Assembly (NCBI RefSeq): GCF_001715975.1
Contig: NZ_MARB01000001.1
Location: forward strand, 124,001-188,000
Direction of reading: 5' to 3'
Origin: Candidatus Thiodiazotropha endolucinida
GTDB lineage: Bacteria > Pseudomonadota > Gammaproteobacteria > Chromatiales > Chromatiaceae
Length of the DNA: 64,000 nucleotides
The position numbers and the translations under genes are program-made. Shown here piece by piece: positions 1-64,000 of the stretch. Within the stretch, counting starts at the first letter, position 1. Every line of letters begins with the position of its first letter. The notes below the pieces were generated by a model. It was not told where the DNA came from and searched no databases. It saw only the letters and a list, made by a program, of their open reading frames with translations.

Positions 1-1406
1 TGCCTGCTTACTTCGATGAAGCCCAGCGACAGGCCACGAAGGATGCCGCAAAATTGGCGGGAGTACACGTATTGCGCCTGTTGAACGAACCGACAGCGGC
101 CGCCGTGGCTTACGGTCTGGACAAAGGTGCCGAGGGCGTGCATGCCATCTATGATCTGGGTGGCGGCACATTTGATATCTCAATCCTGAGACTCAATAAG
201 GGCGTCTTCGAAGTCATGGCCACGGGCGGGGATTCGGCGCTTGGCGGCGATGATTTCGATCGTGTGGTGGCTGAGTGGATCATGCAACAGGCCGGGATTG
301 GACATGATGCCGATCATGCACAGATGAAACGCCTCATGCTGGCAGGTTGCACAGCCAAAGAGAGACTGACAGAAGCCGAAGAGACCCTCGTGAGTGTTGA
401 GTTGGATGGGGGCGACAAGTGGCAGGGAAGACTGCAGCGGTCGAAGTTCAATGAACTGATCGATCCATTGGTCAAAAAGACCCTGATTGCCTGCCGCAGG
501 GCGATGCGGGATGCCGGGATCAGCGCGGATGAGGTACAAGAGGTGGTCATGGTTGGTGGATCGACTCGAGTGCCGAGAGTACGCGAGAAGGTGGGCGAAC
601 TGTTCGCGACACAACCGCTGGTGGAGATCGATCCCGATCGGGTGGTAGCTGTTGGTGCCGCTATCCAGGCCGATATTCTCGCCGGCAACAAGCCGGATAG
701 TGAGATGTTGCTGTTGGATGTCATTCCACTCTCCCTCGGAATAGAAACCATGGGCGGTTTGAGTGAAAAGCTGATCAGCCGCAATACCACCATACCGGTG
801 GCGAGAGCGCAGGAGTTCACCACCTTTAAAGACGGCCAGACCGCAATGGCGATCCATGTCGTGCAGGGGGAACGGGAGCTGGTCACTGATTGTCGCTCAC
901 TGGCGCGCTTTGAACTGCGTGGAATACCATCCATGGTGGCTGGTGCTGCACGGATTCGGGTGACCTTTGCGGTTGATGCGGATGGCCTGTTGAATGTCAG
1001 CGCAGTGGAACAGAGCAGCGGGGTCCAGTCCAGCATCGAGGTCAAGCCTTCCTATGGATTGACCGACAATGAGATCGAATCGATGTTGCGGGACTCCATT
1101 GAACATGCCGGCGAGGATAAACAGCTGCGCAGCCTGCGCGAGCAGCAGGTGGAAGCGGATAGGGTGATTGAGGCGCTGGAGGCGGCTTTGACCGAGGATG
1201 GCGATCGTTTACTCGATTCTGATGAACGTCAGCAGGTGGAGCAAGCACTTGGTGCATTGAAATCGGTTGCCCGGGCCGATGATCAAAAGGTGATTAAAGG
1301 GGCCATTGAGCAGCTCGAAAGTGTCTGTGGATTCTATGTTGAACGACGGATGAATCAGAGTATTAAACAGGCCATGTCAGGGCACAAGGTGGATGAATTC
1401 GAATAG
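1..1406 (+). CDS. hscA: Fe-S cluster assembly chaperone HscA (5' partial)
   Basis: Hsp70-family ATPase that, with HscB, helps pass a nascent Fe-S cluster from the IscU scaffold to apoproteins. The open frame runs from base 3, where it reads [20 protein letters not shown], so the gene enters from the left edge; the internal TTG at 54 is not the start. Visible Hsp70 motifs are [11 protein letters not shown], the phosphate-binding [12 protein letters not shown], and [15 protein letters not shown], followed by a substrate-binding beta domain ([17 protein letters not shown]) and a helical lid. About 468 residues are present of a family norm near 620. The following fdx and iscX identify it as HscA rather than DnaK. 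Only the start is missing. Confidence 0.96.
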
Positions 1407-1414
1407 GCGGCGGT

Positions 1415-1753
1415 ATGACACGTATTATATTTTTACCACATGAAGAGATCTGCCCTGAAGGCATGGTTATCGAAGCGGAGCCCGGTACCACAATTTGTGA
1501 TGCAGCCCTACAGAACGGTATAGAGATCGAGCATGCCTGTGAGAAATCCTGTGCCTGCACCACTTGCCACGTCATCATTCGCGAGGGCTTCGAATCCCTT
1601 GAAGAAGCGGAAGAGACAGAGGAAGATATGCTCGATAAGGCATGGGGGTTGGAACCGGAATCACGTCTCAGTTGTCAGGCGGTGGTTGGTGATGAGGATC
1701 TGGTGATCGAAATCCCAAAATACACCATCAATATGGTAGCAGAGCATCATTGA
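1415..1753 (+). CDS. fdx: ISC-type [2Fe-2S] ferredoxin
   Basis: Adrenodoxin-like ferredoxin that supplies electrons for Fe-S cluster assembly on IscU. At 112 residues it has the family length. The cluster ligands are visible as ACEKSCACTTCH near residues 41-52 and a distal LSC near residue 88. The acidic stretch between them (EEAEETEEDML) is the usual partner-docking surface. It starts 8 bases after the hscA stop and lies 15 bases before iscX, so it belongs to the isc operon. Confidence 0.96.
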   Translation: MTRIIFLPHEEICPEGMVIEAEPGTTICDAALQNGIEIEHACEKSCACTTCHVIIREGFESLEEAEETEEDMLDKAWGLEPESRLSCQAVVGDEDLVIEIPKYTINMVAEHH

Positions 1754-1768
1754 GGAGAGGAGGCGGCA

Positions 1769-1969
1769 ATGGGTTTGAAGTGGACCGAAAGTCTGGATAT
1801 CGCCATAGCGCTGGATGAGAAGCACCCCGATGTTGATCCGCGTTTTCTCAATTTCGTCGATTTACGAGACTGGGTCGTTGTCCTCGACGAATTTGATGAC
1901 GATCCCCACCATTCCGGAGAAAGGGTCCTGGAAGCGATACAGGCTGCCTGGATAGAGGAACGGGAGTGA
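1769..1969 (+). CDS. iscX: Fe-S cluster assembly protein IscX
   Basis: Small acidic protein of 66 residues that binds IscS and iron and tunes cluster assembly. The sequence GLKWTESLDIAIALDEKHPDVDP and the region FVDLRDWV...FDDDP are characteristic of IscX/YfhJ. It has an upstream AGGAGAGGAGG ribosome-binding stretch and is the last gene of the isc operon here; the next gene is convergent. Confidence 0.95.
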   Translation: MGLKWTESLDIAIALDEKHPDVDPRFLNFVDLRDWVVVLDEFDDDPHHSGERVLEAIQAAWIEERE

Positions 1970-2071
1970 AGGTATCGAACCGCCTATCATTATCGATTCA
2001 CCTTTCTCATCGCTACACACGTTCAACATCCAGGCTGTTCTTGACTAAATTTGTCATCGACACCCGATAGA

Positions 2072-3286
2072 TTACATCGGAGCGCCGCCAGCCTTTTTTC
2101 GCTTGGCACCCCAAATACCCGCCAATCCGATCGCCAACAGCATAAGGCTCCCGGGTTCGGGAACCCTGACGTTCTGATGATTAAAGATATTCAAATTACC
2201 TAGCGGTGCAAATTCGTTGTACGCCAGGGATACGGGTGCCTCAATCCAGTTGCCATCCAAGAGGTAACCGGTCAGTAAATTGTCGGTTAGTTGAAGATCC
2301 CAACCGTGAATATCGACAGTCGCGTTATTGAATATGCCAAATCCATTACCGATGTTGTTATAACCGAACAAGCCACCGGTTATGCCCCAATGACCAATGC
2401 CGGAGAGATGCAATAACCAGCCGTCATCCAGAACGCCGGCGCCGGCATCGAAGTATCCACCGGAGATGGTTGAACTGTGAAAGCCAATGCTGTTTATGGC
2501 ATCGCCGCCGTAGAGACCCCCGCTACCACCCTGAAATATGCCACCTGAGATAGCCAGGTCTGTGCCATCTTGTGATTGAATCGCATTTCCCCCACTGGCG
2601 CCGTTGCCGCCGCTGATCATGCCCCCTGAAATCGTGCCGGAGATTGTGCCGAAGGTAGTGATCCCGTGACCTCCCTGACTGCCGCAGTCACCTCCCCGCA
2701 CAATCCCGTCAGACATGTCCAAGCCGATGGTTTCAATCCAGCCGTCGATTCCGTTGCCGCCGGTTTGTCCGCCCATACCACCGATCACTTCGCCGCCGTG
2801 AATGGAGGCGAGTTGTGCGCCGGAAGAGGTGTTGTCGATGGCATGACCGCCTTGGGTACCGTTGTCGGCACCTTCGAGCCTGGCATTGCCGTTTACCTCT
2901 ACTCTCCTTGAGCCCGACACCGCCCCCCGGCCATGCCCGCTGAACTTTTCACCTTGGCCAACAATCTGTGCAGTGTCGTTGACGATGACGGCATCCTCAT
3001 CACTGCCCCAAGCCTGATAGTCGATCCCGCCTGATACCGTGGCATCCCCGGATAATGTGATCGTCGAAGCGGCCCCGATGCCGATAAAGATTGCGGGCTG
3101 GTCGGCGGGCGTATGAATGGAACCGCCATGGATGATGTCAAGATCAGAGCCATTCTCCAAGCGTACATCTTCGAAGATTGGGCTGCTGATTTGGTGGGTA
3201 CTGCCGTCGTTGAAAATTAGTGTCGCATGAGAGTGTGTTGTTATAGCGCCAAGAAGGGCTACAGCCATCCATTTAAGTTGCATCAA
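2072..3286 (-). CDS. secreted PEP-CTERM repeat protein
   Basis: Secreted protein of 404 residues, function unknown. It has an N-terminal signal peptide (MMQLKWMAVALLGAITTHSHA) and a C-terminal PEP-CTERM sorting signal: VPEPGSLMLLA, a hydrophobic helix, then the basic tail AKRKKAGG. In the family this tail is processed by an exosortase (EpsH/XrtA) and directs the protein to the outer surface, often with exopolysaccharide. The middle (about residues 60-330) is a run of imperfect glycine-rich units such as ISGG, FQGG and GGNGxxGG, which suggests a right-handed beta-helix. No exosortase gene is in the window. It is monocistronic, with a hairpin between it and the upstream TIR gene. Confidence 0.85.
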   Translation of the reverse strand: MMQLKWMAVALLGAITTHSHATLIFNDGSTHQISSPIFEDVRLENGSDLDIIHGGSIHTPADQPAIFIGIGAASTITLSGDATVSGGIDYQAWGSDEDAVIVNDTAQIVGQGEKFSGHGRGAVSGSRRVEVNGNARLEGADNGTQGGHAIDNTSSGAQLASIHGGEVIGGMGGQTGGNGIDGWIETIGLDMSDGIVRGGDCGSQGGHGITTFGTISGTISGGMISGGNGASGGNAIQSQDGTDLAISGGIFQGGSGGLYGGDAINSIGFHSSTISGGYFDAGAGVLDDGWLLHLSGIGHWGITGGLFGYNNIGNGFGIFNNATVDIHGWDLQLTDNLLTGYLLDGNWIEAPVSLAYNEFAPLGNLNIFNHQNVRVPEPGSLMLLAIGLAGIWGAKRKKAGGAPM

Positions 3287-3454
3287 TACTGCTCCTTATC
3301 GGTTGTCGGACTCAAATCCGCTGTTTTAATTCGATGTACTATTCATTTTTATAATCACTTAATTCATACAATAAATATGCCATATTTCAGTAATAACTAG
3401 GTATCAGTGGCTTATAAAAGCCGATGAAAATAATTGGTCTTTTGAATGTAAAAT

Positions 3455-3472
3455 AACCCGACATATCGGGTT
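3455..3472. terminator. hairpin, probable bidirectional terminator
   Basis: A perfect 7-bp stem AACCCGA/TCGGGTT with a CATA loop, followed on the plus strand by CCATTTTTTG. It lies between the end of the TIR gene (minus strand) and the start of the PEP-CTERM gene and could end the TIR transcript. A second hairpin, CGGGCTT/AAGCCCG, lies nearer the TIR stop at about 3545-3566. Confidence 0.5.
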
Positions 3473-3579
3473 CCATTTTTTGTGAAGTGGTGAGTTGACT
3501 GCAATTCAAACATCAGCTAACCATGGCCCACGCATCGAAACGACCGGGCTTACCCTGCGAAGCCCGTTGAAGGTTGGAA

Positions 3580-4368
3580 TCATTGAATGTTGAGATAGTC
3601 AAGCAGTCTATCCCAGCCGACTAGCAAACGGGTTTCTAAGCGATCGAGTTGTTCCAATACCGCGGCATCACCGAATAAACGGAAACCTATATAGACCATG
3701 GCGATGACGAAAACCGTAATGGCCAGTTTTCTCAGGAATCCGCCAATTGCCATGACAGGTCCCAGCCACCACCTATGAGCAGTACGCCTTGATGGAGCCT
3801 GGGGTGTTCTCTGTTGTCTGACTTCCTCCAGAACCCGGTGACCAAGTTCACGCAACACCTGCGCAGGTGAATCGGCCTGCCTATGGGGTGAGGACACTGA
3901 ACCGGTCAGTTCGGGTACTTCCCTTTGCAGCAACTGCACCAGATTTTCGATATCCTCATCCCAGCGCCGGTCGCTCATTTCAAAGGCCTGGATTTTCGAT
4001 AGTTGAGAGATATCCGCTGGCAGTTCCGTCGCGGTGCTCATCTTGGCACCCCCGACCAAGATCGGGATGATGCGTTTACCTTGTTCAAATGCCGCCTTGA
4101 TCTCTGCCCGTACCCAATCGGTCGGCTCAAACAGCCGCGATCTGGCACCGTTGTGGGATGTGGTCTGCCAGTTTCTGCCGATCACCACCAGCAACACATC
4201 ACAGGCTGCAATTGCACGGTTCAGGATTAAGCTGAAATCGTGGCCGACCGGGATCTCCACATCGCGAAATACCAGGTTGGAGCCCAATATCTCGGTCAGG
4301 TCGTCAGCCAGCCGGCCGGCAAACCCCTGGCTGTCGTCCCGTCGATAACTGATAAAAATGCCTGCCAT
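3580..4368 (-). CDS. membrane-anchored TIR-domain protein
   Basis: TIR domain at residues 3-150, starting with IFISYRRDDS and containing NRAIAACDVLLVVIGRNW. The segment DWVRAEIKAAFEQGKRIIPIL aligns with the helix that carries the catalytic glutamate of NAD-cleaving TIR enzymes such as SARM1; here it is E89. A linker follows, then one transmembrane helix at about residues 205-232 and a short amphipathic tail (EQLDRLETRLL). The length is 262 residues. Bacterial TIR proteins act as NADase effectors in defence, but no sensor partner is next to this gene, and signalling-adapter roles are also known. NADase activity is an inference. The gene stands alone. Confidence 0.82.
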   Translation of the reverse strand: MAGIFISYRRDDSQGFAGRLADDLTEILGSNLVFRDVEIPVGHDFSLILNRAIAACDVLLVVIGRNWQTTSHNGARSRLFEPTDWVRAEIKAAFEQGKRIIPILVGGAKMSTATELPADISQLSKIQAFEMSDRRWDEDIENLVQLLQREVPELTGSVSSPHRQADSPAQVLRELGHRVLEEVRQQRTPQAPSRRTAHRWWLGPVMAIGGFLRKLAITVFVIAMVYIGFRLFGDAAVLEQLDRLETRLLVGWDRLLDYLNIQ

Positions 4369-4767
4369 GTCATTAAGCCGTTGAGCGTAGCGAACCGAGT
4401 CGATATGACACAGAGTAACGCTAGCGAAGGTCTATATCCACAGATCATTAAATAGCACTAAAACAGACACCTAGCACCAGATAACCCATGGTTTCATATT
4501 CGATCCCGTCTGGCCAGATCGGTTGGATGCGCAGAGTTGCCGGATATCCCACTGTGACTGAGTGGACCTATTCTGCTCACGCTAAAGGCATTGTCCTTTA
4601 TCAGCCAATCGGCGTGAACAGGGCAAGGGCGGGTATTTACTGTGTTTTAGGATTCCCTCAAACTTGAAGAAATCGACCAGGCCGGTGTCTTCTATGGCCG
4701 GATATGCTGCCATACGTGTGTTTTACAAAGCGCATGCCGTAGTGGTTGGAAATCGGATGCCTCATCT
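4369..4767. other. non-coding stretch upstream of the haem GGDEF/EAL gene
   Basis: A divergent intergenic region of about 480 bases separates the TIR gene from the GGDEF/EAL gene. I see no open frame with coding character and no structured RNA that I recognise. The right end holds the sigma-28-like promoter listed separately. Confidence 0.5.
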
Positions 4768-4794
4768 TAAGTTTTTATGAATATCTGCCGATAA
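4768..4794 (+). promoter_or_regulatory. sigma-28 (FliA)-type promoter
   Basis: The -10 element GCCGATAA at 4787-4794 is a perfect match to the FliA consensus. Eleven bases upstream is TAAGTTTT at 4768-4775 (TTAAGTTT if a 12-base spacer is read), close to the consensus TAAAGTTT. The predicted transcription start is about 50 bases before the ATG at 4853, which has an AGGA ribosome-binding site. This places the downstream c-di-GMP gene in the flagellar late-gene class; expression itself is not shown. Confidence 0.75.
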
Positions 4795-4852
4795 AGTCTG
4801 TGTTTATCCCGGGTCATGTTATCGAAATAACCCAAGGTGGATTAGGAAGTCC

Positions 4853-6934
4853 ATGAATCAATTGATCCCTCTCGTCCAAAGCGATGAATCTAGGTTGCGG
4901 ATTCAGTTATGGGTGGCCTTTTTCGGCTGGACACTGCTGGTACTGTTTCTGCTCTTATGGGCGATGAGCAATGAGTATGCCGAGATGTTGGAGCTGGCTC
5001 GCCGGGAGGCGATCGACAACTTCAACAAGGACCAGGCCTTTCGTGTCTGGGCAACCACCCATGGAGGGGTCTACGTGCCGGTGACTGAGCGTACGCAACC
5101 CAGCCCACTCCTGAGACATATCCCTGAGCGTGATCTGGTAACCCCCTCCGGCCGCCAGCTGACGCTACTGAATCCCGCTTATATGCTGCGCCAGATGATG
5201 GAGGATTATGCCGAACTCTATGGGGTCAAAGGGAGAATCACCAGCACCAAGACCCTCAATCCGGAAAACGCGCCGGACGAGTGGGAGCGGGCGGCCCTGG
5301 AATCTTTCGAGCGCGGAGAGAAGGAACAGTTCGAGCTCACCGATATCAACGGCGAGCCCTACCTGCGTTTGATACGTCCTATGGAGACAAAGGCGGGCTG
5401 TCTCAAATGCCACCATAATCAGGGGTATCAGGTGGGGGATATACGAGGTGGAGTGGGCATATCCGTACCAATGAAACACTACTTTTCCTCGGCTGCCGAA
5501 CAGAAGCGGGAGATCAAGGCAGGTCTGGGTCTGATCTGGTTTGCGGGGGTCAGTGCCATCTGGTTCTACGGCAGGCGCAGTCGCCAGCGGTTCCGGGAGC
5601 GCAAGGACTATGAGGATCAGATCTGGCAGCAGGCTAATTTTGATTCGCTAACCGGCCTCTCAAACCGGAATCTCTTCCTGGACAGGCTGGGTCGGGCTCT
5701 GGCCTTTGCCCGGCGGCAACACTCCATACTTGCACTGCTCTTTATCGATCTTGATCGTTTCAAGTATGTCAACGACGCCCTGGGACATGCTACAGGCGAC
5801 CAACTGCTGCAGGAGGCGGCGCGGCGGCTGCGGCTGTGCGTCAGAGAGATGGATACGGTATCCAGACTGGGTGGTGACGAGTTTACGGTTATCTTACCCA
5901 TTATCAGTGAGGGGCAGGCTGTTGCCAGGGTGGCTACCTCCATACTGACCGAGTTGTCACGGCCGTTCGACCTTGGTGGTCAGGAGACCCATGTTTCCGC
6001 CAGTATCGGTATTACGCTCTATCCTCAAGATGGCAGTGACACAGGCATGCTGTTGCAGAATGCGGACACCGCCATGTATCAGGCCAAGGCAGAGGGACGC
6101 AATACCTACCGTTTCTTCACCTGGGAGATGAATAAAGTGGCGGAGGGGCGTGTCTCACTGGGTGCAGCCCTGCGTAACGCTCTACGCGGGAATGAGTTTC
6201 AACTCCACTACCAACCCATTGTGGATATCGCTGATGGTCAAATTGTGGGCGCTGAGGCCTTGATCCGATGGGGATCGCCCGAACAGGGTCGTGTGGGGCC
6301 TGATCAATTTATACCGGTAGCTGAAGAGAGCGGTCTGATTGTGCCCATTGGCGATTGGGTACTGCAGCAGGCGGCGTTGGATCTAAAGCTTTGGGACCGG
6401 GCAGGATTGAAGATGGAATTGCTCTCGGTCAATGTTTCCACTGTCCAATTCCAGTTTGAAGGTTTCCTGGAAAAAATGCTTGATCTGATGAAGCACCAGC
6501 CGCATCTCTCATCCAGGCTCTTCCTTGAGATTACCGAGAGTGTCTTTCTGGACGAACACCGGGAACCCGGCACACGTTTGGGTGTTTTACGTAAGCAAGG
6601 CATCGGCATCTCCATTGACGATTTCGGTACCGGTTACTCGTCACTGAGTTACCTCAAACGGTTTCCCGTGGACAAGATCAAGATCGACAAATCATTCATA
6701 CGCGATGTAACAACCGACCCCGAAGACGCAGCGCTCTGTGAGGCAATTATCGCCATGGCCCACCACCTTGGCCTCAAGGTAGTGGCGGAAGGTGTGGAGA
6801 CCAAGGCGCAATGGCGGTTTCTACACGAGAGTGGCTGTGACTATGCCCAGGGTTACTACATCGGACGGCCGATGGCAGCGGCCACATTCACCGATTTTCT
6901 GGTTAAACACACCGATGTACCGGCGACAGGCTGA
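4853..6934 (+). CDS. haem-binding (DUF3365-type) GGDEF/EAL protein
   Basis: Inner-membrane protein of 693 residues predicted to make and degrade c-di-GMP. A first transmembrane helix at about residues 23-43 and a second at about 222-240 enclose a periplasmic DUF3365/Tll0287-like domain. This domain has a c-type haem motif CLKCH at residues 183-187, pointing to redox or gas sensing. The GGDEF domain has an intact LGGDEF signature near residue 340 and an RxxD inhibitory site (REMD) five residues before it. The EAL domain has EAL, DDFGTG, KIKID, AEGVE and QGYYIGRP, so both activities look possible. It is monocistronic behind a sigma-28-type promoter. Confidence 0.92.
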   Translation: MNQLIPLVQSDESRLRIQLWVAFFGWTLLVLFLLLWAMSNEYAEMLELARREAIDNFNKDQAFRVWATTHGGVYVPVTERTQPSPLLRHIPERDLVTPSGRQLTLLNPAYMLRQMMEDYAELYGVKGRITSTKTLNPENAPDEWERAALESFERGEKEQFELTDINGEPYLRLIRPMETKAGCLKCHHNQGYQVGDIRGGVGISVPMKHYFSSAAEQKREIKAGLGLIWFAGVSAIWFYGRRSRQRFRERKDYEDQIWQQANFDSLTGLSNRNLFLDRLGRALAFARRQHSILALLFIDLDRFKYVNDALGHATGDQLLQEAARRLRLCVREMDTVSRLGGDEFTVILPIISEGQAVARVATSILTELSRPFDLGGQETHVSASIGITLYPQDGSDTGMLLQNADTAMYQAKAEGRNTYRFFTWEMNKVAEGRVSLGAALRNALRGNEFQLHYQPIVDIADGQIVGAEALIRWGSPEQGRVGPDQFIPVAEESGLIVPIGDWVLQQAALDLKLWDRAGLKMELLSVNVSTVQFQFEGFLEKMLDLMKHQPHLSSRLFLEITESVFLDEHREPGTRLGVLRKQGIGISIDDFGTGYSSLSYLKRFPVDKIKIDKSFIRDVTTDPEDAALCEAIIAMAHHLGLKVVAEGVETKAQWRFLHESGCDYAQGYYIGRPMAAATFTDFLVKHTDVPATG

Positions 6935-7006
6935 ATGAACTTACTCGTTTCTCAAAGCGTATTTGGTAACCCTGGTATCTCTGTTCACTGTGCTCGACGG
7001 CAATGA

Positions 7007-7249
7007 TCAACCGATGATCAGCAGTGCAAGGAATGGTATCAGGTTAAAGAAAATAAAGAAGAGCTTAAAAATACCCAGGAAAAGATAGATCAGTTGATCA
7101 AAATTCGCTCTGGAGATTGCAATCCAGCGACTCTGCGTTTTGTAACCCAGCTCAGGTGCGAAAAGAATAAACAGTGTCCACAGAATCAGCAGACCGCCAT
7201 TGATGAGTGTGCACCACATAAAGAAATCTGTGATCAGCTGGATATTCAT
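7007..7249 (-). CDS. small membrane protein, DUF6868-like
   Basis: Protein of 80 residues with two hydrophobic segments (about 10-30 and 52-78) joined by a polar loop (ELGYKTQSRWIAISRANFDQ). It resembles the small DUF6868 family of two-helix membrane proteins, which has no known function. It lies between the haem GGDEF/EAL gene (convergent) and pdsS, with no operon partner. The family call is from memory of the pattern. Confidence 0.7.
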   Translation of the reverse strand: MNIQLITDFFMWCTLINGGLLILWTLFILFAPELGYKTQSRWIAISRANFDQLIYLFLGIFKLFFIFFNLIPFLALLIIG

Positions 7250-7381
7250 AATATTAACTCCCGTTGCTTCCTATAGGGCATGACAGGATGATAGACATAC
7301 CGGAGTTTACAGTACTTTTGACATCTGTTCAGTGCATGCGTTCTTGATGTCAGTTACGCCATCTCGACTGCAATCGGGGCA

Positions 7382-9451
7382 CTAAATTGTATATGGAAGG
7401 GTGATTGCAAAACAGACGCCGTCAGTTTCGTTGTTCATCCATGCATCTCCTTGGTGAAACTCGGCTATCAAGCGCACTAGATAAAGCCCTATACCGAGAT
7501 GGATCTGGTTGTCGTTGCCTATTCTTTTCGATTCCATATTGTGAAATAGTTTGGGTATGTCACTTTCGGCTAGCTGTGGACCTCGGTTCCTGATCTTAAT
7601 GTCGAGCGCTTTGCTGTTCATGTCGTCCAGTATGATCTGTATGGCTGTATTCGGTTGGTGGAAGTCGATAGCATTGCTGATCAGTTTATCCACTGCCTGA
7701 CTGATCAGGTCTGGAGATATTTGGATCCAAATGGGATAGGCCGGTATATGGCACTCAAAATCAATATGCTGGTAGGTAATAGCGTAACCGTCACACAGGG
7801 ATTTACAAAAAGCAGTGATATCGACTTTTTCTTTTTCACTGTTCTGTAGTGATTGTTCTAGCCGAGTGGCCTCGCGTATGCGTGTGAGAATTAGATTGAG
7901 TCTTCGTGTACCATCAAGCGCTCGTTCGATATAGGGTGATTTCTGGAAAGAGTCACTATCATGTTGAAGGTTCTCCAAAGAGCCCTGAACCATAGTCAAT
8001 GGGGTGCGGATTTCATGGGTAAGTCTTGCTGCCATGGACTCAAGATAGCCTGTATATGCGACAGAACGTCTTAGAACTGCACTGAAACTCCGATCAAGTT
8101 CACCCAGTTCATCCTTGTCTTTGCCTGACTGGACCTCTTCTATGATCCGGCCATCCGGACTGACAGCCTGGTTGTATTTATGGCTGAGTCGGGTAATACG
8201 GCGAGTCAGGGAGGAGGCGAATAGGAGCAGTGTTCCTCCTGTGATGATGAACAGTATCAGGCTTATGAGAAATAGTCGCTCGAGCGCACTCTGTTGTAAC
8301 AGCAGTATCATTTGAGTGCTTTGTTCAACAACCACTGTGCCAATAGTATTTTGACCAATTTCAATCGGATGCGCAGCAGAGAGGATCATTGATTTCGAAC
8401 CGGTGATGCTATAGCGATAGATCGCACCTTCACCTGAGAGTGATCGACGAATCTCCGGGCCATCCAGTTTTCCCATACCCTCCCTGGCGTCTATCCCTGT
8501 CTCTTCAGCAGAGGGCGAGAGTAATGAAATCAGCCGACTTAACAGGATGTGGTTCGGTTTGATAGACGTTTGAATCGATCCATACCGTCCAATAACCTGA
8601 CGCTTTCTGTTAAGAATCGTATAACGGTGATTTTTCTCTTCCAGACCAGATAGAAGCCTGTCTACCCGAATGGTAGGCATGACCAGCCGGGAGAGATTTT
8701 GGTTGCTGTTCCAACCTGAAGTGGAGGCAATCCCAACGGGTTTTGCCTGGGGTATATCGATGTCGACGACTGCCAGGGAGAGATGTCCGTCAGTCATTGA
8801 ACGGGGTATCTGCAGTTCAACCCGGTAACCATGGGCAGTTTCCTGCCATTCACCCCTAATGGCTGTCTGCTGGCGGTTGTTTTCGTATTCAACCACGTTG
8901 ACCCAGCCTGGAGCCGGGGTGCCAAGGCGGTATTTTCTGCTCTTTCCTGAGGGACCCGGGAGCGCGAGTATCAGGTGATCACCGACACTCAGGATCCGCT
9001 CCGACTGAGGATAGATCAGGGTCTGATCCCTGACCTCTATCATCAGATAAATATTTTCGCCTTGAAATCCTGCAAGCCACTCAAAACTGACTGCATCAGG
9101 GGTTGTCGCACTGGCCCTGAACTGGCGGGATTGAGATTTCAGGCTAAGCCAATCTTCATCATAGCCATCAAGGTCTGGGGAGTTGGCGAGCGGATGAACA
9201 TAGAGGGAATTATTGTGCGTTACATTTTCTGAGGTCGTGCCAGCCAGCCAGTTGTTGCTGTTTGCTGCAAGCATGTTGGCTACAATCTCAGCCCTGTTAA
9301 GTAGTAAGGCCTCTTGTGCCTGGCGAAGCGAAGCCTCCATCTCAGATAAATAGTGGTAACCTGCCCAAGGAATCAGAATCAGACTGAATGATACAAGCAG
9401 AAGTTTGAATCGTAGTGTTTGGGTGAAAGGCAGATTCATCTTTTGAGGCAT
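7382..9451 (-). CDS. pdsS: dedicated sortase system sensor histidine kinase
   Basis: Sensor kinase of 689 residues. A transmembrane helix near residues 12-30 and another near 393-415 enclose a large periplasmic sensor of about 360 residues, part of which (about 80-230) resembles a CBM9/DOMON-like beta-sandwich. Then come a HAMP-like linker, a HisKA domain with THEIRTP (phospho-acceptor His about residue 479) and a HATPase domain with LISNAIDF and HLGIGLYLVRLI. Its place beside pdsR and close to an OmpA protein, a VIT/VWA sortase target and a class GN sortase matches the 'proteobacterial dedicated sortase system'. It follows pdsR on the same strand with an 88-base gap. Confidence 0.88.
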   Translation of the reverse strand: MPQKMNLPFTQTLRFKLLLVSFSLILIPWAGYHYLSEMEASLRQAQEALLLNRAEIVANMLAANSNNWLAGTTSENVTHNNSLYVHPLANSPDLDGYDEDWLSLKSQSRQFRASATTPDAVSFEWLAGFQGENIYLMIEVRDQTLIYPQSERILSVGDHLILALPGPSGKSRKYRLGTPAPGWVNVVEYENNRQQTAIRGEWQETAHGYRVELQIPRSMTDGHLSLAVVDIDIPQAKPVGIASTSGWNSNQNLSRLVMPTIRVDRLLSGLEEKNHRYTILNRKRQVIGRYGSIQTSIKPNHILLSRLISLLSPSAEETGIDAREGMGKLDGPEIRRSLSGEGAIYRYSITGSKSMILSAAHPIEIGQNTIGTVVVEQSTQMILLLQQSALERLFLISLILFIITGGTLLLFASSLTRRITRLSHKYNQAVSPDGRIIEEVQSGKDKDELGELDRSFSAVLRRSVAYTGYLESMAARLTHEIRTPLTMVQGSLENLQHDSDSFQKSPYIERALDGTRRLNLILTRIREATRLEQSLQNSEKEKVDITAFCKSLCDGYAITYQHIDFECHIPAYPIWIQISPDLISQAVDKLISNAIDFHQPNTAIQIILDDMNSKALDIKIRNRGPQLAESDIPKLFHNMESKRIGNDNQIHLGIGLYLVRLIAEFHQGDAWMNNETDGVCFAITLPYTI

Positions 9452-9539
9452 CTGTAAACCATACTGGTGTCACGGTGAAGCGATTGCTTATTCTCGTTGC
9501 GTTCGACTGATCGATGTCGACGCCGGCTCTGCGGTGGCG

Positions 9540-10241
9540 CTATTGTATCCAGCGGTAGCCGGCACCATAGACCGATTCAATAAGGATGAAATCACTGTCC
9601 ACCAGCTGGAATTTTCGTCGAATACGCTTGATATGGGTCGTGATACTGGCACTATCCACATAGATATGGGCTTCCTCCATCAATTGATCCCGGCTTCGAA
9701 CATGGCCGGGATGACGGACCAGGGCATGCAGCATCCAGAATTCGGTGACTGTGAGGTTGACCGGGTTCTGTTTCCAGTGTGCTGTGAGCCGGTCACGATC
9801 AAGTTGCAGGTCACCCCGAATCAGCTGAGAATCACTTGGCTGTTCTTGTTGCATGGCATCGATACGGCGGAACAGTGCGCCTATCCGAGCAATCAGATGG
9901 GGAAGACTGATATCTTTAGTGAGATAGTCGTCAGCGCCGAGTCTGAAGCCTGAAACACTGTCTAAATCGCTGTCGCGTGCAGTCAGGAAGATGATTGGCA
10001 GAGTATTGGACCGGTTGCGCAGTTCGCGACATAGCTCGAATCCTCCATCAATGTCATCCGCCAGCCCGATATCGAGGATGACAAGGTCCGGCAAGCGTTT
10101 GTTGAACGCTGCCAGAGCCTCCTGACGCGTGGCATAACCAGTTGCCGAATAACCCTGCCGGCTTAGGTAGTCAATATAGTTTTCCCTTATAACCTGTTCA
10201 TCCTCAATGACGGCTATCTGCTTTCTAACCACGTTGATCAA
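9540..10241 (-). CDS. pdsR: dedicated sortase system response regulator
   Basis: OmpR/PhoB-type regulator of 233 residues. The receiver domain (about 8-125) has acidic residues in VIEDEQ, the phospho-acceptor D57 in LVILDIGLADD, TARD and the switch lysine in YLTKDISLPH. The C-terminal winged helix (about 140-232) has LTVTEFWMLHALVRHPGHVRSRDQL and ends with VYGAGYRWIQ. It is the first gene of a two-gene minus-strand operon with pdsS. Likely targets are the pds genes starting at 15200, but no operator could be defined by eye. Confidence 0.9.
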   Translation of the reverse strand: MINVVRKQIAVIEDEQVIRENYIDYLSRQGYSATGYATRQEALAAFNKRLPDLVILDIGLADDIDGGFELCRELRNRSNTLPIIFLTARDSDLDSVSGFRLGADDYLTKDISLPHLIARIGALFRRIDAMQQEQPSDSQLIRGDLQLDRDRLTAHWKQNPVNLTVTEFWMLHALVRHPGHVRSRDQLMEEAHIYVDSASITTHIKRIRRKFQLVDSDFILIESVYGAGYRWIQ

Positions 10242-10385
10242 TCATCCTGTATGCTCAGTTCTCTGGTATGGGGATTATGAACGTTTTATGGGAATGAGTG
10301 AAACATTCAAGGTATCGATCCATTTTTTATTACCCTGGCGGCTTTTTCAAAACACATAAGAATCAAAGGAGCCAAAGGGATTGGA

Positions 10386-13304
10386 TCATATAGATATGGA
10401 TGAAGGTAGTGTGGTAGTGACAGGAATTTCCGGGGATGGCCTGCCAATGTAATATCCTTGGGCATGGGCGACACCAAGCTCTGTCAATAGTTTAAGCGTT
10501 GCCTCGTCCTCAACGAATTCAGCGACTGTATCTTTACCGAGTGCGCTCGCCATTTCGGTCAGAGCCTTGACGAAAACCTGATCCTTGGTGCTCGTGGTCA
10601 GGTTCTTAATGAATGAGCCATCGATCTTGACTATATCCAACGGTAGTTCTCTGAGATAGTAAAATGATGAGAACCCGACTCCAAAGTCATCCAGGGCAAA
10701 GCGGCAGCCAAGCGCCTGAAGTTCACTCATTAGATCGATCGCCGCGTTGACATCGGCGAGTGCCGCTGTCTCAGTTAGCTCGAAAACCAGTCGTTCCGGA
10801 TTGATGCCGCTAGAGTTGAGAAGATGTGTCAGTTGCGTGAGCAGTTCTGGGTCATCAATAACACGCCCGGAAAGATTGATCGAGAGAGTGATGTCATGAT
10901 TTGCCTTGTTCAGGCTGGACAATCGTTGAATCGAAGTGCGTAAAACATAATGGTTGATCTGGTGAATCAGTCCTGTCCGCTCAGCGACAGGGATAAATTC
11001 ACTTGGTAGCGCAAGTGTGCCATCACTCTCGATCATCCTGATCAGAACTTCGTAGTGAGAGATAGTGCCATTTGCTATCTCCATGATGGGCTGGAAAAAC
11101 AGAATAAAGTTATCTTTAGCCAAGGCTTGCTCGATCTTGTCTTTCCAGGTTACGCGCGCTTTTATCTCCTCGTGAGTTTGATCCTGGCTGGAGAAGATAT
11201 GCCATTGATCTCTGCCGGATTCCTTTGCTTGATACATGGCAAGGTCGGCGTTCGACAATAACTGATCGGAATTGCTGCCATGTTCTGGGTAAGTGGCGAT
11301 GCCGATGCTTGCCGATATACGATGACTGTGGCCTTTCAGCGGTATCGTGATCTGCTTGAGCTCAGACAACAGCTTGTCAGCGAATTGTGTTGCATCCGAT
11401 ATATCGGTTTCAGGTATTACTATGGCGAACTCATCTCCACCCAGGCGAGCGAGCAGTTCGGTACTGCGGGTGATTTCCCGCAGCTTTTTGGCAACGATCT
11501 GCAAAAGGGCATCGCCGGCCTGATGACCACTTGTGTCATTAATGTATTTGAATTGGTCAAGATCGAAAAAGATCAATGCCGTACTATGGTGATAACGTTC
11601 CGCAAGAGTCAGTATTTTATCGAATTCGACCTGAAAATTGCGCCGATTATGGAGTTCGGTCAAGGGGTCATGACTGGCCATCCAGGCAAGTCGCTGTTCG
11701 GCAACCTCTCGATCTGTAATGTCCAGCCCCACTGAGAGTATGACGGGTTCATTGTCATCATTTATACCGGTCAATGGAGAGTGAACCCAGGAAATGGTTC
11801 TGTTTCGACCATCTGCAGACAGAGAGCCCGCATCGTGTTGATATGAGCTTATCATGCCGTCACGCAGTCGTAACATAACATGTTTCATCTCTTTAATATC
11901 CTCAACATTCATAAAGAGATCACAAAAATGGCGGGTGCCGCGCTCATAATTCCTGATCCCGATGAATTCTCCCCCTTCTGTATTGATGGTGAGTATGGCT
12001 CCATTGCAGTTCTGTGTCAGGATGATCGCCTGGGCGCTGTCCATGATGGTATTGAGAAAGTCACGTTCTACCGCCAACTCTTCGCCGCGTTTGATAAGGT
12101 TGTCAGTATTGGTTTTGATTTCATTATGAAGTCTTTCCAGAGTGTACGTCAGTTGGATGGCTGAATCGCCGGCAATGTCGATCTCGTCCCTATATCGATC
12201 CGGATGCTTGACAGTGAGTTTGTCTCTTACTTCACGAAATGCATTTTTGGCCAGTAGAGGCAGACTGTCAGAAATCATCAACAATCGCTTCATAGGTTGC
12301 CAGAGGAACAGTGCCAATAGCAGTTCGGAGACCGAGAAACCGATAATGCCGATAATCACTGATTGTGTGGTTGCCTGTTGGATTTGATTGACAACCGGGG
12401 TAATGTTGCTGGCTATTATGAAATCAGCAGAAAATGCGGATATGTCACTACTCACGGGAATCAGACTTAAAGCATAATGGTTTCTATCCAAAATCGTTGT
12501 GTATCTGTTATGTAACAGATTTTCCATTTCGATTGCGTCGGCGGTAGACTGCAAAAGGGGTATCGAACGGTCTAAATTGCTTGACGCGATTATGTAACGC
12601 CGCCAATTGGTCAGGTAGCGATTTCTGCCTTGTAGCTGTTCATGTTGTTTGGGGCGGTTTACGATGGCTACGTCAGCTTTTGCAAGTTCATTGAAATCGA
12701 TAATCAGGTCAGCCAATGATTGTCCAACCAGCAATACGCCAGCATGCTGGCCTCTGTCCAACAGAGGTACGGCAACATATTGACTGCAACGGACATCGCA
12801 GTAAATGGTGTTGGAGGGTATTTCAAGACGATTGACTGATTTGACCAGCTCTAAAAAAGAGTCATCGAGTGCACCGGTCTGCCAGTTGAATTGCAGTTTG
12901 TTGTCACTACTGTAATAGGCTGCTTCTTCAAGCCCCCAGTCAATTTGCAGTGTCGTCTCGCTGTGCTTGAAAAATCTTTCCAGTTTTTCCGTTAAGGCTA
13001 ATTTTTTAGAAGTTGTCGCGGCTTCAGACAATGCAGGAATCATCAAAGCTATCTGCTCCAGTCTATAAATGCTGGATTCCAGAAGTGACCTGACCTGTCG
13101 GTGATGTTGGTCAAGTATCTGTGCTTGATAGGTATCGAATAACTTGCGCTGTTGCAGATAACCCATGCCGGCCAGGCCGGCATTGATGATAAACAAAACC
13201 AGACTGAACAGCAGTACCACCTTCCATTTAAGGCTGAGAAATAAACCCTTGCTGGATTGTGCGTTACCGCGGTCCTGTTCAGGCTTGTTTTTGACTGAAT
13301 CCAT
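10386..13304 (-). CDS. membrane PAS-GGDEF-EAL c-di-GMP protein
   Basis: Protein of 972 residues. Transmembrane helices near residues 30-48 and 315-335 bound a periplasmic CACHE-like sensor with no haem motif. Then come a HAMP-like region, a PAS domain (about 415-540, with SVGLDITDRE), a GGDEF domain with intact ARLGGDEF, and an EAL domain with EVL in place of EAL. The EAL domain keeps SINLSGR, ELTET, DDFGVGF, KIDGSF, AEFVE and QGYYIGRP. The RxxD product-inhibition site reads RSTE, so feedback inhibition may be weakened. It starts 9 bases after the porin stop and is the last gene of a three-gene minus-strand unit. That unit sits between the two halves of the sortase locus. Confidence 0.9.
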   Translation of the reverse strand: MDSVKNKPEQDRGNAQSSKGLFLSLKWKVVLLFSLVLFIINAGLAGMGYLQQRKLFDTYQAQILDQHHRQVRSLLESSIYRLEQIALMIPALSEAATTSKKLALTEKLERFFKHSETTLQIDWGLEEAAYYSSDNKLQFNWQTGALDDSFLELVKSVNRLEIPSNTIYCDVRCSQYVAVPLLDRGQHAGVLLVGQSLADLIIDFNELAKADVAIVNRPKQHEQLQGRNRYLTNWRRYIIASSNLDRSIPLLQSTADAIEMENLLHNRYTTILDRNHYALSLIPVSSDISAFSADFIIASNITPVVNQIQQATTQSVIIGIIGFSVSELLLALFLWQPMKRLLMISDSLPLLAKNAFREVRDKLTVKHPDRYRDEIDIAGDSAIQLTYTLERLHNEIKTNTDNLIKRGEELAVERDFLNTIMDSAQAIILTQNCNGAILTINTEGGEFIGIRNYERGTRHFCDLFMNVEDIKEMKHVMLRLRDGMISSYQHDAGSLSADGRNRTISWVHSPLTGINDDNEPVILSVGLDITDREVAEQRLAWMASHDPLTELHNRRNFQVEFDKILTLAERYHHSTALIFFDLDQFKYINDTSGHQAGDALLQIVAKKLREITRSTELLARLGGDEFAIVIPETDISDATQFADKLLSELKQITIPLKGHSHRISASIGIATYPEHGSNSDQLLSNADLAMYQAKESGRDQWHIFSSQDQTHEEIKARVTWKDKIEQALAKDNFILFFQPIMEIANGTISHYEVLIRMIESDGTLALPSEFIPVAERTGLIHQINHYVLRTSIQRLSSLNKANHDITLSINLSGRVIDDPELLTQLTHLLNSSGINPERLVFELTETAALADVNAAIDLMSELQALGCRFALDDFGVGFSSFYYLRELPLDIVKIDGSFIKNLTTSTKDQVFVKALTEMASALGKDTVAEFVEDEATLKLLTELGVAHAQGYYIGRPSPEIPVTTTLPSSISI

Positions 13305-13313
13305 GGTGACTGC

Positions 13314-14519
13314 TCAGAAACTGTATGAGGCAAGCAAGGAAAACAGATTCCAGTCCCGTTCAGTGGTGCCGGGTGCATTTTCCAGGTTTGAAAGGAAAAT
13401 CGCACCCTCGACCTGACTGAACTCTGCGCGCAGCATCAGCTGTTCAGTAGGTTCCCAGAGTATCCCCAGTGTCCATAATTCACTGAAAAAGGTATGCTCC
13501 GGAGGGCCAAGTATGGCACTGCTATTCTTACCCTCTTTATCGTGTTTGTTATAGTGGCTCTCCTCATAGCGAACAAAAAGCTCCCAATCTGCATCAAGAC
13601 GATAGTTGCCTTGAAAATAATAGCCATCTACGGTTGTATCCGCCATATTCAGCAGGCCGTTGAAATCTTTATAATCAATCGGTTCTTCCATGTATTCCAT
13701 GGTGAGACTCCAGGGGCCGGTATTATATTGTGCGGATAATACCCGATAATCGATCTTGATCTCACCGGGTGGGAACAGGTCCGTCTCTGCATCCAGCGTC
13801 AATGAAGCAGTGCTGAAAGCCAGTCTGAAGCGTCCCCCATCCCATTCATAAAGCAATCTCCCTCCCAGTGTGATGCCGTCATTGTCCATTTTCGGGTTCA
13901 GGTTCGGGCTGAGATAGGAGTTCTCGACATTTTCATCGATGGGAGTTGTACCACCGATCAGCCTCAACTGAAAAAGGTGGGACTCTGACTGGATTTCGCC
14001 GTATAGCTGTCCTCCGTCGCTTGAGAGTACCATGTTTCGTACCCGGTCCCAGTATATAGCCTGGGGCATAAATATACCTGGACGGGTTGCAGCCACATCA
14101 CGAGTGTCGTTATAGAATCCGAAGGTGTTTTTACTGCGACCGAGTATAAAGCCGATACGATCATCTTCGCTCATATGAAGGGTGTAATCGAAATGCGCAT
14201 AGTCCAAGTCGAGAGAGCCATCATACATTTCACCGGCTTTACGGGAGAGTATCTGTGCTGCCAGCATTATCTGTGGCGACATCCGATAGGATGCGTTGAT
14301 ACCCAATTCGCGAAAATCGAAACTACCGTCTTGGCTGTCACCAAAAAATTGATTTTCCGTTGTCTTGACATAGGCTTGGGTCAAGAAACCATGGACTTGG
14401 AACATACCTTCGAATACGTCAGTTTCGGCAGCCAATAATTTCTGGCCAAGTACGCAGAGCAGTGCGAACAGGCAAACAGTCCGGCTACTTTTCAATGCTG
14501 ATCGTCCGTACATGCTCAT
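13314..14519 (-). CDS. outer-membrane beta-barrel (porin-like) protein
   Basis: Predicted outer-membrane porin-like protein of about 402 residues, substrate unknown. A signal peptide (MYGRSALKSSRTVCLFALLCVLGQKLLAAE) is followed by alternating amphipathic strands such as FELFVRYEESHYN, WTLGILWEP, MLRAEFSQVE and the terminal FSLLASYSF, which ends in the C-terminal Phe typical of barrels. I chose ATG 14519 because AAGGA lies 7 bases upstream; a longer frame to 14567 is open but has no signal-peptide logic. The start overlaps the end of the PstS-like gene by 35 bases, which suggests translational coupling. Confidence 0.8.
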   Translation of the reverse strand: MSMYGRSALKSSRTVCLFALLCVLGQKLLAAETDVFEGMFQVHGFLTQAYVKTTENQFFGDSQDGSFDFRELGINASYRMSPQIMLAAQILSRKAGEMYDGSLDLDYAHFDYTLHMSEDDRIGFILGRSKNTFGFYNDTRDVAATRPGIFMPQAIYWDRVRNMVLSSDGGQLYGEIQSESHLFQLRLIGGTTPIDENVENSYLSPNLNPKMDNDGITLGGRLLYEWDGGRFRLAFSTASLTLDAETDLFPPGEIKIDYRVLSAQYNTGPWSLTMEYMEEPIDYKDFNGLLNMADTTVDGYYFQGNYRLDADWELFVRYEESHYNKHDKEGKNSSAILGPPEHTFFSELWTLGILWEPTEQLMLRAEFSQVEGAIFLSNLENAPGTTERDWNLFSLLASYSF

Positions 14520-14907
14520 TAGTATATCCTTCAGAAAGATAGCCAATTGCACCGGGAGTATTTGCAACTTTTATCCGCATCTCCCGCTCGGATCCCACCC
14601 TGATGGGCGCCTGCCCCATACCGGAATAGATCTGTCTGTTCCAGGCACGGCGCAATTGATGGGGAAACAGGCCAAGCATTTGTTTGGTGAAGCGCCTATG
14701 CAGATTACTCTTGTCACCCATCACGAAGACATGAATCGGTTTACCATCCGACCATTGGGTTTTGCGCATGCTGAATATGGAGCGCAAGGTATGGCGTGAA
14801 AGCGTCTCTTGGGTGACGTCAAGATTGATGACGAGGTCGACCGAGTGTGCCGTTTCGCTGAAACATATCATCAATCCTAGAAAAAATGCGAAGTAGGCAG
14901 TTTTCAT
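14485..14907 (-). CDS. small PstS-like periplasmic substrate-binding protein
   Basis: Exported protein of 140 residues with a signal peptide (MKTAYFAFFLGLMICFSETAHS). It carries a short PstS-type half domain: LRSIFSMRKTQWSDGKPIHVFVM, then a C-terminal segment with the PGAIGYL motif common to PstS-like ligand loops. Full PstS is over 300 residues, so this is a reduced family, often annotated as phosphate ABC transporter substrate-binding protein. No ABC transporter genes are nearby. Together with the overlapping porin and the GGDEF/EAL gene it forms a unit that could couple anion sensing or uptake to c-di-GMP; that role is inference. Confidence 0.78.
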   Translation of the reverse strand: MKTAYFAFFLGLMICFSETAHSVDLVINLDVTQETLSRHTLRSIFSMRKTQWSDGKPIHVFVMGDKSNLHRRFTKQMLGLFPHQLRRAWNRQIYSGMGQAPIRVGSEREMRIKVANTPGAIGYLSEGYTNEHVRTISIEK

Positions 14908-14943
14908 TCTTGATTACGGGAGATTCCTTGCTTTTCCTACAGC

Positions 14944-14971
14944 TTTGCGGCATCCATAAATAGTTACTTTA
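14944..14971 (-). promoter_or_regulatory. possible weak sigma-28-type promoter
   Basis: On the minus strand TAAAGTAA (14971-14964) is followed 12 bases later by GCCGCAAA (14951-14944). Each half matches the FliA consensus TAAAGTTT / GCCGATAA at six of eight positions. The predicted start lies about 30 bases before the PstS-like ATG at 14907. The match is much poorer than at 4768 or 24207 and may be chance. Confidence 0.3.
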
Positions 14972-15199
14972 GCTCAAATCACAGCTGTCCATTGGTTAAT
15001 TCCCACCACTCACTGCAATACTACCCTCAGGTTGACAGATTGTCGCCACTTTCTGCTTCCATCCGGCCTCATTTTGGTGAGCAAATTGCCATCTGACTGA
15101 ACTGAAATTGTTATCGGTAGTACCGCAAACCGGCGCGGCACAGGAGTGGACGGGTTCGCCAAGGAGGGCACGCTGGGTCAACATTAAGAGGTTCAGAAA

Positions 15200-15892
15200 A
15201 TGAAGAAAACGTTAGTGGCAATGGCAATTTTCAGTCTCCTGTTTCAATCCCCGCTGGTGGCGCAAGCGCGGGACCAAAAAGCGGAAAAAGGTGTATTCAC
15301 AGGCTCCATGATCGGAGTGGTGGTGGGTACTCTCCTCGGTGGGGCGCCTGGGGTTGTTTTGGGGTTGACCGGTGGTGCGATGGCCGGAGAACTGGCGGTG
15401 CGGAAAGATCAGGTCGATGCAATGGACTCAGCGTTGTCGGCGGTCCGGGTCATGCAGCAGAGAGAACAGCTGGCTGCCGCGGAACACCAGGCGCTTTATC
15501 AGCGGCAGCGGGCATTGCAATCTGCCAGAGTCGAGGCACTGCAGCAGGGGTATACCTTTTGCCTTGGGTTTCGTAGTGACAGTGCCGAGATTGAAGCAGG
15601 GATCGGCAACCAACTTAAAGCCCTGGTTGTTATGTTGCAGGCCTTCCCAGAGTTGAAACTGCAGATTCGGGCAGGCACGGATGCGAGGGGAAGTGACGAC
15701 TATAACAAGACCCTCAGCAAACGACGGGCAGATGCCGTCGCCAATCTGTTGATGGATTCGGGATTATCGGAAGATCGGATGGAAGTCCACTATGTCGGTA
15801 AGGCGGAAGCACGCTATCCCATACAGGATCTTGAGGGATTGGCATACGACAGAATGGTCCAGCTTACCTTGGTCAATGGTGAAGAGTCATGA
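15200..15892 (+). CDS. pdsO: sortase-associated OmpA-like protein PdsO
   Basis: Exported protein of 230 residues. A signal peptide (MKKTLVAMAIFSLLFQSPLVAQA) is followed by a glycine-zipper segment (GSMIGVVVGTLLGGAPG...GGAMAG, about 31-62), a helical stretch and an OmpA-type peptidoglycan-binding domain (about 115-225). The OmpA core is visible as AGTDARGSDDYNKTLSKRRADAVANLL. The order OmpA-like protein, VIT/VWA target, sortase is the hallmark of the dedicated sortase system. The ATG is preceded by AGAGG at suitable distance, and the gene is first in the plus-strand operon, opposite the PstS-like unit. Confidence 0.9.
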   Translation: MKKTLVAMAIFSLLFQSPLVAQARDQKAEKGVFTGSMIGVVVGTLLGGAPGVVLGLTGGAMAGELAVRKDQVDAMDSALSAVRVMQQREQLAAAEHQALYQRQRALQSARVEALQQGYTFCLGFRSDSAEIEAGIGNQLKALVVMLQAFPELKLQIRAGTDARGSDDYNKTLSKRRADAVANLLMDSGLSEDRMEVHYVGKAEARYPIQDLEGLAYDRMVQLTLVNGEES

Positions 15893-16027
15893 GGTTTCGT
15901 CGGCAGCCCCTGAGTGAGGAGTTTTTCTACAGTTCTCCGGAGAAACCCACCGGCAATAGTTTCCGTTGGGTGCCTAGCGGATCGGTAATTCCACCTCGGC
16001 AGTCGCGGATCAGAGGGGAGGTGCGGT

Positions 16028-18190
16028 GTGTTGAAAAAAAGCGCCGTTAATACCCCTGCAGGTGAAGCGGGAGCCGACTGTTTCAGCAACAGGTTATTTA
16101 TTCGTGATCTGGTATTGACCTTGCTGGCAGCGGTATTTACAGGATTATCCGGTGGATTGTTATTGATTTTACTGGTGTTTGGTTGGAGTGAAGCTGCGGC
16201 TGACGGCCAGCCTAAGGCGGCCGCCGAGTTACAGCTGAGATCATTGAATGGTCAACTGCTGCAGCAGGCCCCGTTGTTAAAAAGCGATGTCCAGATCGAT
16301 GTTAACGGAATGCTGGCCAGGGTTCGTGTTGAGCACCTTTTTAAGAATCCCAGCCAATCATGGATGGAGGGTGTTTATCAGTTTCCACTACCTGAAACAT
16401 CGGCAGTCGAGCGGCTCCAGATGCAGATCGGTGAACGGGTTATCGAGGGGCGGATCGAGGAGAAAGGAGAGGCAAAAAAGATCTATCGGAAGGCCCGTGA
16501 TAACGGTCAACGCGCAAGTCTTCTGAAACAACAGCGGGCCAATATTTTCTCTGCTTCCCTAAGCAATATAGCTCCCGGCGAAGAGATTCGGATCGTGATC
16601 GAATTTCAACAACAGGCTCGTTATACGGAGCGTCGTTTTGAACTGCGCCTGCCGTTGGTGATCGCCCCTCGATATATACCCGGGAAAGCGCTTTCGTCAG
16701 ACACCCTGGCAGATCACACCCATACCGGGTGGGCATTGGATACCGATCAGGTCGAGGATGCGAGCCAGATCACACCGCCGGTGATGGATCCCCGCAATGG
16801 ATCGATCAATCCGGTATCTCTGGGGGTAAGGCTCGATGCGGGTCTGCCACTGCAGGCCGTCACCAGTCACTACCACCCGATGTTGCAAAGGGTGGACGGT
16901 GAGGGCGTGGTCCATCTGCGGCTGGGTGATGGGGAGGTGCCCGCAGACAGGGATTTCCTGTTGAGTTGGCGACTCCAGCCGGGATTCGCGCCGAGGAGCG
17001 TGCTGTTCACCGATCGTTGGAAGGATGAAGAGTATGCGCTGCTGATGATTCTGCCTCCCGCACCGGAACACTACGAAATGGGGCTGAACCGTGACGTAAT
17101 CTTCGTCGTCGATCATTCAGGTTCGATGCATGGCCCGTCGATGGAACAGGCGAAGGCTGCCCTGAGACTCTCAATAGCCGGTTTGCAACCGACAGACCGA
17201 TTCAACCTGATCGGCTTCAATAATCGCAGTCGGATGCTGTTTTCCTCGCCGCGGCCTGCCAGCGAAATCACACTGGGTCGGGCATTCCGCTTCATCGACT
17301 CCATGCACGCGGAGGGTGGTACGGAGATGTACCCGGCACTTGAGAAAGCCCTGAATAACAGGAACGAAGAGAATCGACTTCGCCAGATAGTGTTTCTCAC
17401 CGATGGTAGTGTCGGCAATGAGCAGGCGTTGTTCGACCTGATACGGCAACGCTTGGGTGCAAGCCGTCTCTTCACAGTGGGTATAGGATCGGCGCCGAAT
17501 ACGCTCTTCATGCAACGAGCCGCTCAATATGGACGCGGTAGTTTTACTTATATCGGTGATTTGAATGAAGTGGCAAGTCGAATGCAGGGCCTGTTTGAGA
17601 AACTCGGGTCTCCTGCCATGAGTCATATCAGCGTTATGTGGCAGGGTCCCGGCGATATTGACGTGGAACCGCAACGATTGCCTGACCTCTATTTGAGCGA
17701 GCCATTGATGATATCCCTTAAGGGAGAACGGCTCGATGGCAGATTGGCCCTCGAAGGCAGAAGAGGCACTAAGACCTGGAAACAGAGCGTTGAGATACAG
17801 GCTAATGGTCGGGCAACGGGTATCCACACTCTCTGGGCCAGGCAGCGCATAGCAGGCCTGATGGCATTGCCGGACAATGAGCTGGCTGAGGAGATGAAAC
17901 GACAGCGTGTGGTCGACCTGGCGTTGAAACATCAAATCGTCTCCCCTTACACAAGTCTTGTGGCGGTGGAAAAGCCTGTTGCCCGTCCCCATAACGAGGG
18001 CTTGGTGGGGGGTATGATGCCGGTCAACCTGCCTGCTGGTTGGCATGCTGAGTCGGTCTTCGGTCGGTTACCGCAAACCGCATCACCAGCCCCGCTGCTG
18101 TTGTGTGCAGGGAGTGTGCTGCTGCTGTTCTGGATCGTACTTGGACGATTCAAGACCCGGGGGCGGTCAGGTTCACTATTGACTGAATGA
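16028..18190 (+). CDS. VIT/VWA-domain sortase target protein
   Basis: Predicted substrate of the adjacent sortase, 720 residues. An N-terminal membrane segment (about 29-55) is followed by a VIT domain (about 65-195, with VRVEHLFKNPS and YQFPLPE) and a von Willebrand A domain. The VWA metal-binding motif is DHSGS at residue 362, with further elements TDRFN and FLTDGSVGNE. The C-terminus is a sorting signal: LPQTA (681-685), a hydrophobic helix, then a basic tail (RFKTRGR). This matches the 'marine proteobacterial sortase target' family. GTG 16028 is chosen because GGGGAGG lies just upstream. Its end overlaps the sortase start as ATGA. Confidence 0.93.
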   Translation: MLKKSAVNTPAGEAGADCFSNRLFIRDLVLTLLAAVFTGLSGGLLLILLVFGWSEAAADGQPKAAAELQLRSLNGQLLQQAPLLKSDVQIDVNGMLARVRVEHLFKNPSQSWMEGVYQFPLPETSAVERLQMQIGERVIEGRIEEKGEAKKIYRKARDNGQRASLLKQQRANIFSASLSNIAPGEEIRIVIEFQQQARYTERRFELRLPLVIAPRYIPGKALSSDTLADHTHTGWALDTDQVEDASQITPPVMDPRNGSINPVSLGVRLDAGLPLQAVTSHYHPMLQRVDGEGVVHLRLGDGEVPADRDFLLSWRLQPGFAPRSVLFTDRWKDEEYALLMILPPAPEHYEMGLNRDVIFVVDHSGSMHGPSMEQAKAALRLSIAGLQPTDRFNLIGFNNRSRMLFSSPRPASEITLGRAFRFIDSMHAEGGTEMYPALEKALNNRNEENRLRQIVFLTDGSVGNEQALFDLIRQRLGASRLFTVGIGSAPNTLFMQRAAQYGRGSFTYIGDLNEVASRMQGLFEKLGSPAMSHISVMWQGPGDIDVEPQRLPDLYLSEPLMISLKGERLDGRLALEGRRGTKTWKQSVEIQANGRATGIHTLWARQRIAGLMALPDNELAEEMKRQRVVDLALKHQIVSPYTSLVAVEKPVARPHNEGLVGGMMPVNLPAGWHAESVFGRLPQTASPAPLLLCAGSVLLLFWIVLGRFKTRGRSGSLLTE

Positions 18191-18885
18191 AGACCTTGAT
18201 CAGTAATGTTTTGACCATCACCCGATTGTCTCAGGCGCTGTTCCTGCTCGCTTTTTACCTGCTTGCAGAGGGGATGTGGATTGAGGCAAAGGCCTGGCTG
18301 GCGGAGGGACTGATTGCGGCTGCCTGGGAAGAGACAGTCTCTCACGAAGATAGTATCCCTCCCTGGCCCTGGGCCGATACCTGGCCGGTAGCTCGTTTGG
18401 AGGTGCCCAGGCTGGGTGTCGAACGCTATATCCTGGCGGGTGTCAGCGGTCGTACGCTGGCATTCGGGCCGGGCTGGGCCATGCAGACAGCTCGGCCGGG
18501 TCGCGCCGGAGCAAGCCTCATAGCCGGTCACAGGGATACTCACTTCCACTTTCTCAAGGAATTGAGGCATGGAGACCGCTTGGTTGTGGATACCCCGGGT
18601 AGCGGTAAAGTTATCTATCGTGTAGTCGCTACTGCAATCGTGCATCAGCAGGAGAAATGGTTGATGTCCGATCAGGGGGGGCAGGGATTGCTGCTGGTGA
18701 CCTGCTATCCTTTTGATGACCTCCTACCTGGAGGCGAGTCACGTTATCTGGTATGGGCAGAAGCTGAATCGAGACAGACATTCGGGTTAGAATCGATGTT
18801 GAGTCACTACATAATTAGAAGTCTGAATGAAGCCAATCCGGATTTTTCGCCATCTCGTCTGTCAGCACCCCGGCTATCTGGGTGA
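18187..18885 (+). CDS. class GN (Gram-negative) sortase
   Basis: Cysteine transpeptidase anchored in the inner membrane, expected to cleave the LPQTA signal of the preceding protein and join it to an unknown acceptor. An N-terminal membrane helix (about 12-38) precedes the sortase beta-barrel. The catalytic triad is visible: H115 in IAGHRDTHF, C173 in LLLVTCYPFD and R186 in GESRYLVW. The length of 232 residues is slightly long because the end overlaps the next gene by 59 bases. Gram-negative sortases of this type are normally dedicated to a single neighbouring substrate. Confidence 0.93.
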   Translation: MKTLISNVLTITRLSQALFLLAFYLLAEGMWIEAKAWLAEGLIAAAWEETVSHEDSIPPWPWADTWPVARLEVPRLGVERYILAGVSGRTLAFGPGWAMQTARPGRAGASLIAGHRDTHFHFLKELRHGDRLVVDTPGSGKVIYRVVATAIVHQQEKWLMSDQGGQGLLLVTCYPFDDLLPGGESRYLVWAEAESRQTFGLESMLSHYIIRSLNEANPDFSPSRLSAPRLSG

Positions 18886-19546
18886 TTATCTGCAGGCGCG
18901 CTCCATCCCCTGGGAGATGGTCTGCATTGATGAGGATCATCCCATCCCGCAAAAGACGCATGATGTCTCCGCGTTGGTCTTTATGGGGGCCGGTGTCAGC
19001 GTCAACGACCAGTTGCCCTGGATTGAAGGGGAGCTTCAGTTGATCCGCAAGGCCTTCGATCTCGATATACCCGTAATGGGGGTCTGTTTCGGCGCTCAGC
19101 TTATGAGTCGGGCACTGGGAGGCGAGATAACCCGTGGCAGGGGAATGGAGATTGGCTGGCATCCCGTAAAGACGCTGGTCGAGCATGGCAGTGACGGTTG
19201 GTTATGGGATATCCCGGAACAGTTCACTGCCTTTCATTGGCATGCGGACACCTACACGCTACCAGGGCAAAGCAGGCATCTGTTGAAAAGCAACTGTTTT
19301 GATCAGCAGGGATTTGTCATGGGCGATCATCTGGGAATGCAATTTCATCTCGAGATGACCCGGGAAATGGTAGAGAACTGGATAGAGCGATATGGCAGCG
19401 ATCTGTTGCTCGATTCGGATTGTAGTCAGTCAGCCGAGGCTATACTGACCTCAATTGACCAGCGGATTGAGACGTTGCATAAAATCTCCGATCTTATTTA
19501 TGGCAGATGGGTGGAGCGTGTACTGGCGAGGCAGGGTCAGGCATGA
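18827..19546 (+). CDS. class I glutamine amidotransferase (GATase1-like)
   Basis: Cytoplasmic protein of 239 residues with a complete GATase1 triad: nucleophile Cys in VMGVCFGAQLMSRALGG, and His and Glu in MQFHLEMT. It resembles stand-alone GMP-synthase-like amidotransferases whose substrate is unknown. It overlaps the sortase by 59 bases and overlaps the L,D-transpeptidase as ATGA, so it is likely co-transcribed with the sortase genes. A role in modifying a cell-wall or sortase acceptor amide is a guess from this position; a general detoxifying or purine-related role is equally possible. Confidence 0.85.
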   Translation: MKPIRIFRHLVCQHPGYLGDYLQARSIPWEMVCIDEDHPIPQKTHDVSALVFMGAGVSVNDQLPWIEGELQLIRKAFDLDIPVMGVCFGAQLMSRALGGEITRGRGMEIGWHPVKTLVEHGSDGWLWDIPEQFTAFHWHADTYTLPGQSRHLLKSNCFDQQGFVMGDHLGMQFHLEMTREMVENWIERYGSDLLLDSDCSQSAEAILTSIDQRIETLHKISDLIYGRWVERVLARQGQA

Positions 19547-20256
19547 GAAAGCTCCTGCTGCTGCTTGTGCTGATGTTGAACAGTGCCTGGGCCTCTCAGG
19601 ATGCCGAGCTCGAAGTGGCCCTGGAGCATTTGAGTGTCAGTGTGGAGCGGCGCGTGAAAGCACGTTTTGAACAGGCCGGAGTCGATTACCCGCCTCAACG
19701 GATTCAGCTGATTGCATTGAAAGAGAGTCGGCGACTCGAGTTGTGGGCTTTTCAGCACGATAAGTGGCAGTTTATCCACGACTATGCCATTTTTGCGGCC
19801 AGCGGCGGTGTGGGTCCCAAACTGCGTGAAGGGGATAAGCAGGTACCGGAAGGTTTCTATCGCATTACCGAGCTCAATCCCAATAGTCATTTCCATCTGT
19901 CGATGAAACTCAACTATCCGAACGGATTTGATTGGCTGAATGCGAACAGAGAGGGCCGGGTGGCGCCGGGCTCGAATATCTTTATTCATGGCAGTGCTTG
20001 GTCAGCGGGTTGTCTGGCAATCGGCAATCGCTATATCGAAGAGCTTTTCAAACTGGTTGCAAAAGTGGGCTTGGAACACTCAGCAGTACTCATCGTTCCG
20101 TATGACTTCCGCCAAAGAGAGATAACAGTGACAGAGAACGGACCTGCCTGGCTGGGGGAGTTATATGCCTATCTGAAACTGCGTCTAGTACAGTTCCCGT
20201 TGACGGAAAAGAGGTTTAAGTGCGCCTATGATTGCAGAGAAGCGTCAAATAAATAG
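19543..20256 (+). CDS. L,D-transpeptidase (YkuD family)
   Basis: Exported enzyme of 237 residues that links or remodels peptidoglycan stem peptides or attaches proteins to them. The start at 19543 (MRKLLLLLVLMLNSAWA, a signal peptide) is chosen over an upstream GTG at 19507 because it overlaps the previous stop as ATGA. The catalytic motif is HGSAWSAGCLAIG (His, then Cys as nucleophile) near residues 149-161, after EGFYRITELNPNS. It resembles the YafK-like group. As the last gene of the run pdsO-target-sortase-GATase-Ldt, it may work on the same envelope structure. Confidence 0.9.
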   Translation: MRKLLLLLVLMLNSAWASQDAELEVALEHLSVSVERRVKARFEQAGVDYPPQRIQLIALKESRRLELWAFQHDKWQFIHDYAIFAASGGVGPKLREGDKQVPEGFYRITELNPNSHFHLSMKLNYPNGFDWLNANREGRVAPGSNIFIHGSAWSAGCLAIGNRYIEELFKLVAKVGLEHSAVLIVPYDFRQREITVTENGPAWLGELYAYLKLRLVQFPLTEKRFKCAYDCREASNK

Positions 20257-20298
20257 GGCATGGCTGAAGCTTAGCCCATACATGGATATGAACCGGGC

Positions 20299-20982
20299 CT
20301 ATTTCAAATTCGCCAGGTAGGTTGCCACCGCGTCCATATCACTGTCGCTAAGGCGTATAGCAACACCGGACATCCAGACATTGGTTCGCTTGCCGGTGCG
20401 GTCGCGAAACTCTTTCAGCATTTTAACGACATAGTCATGGCGTTGACCGGCGAGACGGGCATAACCTTCCTGGCCGCGTCCATTTTCACCATGACATTTG
20501 ACGCAGGCGTCTTTAAAGATCTTTTCACCTTCCGCTAGCAGCGAACTATTGCCTCCGCCAGAGGGTTTCATTTGCATGTCTCCATAGTAGAGGGCGATCT
20601 TTATCTTGTCTTCGAAGCTGAAGGTTTTGGCCAGATTGCTCATCAGATAATCGTTACGACGGCCATCGCCAAAACGCTGGAACTGATCAACGATATAGAC
20701 CGGATTCTGTCCGGCCAGGTTAGGCGCAAGGGGCTGTATTGCTATGCCATCCTTACCATGGCAGGAATTGCATAATATTGTCCTCTCACGCCCCTCCTTG
20801 ACCATCTGTTTGTACAGTTTGCCGTTGTTTGATATCGCTTCAATGCGGCTTTCAAGGCTTTTACGCAGTTTCAGATCCTCTTCCATGTCATCCGCCATTG
20901 CATTCTGACCCATCAGCATTGTGGCAATCGCGATGAGTGTGATTGTCAACAGCCAATTTATAATCGGAACTATGGATCGCAT
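20299..20982 (-). CDS. dihaem cytochrome c4-type protein
   Basis: Periplasmic electron carrier of 227 residues with an N-terminal signal/anchor (about 8-30, ending at QNAMA). It has two c-type haem motifs, CNSCH (about residue 71) and CVKCH (about residue 162). Candidate distal methionine ligands follow each: YLMSNL and VWMSGVA. The two similar halves with CHGxxG are the c4 pattern. Cytochromes c4 feed electrons to terminal oxidases. It converges on the L,D-transpeptidase gene and has its own promoter side facing mrcB. Confidence 0.9.
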   Translation of the reverse strand: MRSIVPIINWLLTITLIAIATMLMGQNAMADDMEEDLKLRKSLESRIEAISNNGKLYKQMVKEGRERTILCNSCHGKDGIAIQPLAPNLAGQNPVYIVDQFQRFGDGRRNDYLMSNLAKTFSFEDKIKIALYYGDMQMKPSGGGNSSLLAEGEKIFKDACVKCHGENGRGQEGYARLAGQRHDYVVKMLKEFRDRTGKRTNVWMSGVAIRLSDSDMDAVATYLANLK

Positions 20983-21191
20983 CTGGTTTCAACTCCCTGC
21001 TATCATGTGCATTTCAAACCAACATAGCGGCCAAGATTTTTGAGACTTGATTCACGTATTGGGTTTTTAGGAATTTAAAGCATGAGGATGCGATATAAAG
21101 CGGTGGTTTCCAATAGGTTATGTGATAGGCAGTTGGCCGCCCGTATCAGATTACGAGCGATTGGCCCCGGTCTGTAGAACTGTAAACGAGT

Positions 21192-23516
21192 ATGGCGAAG
21201 AAGCGTGCAAAACGGGGAATAACCAAGTCCAATCGGAGTAGAAATCAAAGATGGAAACGATGGTTTTTGCTTGGGATAGTCACTCTTCTCCTGGCGGTAA
21301 TTCTATATCTCCTCTATCTCGACCAGGTCGTGCAAAATCGTTTTCAGGGACGTCGCTGGGATGTGCCCGCCAAGGTATACAGCCGAACCCTGGACCTCTA
21401 TCCGGGTGCCTTATTGTCTACCAGCCATCTGCAACAGACACTCGACGGACTGGGATATCGACGGGTTAAACATCCCGATCGACCCGGAGAGTACTCCAGC
21501 TATCGCGGACGCTATCTTATACGCACGCGCCCGTTTCATTTTCCCGATATCAATCGTCCAAGCGACTATCTGGAAGTTGTTCTGGATAAGCAGGGTGTGC
21601 GTACTTTGAAGCGGGCGAGTAACGGAGATCCGATCGGTTACTATCGTATTGAGCCGAGACTCATCGGCAGTCTCTCCTCGACACAAGGTGAAGACCGTAT
21701 TCTGCTGACACGAGAGGAGCTGCCTGATTTACTGGTGGCGGGCTTGATTGCGGTGGAGGATCGCAGCTTCTATCAGCATATCGGCATCGATCCGATGGCG
21801 ATCGGGCGTGCACTGTGGGCGAACCTGGCTGCGAAGCGTGTGGTGCAGGGTGGCAGTACACTGACGCAACAGTTGGTGAAGAACTACTTCCTCAGCCTGG
21901 AACGTACACTGTGGCGAAAGATCAATGAAATCGCGATGGCTCTGATTCTGGATTTGCGATACAGCAAGGATGAGATTCTTGAGGCCTATGCAAATGAGAT
22001 CTATCTGGGACAGCAAGGGGGAAAGGCAATTCATGGCTTTGCCCTGGCCAGTCGTTTCTACTTCAATCGACCCTTGCATGAGTTGGACCTGCCTCGCCTG
22101 GCGCTGCTAGTCACCCTGGTCAGAGGGCCTTCGGCCTATGATCCGAGACGCCACCCGGAGCAGGCAAAAAAGAGACGGAGTCTGGTCCTGCAGCTGATGG
22201 CGGATCAGGGTGTGATCAGCCCGCGACAGGCAGATTCGGCGAGAGATCAACCCCTGGGGGTAGAGCAGGGCAGCCTGCACAGTTCAGGTAGTCCGGCATT
22301 TATGGATCTGGTCAAACGCCAGTTACGCAGGGATTATCAAGAGGAGGATTTAAGTGCCGGTGGCTTAAGAATTTTCTCCACTCTTGATCCCTGGTTCCAG
22401 CAGCGTGCCGAACAAGCATTGTCACAACAGCTCAGTGAATTGGAGCGTAAACAGGGCATCCAAGCCGGCACCCTTCAAGGGGCGCTCACCCTGGCAGATA
22501 CGGAGACAGGAGAGGTGTTGGCTGTTGTGGGAGACAGAAACCCACGCTACGCAGGTTTTAATCGTGCCCTGGATGCGGTAAGACCGGTTGGGTCACTGAT
22601 CAAACCCGCCGTCTACCTCACAGCCCTGTCTCAGTCAGGAGACTATCATCTGCTTTCACCGCTCGATGACAGTCCGATTCAGATCAAGGGAATGAACGGT
22701 GAAATCTGGACCCCTGGGAATTATGATAATCAGAGTCATGAGGGGGTGACACTGGAGCAGGCGCTGACAGAGTCTTTCAATCAGGCAACGGTCCGTCTCG
22801 GGCTCTCTGTCGGACTTGAATCGATAATCGACAATCTCTACAGGCTGGGGATACGCCGTCCGCTCCATTCCTATCCGTCGCTGCTTCTGGGTGCGGTCTC
22901 CCTCTCGCCCCTGGAGATGACGCAGATGTACCAGACACTGGCGAATGGCGGATACGGCGCTACCCTGAAATCGATCCGTGACGTGACTGATGCGCAGGGT
23001 ACGCCACTCTCGCGATACCCGCTGACGGTTGAGTCAAGGGTGGATAGCCGGGCAGTCTATTTGCTGCGGCATGCACTTAACGAAGTGACCCGTAGCGGTA
23101 CAGGCAAGGCGCTCCAGTGGCTGTTGCCGGGTGAAGTGGACGTGGCGGGAAAGACTGGAACTACGGATAATTTACGCGATAGTTGGTTTGCCGGATTTGA
23201 CCAGAAACATACCGCGGTCGTTTGGGTCGGACGCGATGACAACCAACCGACTGGATTGACAGGTTCCAGCGGCGCCATGCGGATCTGGGCCGGCTTGATG
23301 AATGGTATAGGCATCACGTCATTACAGCAGAATCTGCCAGTAGGTGTGGAGATGCTCGCGATCGATCCCGAAACCGGACTTCTGGGAGAGGGATGCCCCC
23401 AAGTCCTTGAATATCCTTTCATTAGTGGTAGCGGTCCGGCATCACGGGCAGCCTGTGCCCGTTCTGGATCAGTGGTGGAAGACGGAATTCTCTGGTTTCA
23501 ACGTTTTTTCAACTAG
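21192..23516 (+). CDS. mrcB: bifunctional penicillin-binding protein 1B
   Basis: Class A PBP of 774 residues that polymerises and crosslinks peptidoglycan. A short basic N-terminus and a membrane helix (about 27-46) are followed by a UB2H-like segment (RVKHPDRPGEYSSYRG). The glycosyltransferase domain has EDRSFYQHIGIDPMAIGRA and the GGSTLTQQLVKN motif. The transpeptidase domain has the SLIK active-site motif (RPVGSLIKP), SFN and KTGTTDNLRDSWFAGF. The length matches the family. Its TAG stop lies in the CTAG that borders the repeat element at 23513-23810. Confidence 0.96.
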   Translation: MAKKRAKRGITKSNRSRNQRWKRWFLLGIVTLLLAVILYLLYLDQVVQNRFQGRRWDVPAKVYSRTLDLYPGALLSTSHLQQTLDGLGYRRVKHPDRPGEYSSYRGRYLIRTRPFHFPDINRPSDYLEVVLDKQGVRTLKRASNGDPIGYYRIEPRLIGSLSSTQGEDRILLTREELPDLLVAGLIAVEDRSFYQHIGIDPMAIGRALWANLAAKRVVQGGSTLTQQLVKNYFLSLERTLWRKINEIAMALILDLRYSKDEILEAYANEIYLGQQGGKAIHGFALASRFYFNRPLHELDLPRLALLVTLVRGPSAYDPRRHPEQAKKRRSLVLQLMADQGVISPRQADSARDQPLGVEQGSLHSSGSPAFMDLVKRQLRRDYQEEDLSAGGLRIFSTLDPWFQQRAEQALSQQLSELERKQGIQAGTLQGALTLADTETGEVLAVVGDRNPRYAGFNRALDAVRPVGSLIKPAVYLTALSQSGDYHLLSPLDDSPIQIKGMNGEIWTPGNYDNQSHEGVTLEQALTESFNQATVRLGLSVGLESIIDNLYRLGIRRPLHSYPSLLLGAVSLSPLEMTQMYQTLANGGYGATLKSIRDVTDAQGTPLSRYPLTVESRVDSRAVYLLRHALNEVTRSGTGKALQWLLPGEVDVAGKTGTTDNLRDSWFAGFDQKHTAVVWVGRDDNQPTGLTGSSGAMRIWAGLMNGIGITSLQQNLPVGVEMLAIDPETGLLGEGCPQVLEYPFISGSGPASRAACARSGSVVEDGILWFQRFFN

Positions 23517-23810
23517 GGCCTGTTAACACTAATCCAATACGCCCTGCTGGGGCTGTTTTTGTGTCCAGCAAGGCAGAATGAGCGAGGTGTAGTTATGCTA
23601 CATGAGCGAATGATAACGCCGCTGGGCGCAAAAACAGCCCCAGCCCTTCGGGTTGCGCCTGAAAAAGCGCCACTCGGCGTTGCTCGTCGCTCATTTGGAA
23701 TAACCAAACCTCTCTCCTCGCGCCCCGAAGGAAGTGCCCTTGGGGTGCGCCTTGATTGGCGCTTTTTCAGGCACAACAGGGCGTATTGAATTAGTGTTAA
23801 CAGGCCCTAG
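23513..23810. repeat. non-autonomous inverted-repeat element (MITE-like), copy 1
   Basis: A 298-bp element, counting a CTAG at each end. The terminal inverted repeats are 34 bp with one mismatch and begin CTAGGGCCTGTTAACACTAA. Internal inverted repeats also pair: 23546-23561 with 23629-23644 (16 bp, perfect), 23602-23609 with 23687-23694, and 23657-23671 with 23758-23772 (15 bp, perfect). No transposase is encoded. It is nearly identical to the copy at 28725-28995, with two substitutions and a 27-bp segment extra. The ends (CTAG or TA duplication) suggest mobilisation by an IS5- or IS630-type transposase; that is inference. Confidence 0.88.
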
Positions 23811-24206
23811 GATGATGATTTGATTGTCACTACCACACTGCTGTATCTCTCCAGCGGCTTTACAGTAGCTTCTGCAGGTGTAATGCACTACGAACCTCCC
23901 GCATTGTTTGAAATCACAGGGCCTAAGTAAGGTCCGATATCTATCCGTCATATCAAAAACAGATCTTGGAAACAGGTGTTACAACCATTATGCTATTTAA
24001 TTCAATTACTTATAGTGGCCGGAAATGGTGGTACAACAATTCCACCGCTGAATAAACCTCTGACTCAATTCGGAGGCTTCTCATACCTTAGGACCGCTCA
24101 GTGTTCTTGTCCAAGAGACGGTACATGCTCTGCCTTGTACCCTGATATGAGATTTACAGGGTTATGGTGGAATTAACACTTTTAACAAATTGTCACCATT
24201 ATAATT
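23811..24206. other. non-coding stretch between repeat copy 1 and the PilZ gene
   Basis: About 490 AT-richer bases without a convincing open frame. I see no recognisable gene remnant, RNA or repeat before the promoter at 24207-24233. Confidence 0.45.
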
Positions 24207-24233
24207 TCAAGCTCTACAACCGATCGCCGATAA
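24207..24233 (+). promoter_or_regulatory. sigma-28 (FliA)-type promoter
   Basis: TCAAGCTC at 24207-24214 and a perfect GCCGATAA at 24226-24233 are separated by exactly 11 bases. TCAAG is a common -35 form for FliA promoters in gammaproteobacteria. The predicted start is near 24240, about 58 bases before the ATG of the PilZ gene at 24299. Together with the site at 4768-4794 it suggests that flagellar sigma-28 controls two separate c-di-GMP units here. Confidence 0.72.
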
Positions 24234-24298
24234 TGGAATAATCTGGAAATCAAAAGGTTATTATTCTACTGGGAGTAACCTTTGTAGCGGACCAATGA

Positions 24299-24712
24299 AT
24301 GAATAATCGTAGAAGGCATCAACGGCTGGAGATCGATCTGTCGGCAGATCTGGCTTTTCGGGGGCAGACCTTCGAGGAGTGCAGGATTTGTAACTTTTCC
24401 GAGGGTGGTATCTATCTGCAGTGTGACGATGAAAGGCTGGACGAACTGCTGCCCAATGGTTACATCGCGGAACCTGATCGTATGGATGCGGTCCTTAGCG
24501 TTGCCTCCAGACAGGTACGTATTTCCTTGGTCTATAAGCATGATCATGGAGTGGGTGGCAGCATTATTGATCATCAGGAAGCAGAGGCGCTGTATACCCA
24601 TCTTCAGTCTCAACGCGAGAACAAGCACATCGAACAGACCCCTATCGATAAGGCGGCAGTGAAGCCTGTGATAGAAACACTCCAGAGTCGATTATCTCAA
24701 TCCGCTGCTTAG
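24299..24712 (+). CDS. PilZ-domain c-di-GMP-binding protein
   Basis: Single-domain PilZ protein of 137 residues. The c-di-GMP contacts are visible: an arginine-rich RRRHQR at residues 4-9 and the NFSEGG motif near residue 38. An ATG four bases upstream is followed at once by a stop, so 24299 is the start. It is followed by the DUF1631-like/GGDEF/EAL gene on the same strand and probably shares the sigma-28-type promoter. A role in motility or surface attachment is inferred from this. Confidence 0.88.
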   Translation: MNNRRRHQRLEIDLSADLAFRGQTFEECRICNFSEGGIYLQCDDERLDELLPNGYIAEPDRMDAVLSVASRQVRISLVYKHDHGVGGSIIDHQEAEALYTHLQSQRENKHIEQTPIDKAAVKPVIETLQSRLSQSAA

Positions 24713-24788
24713 TTCTTTTTTCACTCAATCAACAGAAGCCTTGCTGTCGCGCGCCAATGAACCCCAGAGCAGTCAACAGGAATCAACG

Positions 24789-27700
24789 ATGATCCTGATG
24801 ATGACAGCCCTGGAAAGGGAACAAGCAGAGATTTCAGCGGCCTTCCTTAAACAGATTGAAAAGGCGTTTGATGGTCTGGCCAGCCTGTCTGGCGTCAATC
24901 CCTCTGCCCCGTCAGTGGTCAACCAGGAGCTCGAGCTGGTGGAGAAGGTTGAGATCGACCACTGGGTTGTAATCAACGATATTGCCAGAGAGATTGAGGC
25001 GGAATCGGCGCTTAACCTCTATCATATAGAAACGGCGCTCACCTACCTGACAGAATACACGATCAAAGATGAGAACAATCCTCTCTCACCGATCAGTCTG
25101 CTCAATGCCCTGAAACATGCACTGAACAGGTTCGATTTGGAAATCAGCTGCTTTCACTTGATCCTGAGCGTTTTTCAGAGGACGGTGCTGCAGGGGCTCG
25201 ATAATTTATACGAAGAGATCGTGGGGCTGTTGAAGGAGAAAGGAATCGATTTTACTTCTGAATATCAGACAAGCGCCAATACAAGTCATCCAGCGAAAAA
25301 GAAATCCCATCCAAACGTGGGCAGGGTTTTACAGCAGCTATCGACGTTACTCAATGCCAAACATCAAAATGAGCATGACGATCTGGGTCCGGATGTTGTA
25401 TGGATTGACAAAAACCGGGTTATAGAATCCCTGAATAGCCTCCCCTTGAGATTTGGTTCATCCGTTCTCAAGCAGCTCGAGCATGAGTTGCAGAATCAAC
25501 CATCCGATCATCAAAAACTAGATCCTGTGGTGAGTGCGGCGATCAGGACCGGTGAGGAATTGGTCTCAGCACTCCGTAACGATCCGCTTATACCGGCAGA
25601 CCTGAAAGATCTGCTGAATCGGATGGAGATTCAGATTATTCAGGAAGTGGTGAATGACCCTTCACTACTGGAAAACAGTAAACACCCTATCAGGCAGCTC
25701 CTTGCCACGATAGAGTCTCTGGCCCCCTATCTCACAACGGGGAATCAGATGACACAGATACGCGATATGGCGCAGATATCACAGATTCTCGATGCCATAG
25801 ATTGCAATAAGCTCGATACGGTTTCTGAAGTGACGCAGGCGCTCGAGGCCTTAAAACATAACCAGTTGGAGCAGTTTCATCATAATCGCCTGCTTGCGAT
25901 CAAGCACTGTGAAAAGGATGAGCAATTTATATCAGCGGAGCGCGAGGTCTTAACTTATTTAGGTAACCAGCTGCTGGGGAAATCGGTAACCGGTGCGATA
26001 GCAAGACTGTTTCAATATGGATGGATCAACCTGCTGGTGCAGACCTATGCGATTGAGGGTGAAGAGAGCACGGCCTGGAAGGCTTATTCCCGTGTCATCG
26101 AAATAATGGGGAAACTTTTCCTCAACCAATCGTCACCGCACGAAATGAGCGAAAGTCGAATTCGCGATCTGATCTCGCTAATCAGAAAGGGATTTCGTGA
26201 CTATCCCGTATATCCTGAAGAGAGCCGGAATTTTGCTATTGAACTACAGACAGCGCTCATCAGGGGGGGCGATGCAGCGACGCCGTTTTGTGAGCAGAGA
26301 ATAGAGGTTGATGAAAACTACCTGACCCAATTTTTTACCGACAGGGTAAACAATCCTGATAACAGTGCAGTGTCGGCAATTGATCAGGTCTCATTAGAGA
26401 GAATCAAATCCCTCAAGATCGATACCTGGATGGTTGTGGGTTCAGGTGAACGAATGCTGTTTCTGGCTTGGAAAAACAGTGATTCATCCCGTTTCCTGTT
26501 TGTGGATGGAGATGGATTGAAGGCATTGGATATCACTGATTGTGAATTGGCGAAATCTCTTGATAGTGGTAACTACAGTGTCATGCAGGACCGGGTGCAG
26601 CCGATTGTTGACAGGGCAATCGACCGCATACTGTTGTCGAGTTTCAATCATATCAAGGATGAGTCATCCACCGATGAACTGACCGGGCTGTTTAATCGCC
26701 GCAGATTTGAACGCCATCTGCGTGAGTTGTCAGTTGAGGCAGAAAACAACGAGACGCAGCACGTACTGATATTGCTTGACCTGGACAAGTTTCATGTGGT
26801 CAATGATCTGTGCGGCTTCAAAGGGGGTGACCAACTGCTGCAGACGGTTTCATCAATAGTCTCCAGTTATCTCACCGAAGATGGCATGGTGGCGCGTATC
26901 GGTGATGATGAATTTGCCCTGCTTATGAGGAATGCGGATCTGGATAAGGGATTTCTGAATGCTGAATCATTGCGTCGTGCAATCGAGGGGTATCGTTTCA
27001 ACTGGGATGGTCGTCTGATACCGGTTTCAGCCAGTCTTGGCGTAGTACAGGTGAACGCCCGGCAACAAGCGGATACCAGTGAACTGTTACAGGCTGCCAA
27101 GTCTGCCTGTAATATGGCCAAAGAGGGTGGTAGAAACTGTACGCGGCTCTATTCGGCTTCCGATACCGCCTATCAGAAACACATGCAGGTCATCCAGACG
27201 ATTCCAGCTATTCAAGAGGCGTTGGCGAACGATCGAATGGTGCTCTTTGCCCAGCCAATCGTGCCACTTAAACAAGATGCGGGATTGAAGCCTCACTATG
27301 AAATCCTGTTACGTATTCTCGATGACAAGGGTGAACCTCAACCACCACAGCGTTTCATCAAAATCGCAGAACAATATGATCTGATGCGGGCCGTTGATCT
27401 TTGGGTGATAGATCACTTCTTTGATGCAATTACACCCTATGGCGACAGGCTGCTGGGAGACATCAGTTTCTCAGTCAATCTGTCGACCACGTCTGTTGTC
27501 GACAGCGAGTTCAAGCGCTATCTGAAACAGCGTATCAGTGAGTCACCCGTTCCTGCCGAGCAACTGGGATTCGAGGTCACTGAAACGGCTCTCGCCAGAG
27601 ATATCGAGGATACGGTGGCCTTCATGAAGGATGTCAGATCGATGGGGTGCTCCTGTTATCTGGATGATTTCGGATCAGGTTTCGCCTCTTTCTCATATCT

Positions 27701-27980
27701 CAAGGATTTTCCCGTCAACTACGTGAAGATCGACGGTATCTTCGTGCGCGAGATGATCCAGAACACAGCCGATTTGGCGATGGTTATTTCGATCATGGAA
27801 CTCGCTCATTTCATGGATAAAGTGGTGATTGCCGAACATGTGAGTGATGCCTCTATCGGCAAGGCGCTGCAGGAGATGGGGGTGGATTTCGCGCAGGGCT
27901 ATCATTTTGGACGCCCAAAGGTCTTTAGCGAGGTTTTGCAAGAGATTGCGGGAGATCGGCAACAAATCTCCACTGCCTGA
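24789..27980 (+). CDS. DUF1631-like protein with GGDEF and EAL domains
   Basis: Cytoplasmic protein of about 1063 residues without membrane segments. The long helical N-terminal part (about 1-600) resembles DUF1631 proteins. The GGDEF domain is altered: the signature reads RIGDDEF and there is no RxxD site. The EAL domain has EIL instead of EAL but keeps SVNLST, EVTET, DDFGSGF, VKIDG, AEHV and AQGY, so phosphodiesterase activity is plausible, with the GGDEF domain perhaps only regulatory. I prefer ATG 24789 (AGGA seven bases upstream) to TTG 24741, which also keeps the frame open. It follows the PilZ gene on the same strand. Confidence 0.85.
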   Translation: MILMMTALEREQAEISAAFLKQIEKAFDGLASLSGVNPSAPSVVNQELELVEKVEIDHWVVINDIAREIEAESALNLYHIETALTYLTEYTIKDENNPLSPISLLNALKHALNRFDLEISCFHLILSVFQRTVLQGLDNLYEEIVGLLKEKGIDFTSEYQTSANTSHPAKKKSHPNVGRVLQQLSTLLNAKHQNEHDDLGPDVVWIDKNRVIESLNSLPLRFGSSVLKQLEHELQNQPSDHQKLDPVVSAAIRTGEELVSALRNDPLIPADLKDLLNRMEIQIIQEVVNDPSLLENSKHPIRQLLATIESLAPYLTTGNQMTQIRDMAQISQILDAIDCNKLDTVSEVTQALEALKHNQLEQFHHNRLLAIKHCEKDEQFISAEREVLTYLGNQLLGKSVTGAIARLFQYGWINLLVQTYAIEGEESTAWKAYSRVIEIMGKLFLNQSSPHEMSESRIRDLISLIRKGFRDYPVYPEESRNFAIELQTALIRGGDAATPFCEQRIEVDENYLTQFFTDRVNNPDNSAVSAIDQVSLERIKSLKIDTWMVVGSGERMLFLAWKNSDSSRFLFVDGDGLKALDITDCELAKSLDSGNYSVMQDRVQPIVDRAIDRILLSSFNHIKDESSTDELTGLFNRRRFERHLRELSVEAENNETQHVLILLDLDKFHVVNDLCGFKGGDQLLQTVSSIVSSYLTEDGMVARIGDDEFALLMRNADLDKGFLNAESLRRAIEGYRFNWDGRLIPVSASLGVVQVNARQQADTSELLQAAKSACNMAKEGGRNCTRLYSASDTAYQKHMQVIQTIPAIQEALANDRMVLFAQPIVPLKQDAGLKPHYEILLRILDDKGEPQPPQRFIKIAEQYDLMRAVDLWVIDHFFDAITPYGDRLLGDISFSVNLSTTSVVDSEFKRYLKQRISESPVPAEQLGFEVTETALARDIEDTVAFMKDVRSMGCSCYLDDFGSGFASFSYLKDFPVNYVKIDGIFVREMIQNTADLAMVISIMELAHFMDKVVIAEHVSDASIGKALQEMGVDFAQGYHFGRPKVFSEVLQEIAGDRQQISTA

Positions 27981-28230
27981 TCGATCCATTTTTATTTCGA
28001 GGCCGCAACCATTGCCGGTGTTGATGTACAGCAGGGCAGACAGGGTGGGCAAATCGGATATCTTATGCAAAACCAGTCCCCACCCCGATAACATGACGAC
28101 GCATGTTGGCGAACGGGGGGCAAATAACGAATATCTGTGACTGCAACAGTCACTAAGCGTTTCTTGACAGGCGCCAGATAGGCTACAATCCGAGCAGAAT
28201 TCCATTCCTGAATAGTGAGGGAGCAGAGGT

Positions 28231-28728
28231 TTGACCCTGTATGCCGCCGACAAACTGATTGCCCAGGCCCGGGTATTGGCCGCTGAGTATCGTCGCACCA
28301 TGGGTAAGCCCCTGCCCGGTATCAGTAATGAAATTGCGGAATATGATGCTATCAAACTACTCCAGCTCGAGCCCAAACCAACAGGTGAGGGTGGCTATGA
28401 TGCGGTAGATTCCAAGCGCGGCGACAAACTGATTCAGATCAAATCAAGAACCATCTTCGATGAAAGCAAATCAGGCCAAAGGATTGGTCAGCTCAAACTC
28501 GATAAGGATTGGGACAGTGTTGTGCTGGTACTCATGGATGAGGATTACGAACCCTATGAGATCTATGAAGCAGAGCGGGACGATATTATTGAGTATGTCG
28601 GTAAGAGCAGCAGCAACCGGGCTAAACGTGGCGCTATGTCGGTGGCGCGTTTCAAGATCATCGGACGCCTTGCCTGGACCCGGGAAAATGGCTTTGAACC
28701 CGAAGTCTGGGATAATCAGGCTGACTAG
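28231..28728 (+). CDS. unrecognised protein with a PD-(D/E)XK-like pattern
   Basis: Soluble protein of 165 residues that I cannot name with confidence; it looks like the DUF6998 group. The stretch GEGGYDAVDSKRGDKLIQIKSR resembles the D...(E/Q)xK core of restriction-endonuclease-like folds, with an upstream glutamate in SNEIAEYDAIKLL. This would make it nuclease-like, but no partner methylase is nearby. The TTG at 28231 is the only start upstream of residue 24; in-frame codons before it meet a stop at 28216, and GAGG precedes it. Its TAG stop lies within the CTAG that borders repeat copy 2. Confidence 0.65.
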   Translation: MTLYAADKLIAQARVLAAEYRRTMGKPLPGISNEIAEYDAIKLLQLEPKPTGEGGYDAVDSKRGDKLIQIKSRTIFDESKSGQRIGQLKLDKDWDSVVLVLMDEDYEPYEIYEAERDDIIEYVGKSSSNRAKRGAMSVARFKIIGRLAWTRENGFEPEVWDNQAD

Positions 28729-28995
28729 GGCCTGTTAACACTAATCCAATACGCCCTGCTGGGGCTGTTTTTGTGTCCAGCAAGGCAGAATGAGCGAGGT
28801 GTAATTATGCTACATGAGCGAATGATAACGCCGCTGGGCGCAAAAACAGCCCCAGCCCTTCGGGTTGCGCCTGAAAAAGCGCCACTCGGCGTTGCTCGTC
28901 GCTCATTTGGAATAACCAAACCTCTCTCCTCGCGCCTTGATTGGCGCTTTTTCAGGCACAACAGGGCGTATTGGATTAGTGTTAACAGGCCCTAG
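28725..28995. repeat. non-autonomous inverted-repeat element (MITE-like), copy 2
   Basis: A 271-bp copy of the element at 23513-23810. Here the 34-bp terminal inverted repeats, CTAG included, are perfect. It differs by two base substitutions and lacks 27 bp between two GCGCC direct repeats, as expected from slippage. No coding capacity. It separates the unrecognised gene at 28231 from yoaA and is inserted at the TAG stop of the former. Confidence 0.88.
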
Positions 28996-29026
28996 TTAAC
29001 AGACCCTGGTTCCCTGCAGCAGTTCT

Positions 29027-30943
29027 ATGACGGATATCGCTGAGATTTTCGACCCCGATGGCTGGTTGGCGAAGCGCATCGAGGGTTTTTCCTATCGACC
29101 GCAACAACAGGAGATGGCTCAGGCTGTCGGCCGGATTATGGATCAGGGAGGTGTGCTGATCTGTGAAGCTGGGACTGGTACCGGCAAGACATTCGCCTAT
29201 CTGGTGCCGGCATTGATGTCCGGGCAAAAGGTAATCATCTCAACCGGTACCAAAAACCTCCAGGATCAACTGTACCACCGGGATCTGCCCATGGTGCGGC
29301 AAAGCCTGTCGAGTCCGGTTGCAACGGCATTACTGAAGGGTCGAGCCAACTACCTTTGTATCCACCGTCTGGAGAATACCCTACATGAAGAGCTGCATCT
29401 CACCAGGGAGCAGGTTGAGCAGTTGCAGTGGATTCGTGAGTGGTCGATCAAAACCAAAAGCGGTGATATAGCCGGGATGACCCGGGTGTCTGAGGATGCG
29501 GGAATCTGGCCCTATGTAACTTCAACAACCGAAAACTGCCTGGGGCAAGAGTGCTCAGCCTATAGTACCTGTCATCTCATGGAGGCGAGAAAACGCGCCC
29601 AGGAGGCGGATCTGGTGGTTATCAACCACCATCTGTTGTGTGCAGACATGGCGTTGAAGGAGGAGGGGTTTGCGGAACTTCTGCCCAGTGCTGACTGTTT
29701 TATCCTCGATGAGGCGCATCAACTGCCCGATATCGCAGGAAATTTCTTCGGCGACAGTGTGAGCGGCCGCCAGTTGCTTGAGCTGGCACGGGATACCGTT
29801 GCGGAGTATCACCGTGAGGCAAAGGATACTCCCGAAATACTGGAACATGCAGAACGTCTGCAGCAAGCAACCAGGGATATGCGGTTGGCCTTTGGCCTGG
29901 AGCAGAGACGGGGAGCCTGGTCTGAAGTTGCAGCCAATCCATCGGTGAATGCCTATCTTGACGGATTGCTGGATTCCATCGACCAACTGGCGCAATCGCT
30001 GCGCACCGTGGAAGGGCGGGGAAAGGGCCTGGAGAGCTGTAGTGAGCGCTGCAGTACGGTACTCCAACGACTGCACGGTCTACGGCAGAATGATGATAGC
30101 GAGTCAATCCGTTGGTTTGAGACTCACCGACAGAGCTTTCGTTTGAATCGTACACCGTTGGAGATCGCGGATATATTTCAGGGTGTCATGCAGGAACATC
30201 CTGCATCCTGGATATTTACTTCTGCCACGCTGGCGGTAGGTGGCAGTTTCGAGCATTTTTCAAAGCAGCTTGGATTATCTGAAGCCGAAACTCATTGTTG
30301 GGACAGTCCTTTCGATTACCCGCATCAAGCGGTCTGGTATGTGCCAAAGAATCTGCCGGAACCCAACAGCCCAGAGTTCAATAGGGCTGTATCCGAACTT
30401 TCACTACCTATATTGCAGGCAAGTGGAGGTCGTGCCTTTTTGCTATATACCAGTCACAAGGCACTGCAGGAGGCAGCTGATTATCTAAAAGAGAAGCTAA
30501 GCTACCCAATGCTGGTGCAGGGTACGGCACCACGAACCGAGTTGGTTGAACAGTTTCGTAAGCTCGGTAATGCGGTATTACTCGGGACATCCAGCTTCTG
30601 GGAGGGTATCGATGTGCGTGGGGAGGCGCTTTCCTGTGTAATCATCGATAAACTGCCATTTGCATCACCCGGCGATCCGGTACTTCAGGCACGCATCGAT
30701 GCCTTACGCAAGCGTGGTGGAAATCCCTTCATGGCGTATCAATTGCCACAAGCCGCAATTGCCTTGAAACAGGGGGCAGGACGCTTGATTCGTGACGAGA
30801 AAGACCGGGGTGTTTTGGTGCTCTGCGATCCCAGGCTGTTGAGCAAACCCTACGGAAAGATATTTATTCGCAGCTTGCCGCCGATGACCAAAACACAGGA
30901 TTTTACAGTATTGGAGCGGTTCTTCTCACTGCCGGAAGGATGA
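29027..30943 (+). CDS. yoaA: ATP-dependent DNA helicase YoaA (DinG/XPD family)
   Basis: Superfamily 2 helicase of 638 residues, 5'-3' polarity in the XPD-like family, linked to DNA damage tolerance. Walker A is visible as GTGTGKT, and the DEAH box in FILDEAHQLPDIA. The Fe-S cluster cysteines are LCIH (about residue 110) and CLGQECSAYSTC (about 172-183). Later motifs include TSATL, LGTSSFWEGIDV and QGAGRLIRDEKDRGVLVLCDPR. YoaA can work with the replication clamp-loader subunit chi in E. coli. Repeat copy 2 ends 31 bases before its ATG, so its native promoter may have been displaced. Confidence 0.92.
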   Translation: MTDIAEIFDPDGWLAKRIEGFSYRPQQQEMAQAVGRIMDQGGVLICEAGTGTGKTFAYLVPALMSGQKVIISTGTKNLQDQLYHRDLPMVRQSLSSPVATALLKGRANYLCIHRLENTLHEELHLTREQVEQLQWIREWSIKTKSGDIAGMTRVSEDAGIWPYVTSTTENCLGQECSAYSTCHLMEARKRAQEADLVVINHHLLCADMALKEEGFAELLPSADCFILDEAHQLPDIAGNFFGDSVSGRQLLELARDTVAEYHREAKDTPEILEHAERLQQATRDMRLAFGLEQRRGAWSEVAANPSVNAYLDGLLDSIDQLAQSLRTVEGRGKGLESCSERCSTVLQRLHGLRQNDDSESIRWFETHRQSFRLNRTPLEIADIFQGVMQEHPASWIFTSATLAVGGSFEHFSKQLGLSEAETHCWDSPFDYPHQAVWYVPKNLPEPNSPEFNRAVSELSLPILQASGGRAFLLYTSHKALQEAADYLKEKLSYPMLVQGTAPRTELVEQFRKLGNAVLLGTSSFWEGIDVRGEALSCVIIDKLPFASPGDPVLQARIDALRKRGGNPFMAYQLPQAAIALKQGAGRLIRDEKDRGVLVLCDPRLLSKPYGKIFIRSLPPMTKTQDFTVLERFFSLPEG

Positions 30944-30949
30944 AAAAAG

Positions 30950-31015
30950 GCGGGACCGGCGTGTCGGGGGCACTCGCAGGTCCCGCGAGGATGAAGCCAA
31001 ACCTGGCTTTTCATC
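30950..31015. terminator. two hairpins between convergent genes
   Basis: GCGGGACC (30950-30957) pairs with GGTCCCGC (30979-30986). Next to it GATGAAGCCA (30990-30999) pairs with TGGCTTTTCATC (31004-31015) with a two-base bulge. They lie between the stops of yoaA and the haemerythrin gene and probably end one or both transcripts. There is no long U-run, so confidence is modest. Confidence 0.4.
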
Positions 31016-31029
31016 AAAACTTGTAGTCT

Positions 31030-31425
31030 TCAATTACTCAATGCAGGACCGTACGGTTTATCAATGATCGGGATATGGTGATCGAGCCATTCTTTTATGT
31101 AGGTTAATGTGCCTTCCTCGATCTCCATTTCACCGGCATGAAACTTATCCTGGATATCGGTACATATCTTGATCAGTAGATCATGCTCTTGACGATGATG
31201 GTCCAATCCGCTGTAACCACGCTCCTCCATTAAACGTTCTTCGGTCTCAAAATGCCTGACGACAAAATCAATCAAGTTGTCCAAGCGATTGCCGATATCG
31301 ATTTGGTCTCTACTGGTGACAGCATCATGAAGTGCATTGACACGGTCGAACAGCTCTTTATGCTGACTATCACAGAGGTCGACACTTGTACCGTGCTTCT
31401 CCTCTACCCATTGCATTAGTGACAT
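31030..31425 (-). CDS. bacteriohaemerythrin
   Basis: Single-domain O2-binding di-iron protein of 131 residues. The ligand pattern is visible: His in DSQHKELFDRVN, HFETEE (His and Glu), HHRQEHD and a C-terminal HH...D (EWLDHHIPIIDK). Haemerythrins store or deliver oxygen or buffer it in microaerobic cells. The gene is alone, converges on yoaA and is separated from the glutamate dehydrogenase by about 410 bases. Confidence 0.93.
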   Translation of the reverse strand: MSLMQWVEEKHGTSVDLCDSQHKELFDRVNALHDAVTSRDQIDIGNRLDNLIDFVVRHFETEERLMEERGYSGLDHHRQEHDLLIKICTDIQDKFHAGEMEIEEGTLTYIKEWLDHHIPIIDKPYGPALSN

Positions 31426-31835
31426 ACATGAACTCCTGTTTCTGTTTGGATGTATACCTGATCTTTTATATTCAGCTGGCGTGAAATCATGAGCATTATG
31501 GTGTTGTTCAGGTATTCAACCTGATTAAAGGCTATCCATTCCTTACATAGGCTTGTCGTGAGAATAAGCTGTGCTTGAAATCACTGGAATGGCGAAAGGT
31601 TGAAGGGCGCCATGTCAGGTGTAGGATATTTTCGGCAGTTAATATGATTGTGCCGAGATATTGGATCAGGCTGTTACTATTACCCATGTACGATCACTCC
31701 TCCCTGTGCGCGATACCTTTGTGTGTATCGTCTGTGTCCCTTCAATCGTCAATCCGTACGATAACCCGCCGAGTAGCTATACGAATTAAATTCTTATACA
31801 AATACCTCAAAATGTAAAGTGTTTTTGTATTGTTC
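31426..31835. other. non-coding stretch between haemerythrin and glutamate dehydrogenase
   Basis: About 410 bases that should hold the promoter of the haemerythrin gene and the end of the dehydrogenase transcript. An 80-codon plus-strand frame at 31575 has no coding character (Arg/Ser-rich, no ribosome site). No RNA gene recognised. Confidence 0.4.
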
Positions 31836-33254
31836 TTAAACGCCAATATCAATATAGGAGCGCGCCAGTTTTTGCAGGGCGATAACATAGGCGGCGGTTC
31901 GGTAATCTTCGAGCTCGGGTTTGCGACTGCGTATGTCGATAATCTCCTGCAGCGCCAGTCGCATGCTGTCATCGAGCCCGGATCGTACCAAGTCAAGCTC
32001 GTCTGCGCCCCGGGACAGGCTGCCCTTAATCCACTCGGGGACCTGTTTTCCCGTCGTTTGTTCCAGCGCGGCAACCACATGTCTGCCGCGTGACTCATCC
32101 AGACGACGTTCGATACGACCAAATCGCATATGGCTGAGGTTACGAATCCACTCGAAATAGGAGACCACTACACCACCGGCATTGACATAGGCATCCGGCA
32201 GAATGGTGATGCCTCGACTGCGCAGGATGCGGTCGGCCTCGAAGGTGACCGGGCCGTTGGCTGCTTCGGCAATCAGCTTGGCGCGGATATTAGGTGCGTT
32301 GTCTTCATTGATCGCGCCCTCGATCGCGGCGGGTATCAGGATGTCGCACTCGGTTTCCAGAAGTTTCTCGCCTTCCACAACGAACTCGCCGCCGGCAAAT
32401 CCCTTCAGCCCTCCATGGGAGCAGCGGTGGTAATACGCCTCTTCCACATGGATTCCATCGGGATTGAAAATCCCTCCGTCCCGGACAATGATGCCGACTA
32501 TCTTGGCGCCGTCCTCCTCGGATAGAAACTTGGCGGCGTGATAGCCCACATTACCCAGTCCCTGGATGATGATGCGCTTACCCTCCAATCCACCGTCTAT
32601 ACCGGCGGCATTAAGCTCCTCCTTGTGCCTGAAAAACTCCTGCAGTGCATATTGTACTCCGCGTCCGGTGGCCTCGGTTCGACCGTTGACGCCACCATGT
32701 GCTACCGGTTTGCCGGTGACACAGGCAAGGGCGTTGATCTCTTCGGGATAGAGGTGTTTGTAGGTGTCGGCTATCCAGGCCATTTCGCGTTGACCGGTCC
32801 CCATATCCGGTGCAGGCACATTGGTTGCCGGGTTGAGAAAGCCCGGTGCCGCCAGTTCTCGCGCAAAGCGGCGTGTAATCTGCTTCAATTCATCCCTGGA
32901 GTAGTTATTCGGATTGATACACAGCCCACCTTTCGAGCCGCCGAATGGGACGTCAACGATGGCGCATTTATAAGTCATCAGTGCCGCAAGCGCCTCGACC
33001 TCCTGTTGATCCACGTTTTCCGCATAGCGTAATCCGCCCTTGGCGGGCAGGCGGTGGATACTGTGTACCGCTCGCCAGCCGGTGAAAAGCTCAACCTTGC
33101 CTCTTATGTCTACAGGGAAACTAACCTGTAAAACCGAAGTACATGATTTGATGGCATTGGCGATACCGGGATCCAGCTCCATAAAAGCCAGTGCACGATC
33201 GACCATATGGTCGACGCTTTGTCTGAATGTCAGGCCGGATGATACTTCCGTCAT
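31836..33254 (-). CDS. Glu/Leu/Phe/Val dehydrogenase (glutamate dehydrogenase type)
   Basis: NAD(P)-dependent oxidative deaminase or reductive aminase that links 2-oxoglutarate and glutamate. The substrate site is visible in KGGLRYAENVDQQEVEALAALMTYKCAIVDVPFGGSKGG, followed by FLNPATNVPAPDMGTGQREM. The Rossmann motif is IIQGLGNVGYHAA. I chose ATG 33254 (MTEVSSGLTFRQS, 472 residues); the open frame reaches 33323 but the added residues look non-coding. The upstream ribosome site is weak in both cases. Exact substrate preference cannot be read from the sequence. Confidence 0.92.
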   Translation of the reverse strand: MTEVSSGLTFRQSVDHMVDRALAFMELDPGIANAIKSCTSVLQVSFPVDIRGKVELFTGWRAVHSIHRLPAKGGLRYAENVDQQEVEALAALMTYKCAIVDVPFGGSKGGLCINPNNYSRDELKQITRRFARELAAPGFLNPATNVPAPDMGTGQREMAWIADTYKHLYPEEINALACVTGKPVAHGGVNGRTEATGRGVQYALQEFFRHKEELNAAGIDGGLEGKRIIIQGLGNVGYHAAKFLSEEDGAKIVGIIVRDGGIFNPDGIHVEEAYYHRCSHGGLKGFAGGEFVVEGEKLLETECDILIPAAIEGAINEDNAPNIRAKLIAEAANGPVTFEADRILRSRGITILPDAYVNAGGVVVSYFEWIRNLSHMRFGRIERRLDESRGRHVVAALEQTTGKQVPEWIKGSLSRGADELDLVRSGLDDSMRLALQEIIDIRSRKPELEDYRTAAYVIALQKLARSYIDIGV

Positions 33255-33380
33255 AGTCAATAGCTCGTGGTTAAAGAAGTGTTTCCGATGTTTGATTGTT
33301 GATGTTACAACGCATGCCGTCATACTGTTGCGGCACCTTCAGAGTAGTTGATGTATGTCCCATAGTACTATTGGTCCGCC

Positions 33381-34136
33381 TTACTGCTGTAATGTTCTGC
33401 CGCCATCGACGGCGATTATCTGGCCGGTAATATATGTGGCGTCACGATAGAGGAACAGCAGTGTGCGGGCTATATCTTCCGGTGTTCCCGCCCGTTTCAA
33501 TGCGGTGCGCTCGAGAATAGCCGTGCGTTCCCGGTCGGTCAGGCCCTGTTCCGGCCAGAGAATGGCTCCTGGTGCAACGCCATTGACGCGGATTGCAGGA
33601 CCCAACTCCCGTGCCAGGGATTTTACCAGCATGGCGTTACCTGCTTTTGCGATCGAGTAGATGGGGTGGTTCTTAAGCGGTCGCCTGGCATGGATGTCCA
33701 CAAGATTGATGATACAGCCTTCACTTCGATTGAGCAGCGGAGCCGCCGCTTGTGAAAGAAAAAAGGGCGCCTTGAGGTTACTGCCGATGAGGTCGTCCCA
33801 ATCGCTGACAGTCGCTTCCTGGAGCGGGGTCGGATAGAAACTTGAGGCATTATTCACCAGCAGGTCAAGCCGCTGACACAGCGTCTCGGCCTGATTGACG
33901 AGAAAGTCGTAACTTTCAGCTTGGTGCAGATCGGCCTGCAACAGCCACACAGATTGGGCGCGTTTCTCCTCCAGTTCGTGCTTTACCTGCTCTGCCGCCT
34001 CCTTGGAATGGCGATAGTGGAGTAGAATATTCATCCCTTCAGCGTGTAACTGATGGGCGATAGCGGCACCTATCCTATGTGCGGCGCCGGTGATCAGCGC
34101 ACATTTTCCAGTCAGACCATTCCGGTTTTGCGTCAT
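33381..34136 (-). CDS. folM: pteridine reductase (SDR family, FolM-like)
   Basis: NADPH-dependent short-chain reductase of 251 residues, expected to reduce dihydropteridines. The pteridine-reductase form of the cofactor motif is present, TGAAHRIGAAIA (TGxxxRIG), with NNASSFYPTPL, a catalytic YSIAK and a C-terminal GQIIAVDGG. The start is back to back with the MidA-like gene, whose frame opens at the same base on the other strand. It lies downstream of no other gene on its strand. Confidence 0.88.
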   Translation of the reverse strand: MTQNRNGLTGKCALITGAAHRIGAAIAHQLHAEGMNILLHYRHSKEAAEQVKHELEEKRAQSVWLLQADLHQAESYDFLVNQAETLCQRLDLLVNNASSFYPTPLQEATVSDWDDLIGSNLKAPFFLSQAAAPLLNRSEGCIINLVDIHARRPLKNHPIYSIAKAGNAMLVKSLARELGPAIRVNGVAPGAILWPEQGLTDRERTAILERTALKRAGTPEDIARTLLFLYRDATYITGQIIAVDGGRTLQQ

Positions 34137-34198
34137 TGAGGAACTCCGTGGTTGAATGTCGCGTCTACTCTAACGGATTCATCAAGGTTTCAAAATAT

Positions 34199-35404
34199 AT
34201 GCCCGACTGTCTCAGCGATAAATCAGCGCCATCCGGAAGAACAGTGCCGTTGCCTGATGCCACCTCCCAAGCTGTCAGCGAAAGACTGATGCGACAGATA
34301 AAGCGCGCAATTGAGAACGGGAACGGTGCCATTCCTTTCGATCGATTTATGGAGATGGCGCTGTATGCGCCGGGGCTGGGTTACTATGTGGCCGGTAGCC
34401 GTAAATTCGGTGAACAGGGCGATTTTATCACCGCACCGGAGGTCTCACCCCTTTTCGCACAATGCCTTGCCCGTCAGATAGAGCCGGTATTGGCGGAAAT
34501 TGAGTCAGGCGATGTATTGGAGTTCGGTGCCGGTTCCGGGGTGCTTGCAGCCGATCTGTTGGCGGAGCTGGAACAGCTGGGCAGACTTCCGCACCGCTAT
34601 CAGATTCTGGAGCTCAGCCCTGAACTCAAGGCGCGGCAACATGAGACGCTTGAGGCGCGTGTTCCCCATCTTCTCCATCGGGTGAATTGGTTGGACACGA
34701 TGCCGAACGGTATTCAGGGTGTTGTAATCGCCAATGAGCTGTTGGATGCGATGCCGGCATGTCGGTTTCGGATCAATGACGGTGCAGTCGAAGAGTGTTT
34801 CGTGATATGTGATGAGGATCAATTGCGGGAACATTTTGATTCTCCCACCACCCCCGGCCTTGAGTCTGCGGTCAAAGAAATCTATCAAACCTGCGGTGAT
34901 CTGCCCTCCGGTTATATTTCGGAAATCAATCTTCGTCAAACCGCTTGGGTATCGGCCTTGGCCATGGCAATGGATCTTGGTGTGGCGATCCTGATCGACT
35001 ATGGGTACAGCCGGGCGGAGTACTATCACCCGCATCGTAACCAGGGTACCTTGATGTGCCACTATCGTCATCGCGCCCATAGCGATCCATTTCGCTGGAT
35101 TGGTTTGCAGGACATTACCAGTCAGGTCGATTTCACTGCACTCGCGAGGGATGCGGTCGAGGCGGGATTCAGATTGGGTGGTTATACAACCCAGGCCCAT
35201 TTCCTCATTGCCAATGGTCTCGATAGTCTGTTGGCGGAGTCCGATCCAAACGACTTGAGTCGGCATATATCCTTGGTGCAGGGGGTCAAACGTCTGACCC
35301 TGCCCACGGAAATGGGAGAGCGTTTCAAGGTTCTGGGGCTGCTGAAGGGGTTGGATATCAATCTGCAGGGTTTCAGTCTTCGGGATTTCTGTGAACGTCT
35401 CTGA
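34199..35404 (+). CDS. SAM-dependent methyltransferase, MidA/NDUFAF7 family
   Basis: Class I methyltransferase of about 401 residues. Motif I is EFGAGSGVLAADLL. The family blocks are MALYAPGLGYYVAG, FGEQGDFITAPEVSPLFAQCLA, VVIANELLDAMPACRF and LIDYGYSRAEYYHPHRNQGTL. The eukaryotic NDUFAF7 dimethylates an arginine of a complex I subunit during assembly; the bacterial role is assumed similar. The open frame starts with TTG at 34136, but ATG 34199 with AAGG upstream is the better start. Confidence 0.9.
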   Translation: MPDCLSDKSAPSGRTVPLPDATSQAVSERLMRQIKRAIENGNGAIPFDRFMEMALYAPGLGYYVAGSRKFGEQGDFITAPEVSPLFAQCLARQIEPVLAEIESGDVLEFGAGSGVLAADLLAELEQLGRLPHRYQILELSPELKARQHETLEARVPHLLHRVNWLDTMPNGIQGVVIANELLDAMPACRFRINDGAVEECFVICDEDQLREHFDSPTTPGLESAVKEIYQTCGDLPSGYISEINLRQTAWVSALAMAMDLGVAILIDYGYSRAEYYHPHRNQGTLMCHYRHRAHSDPFRWIGLQDITSQVDFTALARDAVEAGFRLGGYTTQAHFLIANGLDSLLAESDPNDLSRHISLVQGVKRLTLPTEMGERFKVLGLLKGLDINLQGFSLRDFCERL

Positions 35405-35531
35405 TACAACCGTGTCGGTTGCCAAGCCACCAGGCGCCGTCAACCTGATGCATGATCACAATCCGGATTATCCGCTACCTGGGAACTTGCAGCACTATCT
35501 TGAAAAGTGACTTTATCTGCGCAAGAGCAGG

Positions 35532-36041
35532 TCAATCCCCTGCCGATAGGATTTTAGCAGTGGCCTGGTCGATCGCGGCCTCGATGTAGAGAAACAAAAA
35601 GTCCACGGTATTGATACCTATAATACGCTGAGCAGCCTCTCTGCCTTCGGCATCGAGAAACAGCAGTGTGGGTGTTACCGAAACATTGTATTGAGTGATG
35701 AAATCATCAGCTGCCTGCCGCTCACCCTGCAGGGTGGTGACCATTTCACCGGGATCGATGGAGAGTTCTCGTATCAGTACCCGATGCCGATACGCTTGGT
35801 CCAGTTGCAGGGGTTGCAGCACCTCTTCTTTCATCCGGTCGCAATAGCCGCAATGGTACTGAGAGACCATTAACAGGATGGGGATCCGGTTTTGTTTGGA
35901 CGTCCTGCTCAGCTGCTGTATATCCTCGAGAGGGGGCAGTTTGCCAACATCGGCGGCGACGTATGAGCCGCTCAAGAGGTAGAGAACGAAAATGTGAGCA
36001 AGTTGTTTCAGGTTGTCGGCCTGAGGTTGAAGCGAAAGCAT
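35532..36041 (-). CDS. thioredoxin-fold protein, SoxW-like (2)
   Basis: Exported thioredoxin-family protein of 169 residues. A short hydrophobic leader (LAHIFVLYLLSGSYVAA) is followed by the active site HCGYCDRMKEEVLQPL and the cis-proline region VSVTPTLLFLDAEGRE. It lies 39 bases after a paralogue on the same strand with the same CGYC motif. Small periplasmic thioredoxins of this type keep thiols of exported proteins reduced, including sulfur-oxidation proteins; that link is inference. Confidence 0.86.
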   Translation of the reverse strand: MLSLQPQADNLKQLAHIFVLYLLSGSYVAADVGKLPPLEDIQQLSRTSKQNRIPILLMVSQYHCGYCDRMKEEVLQPLQLDQAYRHRVLIRELSIDPGEMVTTLQGERQAADDFITQYNVSVTPTLLFLDAEGREAAQRIIGINTVDFLFLYIEAAIDQATAKILSAGD

Positions 36042-36080
36042 GCTTCTGGCTCCCGGGAATGGAGCAAATCCTTTGGCTCT

Positions 36081-36539
36081 TTATTCAAGGGCCTGGAAAG
36101 AGGCGAACAGGGATGTTCGCAGCAACTCCAGGTATTCGTCCTGGGAATTATACCCCACGATCGGATCTACCAGGGGATTTCCATCTGGATCGAGTATCAT
36201 CAGCGTTGGAACCGCATAGATATTATAGCGGCTCTTAAACTGCCGGCTGCGGATCGGGTCACCGTTGAAATCGATGATCTTGCCGTTCGAATAGATATCA
36301 AATTCGCGGATCAGGGGCAATTTGTGGTCTGTTTCGTGGGCTAATGGTTCAATGACTTCATCTCTCAGCCGCTGACAGTAGCCGCAGGTGTCGGCGTTGA
36401 AGACAACGAGAATGGGTAAATGTGTCTTGCGAGCGATGTTGGAGAGATCGGACCAGTCATCGGTTGTCAATGCGGGATCGGCAGAGCTGGCGCCGGAAAA
36501 GAGTAGAAGTGCTACAAAAAGGTACTGCTTGATCATCAT
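36081..36539 (-). CDS. thioredoxin-fold protein, SoxW-like (1)
   Basis: Exported thioredoxin-family protein of 152 residues: signal peptide (MMIKQYLFVALLLFSGASSA), active site TCGYCQRLRDEVIEPL and cis-proline segment AVPTLMILDPDGNPL. It is first in a two-gene unit with the paralogue at 35532. The pair looks like a local duplication that has since diverged; the motifs after CGYC (xRxxxEVxxPL) are shared. Confidence 0.87.
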   Translation of the reverse strand: MMIKQYLFVALLLFSGASSADPALTTDDWSDLSNIARKTHLPILVVFNADTCGYCQRLRDEVIEPLAHETDHKLPLIREFDIYSNGKIIDFNGDPIRSRQFKSRYNIYAVPTLMILDPDGNPLVDPIVGYNSQDEYLELLRTSLFASFQALE

Positions 36540-36982
36540 TAATTACTGCTTACCAGATGATAAGTAGTAGTATATCAAAATTCTCTAATATAGCAACAAA
36601 TTCCCAGGCTAAAATCTGTTAATTATTCTAAATTTCTACCATTTTTGTGAGGTTGATCTCAGATATAGTGGAGCCTCTCGACCTGTATCATCAAACTATC
36701 GTGGCATCATCAAGGGTATCTGATAATCCCTTTTTATATCAGTAACCTAAAAGTGTTTTAAAGTGTGATCTAAAGACCTGGAAAGCGATCTGTTTAGAAC
36801 AGGATCCTTGTACAGGCCTCACACAGGCAGTGATCCAGAGATGGCTGAGCCCAGTCACCATTCCATCCAGGGGGGGCAGGTGAATAGTTGTTGAGTACAG
36901 ATATCATCGGTTTCTCGGCATCATAGTGTAAACTCGCAAACCTGATGCTTACCTTCTGCAGGAGAGACTGAAATATTTCCCG
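36540..36982. other. non-coding divergent stretch
   Basis: About 440 bases between the divergent thioredoxin unit and tauE. It is AT-rich next to the thioredoxin gene (36540-36660). I see no gene, RNA or repeat. Confidence 0.45.
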
Positions 36983-37798
36983 ATGAATGCTTTGATCTTC
37001 TCCATCGGTCTTGAATCGCTCTTGTTGTTTTTACTGTTGGGGTCCCTAGTCGGTCTTGTGGCCGGCCTTTTTGGTATCGGTGGGGGGCTGGTGATTGTTC
37101 CTGCACTGATTTGGGGATTGCCATTGCTTGATGTGGCTCCTCAGCATGTCACTCATATTGCAGTGGGAACCTCCTTGGTAACTATCGTGGTTACCTCGCT
37201 CTCTTCTACCTATGCCCACCACAAACGTCGCGGTGTAAATTGGCGTGATTTCTGGATTCTGGCTCCGGGTTTGCTAATCGGTGCTTGGCTCGGCAGTGTC
37301 GTTGCCAGCTTGTTGAATGGTGATGTACTGCGAACTGTCTTTGGTATATTTGCCGTTTTTGTCGGTCTGCGAATGATTCGCACGGGCAAGGCTCGAAGTA
37401 AAACACGACAAGTGCCCCCCTTGAGTATGGTGTCTGTAGCCACGCTAATTGGTGGCATATCCGCCATTGTGGGGATTGGTGGCGGCTCTATGACTGTGCC
37501 TTTCCTGCATGCCACCGGTGTCGAGATGAAAAGGGCGGTTGCCACATCCAGTGCTTGCGGTCTTCCGATTGCATTGTCGGGGGCTGCCAGCTTCATTGTC
37601 GTTGGTTGGGGATTAGAGGGTTTGCCGCTCTATAGCAGTGGGTACATCTATTGGCCGGTGGCGCTTATTATCATCGTCACCAGTACTCTTTTCGCGCCTG
37701 CAGGAGCGGCGTTGGCTCATCGATTGCCGGAGCGGCGGTTGAAAAGCGTCTTCGCGCTATTTCTCATTTTGGTAGGGGTGAAACTGCTATTTGGGTGA
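36983..37798 (+). CDS. TauE/SafE-family sulfite/anion exporter
   Basis: Polytopic inner-membrane protein of 271 residues with about eight hydrophobic segments. The two repeated family motifs are visible: GLFGIGGGLVIVPALIWGLP (about 30-49) and AIVGIGGGSMTVPFL (about 160-174). The family exports sulfite, sulfoacetate and related organosulfur anions, which suits a sulfur oxidiser, but the substrate cannot be read from the sequence. It converges with the next gene and overlaps it by 12 bases. Confidence 0.92.
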   Translation: MNALIFSIGLESLLLFLLLGSLVGLVAGLFGIGGGLVIVPALIWGLPLLDVAPQHVTHIAVGTSLVTIVVTSLSSTYAHHKRRGVNWRDFWILAPGLLIGAWLGSVVASLLNGDVLRTVFGIFAVFVGLRMIRTGKARSKTRQVPPLSMVSVATLIGGISAIVGIGGGSMTVPFLHATGVEMKRAVATSSACGLPIALSGAASFIVVGWGLEGLPLYSSGYIYWPVALIIIVTSTLFAPAGAALAHRLPERRLKSVFALFLILVGVKLLFG

Positions 37799-38455
37799 TT
37801 TGATGCCTTCAATCAAGATGTATGGCGGTATCGGGATCGGCAGTTGCTTGAAATAGAGGAAGTCGCCCGATTCGCCGCGCATTATCATCCGACCGTTGTC
37901 GAGCGCATAATCATATTCCTGGACCAGCTCCGTTTCCGGATCGAGCATGAGCAGCTTGTTTCCCACAATACGATAGCGGCCATCACGATAGACTTCCGCA
38001 TTGGCGTAGATCCGAAAATGGCCATACATAACCAAGACGATTTCACCGCCCCGGCCTATCCAGATGCCATCCAAAATCGATTTTCTGGTCATTGGGGATT
38101 TAGGTCGTGGAGCAAGGCGCCGCATCGGGTGTCCGTCAAATCCCGGTGCCGAGTAGGTGTATGGGCCGAGACCCGGTGCCGGCGCTGAATAGCCTGGATA
38201 ATAGCCCCTTCCAGGTTTATCCCAGGGTGATCCGCCCCAACCGTACCAGTCGGGGGACGAACTTATATCGAAATCCCAATCAGTGTCTCCTTTGAACCTG
38301 TGTGCAAGTTCGCCCATAGTGTCCATCATGGCAATCATTGCCTTGCTCATGATATTGGCTGGCGATGTCGCTGCCTGACTATCCGGAAGGTTCATAAAAA
38401 GCAGCGGTATCAGCCAAATCCATGAATGGATGGTAGTGCGTCTAAATCGATGCAT
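37787..38455 (-). CDS. exported protein of unknown function
   Basis: Protein of about 222 residues that I do not recognise. ATG 38455 gives a signal peptide (RTTIHSWIWLIPLLFMNLPDSQAA); the open frame extends to 38539 without signal logic. A middle part rich in Gly, Pro, Tyr and Trp (SPDWYGWGGSPWDKPGRGYYPGY, about 75-115) is followed by a C-terminal domain of beta character (IWIGRGGEIVLVMYGHFRIYAN...DGRYRIVGNKLLML). The C-terminal half looks like a small lipocalin-like or surface-binding module, which is a guess. Its stop overlaps the end of tauE. Confidence 0.6.
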   Translation of the reverse strand: MHRFRRTTIHSWIWLIPLLFMNLPDSQAATSPANIMSKAMIAMMDTMGELAHRFKGDTDWDFDISSSPDWYGWGGSPWDKPGRGYYPGYSAPAPGLGPYTYSAPGFDGHPMRRLAPRPKSPMTRKSILDGIWIGRGGEIVLVMYGHFRIYANAEVYRDGRYRIVGNKLLMLDPETELVQEYDYALDNGRMIMRGESGDFLYFKQLPIPIPPYILIEGIKSPK

Positions 38456-38670
38456 GATGAGAAATTTCCGATACGTGCCAGTCTGCTGGGGCCATAGTGA
38501 ATGGTAATAATAGCCGAATAAGGCTACCAGTTTCGACACTTGTCGAATTTATTTCTGCGCCAGTTAGCTTCCCAATGACATTTGCTTCACGGGATTATAG
38601 AATTCATCTGGCAATGTCCTGATCGTCGTATCGATCGATAATTAGAACTATGGTTTGTGGGAGGATCCTG

Positions 38671-39133
38671 ATGAGTTCTCAAGAAGGGAGCGTCGAGGAG
38701 CGTCGAGGAGCGTAGAACGGTCACGCAAGACCTGATTGATAAGCTGCTGGCAGAGCGTCAAGAGATGCTGGTTCGGTTTTGTGAGGTTGCAGGGCTTGAA
38801 CCCTACCATCGTTCGACATCACTTGACCAACTGCTTCAGTCATTTTGCCAGGTACTCGTCGATTACACCGCCTTTGGCCATTTCGAGGTCTTCGGGCGAA
38901 TCAGCAATGGCAGTGAGCGCCGTAGCGGTGTCATTAGGGTGGCGGAGAAAATCTATCCTGAATTCGTCAAAGCGAGCGAAGTGGCAGTCAATTTTAACGA
39001 CAAATATGATATCTCCGATCATCAGTTGGAGCTGGATCACTTGTCGGATGACCTTTCTCAACTGGGAGAGGAGCTGGCCGTACGTATTGAGTTGGAAGAT
39101 CAATTGCTTTCCGCCATGCTCGACAGGAAATGA
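38671..39133 (+). CDS. rsd: Rsd/AlgQ-family anti-sigma-70 regulator, frameshifted near the start
   Basis: Members of this family bind sigma-70 and adjust sigma-factor use. ATG 38671 has an excellent ribosome site (GGGAGGA) but runs into TAG at 38713 after 14 codons. From 38702 a second frame reads VEERRTVTQDLIDKLLAERQEMLVRFCEVAGL and on to the end with family character (FCQVLVDYTAFGHFEVF, GEELAVRIELEDQLL). The two frames are joined by a 10-bp perfect tandem duplication (38691-38700 and 38701-38710). Removing one unit restores a continuous 150-codon gene. The first ATG in the second frame is 38765, without a clear ribosome site. Confidence 0.82.
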
Positions 39134-39353
39134 TGTATTTTTCCAATTCAGGCAAAATTTCTTCAAAACAGATCACAATTTTTGATCTTTGAGATCGGGG
39201 TCTACCCAGAAAAGTTTTACTGTGTCTGATCATGATCTAGACTCAGATAGTGTAACGCACTGAGTTACAAAAGACTTTTTACTTTTATATCGGCAACACA
39301 GCCAGCATGTTACGGTTGCCTGGAAAAGGCGATAATGCCGATGGTCATTTTTT

Positions 39354-41714
39354 ATGGTTACAAAGGTCAGTAGGCTATTGCATATTCAACCGGATGTTGG
39401 AGACTTTGTAGCACCGCTTCGGAGCAGTGCCATCCCGCATTGTCAGCTGGATTTTTTCCAGATAGGTGTTGATAACCATCATATCGATGTCGCGCTAAGC
39501 TATCAGTTTCGCTCAACTCTCGCCAATTTCGTCAAAAAGATTGTTTATGAAGAGCTTACCAAACATGGCTGGGTAAAAATGGATGCTCCGCCCAGCGGAA
39601 ACGATGTTGAGAACTTTAAGTCAGTCTACCGGAGTATGATGCAGGGTGCGCTGGAGCAGGTTCACAGGGATGCGGCGGTGAAGGATCTTTTGCAATTGCT
39701 GCACCTGGTCCTGCTGAAACTGCTGTTGGAATCGCCTGTTGCAACGGTTGCAGAGTTACGTAACAAGCTGGATCAGGATGGTAATTTGCCGGAGGGTACC
39801 AGCAGTGGACACGCACTGGAGTTGCATGAACGGATTGTAACTCTGGCACGGCTGGAGCCGGGCATCCGTTATCTCACCCTGCGCAGACTCTTCAAGATCG
39901 TCCAGCGTCTTGAATCCAAGGAGCTGCGTAAATTGAGAAAGTCCGTGGTGGGGACCTCGTGGACTCTCTCCAAGCAGCTCCTATTCAATCCCTTGCTGCA
40001 TCTGCCAAACCTTTCCAGTGAAGAATACATCATGAATCACTATCCCTTGCTGTGTGTGGATCGGGATCATGAGAATTACTTTGATATCACCAATAGAATC
40101 ATTACCAGTACCTATCAGGACTACCTGCCAAGTTGGGCGCAAGCACCGGATAGGGATGGTATCGAGAGCAATGGTGTGAGTGAAGGACAGGCTTTCCAGA
40201 TACGTAACCGGGAATTGCGTAGCGGGTTTTCGGAGTTTCTTGATGGACAGAGGATGTTGGAAAGAAACCTTTCTGAAGCAGAGTTCAAACAGATCGATGT
40301 CTCCTGGTTGGACGTACCTAGAAATATTGACCTCTTGTTACAGCATTCTTCTGGTGAGAGCGGTGGGTGGTTCTCACGTTCAAAAAAAGGCAGTAAAAGG
40401 TCGATTTGGGAGAATTCTGAGTGTGAAAACCTACGTGAAGAGCTTCAGTCGCAACTGTTGAAAAGGATAGATAGAGCTGGATTGGTGCCACGTGCCATCG
40501 CCGCATATCGTACGCCAAGGCTTTATCGACAGTTAAATGGACAGGTATCGGTAAAGGATATCTACCGCTTTCTTGCGGGTGATTTGCCACGCCGGGCATT
40601 GGTGAAACGACTGGTTAATACACCGGACAAGGGTAGTGAGGTACTCAAGGCGCTGGATGTTGTATCGGGTTACATTCGTCGCATGCCGGCCAATAAAAAA
40701 AAGGATTATGTCATTCGCTATGTGAAGGATTTCATAACATTTCGCCGTGATCTCAAGCTGGCCTATTACACCTACCAGCAGATGAGTCGTTTGCGTGTAT
40801 TGCAGGATGGTGAGAGCATCAAGCTATCCCGTGACAATGGCAGTCTTTACGAATTTCGTCTTGGCAAGGACCCTGACAGCCAACAGCAGATAAAGGCGCA
40901 TGTCATATTGAAGGCTGATATCAGAGGTTCAACTGAAATCACTCGTCAACTGATAGAGAAAAAACTCAATCCCGCAACCCATTTCAGCATGAACTTTTTT
41001 GGACCGATCACAAAGTTGCTGGAACGTTTTGGTGCGCAAAAGGTGTTTGTGGAGGGAGACGCATTGATCCTGGCCGTCATGGAGGCTCAAAACAGTCAGA
41101 ACAAGGCACACAACTTACCCAAACTGGAGTTGGGGCTCGGCATAGCCTTCAGTAATGATGCCCCTGCCTATCTCTATGACGAGCAACAGAAGATCATGAT
41201 TTCTCCTGCTATCAATGAGGCGGACAGACTCTCCTCATGTTCTGCAGAATTACGCCATGATAAGAGTTGGCGAAGAAGTAAGCGTCATCGGGTAGAGGTG
41301 TTCCAGGAGATTAGCCAGGATAACAAGGCAAATGCTCCCAATCGTCTTCGCTTTAATATCAATGGAATCGAATTGACCGAAGCCGCATTTGTAAAACTCA
41401 AATCCGAAATGGTACTACACAAGATGAAGATTCACAGCCGTTCAGGTGGATCCCACTACTACCATGTCGGACGCTTTGTGGACATGCGGGGAAGCTCTCA
41501 TTGGTTGGTGATCCGGCAGGGTGCGATAAAAGTCTGGGATGCCGGAAAGATTGAGGATAATGGAGATATCTTGGACAGCTACTTCTATGAGATCATAACC
41601 GATACGAATCTGATCGGGCGGGTTAAGGATAAACTGCATTCACGAAGCTCTCGTAACAGGCAATCCGACGATACACAAGGGGAAACTCCGCTTTCACTGG
41701 AGTCAGACATCTGA
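39354..41714 (+). CDS. class III nucleotidyl cyclase-like protein with a novel N-terminal region
   Basis: Soluble protein of 786 residues. The first 500 residues are helical and not recognised. From about 520 there is a cyclase homology domain: KADIRGSTEI (metal-binding Asp; RGST replaces the usual RGFT), FVEGDALILAV (second metal Asp) and AINEADRLS, which keeps the Asn and Arg of the VNxAARL motif. The key residues for catalysis are therefore present, but substrate (ATP or GTP) is unclear. It follows the rsd-like gene and ends by a 12-base overlap with slt on the other strand. Confidence 0.72.
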   Translation: MVTKVSRLLHIQPDVGDFVAPLRSSAIPHCQLDFFQIGVDNHHIDVALSYQFRSTLANFVKKIVYEELTKHGWVKMDAPPSGNDVENFKSVYRSMMQGALEQVHRDAAVKDLLQLLHLVLLKLLLESPVATVAELRNKLDQDGNLPEGTSSGHALELHERIVTLARLEPGIRYLTLRRLFKIVQRLESKELRKLRKSVVGTSWTLSKQLLFNPLLHLPNLSSEEYIMNHYPLLCVDRDHENYFDITNRIITSTYQDYLPSWAQAPDRDGIESNGVSEGQAFQIRNRELRSGFSEFLDGQRMLERNLSEAEFKQIDVSWLDVPRNIDLLLQHSSGESGGWFSRSKKGSKRSIWENSECENLREELQSQLLKRIDRAGLVPRAIAAYRTPRLYRQLNGQVSVKDIYRFLAGDLPRRALVKRLVNTPDKGSEVLKALDVVSGYIRRMPANKKKDYVIRYVKDFITFRRDLKLAYYTYQQMSRLRVLQDGESIKLSRDNGSLYEFRLGKDPDSQQQIKAHVILKADIRGSTEITRQLIEKKLNPATHFSMNFFGPITKLLERFGAQKVFVEGDALILAVMEAQNSQNKAHNLPKLELGLGIAFSNDAPAYLYDEQQKIMISPAINEADRLSSCSAELRHDKSWRRSKRHRVEVFQEISQDNKANAPNRLRFNINGIELTEAAFVKLKSEMVLHKMKIHSRSGGSHYYHVGRFVDMRGSSHWLVIRQGAIKVWDAGKIEDNGDILDSYFYEIITDTNLIGRVKDKLHSRSSRNRQSDDTQGETPLSLESDI

Positions 41715-43688
41715 TGCGGACCTGCCTCTATCGGCTTCCGTTTTCGGAGCCTTGATAGGTCTCAGCCATTCGAGCGGAAGGGTTTTCGGCAAATTACCCA
41801 AGCGGTAGCTATAGATCACCGTATAGGCGAAAACACGCTTGAGGTACTCCCTGGTCTCTTTGAAGGGTACGGTCTCTATCCAGATATCACTTGCCTGCGA
41901 CTGCTCGGGCAGCCAGCTGAGTACTCGATGAGGACCTGCATTATAGGCCGCTGTGGCGAGTACAGGACTCTCTTGTAGTTGGCGGTAGACCTTGTTGAGA
42001 TAGCCTGCGCCCAGTTTGATATTGACTTCCGGCTGGTAGAGATCTTCGAGCCTGACCGGTGACTGTTTCAGCTCTTTGGCAACCTGTTTTGCTGTTTTAG
42101 GCATCAATTGCATCAGTCCACGTGCGCCTGCTGTTGATCTTGCATCACTTATGAAAGCGCTCTCCTGGCGCAGAATGGCGTAGATCCAGGCAGTGTCGAT
42201 ACCGTGATCCCTGGCCTGATCGGCAATTGCCTGCCTGTGGGCCAGTGGGAATCTCAGCTCAAGGTCGTTCCAATGGCGCAAGCGGGCGAGGGTCAGGATA
42301 GTTTGAGAGGGCCATTCCCAGTGTTGTGCCAGTCGGGCGGCGGCTTTCAATTCATCCTGATTTGCATCCTTAAGCGCGAGATTCCACTCCTGACGGGCCA
42401 AAAACGGGCGATCCAACCGTATCAATTCACGGGCTCGTATGAGTCCGGGACGCTTCGCCAATGTCTCGACAAGTTGCCGGTCAGCCTGTAGCGCCATATG
42501 ATCGAGGTTAGGTTCATCTCCAAGACGTTGCGCAGCAAGGAAGCCGTAATAACTGCGCTCCGTTGCGAGGCTCTGCAGGAGCGTTTTACCCTCTTGCTTT
42601 CGGCCAAGTTCTATCAACGCCCTGGAGTGCCAATAGCGCCATTGCTCCTGCTGACGTTCCTTCGGGGATAGTGTGTCAATCGTTTGCAATACCCATTGCC
42701 AGTCATTCTCCTGGAGCGCAGCCTGAAGTAGTTTCTCTGAGAGTGTACTATCGAGTTGCAGGTGGCTCGGGAGCAGTGAAATAAGCTGTTGGTTGATCTG
42801 TTTGTTGGGTTCTCGTGCCAGTCGACTTGCCAAGGCATATACGATTTTACGTTGCTGGTAGTCGGAGAAAATGGCTTGATTGTGGAACTTTTTCCAGGCG
42901 ATGTAGGCAGCGTCAAGATCCCGCCAAGCTAACCTGCGAATAGCCTGAGTAACCATTTCATCCCGCATTGCATGGGTGTTTTTCAGCAGGGTCACAACCT
43001 GCTCCGGATGACGGTAGATCTTCAGCCAGCGATCGACCATACTTTTTTCTGCGGGTGGAAGATAGCGTTTGAGATATCGTGCAAGGCGAGTGCGTCCCAC
43101 TGACATGGCCAGATTGATTCGCTGCCAAACCAGTGATGTTGTGAGATTGCCCGTTGCTATCCAGGCCTTGAAGACAGGGTCGCATGCCTTGGGTTGTGAG
43201 CGTCCACTCAACCAAATCGGTTCAACAGAATTGAATGCCTCGTGCGCTTTACCGGTTTCAATCATTGCCTGAAGGGGGTTGCACTGCTGTCCAACAGCTC
43301 CACCCTGGTAAGAAAACTGGAGATAACTGACCCACAACTTCTCTTTTGCAAGCAGAGCCAGCCAATGACTTCTCAGTTTCTTTGCAAGCGGCGTTCCTTC
43401 CAGCCATTTAAGTCGGTTTGTAACACTCTCAATCGACTGTTGCTCGAGTGTTTCCAGCGTTTCCTGATAGTCGAGATAGGGTAGTAGCGGATAGTCGAGT
43501 AGCTTGTTTCTGAGTTGTTGATAGGTTGTTGTTTCCCGATTTCTCAGCGCCTCTTCTGCGGCGACAAAAATAGCTCTTTGCTGGAGCAGAAGGGATTCAT
43601 CCTGCTGTATAGCGGCTATGCCGGCCAGCGAGTTGCCGCCAAACCAGCATAGCGGGATCAGGAGTAAAACATGAGTAAGGGCGCGCAT
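41703..43688 (-). CDS. slt: soluble lytic murein transglycosylase
   Basis: Periplasmic enzyme that cleaves peptidoglycan to 1,6-anhydromuropeptides. ATG 43688 gives a signal peptide (MRALTHVLLLIPLCWFGGNSLAG), so it is preferred to the open frame at 43733. A long superhelical U-domain (about 25-450) precedes the lysozyme-like domain with the catalytic Glu in ILRQESAFISDARSTAGARGLMQLMP and the motif ATAAYNAGPHRV. The length of 661 residues is normal for Slt70. A decayed repeat element lies upstream. Confidence 0.94.
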   Translation of the reverse strand: MRALTHVLLLIPLCWFGGNSLAGIAAIQQDESLLLQQRAIFVAAEEALRNRETTTYQQLRNKLLDYPLLPYLDYQETLETLEQQSIESVTNRLKWLEGTPLAKKLRSHWLALLAKEKLWVSYLQFSYQGGAVGQQCNPLQAMIETGKAHEAFNSVEPIWLSGRSQPKACDPVFKAWIATGNLTTSLVWQRINLAMSVGRTRLARYLKRYLPPAEKSMVDRWLKIYRHPEQVVTLLKNTHAMRDEMVTQAIRRLAWRDLDAAYIAWKKFHNQAIFSDYQQRKIVYALASRLAREPNKQINQQLISLLPSHLQLDSTLSEKLLQAALQENDWQWVLQTIDTLSPKERQQEQWRYWHSRALIELGRKQEGKTLLQSLATERSYYGFLAAQRLGDEPNLDHMALQADRQLVETLAKRPGLIRARELIRLDRPFLARQEWNLALKDANQDELKAAARLAQHWEWPSQTILTLARLRHWNDLELRFPLAHRQAIADQARDHGIDTAWIYAILRQESAFISDARSTAGARGLMQLMPKTAKQVAKELKQSPVRLEDLYQPEVNIKLGAGYLNKVYRQLQESPVLATAAYNAGPHRVLSWLPEQSQASDIWIETVPFKETREYLKRVFAYTVIYSYRLGNLPKTLPLEWLRPIKAPKTEADRGRSASDV

Positions 43689-43757
43689 CTTTATTGGAGA
43701 TATATGATTCGGTAGTAATAATGTGTTAACCAATACATAGGTGTTTGATTCAATCCC

Positions 43758-43997
43758 GGGCCATGTTCATACTGATCCGATCGGCTCCGCTGGGACCATT
43801 TTTTCTCCAGCAAGGCAAATAAGCAATGTACAGTCAAACCTACACTAGCTCCATACATCTGGATTGTTCTTGAACGTAACGCCACTCCACGTCGTTTGTC
43901 GTTTCGCTGGGTTACCCAAACCACACTCTCCTCATGTCTTGATTGATGATTGTTCTGGCGCAACAGTACCGGTTGGATAAGTGTCAATAAGTCCTAG
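43758..43997. repeat. decayed third copy of the MITE-like element
   Basis: This intergenic stretch between slt and glcF aligns end to end with the elements at 23513 and 28725. The left end GGGCCATGTTCATACTGATC matches GGGCCTGTTAACACTAATCC. The shared core CCAGCAAGGCA lies at about 43817-43827. CTCTCCTC followed by a TTGATTG stretch is also shared, and the right end GTGTCAATAAGTCCTAG matches GTGTTAACAGGCCCTAG. Identity is low throughout, so this is an old insertion. The closing CTAG is kept (43994-43997) and the opening one is lost. Confidence 0.68.
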
Positions 43998-44011
43998 CAA
44001 AATAGTAGCAG

Positions 44012-45280
44012 CTACTCGACTTTTATGGGACGGTTTTCGATATTATCGGAATGTGTCAATTTGCCACTGTTTAAAAGCTCAATCCAATGGACAACGGGTT
44101 GAGCGGAGTGTTTTTGTAGATGGGTTAGGCATCCGATGTTGGCGGTGGCAATGATATCAGGCTTGCCGGCATGCAGTGATTGGCTCTTTCGCCGGCCCAA
44201 CTCATCAGCCAGTCCGGGTTGTAACAGCGAGTAGGTGCCCGCTGAGCCACAGCATAGATGGGGATCCTGCACCACAGTCAGACGGTAACCAAGACGGCCC
44301 AGGATACCCTCGACACAGCCTGCCAGACCCTGACCATGCTGCAGGGTACATGAAGAATGGAAGGCGATTCGGGTTTGATTGTCGATCCCTTCCTTCAGTG
44401 GCTCAAGCTCCTCGCTATCGATGATTTCAGCAATATCCCGGGTGCGATTCGCCAGTTGCTTGGCCGCTTCGGCATACTCGGGGTCATTTGCCAGTAAATA
44501 GCCATAATCCTTAATCATTTGAGCACACCCGCTGGCAGTAACGATAAGGGCTTCAGCACCCGCCTGCAAATGCGGCCACCAACAATCGATATTGTGTCTG
44601 GCCGCCTGTTTTGCGGCATCCTCATCATCCAGGTGATGCTCGACAGCACCACAACAGCCCGCAGATGGCGTGCGAATGAGACTGATGCCCAAACGGTCAA
44701 GTACCTGGGCTGTGGCAAGATTGATCGATGGTGCCAGTGACGTCTGTACGCAACCGTCGAGGATCAACATTTTTCGCGCATGATCCCGTGTCGGCCAGGT
44801 CGTGGGGGATATGCTGTTTCTGTCCGGAATGGTGCTGCCAACGCTTACTGGAAGCAGGGGTTTCAATGTTTGACCAAGCCGCAAAAGGGTTGAGAAATAA
44901 CTTTTGTTCGGTATCACTTTGCGTAACAGCCAACGCAGTAATCTCTCCCTCAACGGTCTCTGGTAGTTTTGCGCCATGTGGCGACGGCCTATCTCTATAA
45001 GCCGCCCATATTCAACACCTGAAGGACAGGTTGTCTCACAACTTCGGCACAGCAGACAACGGTCAAGATGTTGCTGTACACTGGCGGAGGGTTGTGCGCC
45101 CTCAAGAAGCAGCTTTATCTGGTAGATTCGCCCACGTGGACTGTCCAACTCGTCACTTAAAAGCTGATAGGTCGGGCAGGTGGCCGTACAGAAGCCGCAA
45201 TGGACGCAGTTTCGCAGAATTGATTCCGCTTTACGTCCTGTTTCTGTTGTGAGTATCCGATTGCTTATACGGGTCTGCAT
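44012..45280 (-). CDS. glcF: glycolate oxidase iron-sulfur subunit GlcF
   Basis: Fe-S subunit of the GlcDEF glycolate oxidase, 422 residues. Two 4Fe-4S motifs are visible near the N-terminus: CVHCGFCTATCPTY and CLLCRSCETTCPSGV. Two CCG (DUF3390/heterodisulfide reductase-type) domains follow, with SAGCCGAVEHH and DPHLCCGSAGTYSLLQP. Glycolate oxidation salvages the oxygenase product of RuBisCO. The partner subunits glcD and glcE are not next to it: the upstream gene is divergent, so they must be elsewhere. Confidence 0.92.
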   Translation of the reverse strand: MQTRISNRILTTETGRKAESILRNCVHCGFCTATCPTYQLLSDELDSPRGRIYQIKLLLEGAQPSASVQQHLDRCLLCRSCETTCPSGVEYGRLIEIGRRHMAQNYQRPLRERLLRWLLRKVIPNKSYFSTLLRLGQTLKPLLPVSVGSTIPDRNSISPTTWPTRDHARKMLILDGCVQTSLAPSINLATAQVLDRLGISLIRTPSAGCCGAVEHHLDDEDAAKQAARHNIDCWWPHLQAGAEALIVTASGCAQMIKDYGYLLANDPEYAEAAKQLANRTRDIAEIIDSEELEPLKEGIDNQTRIAFHSSCTLQHGQGLAGCVEGILGRLGYRLTVVQDPHLCCGSAGTYSLLQPGLADELGRRKSQSLHAGKPDIIATANIGCLTHLQKHSAQPVVHWIELLNSGKLTHSDNIENRPIKVE

Positions 45281-45423
45281 GGCACCACACTGTTTCAGGC
45301 ATTTTGTGTATTGTGATGAGGTTCAGCAGGAAAACCAACATATTCCATGAGATCCTCAAGGGAGTTAATTGTTCTGTGAATGATATAAAATTTCAATTTG
45401 ATCGGGGTTAACAGGCTAAGGAC

Positions 45424-45870
45424 ATGTTCGATTATATGGACGATGCCAGCGCTGCAAAGGCTCTTGAACAATTTCCTCCATTCCGTTTTCTTGGTGTGAA
45501 GGTATTGCAACTGAGTGAAGATTGGGGCCGGGTAAGGCTATTGTTGCCATTGAGCAGATCCAGTATGAATCCTGGCGGCAGCATGTTTGGGGGCAGTATA
45601 TCAGCCTTGGCCGATCCTATCCCGGCGTTGGCTGCAAATCGGAAATTTCCGGGCAATTCCGTCTGGACACGTGAAATGAGTGTGGATTTCCGCAAACCGG
45701 GCCGCAGCGACTTGGAACTCCGTTTTGATTTTCCCGATTCGACAATCGAGCAAATAGCCCTGGAACTAAGGGAAAAAGGACGCAGTACTCCACTTTTTAA
45801 TTTCGGCCTGTACGATACCGATGATCGAGTGGTGGCCTGGGTCTGCAACCGTGTTGCTATCAGGCCTTGA
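45424..45870 (+). CDS. hotdog-fold thioesterase, PaaI/DUF4442-like
   Basis: Protein of 148 residues with a single hotdog domain. The helix-strand pattern SMNPGGSMFGGSISALADPIPALAAN is the family's active-site region, followed by SVWTREMSVDFRKPGRSDLELR. The family hydrolyses acyl-CoA or acts as a fatty-acid binding relative; here the substrate is unknown. It is divergent from glcF. Confidence 0.8.
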   Translation: MFDYMDDASAAKALEQFPPFRFLGVKVLQLSEDWGRVRLLLPLSRSSMNPGGSMFGGSISALADPIPALAANRKFPGNSVWTREMSVDFRKPGRSDLELRFDFPDSTIEQIALELREKGRSTPLFNFGLYDTDDRVVAWVCNRVAIRP

Positions 45871-45971
45871 GGCGAAGAGACTGAGCCAAGGTCGAGTCGA
45901 CAGAAGGGTAAAAGGATAGGTGTACTCCATATTGCGATTCACATCGATAAATCTGAAGCGAGACAAACTGT

Positions 45972-46406
45972 ATGAGTGATTCTATGAACGAGATGGAGTT
46001 TGAACTGAGTAGCGGTATCGCCGCATTTGAGGGAAAGAACTTCTCACGCGCGGCCACCCTGTTATCCCCATTGGCGGAGAATGGTGATACTGAGGCGCAA
46101 TACCGGATGGCTATCATGGCTCAGGGCGGACTTGGCATGGTTGTCAATGAACTGATGGCATATAAATTCATGAAAGCGGCCGCTGAAGCGGGTCATCCGA
46201 TGGCTCAACACGGCCTCGGATTCATGTACCTTGAAGGGGAGTGCATCGAGCAAAATCTGACCAGAGCGGTCGATTGGTTCAAGAAAGCGGCAGAGCAGGG
46301 ATTAGCGGGTTCACAAACGACACTCGCCATGATGTACGAAGAGGGCCGTGGGGTGGAGAAGGATCTGGATGAGGCCAAACGCTGGTATGAGAAAGCCGGA
46401 TTTTAA
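45972..46406 (+). CDS. Sel1-like repeat protein
   Basis: Protein of 144 residues made of about three Sel1/TPR-like repeats. The units are visible as AEAGHPMAQHGLGFMYLEG, KAAEQGLAGSQTTLAMMYEEG and DLDEAKRWYEKAGF, with the usual A..G...A...LG..Y..G spacing. No signal peptide is seen, so it is probably a cytoplasmic scaffold. It has a region of about 100 bases upstream that could hold its own promoter. Confidence 0.85.
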   Translation: MSDSMNEMEFELSSGIAAFEGKNFSRAATLLSPLAENGDTEAQYRMAIMAQGGLGMVVNELMAYKFMKAAAEAGHPMAQHGLGFMYLEGECIEQNLTRAVDWFKKAAEQGLAGSQTTLAMMYEEGRGVEKDLDEAKRWYEKAGF

Positions 46407-46454
46407 ATCCTCTATGACCACAGGTTAGTTAGTAAATGACGTATCGACGTCTGC

Positions 46455-48287
46455 TTATGTCAATGTCGACCATAAACCATCGAAATCCGAATCGCTATCG
46501 TCGTCATTTTCGCTCTCGGCTGCAGTCGAAGTGCTGTCCAGGTAGATAAATTGGTACTGGGATATGGAACCGCTCGACTCCAGCAGCCTGGTCAGTTTTA
46601 TCTGCTTGTTATTTTCACCATCGTTCACCGATAGCACATTACCTAACTCGAAGGTGTATGAGGAGCAGATAAAGCTGGTGGGCTGACCCGACGTGCCTAC
46701 CTCAGGCAACAGCAGGCACTCTTCCTGCTTCCGTTTTCCTTTTTCACTGTCCGTAGCTGTAATTGCCAGCGCATTGGGGGCAATCATCTGGATGCCCACT
46801 TTCATAGAATCATTGTCGGTACTGCGCATCCATCGCACAACGCCTACGCCGAATTGGGAGGCGGACATAGCGGACTGTACACCTATCAATTCACCGACCT
46901 GTATCTTAGGAATCCTTTTGCCTCGCCAATCCAAACAGTAGCCCCCCGCACTTTCATTAATGGTATGAAGCAGGCTTGTAGCGCTGTCTAACTGGCTCTT
47001 GTCGTCATCTTCCCAGATTTTCACCTCGCTTTCCAAGGGTGTTTCAAAACTGCTGATATCTGTTGAATTAGGGCCGAACTCCTCGAAATCCCCACGGCGA
47101 GGATTGTAGGCTGCCACATCCATCGGCATCAGCGAGAAATGCTCTGAAACCTTGAGTTCGTTGCCATGGGCGAACTGGGTTTCGATCCAGGTGCCGTCAT
47201 CGGCCGATGTATCATCTGGCGATGAGGGTTCATCCCCTAGCATGATCAGTTTGTATACAGAGCGCAGGCCGACTGCGATTCTTAGCTCAAAATTGAGTTT
47301 TGTTCTGACAAATGCCCGTTTCTGAGCCTTGGACCAGAGCATGATCAACTGGCGTATCAAACTTTTATCCAACTCGTCCGCGCCAGACAGAGTGAGAGAG
47401 CTGTCCGGTGTGTCGACAAACAATTCCCGTAGGCCTGACAGCAGGGGTGATACGTCCATGATCAGCAAATATTTGCTGTCGGTCTGCTCTATTCTTGCCT
47501 CGTGACTGGGGGCCAAGTCGGTATTCTGGTGTATTGTGATGGTATTGTATTCGGGCGCTTCGTCATAGGGGTAGATCAGAGTATATCGACTCCATTCAAG
47601 TAGTGCGTCGAAAAGCTGAATATTATCCTTTTGCCTCATTTTATAGGGGGACGATAATGAAAACAGCAGACAACGGCGATACATTTCGTCAATGCTCGAC
47701 CGCATCGTATCCTGTTCAAGATCATCCTCTACCGTATAAGCACCGAGGGCATAGCGGCTGGCCAGCCGATGGAGTATATGGAGTTCCTGCCAGGTTCGTT
47801 TCGGGTAGGCGTCATAGACCACAACAGAGAGCAGGACAACCCGAGACAGATAGCTGATGCAGCGGTGGATAGCCAAGGTTAGTTGGTCTTGAATAGGACT
47901 GCCATGGCTCTCCATCAACAGATCGATGATGGCCGCTTTATAGGCGGTCGCCATACCGCTGTGCAGTTCCCGGTTGAGATTGGCAATCTTATGTGCCTTG
48001 TCGCTCAAGGGAAAGCGTACGCCTAAATAGTGCTTGTTCAGGTTTGTGCTGACATAGCTCAAGGGTTCCCTAAGCCGTTCAGCGTTGCGTATTCGTTGTG
48101 AACTCTCCAGCTGGGTCCGGTTGAATGACCGTAATGTCTGAAATAGCTTGCGAGCCGTTTCACCGACATTCGCAACCGGCAGTTCCTTGGCCCAGGTTGC
48201 GAGCTTTTTGTCATCGAGATAAATCGGATTACCGGATGGGGCCTTCTGTTCGGGAACCCATAAACCTGTCGGATTGGTTTTTGCCAT
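46455..48287 (-). CDS. large PilZ-type c-di-GMP protein
   Basis: Cytoplasmic protein of 610 residues without membrane helices. It resembles a gammaproteobacterial family annotated as PilZ-domain protein. The C-terminal part has a weak PilZ pattern: YNPRRGDFEEFG (about residue 395), then YCLDWRGKRIPKIQVGELIGVQ (about 450-471). The N-terminal half is helical and unassigned (RKLFQTLRSFNRTQLESSQRIRNAERL). It is on its own strand, converges on the Sel1 gene and has a long AT-rich upstream region. Confidence in the fold is moderate, in the gene high. Confidence 0.75.
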   Translation of the reverse strand: MAKTNPTGLWVPEQKAPSGNPIYLDDKKLATWAKELPVANVGETARKLFQTLRSFNRTQLESSQRIRNAERLREPLSYVSTNLNKHYLGVRFPLSDKAHKIANLNRELHSGMATAYKAAIIDLLMESHGSPIQDQLTLAIHRCISYLSRVVLLSVVVYDAYPKRTWQELHILHRLASRYALGAYTVEDDLEQDTMRSSIDEMYRRCLLFSLSSPYKMRQKDNIQLFDALLEWSRYTLIYPYDEAPEYNTITIHQNTDLAPSHEARIEQTDSKYLLIMDVSPLLSGLRELFVDTPDSSLTLSGADELDKSLIRQLIMLWSKAQKRAFVRTKLNFELRIAVGLRSVYKLIMLGDEPSSPDDTSADDGTWIETQFAHGNELKVSEHFSLMPMDVAAYNPRRGDFEEFGPNSTDISSFETPLESEVKIWEDDDKSQLDSATSLLHTINESAGGYCLDWRGKRIPKIQVGELIGVQSAMSASQFGVGVVRWMRSTDNDSMKVGIQMIAPNALAITATDSEKGKRKQEECLLLPEVGTSGQPTSFICSSYTFELGNVLSVNDGENNKQIKLTRLLESSGSISQYQFIYLDSTSTAAESENDDDSDSDFDGLWSTLT

Positions 48288-48819
48288 ATTGATCGTACTG
48301 CCGGGCTTATCTGTTGCTAATAAGGGTAGAGAATAGTCACTTTTTTCATCCGTACTACCGATAGATCGAATTCTCCATCTGCAGACTGGTGTGATCGGCG
48401 CTGGAAGTCACAGCTCAATTGCCACGAATCGGATCAAGTTCAAGGTCGTTTAACCCTATCCTGTATCCGAGGATCTTAGTGAGAGCGTGTATCACATGGC
48501 GGTATATCACATCGTGTGATTGTATAAACATGAACATCCATTACTTAACGTATACTGCTGATTCGACAACAAAATACAGAATTCGTGTCAAATTGTAAAA
48601 TACCTTAAGTAGTTTAGGTTATTATTTTTTTTGTAATCCTGGATTGTTCTGGCTCGGATATTGTATCTTGTTGATAAATAGTAATTAATTATATAAATTG
48701 ATAAAGAAAAAAAACGCATCTGTTTGGGTCGCTGGGATTGGGTGTTTTCACCCAGGGTCCACCCTCTTGTGCCAGAATAATCAGCCCGTTCCTACCAACA
48801 TCTCCAGGTGAACAACCAA
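48288..48819. other. AT-rich non-coding divergent stretch
   Basis: About 530 bases between the large PilZ gene and the SspA-like gene. At 48506-48520 the palindrome ATCACATCGTGTGAT is a possible operator. A GGGTG/CACCC hairpin sits at about 48737-48750. The stretch 48590-48720 is strongly AT-rich and probably holds promoters. No gene seen. Confidence 0.4.
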
Positions 48820-49479
48820 GTGAACATAAAACTGGTCAGCTTCCTTTTATGCCCATTTGTACAACGATCCGTTATTCTGCTCGAGAAAAAGCAGATTCAG
48901 TATCAGCTGGAGTATATCGATCTTGAGCAGCCGCCGGCATGGTTTCGCCGGCTTTCACCAATGGGGAAGGTGCCGCTGATGATGATCAACGGTGCAGTGC
49001 TGTTTGAATCGGCAGTCATTCTCGATTTCCTCGACGAGAGCTTTTCACCGAGGTTCCACCCGAGCGATAATCTGAAAAGGGCACAGCACAAGGCCTGGAT
49101 AGAGTTCGGTTCCAGCTTGCTGGTGGCACAGCATGGTATGGCATTGGCTCAGGATAAGGAGGCAATGTTGGAGAAAAAGGATCGTCTGGAAGATGAGCTG
49201 CGGCACTTGCTGCCACCCCTGGAACAGGGACTGTTTGGCGATGCAGTCCGTTTTTCCCTGGTTGACGCGGCCTATGCACCACTCTTCATGCGGCTCGATC
49301 TGCTAGCACGAATCAATCCATCGCTGAACATTCAATATCCAGGGCCTGTGGCCGAATGGGCAGAGAGGCTCTCCTCTCTGCCATGTGTCAAAGAGTCTGT
49401 AGTCGATGATTTTCCCCAACAGTATAGAGGCTACTTGGAGAAAAAGGGGGCCTGGTTGGTTATGGCAGACAGGCCCTAA
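48820..49479 (+). CDS. SspA-like glutathione S-transferase family protein
   Basis: Protein of 219 residues. The thioredoxin-fold N-terminal domain reads KLVSFLLCPFVQRSVILLEKKQI with cis-Pro region GKVPLMMINGAVLFESAVILDFLDE. The all-helical C-terminal domain has RFSLVDAAYAPLFMRLD. Stringent starvation protein A has the same N-terminal pattern, but SspA-like and true GST roles cannot be separated here. GTG 48820 is preferred to GTG 48808 because AGGTGA lies eight bases upstream of it. Its end overlaps the dsbA stop by four bases. Confidence 0.82.
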   Translation: MNIKLVSFLLCPFVQRSVILLEKKQIQYQLEYIDLEQPPAWFRRLSPMGKVPLMMINGAVLFESAVILDFLDESFSPRFHPSDNLKRAQHKAWIEFGSSLLVAQHGMALAQDKEAMLEKKDRLEDELRHLLPPLEQGLFGDAVRFSLVDAAYAPLFMRLDLLARINPSLNIQYPGPVAEWAERLSSLPCVKESVVDDFPQQYRGYLEKKGAWLVMADRP

Positions 49480-50099
49480 GGTGTGGCTTTGGACTCTTCG
49501 GCAACCAATTGAGAGACGATCTCAAACATCTTGCTATAACTGCCAGCCAAACTTCCGCTGGTTTTGTATTTCCCATTGATGCCGATAGCCGGGACGCCGT
49601 CCAATTGATAGCGTTGTCCCAATTTTTTCGCATTTTGCACTTTCACATAGACGCCGAATGAGTTTAAGGCATCGATAAATTTCTGCTTATCCACACCCTG
49701 TTCGACGGCAAACCCGATGAGTGAATCTTTGTCGTAAAGTCTACGCTTTTTATCGTGAAGTGCCTCGAATAACGGTATGTGGAGCTTTTCCGTCAATCCC
49801 AGAATCTCGGCTGCGTAGAAAAATTGGGCATGAACTGTCCATTTATTGTTCAATGGTGCAGGTACACGAATAAATGATACATTTTCCGGTTTGCTCTCCA
49901 GCCATGCCTCGAGCTGAGGCTCCATCTGATAACAGTGGGGGCATCCGTACCAGAAAAACTCGATCACCTCTATCTTGCCGTCAGGAGCGGTTGTGGCGAT
50001 GGGGGGATCTATAGGGTCGTAGCCCTCTCCCCAATCGGCATACGCTGTATGGAATATCAACAGGGGCAGAAGTATTAAGATTCGATAGTTCCAGGGCAT
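49476..50099 (-). CDS. dsbA: thiol:disulfide interchange protein DsbA
   Basis: Periplasmic oxidant that forms disulfides in exported proteins, 207 residues. A signal peptide (NYRILILLPLLIFHTAYA) is followed by the active site FWYGCPHCYQMEP (CPHC) and the cis-proline loop LDGVPAIGINGKYKT. ATG 50099 is chosen because GAAGGA lies six bases upstream; the open frame extends to 50117. It may oxidise proteins of the periplasmic machinery listed elsewhere in the window; no specific partner is indicated. Confidence 0.93.
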   Translation of the reverse strand: MPWNYRILILLPLLIFHTAYADWGEGYDPIDPPIATTAPDGKIEVIEFFWYGCPHCYQMEPQLEAWLESKPENVSFIRVPAPLNNKWTVHAQFFYAAEILGLTEKLHIPLFEALHDKKRRLYDKDSLIGFAVEQGVDKQKFIDALNSFGVYVKVQNAKKLGQRYQLDGVPAIGINGKYKTSGSLAGSYSKMFEIVSQLVAEESKATP

Positions 50100-50388
50100 G
50101 TTATGTCCTTCAGTCAATAAAGAAAAAGTTCAGGATTGAATCCTATTGGAACCTATTAGAAATTTGAATAGCAGTATGGTTCCCGGTACGGTATAGCGGA
50201 TTCAGATCTGGCCTGTGAAGGCATATACTAACTCAGATTTGTAACAAGTCTATGTGAGCTAGTGTACCTTGCCATAGGTTCTTCATCATTCAGTGAACCT
50301 GGAAGGAGTCAGCCGCAAGCATGCCTTGATCCGGTGCATTGGGGCGATTCTGAACAATACGGAACCTATGACGAGGTATATGTAGTCC

Positions 50389-50655
50389 ATGCGAAGCAGA
50401 TCGATAGAGCCGTACGTCGAAGCCATCTGCGAAAAAGGGTGCCAATCGGTGCGGGAGGATATGCGATTGCTGAGTCAAGGGATTGTTCTGCCTGAACTGA
50501 AGGATTTGGACGAGATGGCCCGAAAGATGGTGCTCAAGGAGTTGCGATCGATTATGGCAGTTTATGGCGATGGATGCCCGGTCGTACATCCTGCAACCAG
50601 TGAGAAAGACGAAGAAATACAACATGAGTACAGAAAGAAAAATACGTCTCGGTAA
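50389..50655 (+). CDS. small protein of unknown function
   Basis: Protein of 88 residues that I do not recognise. It begins MRSRSIEPYVEAICEKGCQSVREDMRLL with two Cys in a CxxxC arrangement, has helical character (LKDLDEMARKMVLKELRSIMAVYG) and ends in a basic tail. It overlaps the following SET gene by 32 bases in another frame, which points to translational coupling. The amino-acid composition looks coding. Confidence that it is real is fair. Confidence 0.6.
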   Translation: MRSRSIEPYVEAICEKGCQSVREDMRLLSQGIVLPELKDLDEMARKMVLKELRSIMAVYGDGCPVVHPATSEKDEEIQHEYRKKNTSR

Positions 50656-50959
50656 TATTGTCTATCGGGCGCCTTCCAGGATCCACGGGAATGGCCTGTT
50701 TGCCAAAGTCGCCATCAATAAAGGGGAGTATATAGGTACCTATGAGGGCCCAACCGCTAGACGGGATGGTACCTATGTTCTCTGGGTGTTCGAGGATGGT
50801 AAGGAACCGGAAGGTCGCAGCGGCCGGAATCTGCTACGTTATCTCAATCATCAGGATGAAGGTAATGCGGAGTTTGACGGTTTCGATCTCTTCGCTTTGC
50901 AGGATATTGAACCCCATGAAGAGATTACCTTCGACTATGGTGGTTGGGACGAGGTTTAA
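50624..50959 (+). CDS. small SET-domain protein (methyltransferase fold)
   Basis: Single SET domain of 111 residues. Family motifs are IHGNGLFAKVAINKGEYIGTYEG near the N-terminus, the SAM-pocket NLLRYLNHQ (normally NHS) and a C-terminal EEITFDYGG. Bacterial SET proteins methylate lysine residues of other proteins. The start at 50624 (MSTERKIRLGN) is preferred to the longer frame at 50564, which would cover the previous gene. The target is unknown. Confidence 0.8.
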   Translation: MSTERKIRLGNIVYRAPSRIHGNGLFAKVAINKGEYIGTYEGPTARRDGTYVLWVFEDGKEPEGRSGRNLLRYLNHQDEGNAEFDGFDLFALQDIEPHEEITFDYGGWDEV

Positions 50960-51026
50960 CGATCAGGCCTTACCCGACTCCCGCAAAATCAAGACCTGTC
51001 AACAGGGCCCGGTGTAGGACGCTACA

Positions 51027-52817
51027 TTAGGGATTCAATGGTACCAGTCTTTCGGAACGCTTGTCAGATCGCTTCTGCTGTTGCGTCTGTTGGATCAGCT
51101 GTCGTATCTCGTAACCCGTCCATTCAGTCTCATCCGTTGGACTGTAGAGGGTACGCTCCAGACTGTATACCGCCTCAGATAACGCTTGATCGCAGCGTGC
51201 GGCCAGTCTGGTTAGATTATGCGGGGGATTATCCGGCCAATGCAGCTTTGCCCACTGTAACCAGGCGGACCTTGCAGCTGGGGCGTCTTTATCGGCATAG
51301 GCCTGTTCCAGCCGCTGCAATGCCTCGCCGATTGCCTGCTTGTCTGGTGCTTCCATTTCATCTTCTGCAACGGGGATGGGTTGCCGGGACTGATCAGGAT
51401 CACCGCGTCGCGAGTACCACCAGGCAAACAGGGTCAAAACCCAGGCAGTACCGAACAGCCAAACCAGCCAATGGACCTTGTGGGTGGTGGCAGCGGGTTG
51501 ATTAACGCTAGTGATCGTCCCGCCGGCATCGCTCTGGATTGCCTGTTCCCGGGTAGATGGTGGATTTAGTGTTTGTTGCACACCCTGTGTGGCGCCAGGG
51601 TTTGGCATGATGTCTATCGAAATCGCGGCCAGACGGGCAGTCTCCTGGCGGTCGGTTTCGATATTCCACCAGGGGATTTCAATTGCCGGGAGATCGTATT
51701 CGCCTGATTCGGTTGCGATGAGTGTCATACTGTTTTGGCGGCTGCTGCTGATCCCTGTTCTGGTCGGTGTCTCTTGCAGCTGCGGCCTCTCCTCATAGAG
51801 TTTGATGCCGCTCGGCAGTGTCTGCTCAATGCTCGGCAGCTGAGCTGATGTCAGGCCGTCTGCCAGGACCATGATACGCCTGACGAGAGGCTTGCCGGCC
51901 AGTATCGGTGTCTGTTGATCGAGACCATTCTCGACGATCTGAAGGTTTTTCGCAGGCAGCCAGCGATCGCCGGTAAAATTGTCGGGAATCGGCATGATTT
52001 CAAGATCAACCTGGTTCGACTCACTTCTGAAGATGCGCGTTGCTTGCTGTGGTGCCCTGAACGGATCGTTAAAGAACGAAAAAAGCCTGTCGCTACCCGT
52101 GCGACCGCGATATTTGACGCCACCGATCTCAAGGTTGCCGCTTTGATAGGCGAAAACCGCATATTTGCGTTCTATTACATTGAACTGTATACCGTCGCGT
52201 TCGCTGGAATAACGCTCCTCATGCAGTAACTTCATCTGTGTGTCCGGCATTGAAGGCTGGGGTGTGTCCAGGGATTCGGCACGGATACCGGGCGCCTGAA
52301 AGAGTTTGAGTGTGAGGATGACCTCCTCTTCGATATAGGCCCGGGATTTGTTCAGACTCAGTTCCACAAAAACCTGCTCTCTGTTGGCATCAATATCGCC
52401 TTGGGGCTGCTCAGTAACCTCCAGCACAAGCGCTTCTGTCGACTCGTTACCGATTCTGATGGGTGGGATTTCGAGCCTGCCGGCCTGTCTGGGCAACAGG
52501 GTCAGGGTAAGAGAGCGTTTAGCCGACATCTTGCCGTTGATGATTGAAATACTCTGTTGTGTTGAGCGCCCGACAATCTCGAACAGCCGCTCCAATTCGC
52601 TTAGGTCGGGTGTCATCTCTTGCTCACCCTCCATCTGCAGAATAAGGCGAACCGGTTGATCCAGTCCGGTGGCGTTGCTCGAGAGGCTGGCGCCCACCTT
52701 TGCATCGACAGGGGATGAGAGCAGTAAAAGGAGAATGACCAAAAGACCATTCAACGGCGATGTAGGTGATGGTTTTGTCGGCAGCATTGCATTCAACAGT
52801 ATATGACTATGCATCGT
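51027..52817 (-). CDS. batD: BatD-like aerotolerance protein
   Basis: Protein of about 596 residues resembling BatD (oxygen-tolerance protein). A signal peptide or anchor (NGLLVILLLLLSSPVDAKVG) is followed by Ig-like beta domains (GLDQPVRLILQMEG...) and a C-terminal transmembrane helix with the tail WYSRRGD. ATG 52817 is uncertain; 52853 and 52790 are also possible, and the open frame continues past 52900 over recJ. Normally it follows moxR, batA, batB and batC; here recJ is divergent and no other bat gene is on its strand upstream, so it appears orphaned in the window. Confidence 0.82.
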   Translation of the reverse strand, partial: TMHSHILLNAMLPTKPSPTSPLNGLLVILLLLLSSPVDAKVGASLSSNATGLDQPVRLILQMEGEQEMTPDLSELERLFEIVGRSTQQSISIINGKMSAKRSLTLTLLPRQAGRLEIPPIRIGNESTEALVLEVTEQPQGDIDANREQVFVELSLNKSRAYIEEEVILTLKLFQAPGIRAESLDTPQPSMPDTQMKLLHEERYSSERDGIQFNVIERKYAVFAYQSGNLEIGGVKYRGRTGSDRLFSFFNDPFRAPQQATRIFRSESNQVDLEIMPIPDNFTGDRWLPAKNLQIVENGLDQQTPILAGKPLVRRIMVLADGLTSAQLPSIEQTLPSGIKLYEERPQLQETPTRTGISSSRQNSMTLIATESGEYDLPAIEIPWWNIETDRQETARLAAISIDIMPNPGATQGVQQTLNPPSTREQAIQSDAGGTITSVNQPAATTHKVHWLVWLFGTAWVLTLFAWWYSRRGDPDQSRQPIPVAEDEMEAPDKQAIGEALQRLEQAYADKDAPAARSAWLQWAKLHWPDNPPHNLTRLAARCDQALSEAVYSLERTLYSPTDETEWTGYEIRQLIQQTQQQKRSDKRSERLVPLNP

Positions 52818-52899
52818 TTTTTTGACTACTTGGACTGTATAATGAGCCATCCCATTAGATGGGGGCAACAAGCATAAGTTTCCAGGGGTAATTGGTATT

Positions 52900-54621
52900 G
52901 TGAAGATTCTGCAACGTCCGCTTCCGGCCGAAGCCAGTTTGTTGTCGGCCTCAATCCATCCGGTCATGCAGCGAATATACAGTGCCAGGGGGTTGACCAG
53001 GGATAGCGAACTCGAGCTCGAGCTGGCCCACATGGTGCCGGTAGGCCAGATGAAAGGGGTCACCGATGCGGCCGATCTGCTGTTTGAGGCGCTTCATCTC
53101 GATAAATCGATTCTGATCGTCGGAGATTACGATGCGGATGGGGCTGCCAGTACCGCATTGGCGATGTTGGCCCTGGGTGCCTATGGTGCGACACGGGTCT
53201 CTTATCTGGTGCCTAACCGTTTCGATTACGGGTACGGATTGACTCCGGAACTGGTAGATCTGGCAGCTGGCAAGGAGGCTGGGCTGATCATTACCGTCGA
53301 CAACGGCATTTCCAGCCTGTCTGGAGTGGAAAGAGCGAATGATTTGGGAATTCCTGTGCTTATCACAGACCACCATCTGCCGCCTGACCGCTTGCCCAGT
53401 GCGGCCGCCATCGTCAATCCAAATCAGCCGGGTGACAGTTTTCCCAGCAAACATCTAGCCGGGGTCGGTGTGATCTTCTACGTTATGGCGGCTCTTTTCA
53501 GAAAACTGAGGAGTATCGGGTGGTTTACACAGCAGGGATTGAGTGAGCCCAATCCCGCCCAATGGCTCGATCTGGTCGCACTCGGCACTATCTGTGACCT
53601 CGTACCTCTTGATCACAACAATCGGGTGTTGGTGGCCCAGGGTTTGAAGCGGATTCGCGCCGGAAATTGTCGACCCGGCATACGTGCGCTGGCGGAGGTC
53701 GCCAAACGCTCCCTGCCCAATATCATCGCCTCGGATATCGGATTTGCTGTCGGCCCGCGTCTCAACGCCGCAGGCCGTCTCGATGATATAGGGCTTGGTA
53801 TCGAGTGCCTGCTCACCGACTCGTTCAGTGAGGCCCGGCAAATGGCCCAGGAGCTTGATCGGCTCAATCAGGAACGCCGCGCAATTGAGCAAGCAATGAA
53901 AATCCAGGCTGATTCGTTGCTTGACCGATTGCATCTCAATGCCGATGGCGGGTTGCCGGCAGGACTTTGTCTCTATGATGAGGCGTGGCACCAGGGGGTA
54001 GTGGGTATCCTGGCGTCCCGTATCAAGGCGCAGTATCACCGTCCTGTGATCGCTTTTGCCAGCGGGGGTGCAGGTACGCTGAAAGGTTCCGCGCGCTCTA
54101 TCGCCGGATTACACATGCGGGACCTGTTGGCAGGCATCGCCAGTCGTAACCCCGGTTTGATTACCCGCTTTGGGGGACACGCGATGGCTGCCGGACTGAC
54201 CCTCTCTGAGGCGGATTATCCCCGCTTCAAAAAGGCTTTCGAGCAAGCGGCAGACGATCAACTGAGCCCGGAAATGCTGCAAGGTGTGGTGCTCACAGAC
54301 GGGGAGTTGCTACCGGACGAGATGAGCCTGGAGATGGCGGAAATCCTGCGCAACGGAGGCCCCTGGGGGCAGGGATTCCCAGAGCCGCTGTTTGAGGGCA
54401 GCTTCGATCTCCAGCAGCAACGTGTGGTGGGTGAACATCATCTCAAATTGGAGTTGTCATCTTCAAGCAGCGCCTGGACAATCGATGCAATCGCTTTCAA
54501 CCAGCCGCTGCTATCCGATCCTGATCGACCGATACGATTGACCTATCGGCTGGATGTGAATGAGTTTCGCGGCAAACGATCACCGCAACTGATCGTGGAG
54601 ACAATCCAATCGACAACCTAG
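52900..54621 (+). CDS. recJ: single-stranded-DNA-specific exonuclease RecJ
   Basis: 5'-3' ssDNA exonuclease of 573 residues used in recombination and mismatch repair. The DHH-family metal motifs are visible: GDYDADGAAST (about 80), TVDNGIS, ITDHH (about 159), and the DHHA1 region with KGSARSIAGLHMRDLL and FGGHAMAAGLTL. The start is GTG 52900. It is divergent from batD, and its stop overlaps the predicted start region of darP. Confidence 0.95.
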   Translation: MKILQRPLPAEASLLSASIHPVMQRIYSARGLTRDSELELELAHMVPVGQMKGVTDAADLLFEALHLDKSILIVGDYDADGAASTALAMLALGAYGATRVSYLVPNRFDYGYGLTPELVDLAAGKEAGLIITVDNGISSLSGVERANDLGIPVLITDHHLPPDRLPSAAAIVNPNQPGDSFPSKHLAGVGVIFYVMAALFRKLRSIGWFTQQGLSEPNPAQWLDLVALGTICDLVPLDHNNRVLVAQGLKRIRAGNCRPGIRALAEVAKRSLPNIIASDIGFAVGPRLNAAGRLDDIGLGIECLLTDSFSEARQMAQELDRLNQERRAIEQAMKIQADSLLDRLHLNADGGLPAGLCLYDEAWHQGVVGILASRIKAQYHRPVIAFASGGAGTLKGSARSIAGLHMRDLLAGIASRNPGLITRFGGHAMAAGLTLSEADYPRFKKAFEQAADDQLSPEMLQGVVLTDGELLPDEMSLEMAEILRNGGPWGQGFPEPLFEGSFDLQQQRVVGEHHLKLELSSSSSAWTIDAIAFNQPLLSDPDRPIRLTYRLDVNEFRGKRSPQLIVETIQSTT

Positions 54622-55118
54622 ATGAACAAGAACAGGGATTCGAAGAGCCCAGCAAGAGCGAGATCAAACGTGAAATGCTGGCTCTGCAGCAGCTTGGTGA
54701 ACGTCTCACCACACTGCCGCCGACAGTGTTGGCGCGCATGCCGTTGAGTGCTGCCTTGCAAGATGCGCTGGAAGAGAGTAGGCGGATCAAATCACTGAAC
54801 GCCCTGCGTCGGCACTACCGACGCCTGGGTAAGTTGCTGCGCACAGAGGATCTTGACACGATCAGGCGGGTGATAGGTGAAATCGATGACAGACGCCAGG
54901 CTGATGTCAACCTGTTCCATACCCTGGAACGCTGGCGGGAGAGGCTGTTGGACGAGGAGAGCGAGGCGTTTGGTGAATTCATGCAGGCCTACCCGGAGGC
55001 GGATCGTCAAAGATTGCGACAGTTGATCCAGGCTGCCCGCAGAGAACGCGAGCAGGCGCGTCCACCCGCATCTTACCGTAAATTATTCAAATTCTTACGA
55101 GATGTGGCGGGGATTTGA
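54609..55118 (+). CDS. darP: ribosome-associated protein DarP/YjgA (non-canonical start)
   Basis: DUF615 protein that helps late assembly of the 50S subunit. The family reading (EEPSKSEIKREMLALQQLGERL ... RIKSLNALRRHYRRLGKLLR ... DADRQ-like EADRQRLRQLIQAARRERE ... LFKFLRDVAGI) runs well upstream of the first ATG at 54675. Between the in-frame stop at 54561 and 54675 there is no ATG, GTG or TTG. ATC 54609 (IDNLDEQEQGFEEPSKSE) has GGAG eight bases upstream and is the best start. It overlaps the recJ end, suggesting coupling. ATG 54675 would cut about 22 conserved residues. Confidence 0.78.
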   Translation: MDNLDEQEQGFEEPSKSEIKREMLALQQLGERLTTLPPTVLARMPLSAALQDALEESRRIKSLNALRRHYRRLGKLLRTEDLDTIRRVIGEIDDRRQADVNLFHTLERWRERLLDEESEAFGEFMQAYPEADRQRLRQLIQAARREREQARPPASYRKLFKFLRDVAGI

Positions 55119-56008
55119 AGTTGTGCCGGAATCGGCTTCAGTGACCAGCGCGACACAGCCCATTGCCAGAATGCCTCGATCGTCTCGGGACGCTGAGGGG
55201 GCAGTGGCTGGTTGAGAAAATCGAGGGCACGCAAGAGGATATCCATCGGCTGATTGGGATCCACCGGGGCATCCTTGAATTGCTTGCTCAGCTTTCGGCC
55301 TTGATCGTCAACGGCCAACGGGAGGTGAGCGTAAGTGGGGTGGGGTATCCGCAGCAGCCGTTGCAGATAGTGCTGTCTGGGGGTGGAGCTGAGTAGATCC
55401 GCGCCCCGAACAATGTCTGTTATCCCCTGCCAGGCATCGTCGATAACCACTGCCAGCTGATAGGCATGAAAGCCATCCGCCCGCCGAATCACAAAATCCC
55501 CTATCTCTCTGTTGATCTGCTGGCCGATCCGGCCCTGTACGCTATCCGCGATCGTGATCATCTCATCGGTGGTAAGGATGCGAATGCTCCTCTCCGCTCT
55601 TCCTTGCGGGACACCATTGCGGCAGGTGCCCGGGTAGATCGTCCCCTCTGATCCATATTTTGCCTGTTCTTCGATCAACTTGCGGGAGCAGCCGCAGGGA
55701 TAGGCGAGCCGTGCCTGGATGAGCCTGTCGACCGCTTCGGCATAGGCGGCTGTTCTTCGGCTCTGGTAGATGATCTCACCGTCCCAGCGAAAGCCGAGGT
55801 TTTCCAAGGTCTGCAGGATAGATTTGGCGGCGCCTTTTACCTCCCGTGTCCGATCCAGGTCCTCCATTCGAACAAACCACTCACCCTGATGGCTGCGGGC
55901 ATCCAGATAGCTGCCCATTGCCGCCACCAGTGATCCGAAATGGAGTTCGCCGCTGGGAGAGGGGGCAAATCGACCCCGATAACCTCTATTTTTGTCCGTA
56001 TCTGGCAT
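55073..56008 (-). CDS. gluQ: glutamyl-Q tRNA(Asp) synthetase
   Basis: Truncated GluRS-like enzyme of 311 residues that attaches glutamate to the queuosine base of tRNA-Asp. The signature is FAPSPSGELHFGSLVAAMGS (HFGS replaces HIGH), with EDLDRTREV and a KMSKS-like RKLSKQ. Zinc ligands are visible in YPCGCSRKLIEEQ and PGTCR. It lacks an anticodon domain, as usual. It follows dksA, the conserved pairing in gammaproteobacteria, with a hairpin between. Its end overlaps darP by 46 bases. Confidence 0.94.
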   Translation of the reverse strand: MPDTDKNRGYRGRFAPSPSGELHFGSLVAAMGSYLDARSHQGEWFVRMEDLDRTREVKGAAKSILQTLENLGFRWDGEIIYQSRRTAAYAEAVDRLIQARLAYPCGCSRKLIEEQAKYGSEGTIYPGTCRNGVPQGRAERSIRILTTDEMITIADSVQGRIGQQINREIGDFVIRRADGFHAYQLAVVIDDAWQGITDIVRGADLLSSTPRQHYLQRLLRIPHPTYAHLPLAVDDQGRKLSKQFKDAPVDPNQPMDILLRALDFLNQPLPPQRPETIEAFWQWAVSRWSLKPIPAQLQIPATSRKNLNNLR

Positions 56009-56062
56009 CTATGCCTCTGTTTTCCGATGGCTTGTGGAATAAGCGGCAGCCGTCATAAACAG

Positions 56063-56086
56063 AAAAACCGGCTATTGCCGGTTTTT
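56063..56086. terminator. intrinsic terminator between dksA and gluQ
   Basis: A perfect 10-bp stem, AAAAACCGGC with GCCGGTTTTT, and loop TATT. Reading the minus strand it follows the dksA stop by 23 bases and ends in a T-run, so it should limit read-through into gluQ. In E. coli relatives a similar terminator between the same two genes is known to control gluQ expression. Confidence 0.85.
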
Positions 56087-56109
56087 CGTGAGGCAAATTG
56101 AAGATGGCT

Positions 56110-56550
56110 CTATCCCATCTGTTTTTCGCGAATCTCATCGAGCGTTTTGCAGTCGATACACTGGGTGGCGGTCGGACGGGCCTCGAGCCGCCTGATCCCG
56201 ATCTCCACACCGCAGGATTCACAGTAGCCATAGTCATGGTTATCGAGCTTCTCCAGGGCCTCATCGATTTTTTTGATCAGTTTACGCTCCCGGTCCCGGG
56301 TTCGCAGCTCAAGGCTGAACTCCGATTCCTGGGTCGCACGATCGTTGGGATCAGGGAAATTGGCCGCCTCATCCTGCATATGATGCACGGTACGATCAAC
56401 CTCTTGCATCAGGTTGGATTTCCATGCATCCAGGATGGCGCGGAAATGAGCCTCCTGTCCCTCATTCATATACTCTTCGCCCTTGGCGGACTCATAGGGC
56501 TCTATACCAAAGGCTTTAGCCCCTTGGGTGTTGGCTTTCTTCTGGGCCAT
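56110..56550 (-). CDS. dksA: RNA polymerase-binding transcription factor DksA
   Basis: Secondary-channel factor of 146 residues that works with ppGpp. It has the coiled coil with the acidic tip ([16 protein letters not shown], including DxxD-type residues) and the zinc finger [13 protein letters not shown]...CIDC. Length and motifs match E. coli DksA (151 residues). gluQ follows behind a terminator. In the window it is the only stringent-response regulator. Confidence 0.96.
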
Positions 56551-56833
56551 TCATGGTACCTCTTCAGTGAAGGCGCATATCTATACCAGAAAGGAAAGAA
56601 CGAAACAACAAAACCGGGTCGGCTTTGTTAATCGCTTTCCCAATACATAAGATTGGTTCAATTCGACTGAAATTAAAGGTAGATATCTGAATAACAGTTG
56701 TCACAGCTCATTAATTGTGCGGTTTTTTCCCTTTCCAGCCGGCTTTGCACACTACCCTGCAATGGGTAAGCTAGTGCCCTGGTCGTGAAAAAACCATAGC
56801 TTGAGTGGGTTTATATAATACCAAGGTGCAGTA

Positions 56834-57607
56834 ATGGCAGATCTAGAGGCATTGATATTCGATGTGGATGGTACTCTCGCGGATACCGAGCGAGATGGTC
56901 ACCGGGTGGCTTTCAACAAGGCCTTTGAAGAGGCTGGGCTAGACTGGGAGTGGTCTGCGGCGCTGTATGGCAGGTTACTGGCAGTTACGGGAGGCAAGGA
57001 ACGCATCCGTTACTATCTCGACCACTATAATCCCGATTTCCCCAGGCCCGCGGATCTGGACGGGTTCATCGCCGCGCTTCACGCTGGTAAGACCGATCAC
57101 TATACCCGAATGTTGTCGCAAGGATTGATACCGATGCGCAACGGGGTAAAACGGCTGTTGCAGGAGGCCCGCCAGGCCGGACTACGTTTGGCGATTGCTA
57201 CCACAACCACGCCGGCCAATGTTAGTGCACTGCTGCAACATAGTCTTGACTCCGATGCAGAGCGTTGGTTTGAGGTGATAGCGGCGGGGGATATCGTAGC
57301 GGAAAAAAAACCGGCGCCCGATATCTATCTCTGGGCACTTGATCAGATGGGCCTGCAAGGGGATGCCTGTATCGCTTTCGAGGATTCACACAATGGCGTA
57401 CAGTCAGCCAGCCAAGCCTCGATCTCCTCGATTCTGGTTACCACCAATGGGTACACCGCCGAGGATGACTTTAACGGGGCTAGGCTCGTGGTCGATCAGT
57501 TTGGCGAGCCCGGGCAACCCTTTGAGGTGAAATTTGGCGAGACTGGGGGGCGCCATTTCGTCGATCTTGCCCTGCTTAGGGCACTGCATGGCAGAGCAGA
57601 CCCATGA
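56834..57607 (+). CDS. HAD-family phosphatase, CbbY-like
   Basis: Sugar-phosphate phosphatase of 257 residues. HAD motif I is FDVDGTLADTERDGHRVAFN, motif II ATTTTPANV, motif III EKKPAPDIY and motif IV FEDSHNGV. The cap region resembles CbbY, which removes the RuBisCO inhibitor xylulose-1,5-bisphosphate, and this would fit an autotroph. No RuBisCO genes are in the window, so other substrates (beta-phosphoglucomutase relatives) stay possible. Its stop overlaps the aminotransferase start as ATGA. Confidence 0.85.
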   Translation: MADLEALIFDVDGTLADTERDGHRVAFNKAFEEAGLDWEWSAALYGRLLAVTGGKERIRYYLDHYNPDFPRPADLDGFIAALHAGKTDHYTRMLSQGLIPMRNGVKRLLQEARQAGLRLAIATTTTPANVSALLQHSLDSDAERWFEVIAAGDIVAEKKPAPDIYLWALDQMGLQGDACIAFEDSHNGVQSASQASISSILVTTNGYTAEDDFNGARLVVDQFGEPGQPFEVKFGETGGRHFVDLALLRALHGRADP

Positions 57608-58764
57608 ATCCCATCGCCCGGCGTATGCAGCGTATCGCTCCCTTCTACGTCATGGACCTACTGGCCCAGGCGCGCCGTATGGAGGCCGAGGGTCGATCGG
57701 TCATCCACATGGAGATAGGGGAGCCCGATTTCGATACACCGGCGCCAGTTGTTGCCGAGGGGCAGGCTGTTCTGGCATCGGGTGATATTCACTATACCCC
57801 CGCGAAGGGTCTGGCGGCATTGCGTCAGGCTATCGCCAACCACTATCGCGACCAATATACAACCGAGATCGATCCCGGGCGCGTGGTTGTTACACCCGGT
57901 TCTTCCGGTGCGCTGCAGCTGATCATGAGCGTATTGATCAATCCCGGAGAATCGGTACTGCTGGCAGATCCCGGCTATCCCTGCAACCGCCACTTTGTGG
58001 AGTTGGTCGATGGTCTACCCATAGCCGTGGCCGTGGGACCGGAGACCGGGTATCAATTGACGGCTCAGCTGGTGGAGGAGGCCTGGCGGGAAGATACCAA
58101 GGCCGTATTGGTAGCATCACCCTCCAATCCGACCGGCACCCTGATCCCCGATGAGGAGATGCGGATGCTGCACGCCACCGTGGAGCGGTTGGGCGGGGTT
58201 TTGATTGTCGATGAGATCTATCAAGGGTTGGTTTATGACGAAGCAGGCGGAACGGCGCTTCGGTTTGCTGATAATTTGTTTGTCATCAACAGTTTTTCAA
58301 AGTTTTTCGGTATGACCGGTTGGCGGTTGGGCTGGCTGGTTGCGCCAGAGCCCTTGATAGATCCCATCGACCGTTTGGCACAGAATATATTTCTTTCGGC
58401 GCCGACACTCTCTCAACACGCCGCTCTCGGTGCATTCACACCGGCAGTGATGGAGATTCTGGAACAACGCCGCCAGGCCTTCCGGCAGCGCCGCGACTTC
58501 CTGCTGCCTGCGTTGCGTGATTTGGGATTCTCCATACCGGTGACGCCGCGGGGGGCTTTCTATCTTTATGCGGGTTGTAGTGAATTGTGCGATGACAGCC
58601 GGGTCTTTGCCCAGAGGTTGTTACACGAGGCGGGTGTTGCGGTTACACCAGGACTCGACTTCGGCTTCAATCAACCGGAATCGCATCTGCGCTTCGCCTA
58701 CACCACCGACCTGGAGCGTTTGCAGGAAGGCGTGGATAGAATCAGGGGCTTTCTGGCGGATTAA
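57604..58764 (+). CDS. PLP-dependent class I aminotransferase
   Basis: Fold-type I aminotransferase of 386 residues. The cofactor lysine is in INSFSKFFGMTGWRLGW (SFSK) and the nucleotide-like phosphate site in TPGSSGALQL. Other family blocks are NPTGTLIP, DEIYQGL, and a C-terminal RFAYTTD with the substrate-binding Arg. It is coupled to the CbbY-like gene by an ATGA overlap. Exact substrate (Asp, Ala, or aromatic) cannot be read. Confidence 0.9.
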   Translation: MNPIARRMQRIAPFYVMDLLAQARRMEAEGRSVIHMEIGEPDFDTPAPVVAEGQAVLASGDIHYTPAKGLAALRQAIANHYRDQYTTEIDPGRVVVTPGSSGALQLIMSVLINPGESVLLADPGYPCNRHFVELVDGLPIAVAVGPETGYQLTAQLVEEAWREDTKAVLVASPSNPTGTLIPDEEMRMLHATVERLGGVLIVDEIYQGLVYDEAGGTALRFADNLFVINSFSKFFGMTGWRLGWLVAPEPLIDPIDRLAQNIFLSAPTLSQHAALGAFTPAVMEILEQRRQAFRQRRDFLLPALRDLGFSIPVTPRGAFYLYAGCSELCDDSRVFAQRLLHEAGVAVTPGLDFGFNQPESHLRFAYTTDLERLQEGVDRIRGFLAD

Positions 58765-58820
58765 ATGAATTTGAAGAAGCACAGTCCGCAAATGAACGCA
58801 AATATTCTCTAATCACATTT

Positions 58821-58844
58821 GTTTCCACGTAAGAACGTGGGAAC
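58821..58844. repeat. short palindromic repeat unit
   Basis: GTTTCCACG and CGTGGGAAC pair around the loop TAAGAA with a single G-T mismatch. The pattern (TTCCCACG/CGTGGGAA) is a common dispersed palindrome in many proteobacterial genomes. It lies between the aminotransferase and cysZ. Only one unit is present here. Confidence 0.4.
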
Positions 58845-58997
58845 AGAAAATGAAAGTAATTTTTATTTCGTGAGTAAGGTGCGGATTGTGGCACCCTGAA
58901 ACCGTATTGATATTGTTTGTGTCAATGAATGAGTACTGGTACTGCAAGCCTCACCCTTGGCAGCATTTGCGTTTATTCGCAGACTTTTTTTAATCGA

Positions 58998-59738
58998 TTA
59001 ACCCTCGATATGACGCAGGCGTTCATGCCAGAACAGGGTGGCGCCGGCGACGGCCGTCGGCATGGCGATGAAGTTGAGGATGGGCACCATCATCATCAGG
59101 GTCAATCCGGCACCGAAGGTAAGGGATGAGTAGCGGGCCTGCTTGAGTCGCATGTGCTGCTGTTTAAAGGCTAAATTATGATTGGCCATCGGGTAGTCGC
59201 CATACTCCACGGCAAGGAACCAGGCGCTGAATGCCATCCATAGAAAGGGTGCGACGATATTCAGGCCAGGTATGAGGAATAGAATCAACAGAGGGATGGC
59301 GCGCAACAGGAAATAGAGCAGCTTGCGTAACTCCGAGACAATTGAAGGCACCACATCCTTGACGATCTGTTTTGCGCCGGTTGGTTGATTCGGGATCTTC
59401 CCCCCCAGGTGGAGTTCGACCTTTTCCGCCAGAAGCCCATTAAACGGAGCGGCGATCAGGTTGGCAATGACGGTGAAGGTATAGAAAATGATCAATAGCA
59501 GGGTGATGGCGAACAGCGGCCACAATATCCATCTAAGCCAGGCCAGCCAACTCTCGTCGCCGGGAAGAAAACGATCCATCAGTTGCTCGAACTGATCGAC
59601 ACCGAGCCAGATCAGTAAACTGAAAACGATAATATTGATAGTCAGCGGGATCAGTACAAAGGGTCTCAAACCGGGTTTGGTCAGCAGAGCGAGCCCTCTC
59701 AATAAGTAGCTTGCGCCTGCAAGCGGGTTTTTCACCAT
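58998..59738 (-). CDS. cysZ: CysZ-like sulfate transport protein (EI24 family)
   Basis: Polytopic inner-membrane protein of 246 residues with four to six hydrophobic segments. The N-terminus GASYLLRGLALLTKPGLRPFVLIPLTINII and the motif NLIAAPFNGLLAEKVE are the CysZ pattern. CysZ imports sulfate or sulfite for cysteine synthesis. No cys genes are adjacent. It is convergent with the aminotransferase gene. Confidence 0.9.
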   Translation of the reverse strand: MVKNPLAGASYLLRGLALLTKPGLRPFVLIPLTINIIVFSLLIWLGVDQFEQLMDRFLPGDESWLAWLRWILWPLFAITLLLIIFYTFTVIANLIAAPFNGLLAEKVELHLGGKIPNQPTGAKQIVKDVVPSIVSELRKLLYFLLRAIPLLILFLIPGLNIVAPFLWMAFSAWFLAVEYGDYPMANHNLAFKQQHMRLKQARYSSLTFGAGLTLMMMVPILNFIAMPTAVAGATLFWHERLRHIEG

Positions 59739-59851
59739 GATTGAAATCCTAAACCTCGCGATCCACAGATATAAACTCCGAAATATAACCTATTGTCATG
59801 AATGATGCGCACGGGTAGTGTGGGTTTAACCAAATTTAACCTGGTCAGCCC

Positions 59852-61090
59852 ATGACGCTTTCAACACAGGATAGCGATACTCGCACAACGCGGCGGAACG
59901 TGAATACGGCGGCTGACGGCCCCCTGGTTATCGGTCACCGTGGTGCATGCGGATATCTTCCGGAACATACCCTGGCCTCCTATCGGTTGGCGATCGAAAT
60001 GGGGGTCGATTTTATCGAGCCCGACCTGGTCCTGACGAGGGATCATCGACTCATCGCTCGACATGACAACGAATTGAGTCTTACCACGGATGTCGCGCAA
60101 CATCCCGAATTTGCAGATCGCTACACCATCAAGCGGGTTGACGGGGTGCAAAGGGAGGGGTGGTTTTGTGAAGATTTCGAGCTCTCGGAAATCAAAACCC
60201 TGGGTATCCGTTGGAGTGACTCCGACAGCCGCGAATGGCGGGAGTTGAATGAAGCGGAGCTTGGCATACCCACCTTCGAGGAGGTGATTGCCCTGGTCAG
60301 GCAGGAGGAACTGCCGCATGGATTGAAGATCGGTATCTATCCGGAAACCAAATATCCAACCTACTACGCCTTTGAAGGTGGTTATCTGGATGGATCACCG
60401 ATTCATCAATCGATTTCCCGTATTTTGATCGAGGTTTTGCAGCGAGAGGCGTTTACCGCCAAAGACCGGGTATTCATACAATCCTTTGAAATCGCCAATC
60501 TGATCGAGTTACATGACCGGATCATGCCATCGTATAATCTGGCACTGCCGTTGATTCAACTGTTCGGCGATATCAAAGGAGAATTGACACTTCCGGAGGG
60601 CGACTTTTCCAGACCCTATGATCTTGTCTACCATCACAATCGGGAGGACGACCTCGAGCGCTATTATGGCGATCTCACCTCGATAGCAGCGGTTGTATCC
60701 CAACTAAACTACCAACTCCTCACCTCCCCTGTTGCTATCGATTGGATGGCAAACCGCTATGCAAGTGGAATAGCTACATGGCTCGGGAGTCTTAAGCCGA
60801 CTCTATCTATATACAACATCGATAGTGAAGGGAGTGATACAACCGGGTATATTGATTCGGTTGATGGAAGCGCGGTTCCAGCCTACATTGAACATGCTCT
60901 CAATAGAGGAATGCATGTGCATGTCTTTCCTTTGTGTGAGCACTCATCCACGCCACAAACAGGAGATGGCACATGGAGGGAGGGATTGAAATCAGAAGCA
61001 ATCCATCTTTTCAACCAGGGTGTGGATGGCATATTTTTCAATCTGCCGGATATTGGTGTCGAGGCAAAGCGCCGGTTTCTTTTGCGTTAG
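59852..61090 (+). CDS. glycerophosphodiester phosphodiesterase
   Basis: Hydrolyses glycerophosphodiesters to glycerol-3-phosphate and an alcohol, 412 residues. The catalytic motif is IGHRGACGYLPEHTLASYRLAIEMGVDFIEPDLVLTRDHRLIARHD (His, Glu and Asp residues of GDPD). ETKYPTYY and a C-terminal GIFFNLPDIGVEAKR complete the domain. There is no obvious signal peptide, so it may be cytosolic. ATG 59852 is the start used. Confidence 0.92.
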   Translation: MTLSTQDSDTRTTRRNVNTAADGPLVIGHRGACGYLPEHTLASYRLAIEMGVDFIEPDLVLTRDHRLIARHDNELSLTTDVAQHPEFADRYTIKRVDGVQREGWFCEDFELSEIKTLGIRWSDSDSREWRELNEAELGIPTFEEVIALVRQEELPHGLKIGIYPETKYPTYYAFEGGYLDGSPIHQSISRILIEVLQREAFTAKDRVFIQSFEIANLIELHDRIMPSYNLALPLIQLFGDIKGELTLPEGDFSRPYDLVYHHNREDDLERYYGDLTSIAAVVSQLNYQLLTSPVAIDWMANRYASGIATWLGSLKPTLSIYNIDSEGSDTTGYIDSVDGSAVPAYIEHALNRGMHVHVFPLCEHSSTPQTGDGTWREGLKSEAIHLFNQGVDGIFFNLPDIGVEAKRRFLLR

Positions 61091-61178
61091 GGTATGTCAA
61101 CAGGTCTGGGTTCGCTCCAAATGCTCCGTGCCAAATGGATGTATCGTTGTTTTCAACCGATCCTGGATTATACATCCC

Positions 61179-61802
61179 ATGCTAGAAAACCTGCTTGCAC
61201 TGTTTGTCACGGCGGTGGTCCTGGCGCTGGTCCCGGGGCCAGACAATCTGTTTGTACTGACCCATTCGGCACTGCATGGCCGGATGACGGGGTGGTATGC
61301 AACCCTGGGTTTCTCCACCGGGCTGATCGTGCATACTGCAGCGGTATCCTTGGGGGTTGCCGCACTGTTTCAGACATCCGAAGTGGCATTCAACCTCCTC
61401 AAGCTGATTGGCGCCGCCTATCTGTTCTACTTGGCATGGCGTTTTATCCAGCGATCCAACAGCCGGCTGCCGCTGCAGGATCAACCTGTACTCACACCCT
61501 GGTTGATCTATCGCCGTGGGATCATCATGAATGTGACCAATCCCAAAGTCTCGCTTTTTTTTCTTGCGCTGCTGCCTCAGTTCATTCTGCCTGATGCCGG
61601 TCCGGTAGTGCTGCAGATGATCAGTTTTGGCATAGTATTCATTGTGGCCACACTCCTGGTTTTTGGTGCAATTGCCGAACTGGCGGGCGTGATCAGCCCC
61701 TGGCTCAAACAATCTGATTCGGCTCAACGGATTATGCATCGTATGGCTGCAGTGATCTTTTGTATTCTCGCCATGAAACTGTTGTTGGCGGAGCAGTTTT
61801 AA
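61179..61802 (+). CDS. LysE/RhtB-family exporter
   Basis: Inner-membrane amino-acid or metabolite exporter of 207 residues with about six hydrophobic segments. The family motif VPGPDNLFVLTHSALHGRMTGW is at the N-terminus, and TNPKVSLFFLALLPQF follows later. The open frame extends to 61020, but ATG 61179 places the motif at the normal distance. Substrate unknown. Confidence 0.9.
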   Translation: MLENLLALFVTAVVLALVPGPDNLFVLTHSALHGRMTGWYATLGFSTGLIVHTAAVSLGVAALFQTSEVAFNLLKLIGAAYLFYLAWRFIQRSNSRLPLQDQPVLTPWLIYRRGIIMNVTNPKVSLFFLALLPQFILPDAGPVVLQMISFGIVFIVATLLVFGAIAELAGVISPWLKQSDSAQRIMHRMAAVIFCILAMKLLLAEQF

Positions 61803-61902
61803 AAAAATCAAGCATGAGTCCACAGTTTCAGATCGATTTGTGGTCGCCGGCTGTTTGATGTAGAAGGTGCTGTCCGGTTTCATAGAATTAAGGTAGGTTC
61901 GT

Positions 61903-62739
61903 ATGAAGTATGTTGGTGCCCATGTCAGTGCGTCGGGTGGGGTTGAGAATGCGCCATTGAACGCGCAGGAGATAGGTGCCAGGGCCTTTGCCCTGTTTAC
62001 CAAGAACCAGCGCCAGTGGCGTGCCAAACCCTTGAGTGAAAAATCGATCCTGGCTTTCAGGGAGAATCTCGACGGTTCCGGTATCTCTCCCAGGCATGTA
62101 CTGCCCCATGACAGCTATCTGATCAATCTGGGGCACCCCGAAACGGAGGGGCTGGAAAAATCGCGAGCGGCCTTTCTGGATGAGATGCAGCGTTGTGAGC
62201 AGCTTGGTCTGTCGTTGCTTAATTTTCATCCCGGCGCAACCCTGAGGAAGATCGGCGAGGAGGAGAGCCTGCAACGGGTTGCCGATTCGATCAACCTGGT
62301 GCTTGAGCAGACCCGCGGGGTGACTGCGGTGATAGAAAACACGGCAGGGCAGGGAAGTACCCTGGGATATCGCTTCGAACACCTGGCGGCGATCATCGAT
62401 GCAATTAAAGACAAAAGCCGGGTTGGTGTCTGTCTCGATACCTGTCATACCTTTGTGGCTGGCTACGACCTTAGAACCGGAGAGGCCTGCGACAAGACTT
62501 TTGCCGAGTTCGATCAAGTTGTCGGTTTTCAATATCTACGTGGTATGCACCTCAACGACAGCAAGCCCGACTTGGGTGCCAGGGTCGATCGCCACCACAG
62601 TCTGGGACAGGGTAAGCTCGGTTGGGAGGTTTTCCGTTATATCATGCACGATGCGCGCTTTGACGACATACCGTTGGTATTGGAGACCATTGACGATACC
62701 CTTTGGAAAGAGGAGATTGCCGCCCTCTATGCGATTTGA
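61903..62739 (+). CDS. nfo: endonuclease IV
   Basis: AP endonuclease of 278 residues for base-excision repair. Family blocks are [75 protein letters not shown] and [11 protein letters not shown]. These contain the three-zinc ligands (His, Glu, Asp). Length is normal (E. coli Nfo has 285). Confidence 0.96.
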
Positions 62740-62795
62740 TTCTTCATTATATCTGTCCCTTGTCAGCGAAATGGAATTCACATACCCTCACTGAA

Positions 62796-64000
62796 TGGCG
62801 ATTCATCAGCATAACCACAAATTATGGCTGTTTATTCTCATTATTCTGTCACTCTGCGTCACACCGCTGAAGGCCGACTCCGAAGTGGTGCGCATTGGGG
62901 TGTTGAGTCACCGTGGCGATCAAGCCACCTTGAGAATGTGGGGACCTACCGCTGATTTTCTCTCCTATCACATTCCATCCTACGATTTCATCATCAAACC
63001 CCTGAAGTTCGATGAGGTCAATCCCGCCGTGGAGGGGGGGAATATCGATTTTGTCCTGGTCAATCCGGGTATCTATGTCAATCTCGAAGTCAAGTATCGC
63101 GTATCCCGCATCGCCACGCTTTATAACCGGCGCAACGATGTGCCCTACAAAATTTTCGGCGGAGTCATCTTCACCCGGCAGGACCATCCGGAGATCAATA
63201 CCCTGAAAGACCTGCGTGGTTACACCATGATGGCGGTGGATGCCACCTCTTTGGGGGGCTTTCAGATGGCGATGCGAGAGATGGTCGAGAATGGAGTCGA
63301 TCCCTATAGTGATTTGAAGGCATTGCGTTTTGGCGGTATTCACGACCGGGTGGTGATGGCGGTGCGCAATGGCGAAGTTGACATCGGCACCGTGCGTACC
63401 GATATATTGGAACGCATGGCCAGAGCAGGCACGATCAATCTGGATGACTTCCGTATTGTCAATCCACAAACTGTAAAAGAGTTTCCCTTTGCTTTGAGTA
63501 CACGACTCTATCCTGAGTGGCCCTTCAGTAAAGTAGCGCATACTGCAGACAGCCTGGCACAGGACGTGGCGATTGCATTGATGAATATGCCCCATGACCA
63601 TGCAGCGGCTTTGGCTGGTAACTATGCCGGATGGACCATCCCGCTGGACTACCAGCCGGTGCATGATCTGTTCATGACCCTCAAGTTGCCGCCCTACCAG
63701 AATCTGGGCAAGTTCACCTTATCAGATGCAATCAGTCGCTATTGGTACTGGTTTCTGGGCGGGTTGATGATGCTGCTGTTCATGGTCGTCATGACCCTCT
63801 GGGTGATGCGCCTGAATCAGGTGATCAAGAAGGCAAAGGACCGCCTGGAGATGCAGCACGAACTGATTCTCGATTCGGTGGCGGACGGTATTTACGGTGT
63901 CGACCTGCATGGCCGTTCCACCTTTTTCAATAGGGCGGCGGAGCGGATTACCGGTTGGAAGGCTGTCGATGTCATTGGGCGCAATCAGCATGAGATTCTC
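62796..64000 (+). CDS. PhnD-like solute-binding sensor with PAS domain (3' partial)
   Basis: About 401 residues are present; the frame continues past the right edge. A signal peptide (LWLFILIILSLCVTPLKADS) is followed by a PhnD-type solute-binding domain: VRIGVLSHRGDQATLRMWGP, IDFVLVNPGIYVNLE, GGVIFTRQDHPEINTLKDLRG, GEVDIGTVRTDILERMA. A transmembrane helix (about 317-337, YWYWFLGGLMMLLFMVVMTLWVM) leads to a PAS domain (ILDSVADGIYGVDLHGRSTFFNRAAERITGW). This is a two-component or GGDEF sensor; the output domain is not visible. TtrS/TsrS-type sensors have the same layout. Confidence 0.85.

Follow-up and report, generated by a model that had tools for sequence, protein, structure and literature searches.

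The DNA analyzed here, referred to as the window, comprises 64,000 nt of Candidatus Thiodiazotropha endolucinida (NZ_MARB01000001.1 of assembly GCF_001715975.1, positions 124,001-188,000 of the forward strand). Members of Candidatus Thiodiazotropha are symbionts of lucinid clams. All eight genes of a split sortase locus described in the initial annotation were found where it had placed them (Table 1), and the parts, their order and the separation of pdsSR from the pdsO, target and sortase genes by three unrelated minus-strand genes were borne out.

Table 1. Genes and sequence features of the split sortase locus (window coordinates)
Feature	Position	Strand	Basis
pdsS, sensor histidine kinase	7382-9451	-	TIGR03785, full length; HisKA and HATPase_c (Pfam)
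pdsR, OmpR-type response regulator	9540-10241	-	TIGR03787
Gap between GGDEF-EAL gene and pdsR, 144 nt	10242-10385	-	
dCache_3-GGDEF-EAL protein, module gene 3	10386-13304	-	Pfam
Outer-membrane barrel, module gene 2	about 13314-14519 (listed ORF: to 14567)	-	Pfam and conserved Met
Single-lobe PstS-like periplasmic protein, module gene 1	14485-14907	-	PBP_like_2; structure model
ACTTTAG element, near module start	14966-14972		Intergenic alignment
Predicted PdsR operator, tandem repeat TTGACAGATTGTCGCCACTTTCTGCT	15032-15057	+	Placed by alignment with 17 relatives
pdsO, glycine-zipper/OmpA-like protein	15200-15892	+	TIGR03789; OmpA
VIT/VWA sortase target with C-terminal LPQTA	16028-18190	+	TIGR03788
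Class GN sortase	18187-18885	+	TIGR03784

The NCBIfam cut-offs were passed by the sortase (TIGR03784, 203.8 bits against 158.25), the target (TIGR03788, 723 against 551.65) and the pdsR product (TIGR03787, 367.1 against 335.7). The pdsS product matched TIGR03785, by far its top family, over its full length with 560.4 bits, under the curated cut-off of 612.2. The pdsO product also remained under the curated cut-off of its top-scoring family (TIGR03789, 87.4 bits against 152.2) and matched Pfam OmpA with 54.7 bits; the pdsO gene was not found at locus L037. The C-terminus of the target carries LPQTA followed by a hydrophobic/transmembrane stretch and basic residues, and an LP[QRG]TA tail was common to the 17/17 genus relatives examined. 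The sortase is a putative enzyme for cleaving and anchoring this target. In the whole genome TIGR03784 had a single match and TIGR03788 a single match above the cut-off. When the genome was scanned with the LPXTG model TIGR01167, its best match, C19, was rejected as a second sorted protein, since it lies within an ORF and looks by eye like a FimV-like segment rather than a C-terminal signal. The LPQTA target itself was absent from the matches of this model, and because even the known target is missed, a second LPxTA protein may exist in the same genome.

The inserted three-gene module

The first gene of the module encodes a protein of only 140 residues, which matched PBP_like_2 (Pfam, 32.9 bits) and reached 19.2 bits with NCBIfam ptsS_2 against a cut-off of 206.6. 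Its structure model (pLDDT 87.6) was compared using Foldseek, and the top 13 matches were all of PstS type, with query TM scores of 0.64-0.69 and alignments of 120-134 columns to chains of 241-262 residues. The protein therefore models as one lobe of the PstS fold, whose chains have about 240-320 residues, and not as a whole PstS. The label PstS-like given initially holds for the fold, and fails for the two lobes that enclose the anion; a classical phosphate receptor was rejected on the same grounds of length and single lobe.

The second protein matched several barrel families of Pfam (Porin_4, 29.5 bits; Porin_O_P, 24.5; TonB barrel, 28). Residue M17 of the listed ORF was invariant in 10/10 alignment rows, and the coding sequence was shortened as given in Table 1 because this residue is the conserved start; so corrected, it overlaps the PstS-like gene by 35 nt. 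The third protein (972 aa) contains GGDEF (166.8 bits), EAL (243.2 bits) and dCache_3 (53.2 bits) domains according to Pfam. The GGDEF residues are intact and EVL replaces the EAL motif, these columns being invariant in 10/10 rows, and the motif residues predict a c-di-GMP enzyme. Of the PAS-GGDEF-EAL architecture proposed previously, GGDEF and EAL were confirmed; PAS was not called by Pfam at E <= 0.01, dCache_3 being called instead, and a PAS domain is plausible by eye only. An ACTTTAG element near the start of the module was present in 18/18 intergenic regions, and is a candidate promoter element of the module itself.

Distribution of the module and of the sortase genes

The comparison of synteny in relatives that the initial annotation proposed gave the complete split order on one contig in 16 of the 22 genus genomes, the window included, so an assembly artefact confined to a single genome does not explain the arrangement. 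Four others were partial but consistent, one was unreadable and the last was G017. In genome G011, pdsS, pdsR and most of the GGDEF-EAL gene share a contig and the target sits at the end of a second one, and in G014 the pds contigs stop short of the cassette; the missing sortase of G011 and the missing barrel of both look like assembly gaps and were not taken as informative. In G017, a search for sortase, target, pdsR and pdsS found none of them. The cassette is intact there and retains the ACTTTAG element, and next to it lie three remaining fragments of the adjacent amidotransferase gene (blastn E 1.6e-27, 6e-14 and 9e-12). This species appears to have lost the sortase system and kept the inserted module.

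Outside the genus, the same three genes occur at loci L065-L078 in the same order and strand as in the Thiodiazotropha cassette. All 14 of these loci have the PstS-like gene, the barrel gene and at least part of the GGDEF-EAL gene, and neither target nor sortase was present in the fetched flanks. Nine barrel loci of the class draw have the PstS-like and barrel genes with no GGDEF-EAL match within 1.5-kb flanks, and the third gene is therefore variable; at L088 the GGDEF-EAL gene lies on the opposite strand. Barrel and sortase were not associated among 273 other genomes of the class (both in 5; Fisher p = 0.78), and in those five the barrel is on another contig or about 670 kb away (G156), the distance not being readable in one of them, the short-contig draft G122. 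The initial annotation had named relatives with the cassette always elsewhere, and no co-expression, as a refutation: among the non-genus genomes examined it was never at the sortase, which nearly fulfils one half of that refutation. The cassette is a gammaproteobacterial module that stands alone, and the idea of a c-di-GMP cassette serving only the sortase was rejected, given the lack of co-occurrence and its retention in G017.

On the sortase side, 36 of the 40 sortase genomes in the class draw score above the family cut-off, the exceptions being G056, G163, G169 and G201. A close PdsR diverges from the target side, with no cassette in between, in 14 other genomes of the class. The earlier statement that known examples keep these genes close together holds only in part: in 8 of the 39 other sortase genomes of the class PdsR is on a different contig from the sortase, and splitting of the sortase locus is not unusual. 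Regulators that adjoin some targets with 29-36% identity were excluded from the PdsR count, the contigs of G122, G155 and G235 were too short for a linkage call, and G039, G056 and G201 were outside the search for PdsR elsewhere in the genome.

A predicted PdsR operator and the control of pdsR

Operators of the OmpR/PhoB type are direct repeats with a 10-11-nt period located near the regulated gene. A tandem 10-11-nt direct repeat with this layout, identified de novo by an EM motif and its tandem copies, is presented here as a new, predicted PdsR operator. The EM training used 17 pds intergenic regions, 16 from outside the family and one from the sister genus, and included L147 and L149 (regulators 45% identical). 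With a width of 22, the log-likelihood was 132.8-136.5 against 60.9-75.1 in 20 shuffled sets searched with equal effort, and 16/17 sites had one orientation; with a width of 14, 4/17 training sites were on the opposite strand, and with a width of 17 the right strand was recovered in 15/18 held-out regions. In the held-out genus regions the top site was 145-169 nt upstream of pdsO on the same strand in 18/18, which are not 18 independent trials because the regions are related, and 12/18 scored better than their own shuffles at p <= 0.03. An initial matrix, derived from the sites of the genus, reached significance (p < 0.02) in just 4 of the 17 non-genus regions; its best-scoring site had the expected orientation in 15/17. 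The window copy, 168 nt upstream of pdsO and scoring 7.1 bits, is weak when taken alone (20/100 shuffles reach its score, p = 0.20), as is the remnant of G017 (54/100).

The repeat also tracks PdsR. It was present in 6 of the 14 scored loci without a neighbouring close PdsR, and PdsR was on another contig in 6/6 repeat-bearing genomes versus 2/8 repeat-less ones (p = 0.009; p = 0.028 if the sub-cut-off G167 is counted as positive; p = 0.008 when collapsed by genus). In the same six genomes the relocated pdsR itself, out of nine such copies, is preceded by the repeat (p <= 0.02), and a seventh copy reached p = 0.04. Genomes G108 and G232, of one genus, have a PdsR above the cut-off, and the repeat was detected neither at their target nor at pdsR. 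Scoring of L198 was based on 112 nt only, L152 was too short, and L040 (30% regulator) and L197, L199 and L207 (38-42% regulators) were left out. The consensus pattern with one mismatch gave 39 matches in 25 genomes, 7 at pds loci by coordinates and 32 elsewhere; the reversed control gave 8. Three of the four exact matches are at pds loci and the fourth is in G257, where PdsR was absent at E <= 1e-60; the six genomes without PdsR had 7 matches versus 2 for the reversed control.

Before pdsR, no consistent copy of the operator was found across 12 Thiodiazotropha loci (the scan left out L031, L036, L038 and L041 of the 16 complete ones), nor in the sister-genus locus L029; the gaps of L037 and L047 each contain one site, at p 0.01 and 0.03. 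Control of pdsR has probably changed in Thiodiazotropha, because most relocated pdsR genes elsewhere carry the repeat and those of this genus have no consistent copy. Cassette and pdsR share a strand, and the cassette points toward pdsR. The gap between them is 48-149 nt in 9 of 16 loci and 196-504 nt in 7, where pdsR may therefore have its own promoter. In the window gap no minus-strand terminator was called, and there are two promoter-like matches (9/12); shuffles yield such matches at least as often as the region does.

The lack of a consistent operator before pdsR means that read-through from the module could drive pdsSR. By one reading this is all that has happened: pdsSR was cut from its operator and the module promoter sets PdsSR levels, with no c-di-GMP input. 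The repeat before most relocated pdsR genes, its lack here and in L029, and the short gaps agree with this one-way coupling, whereas the longer gaps could hold a separate promoter, and the single sites in L037 and L047 and the two promoter-like matches point the other way; we regard it as a tentative possibility. A fuller version, in which PdsSR lost its autoregulatory operator, is now transcribed from the module promoter and lets host or surface signalling set the display of the anchored protein, seems unlikely.

A neutral neighbourhood is a further possibility, and also a somewhat doubtful one: the gap would be a tolerated insertion site and control would be unchanged. L029, in which an HTH-PBP gene, a sigma-54 response regulator gene and MobB sit between pdsR and the repeat, and the genomes with PdsR on a separate contig speak for it. 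Against it, the genus has kept this order despite the divergence of the pds proteins other than PdsR (about 42-58% identical in the most distant species), and the relocated pdsR genes with their own repeat indicate the probable change of control mentioned above.

The cassette might instead have been recruited, with an envelope sensor altering c-di-GMP or cassette expression and so controlling PdsSR or the sorted protein. Its fixed position in the genus, its reading toward pdsR across gaps that are often short, the lack of a called terminator in the window gap and the possible read-through described above would suit such recruitment. They are opposed by the lack of co-occurrence outside the genus, by the intact cassette of G017, by the distance from operator to cassette, which varies by about 120 nt while that from operator to pdsO stays within 145-169 nt, and by the result that no c-di-GMP-binding domain was detected among the pds proteins (Pfam, E <= 0.01); recruitment is improbable. 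The initial proposal that c-di-GMP or an anion signal was added to the control of one sorted surface protein was likewise not upheld, considering the module's stand-alone occurrence, the barrel-sortase statistics, G017 and an operator placed near pdsO. Added c-di-GMP control is possible, and the fixed genus position together with the cassette reading toward pdsR leaves open a weaker regulatory link.

The explanation that we consider fairly probable is that of an ordinary sortase system with a divergent regulatory gap into which the stand-alone module inserted itself. The insertion would date from the ancestor of Candidatus Thiodiazotropha or earlier. Since the repeat is near pdsO and no consistent copy precedes pdsR, the module would have landed between pdsR and the predicted operator, so that the operator would have stayed upstream of the pdsO, target and sortase genes and pdsSR may have lost autoregulation. 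PdsS would phosphorylate PdsR, which would bind the repeat and turn on pdsO, target and sortase, and the sortase would anchor the LPxTA protein. The module would have a function of its own, in envelope signalling, and would have been retained on its own merits.

Significance and comparison with known systems

The role of Gram-negative sortases is described as unknown in the accessible part of one paper (PMC10581121), and the accessible part of another reports that deletion of the putative sortase gene srtA of Shewanella oneidensis, whether or not of class GN, gave no rise in current density (PMC8176591). Outside subscription papers, nothing was found joining Thiodiazotropha with sortase or c-di-GMP. 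Among the literature matches listed, the pds protein names and GGDEF with porin and PstS gave nothing relevant to the locus, and sortase with GGDEF, or with Gram-negative and two-component, gave nothing on it. The predicted operator can be recognized in genomes that are unrelated and in most cases accompanies a PdsR that has moved, which offers a route to the regulon and to the conditions that turn it on, and a repeat that stays with the surface-protein genes makes a poorly understood system testable. Thiodiazotropha provides natural experiments, namely a regulator cut from its predicted operator and a species apparently without the system yet with the module. If the module promoter does drive pdsSR, a sortase system of an animal symbiont would have been permanently rewired by an insertion.

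Compared with the proteobacterial dedicated sortase system (TIGR03784/03785/03787/03788/03789), none of the five parts is missing and they are collinear on either side of the insertion, with the same LPxTA-transmembrane-basic target tail and one TIGR03784 match in the genome. Unlike that system, a three-gene module parts pdsR from pdsO, pdsR lacks a consistent predicted operator, and the histidine kinase and PdsO are under the curated cut-offs. The gammaproteobacterial PstS-like/barrel/GGDEF-EAL triad, for which no name was found, lies inside a sortase locus only in Thiodiazotropha among the fetched loci, and its first protein shares with PstS phosphate-binding proteins the fold of a single lobe. 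The GlyGly-CTERM/rhombosortase system (PMC3237569) is represented in the same genome by a homologous VIT/VWA target paired with a rhombosortase, which differs in its separate locus on contig C24, its unrelated processing enzyme and its tail.

Order of the sortase locus in Thiodiazotropha

The window comes from a genome of Candidatus Thiodiazotropha, whose members live in the gills of lucinid clams as sulfur-oxidising symbionts. All eight genes named by the initial annotation of the window were recovered where it had placed them. The sortase, the VIT/VWA target and the response regulator (PdsR) scored above the curated NCBIfam cut-offs. PdsO and the kinase (PdsS) had their best matches to the models of this dedicated sortase system (pds), yet with scores below cut-off. 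At the C terminus of the target, LPQTA precedes a hydrophobic segment and then basic residues, and an LP[QRG]TA end was present in all of the genus targets examined (17/17). The predicted structure of the inserted PstS-like protein (pLDDT 87.6) matched a single lobe of PstS proteins, so that, as modelled, this protein is not a two-lobed anion trap.

The synteny comparison proposed in the initial annotation was carried out on 22 genomes of the genus, and it bore out the position of the cassette between pdsSR and the structural genes. The complete order, pdsS-pdsR-GGDEF/EAL-barrel-PstS-like and then divergent (pdsO)-target-sortase-amidotransferase-YkuD protein, was found on a single contig in 16 of them, the window included. 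Four more genomes (G009, G011, G019 and G021) showed a consistent order interrupted by contig ends, pdsO was undetectable in G007 (locus L037) and the locus was unreadable in G014. The amidotransferase and YkuD genes adjoin the sortase across the genus loci, and the YkuD protein may have a part in peptidoglycan anchoring. The second GGDEF-EAL gene beside pdsS was shared, among the fetched relatives, only by loci L031 and L036 (and L049, on the contig of L036).

The genome of the window (G000) also carries, on contig C24, a second VIT/VWA protein whose glycine-rich tail resembles GlyGly-CTERM; a kinase and an OmpR-type regulator come before it and a rhombosortase after it. These sequences suggest that two homologous surface proteins are sorted by two unrelated enzymes in this genome, and the PEP-CTERM protein of the window would represent a third C-terminal sorting type.

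Features of the window and of two further loci
Feature	Location	Strand	Details
PEP-CTERM protein	window 2072-3286	-	404 aa; C-terminal motif, PF07589 28.6 (cut-off 20.7)
Weakly Thoeris type III ThcB4-like protein	window 3580-4368	-	262 aa; 31.9 (cut-off 220)
Second GGDEF-EAL gene	window 4853-6934	+	Tll0287-like sensor; adjoins pdsS, opposite strand
dCache-GGDEF-EAL protein (inserted)		-	972 residues; GGDEF residues intact, EAL replaced by EVL
Outer-membrane barrel (inserted)		-	
PstS-like protein (inserted)		-	140 residues
Tandem direct repeat (predicted operator)	window 15032-15057	+	upstream of pdsO
Two more strongly conserved blocks	window ~15120-15190		upstream of pdsO; CCGGCGC motif and CCAAGGAGGGCACGCTGG
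Amidotransferase and YkuD protein	window 18827-20256	+	3' of sortase, reading frames overlapping; glutamine amidotransferase; DpaA/LdtF/YafK-like, 93.6 (cut-off 365)
HTH-PBP protein, sigma-54 regulator, MobB	L029 (sister genus) 8664-12864		between pdsR and repeat
Gene pair of second VIT/VWA protein and rhombosortase	L193 (G000:C24) 4512-5105 and 5133-7175	-	TIGR03788 213.8 bits (below cut-off); TIGR03902 107.7 (cut-off 84)

The sortase locus and the module in other genomes

Regions from the 39 other sortase-bearing genomes among 274 sampled across Gammaproteobacteria (the class draw) were compared. A close PdsR (tblastn identity of at least 55%) lay divergent from the target side in 14 of the 39, one of them (L048) having a small intervening ORF, and in five this position was held by a regulator of 38-45% identity. 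In eight others a TIGR03787 regulator above cut-off was located on a different contig, G167 had a sub-cut-off regulator elsewhere in the genome, and five yielded no PdsR at E <= 1e-60. G039, G056 and G201 lay outside the PdsR search, and the contigs of G122, G155 and G235 were too short. It is thus not unusual for pdsR to be apart from the structural genes, and the earlier statement that known examples keep these genes close together is only partly true.

A barrel profile search of genome contigs gave 34 loci. Among the more distant loci, L065-L078 (14 in all) had the PstS-like gene, the barrel and all or part of GGDEF-EAL side by side, and neither target nor sortase was present within the fetched flanks; L079-L082 were weaker or incomplete. 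Nine class-draw loci had the PstS-like gene and the barrel without GGDEF-EAL in 1.5-kb flanks, and therefore the third partner varies or sat beyond the flanks. In the class draw the barrel profile was detected in 31 genomes, the sortase in 40 and both in six, the window counted; without the window, no association was observed (5, 25, 34 and 209 genomes; Fisher p = 0.78). In the five other genomes with both, barrel and sortase were on separate contigs or about 670 kb apart (G156), and the barrel matches in G122 and G156 were weak.

A predicted PdsR operator upstream of pdsO

Alignment of 18 genus regions from the PstS-like gene to pdsO revealed a conserved block similar to direct repeats of the OmpR type. 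Applied to 17 pds regions from beyond the genus, the matrix of this block reached p < 0.02 in only four; the strand of its top site was the expected one in 15/17. To avoid circularity, EM training was restricted to 17 pds regions, 16 of them from outside the family and one from L029, a locus of the sister genus. A width of 22 yielded a tandem motif, with TTGCCATAATTcGTCA-type units reading toward the target at a 10-11-nt period and in the same orientation in 16/17 sites. Its log-likelihood was 135.3 (132.8-136.5 in three repeats); 20 shuffled sets, run with the same effort, reached 60.9-75.1. In each of the 18 held-out genus regions, the top site of this matrix had the expected orientation and preceded pdsO by 145-169 nt. 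Of these sites, 12 beat 100 shuffles at p <= 0.03; the window's own repeat did not rise above shuffles (p = 0.20). Right-strand recovery was 15/18 at width 17 and lower at width 14.

A second test used 14 loci that have no close PdsR next to them. The repeat was present (p <= 0.03) in six, and all six genomes encode PdsR on another contig; among the eight repeat-free loci PdsR was encoded in two (G108 and G232, of one genus; Fisher p = 0.009). The relocated pdsR genes themselves carried the repeat in six of nine cases at p <= 0.02 and in a seventh (G167) at 0.04, and it was not found at those of G108 and G232. Tandem half-sites are typical of the OmpR family, and on this basis the repeat is a predicted PdsR operator.

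With one mismatch allowed, a pattern search returned 39 sites in 25 genomes, seven of them at pds loci (reversed pattern, 8). The remaining 32 (L223-L252), in several genomes, may either mark additional PdsR targets or have arisen by chance. The two other conserved blocks upstream of pdsO, of which the CCAAGGAGGGCACGCTGG block reaches a mean information of 1.57 bits per column, possibly belong to a structured leader.

Proposed mechanism and comparison with known systems

In the most likely scheme, PdsS and PdsR act through the repeat and thereby turn on the structural genes (pdsO, target and sortase), and the module would be an independent envelope-signalling unit inserted between pdsR and the predicted operator. 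Within Thiodiazotropha the distance from operator to module varies by about 120 nt, and this variation, set against the steady spacing to pdsO, points to the pdsO side as the controlled one. No consistent copy of the repeat was detected in the GGDEF-EAL/pdsR gap of the 12 Thiodiazotropha loci scanned, those of L037 and L047 having single sites (p 0.01 and 0.03). Since the repeat is missing before pdsR and the module-to-pdsR gap is 48-149 nt in nine of 16 loci (196-504 nt in the other seven), pdsSR would have lost autoregulation, and read-through from the module may occur.

The exception in the genus is G017, in which an intact module adjoins the YkuD gene. Genome searches found no sortase; the best target match (E 2.1e-4) did not exceed background, neither PdsR (at E <= 1e-60) nor PdsS (best E 8.8e-28) was detected, and pdsO was missing at the locus, the only place where it was sought. 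Three pieces of the amidotransferase gene are left beside the module, and the module-upstream DNA aligns with that of the relative L037 over 196 nt, ending just beyond the repeat, whose score in G017 is no better than shuffles. The alignment break and the amidotransferase remnants form the pattern that a deletion would leave.

Of the results presented here, the operator prediction is the most useful to others. In L029 the distance from the repeat to pdsO downstream is about 161 nt, similar to Thiodiazotropha, and the same gap is occupied, but by different genes. A search of openly accessible papers found no publication on sortase or c-di-GMP in Thiodiazotropha. The sortase system with its neighbouring target is described in PMC3237569, and the role of such sortases is termed unknown in PMC10581121. 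This known system is altered here because the module has been inserted, and it is the variant that is new.
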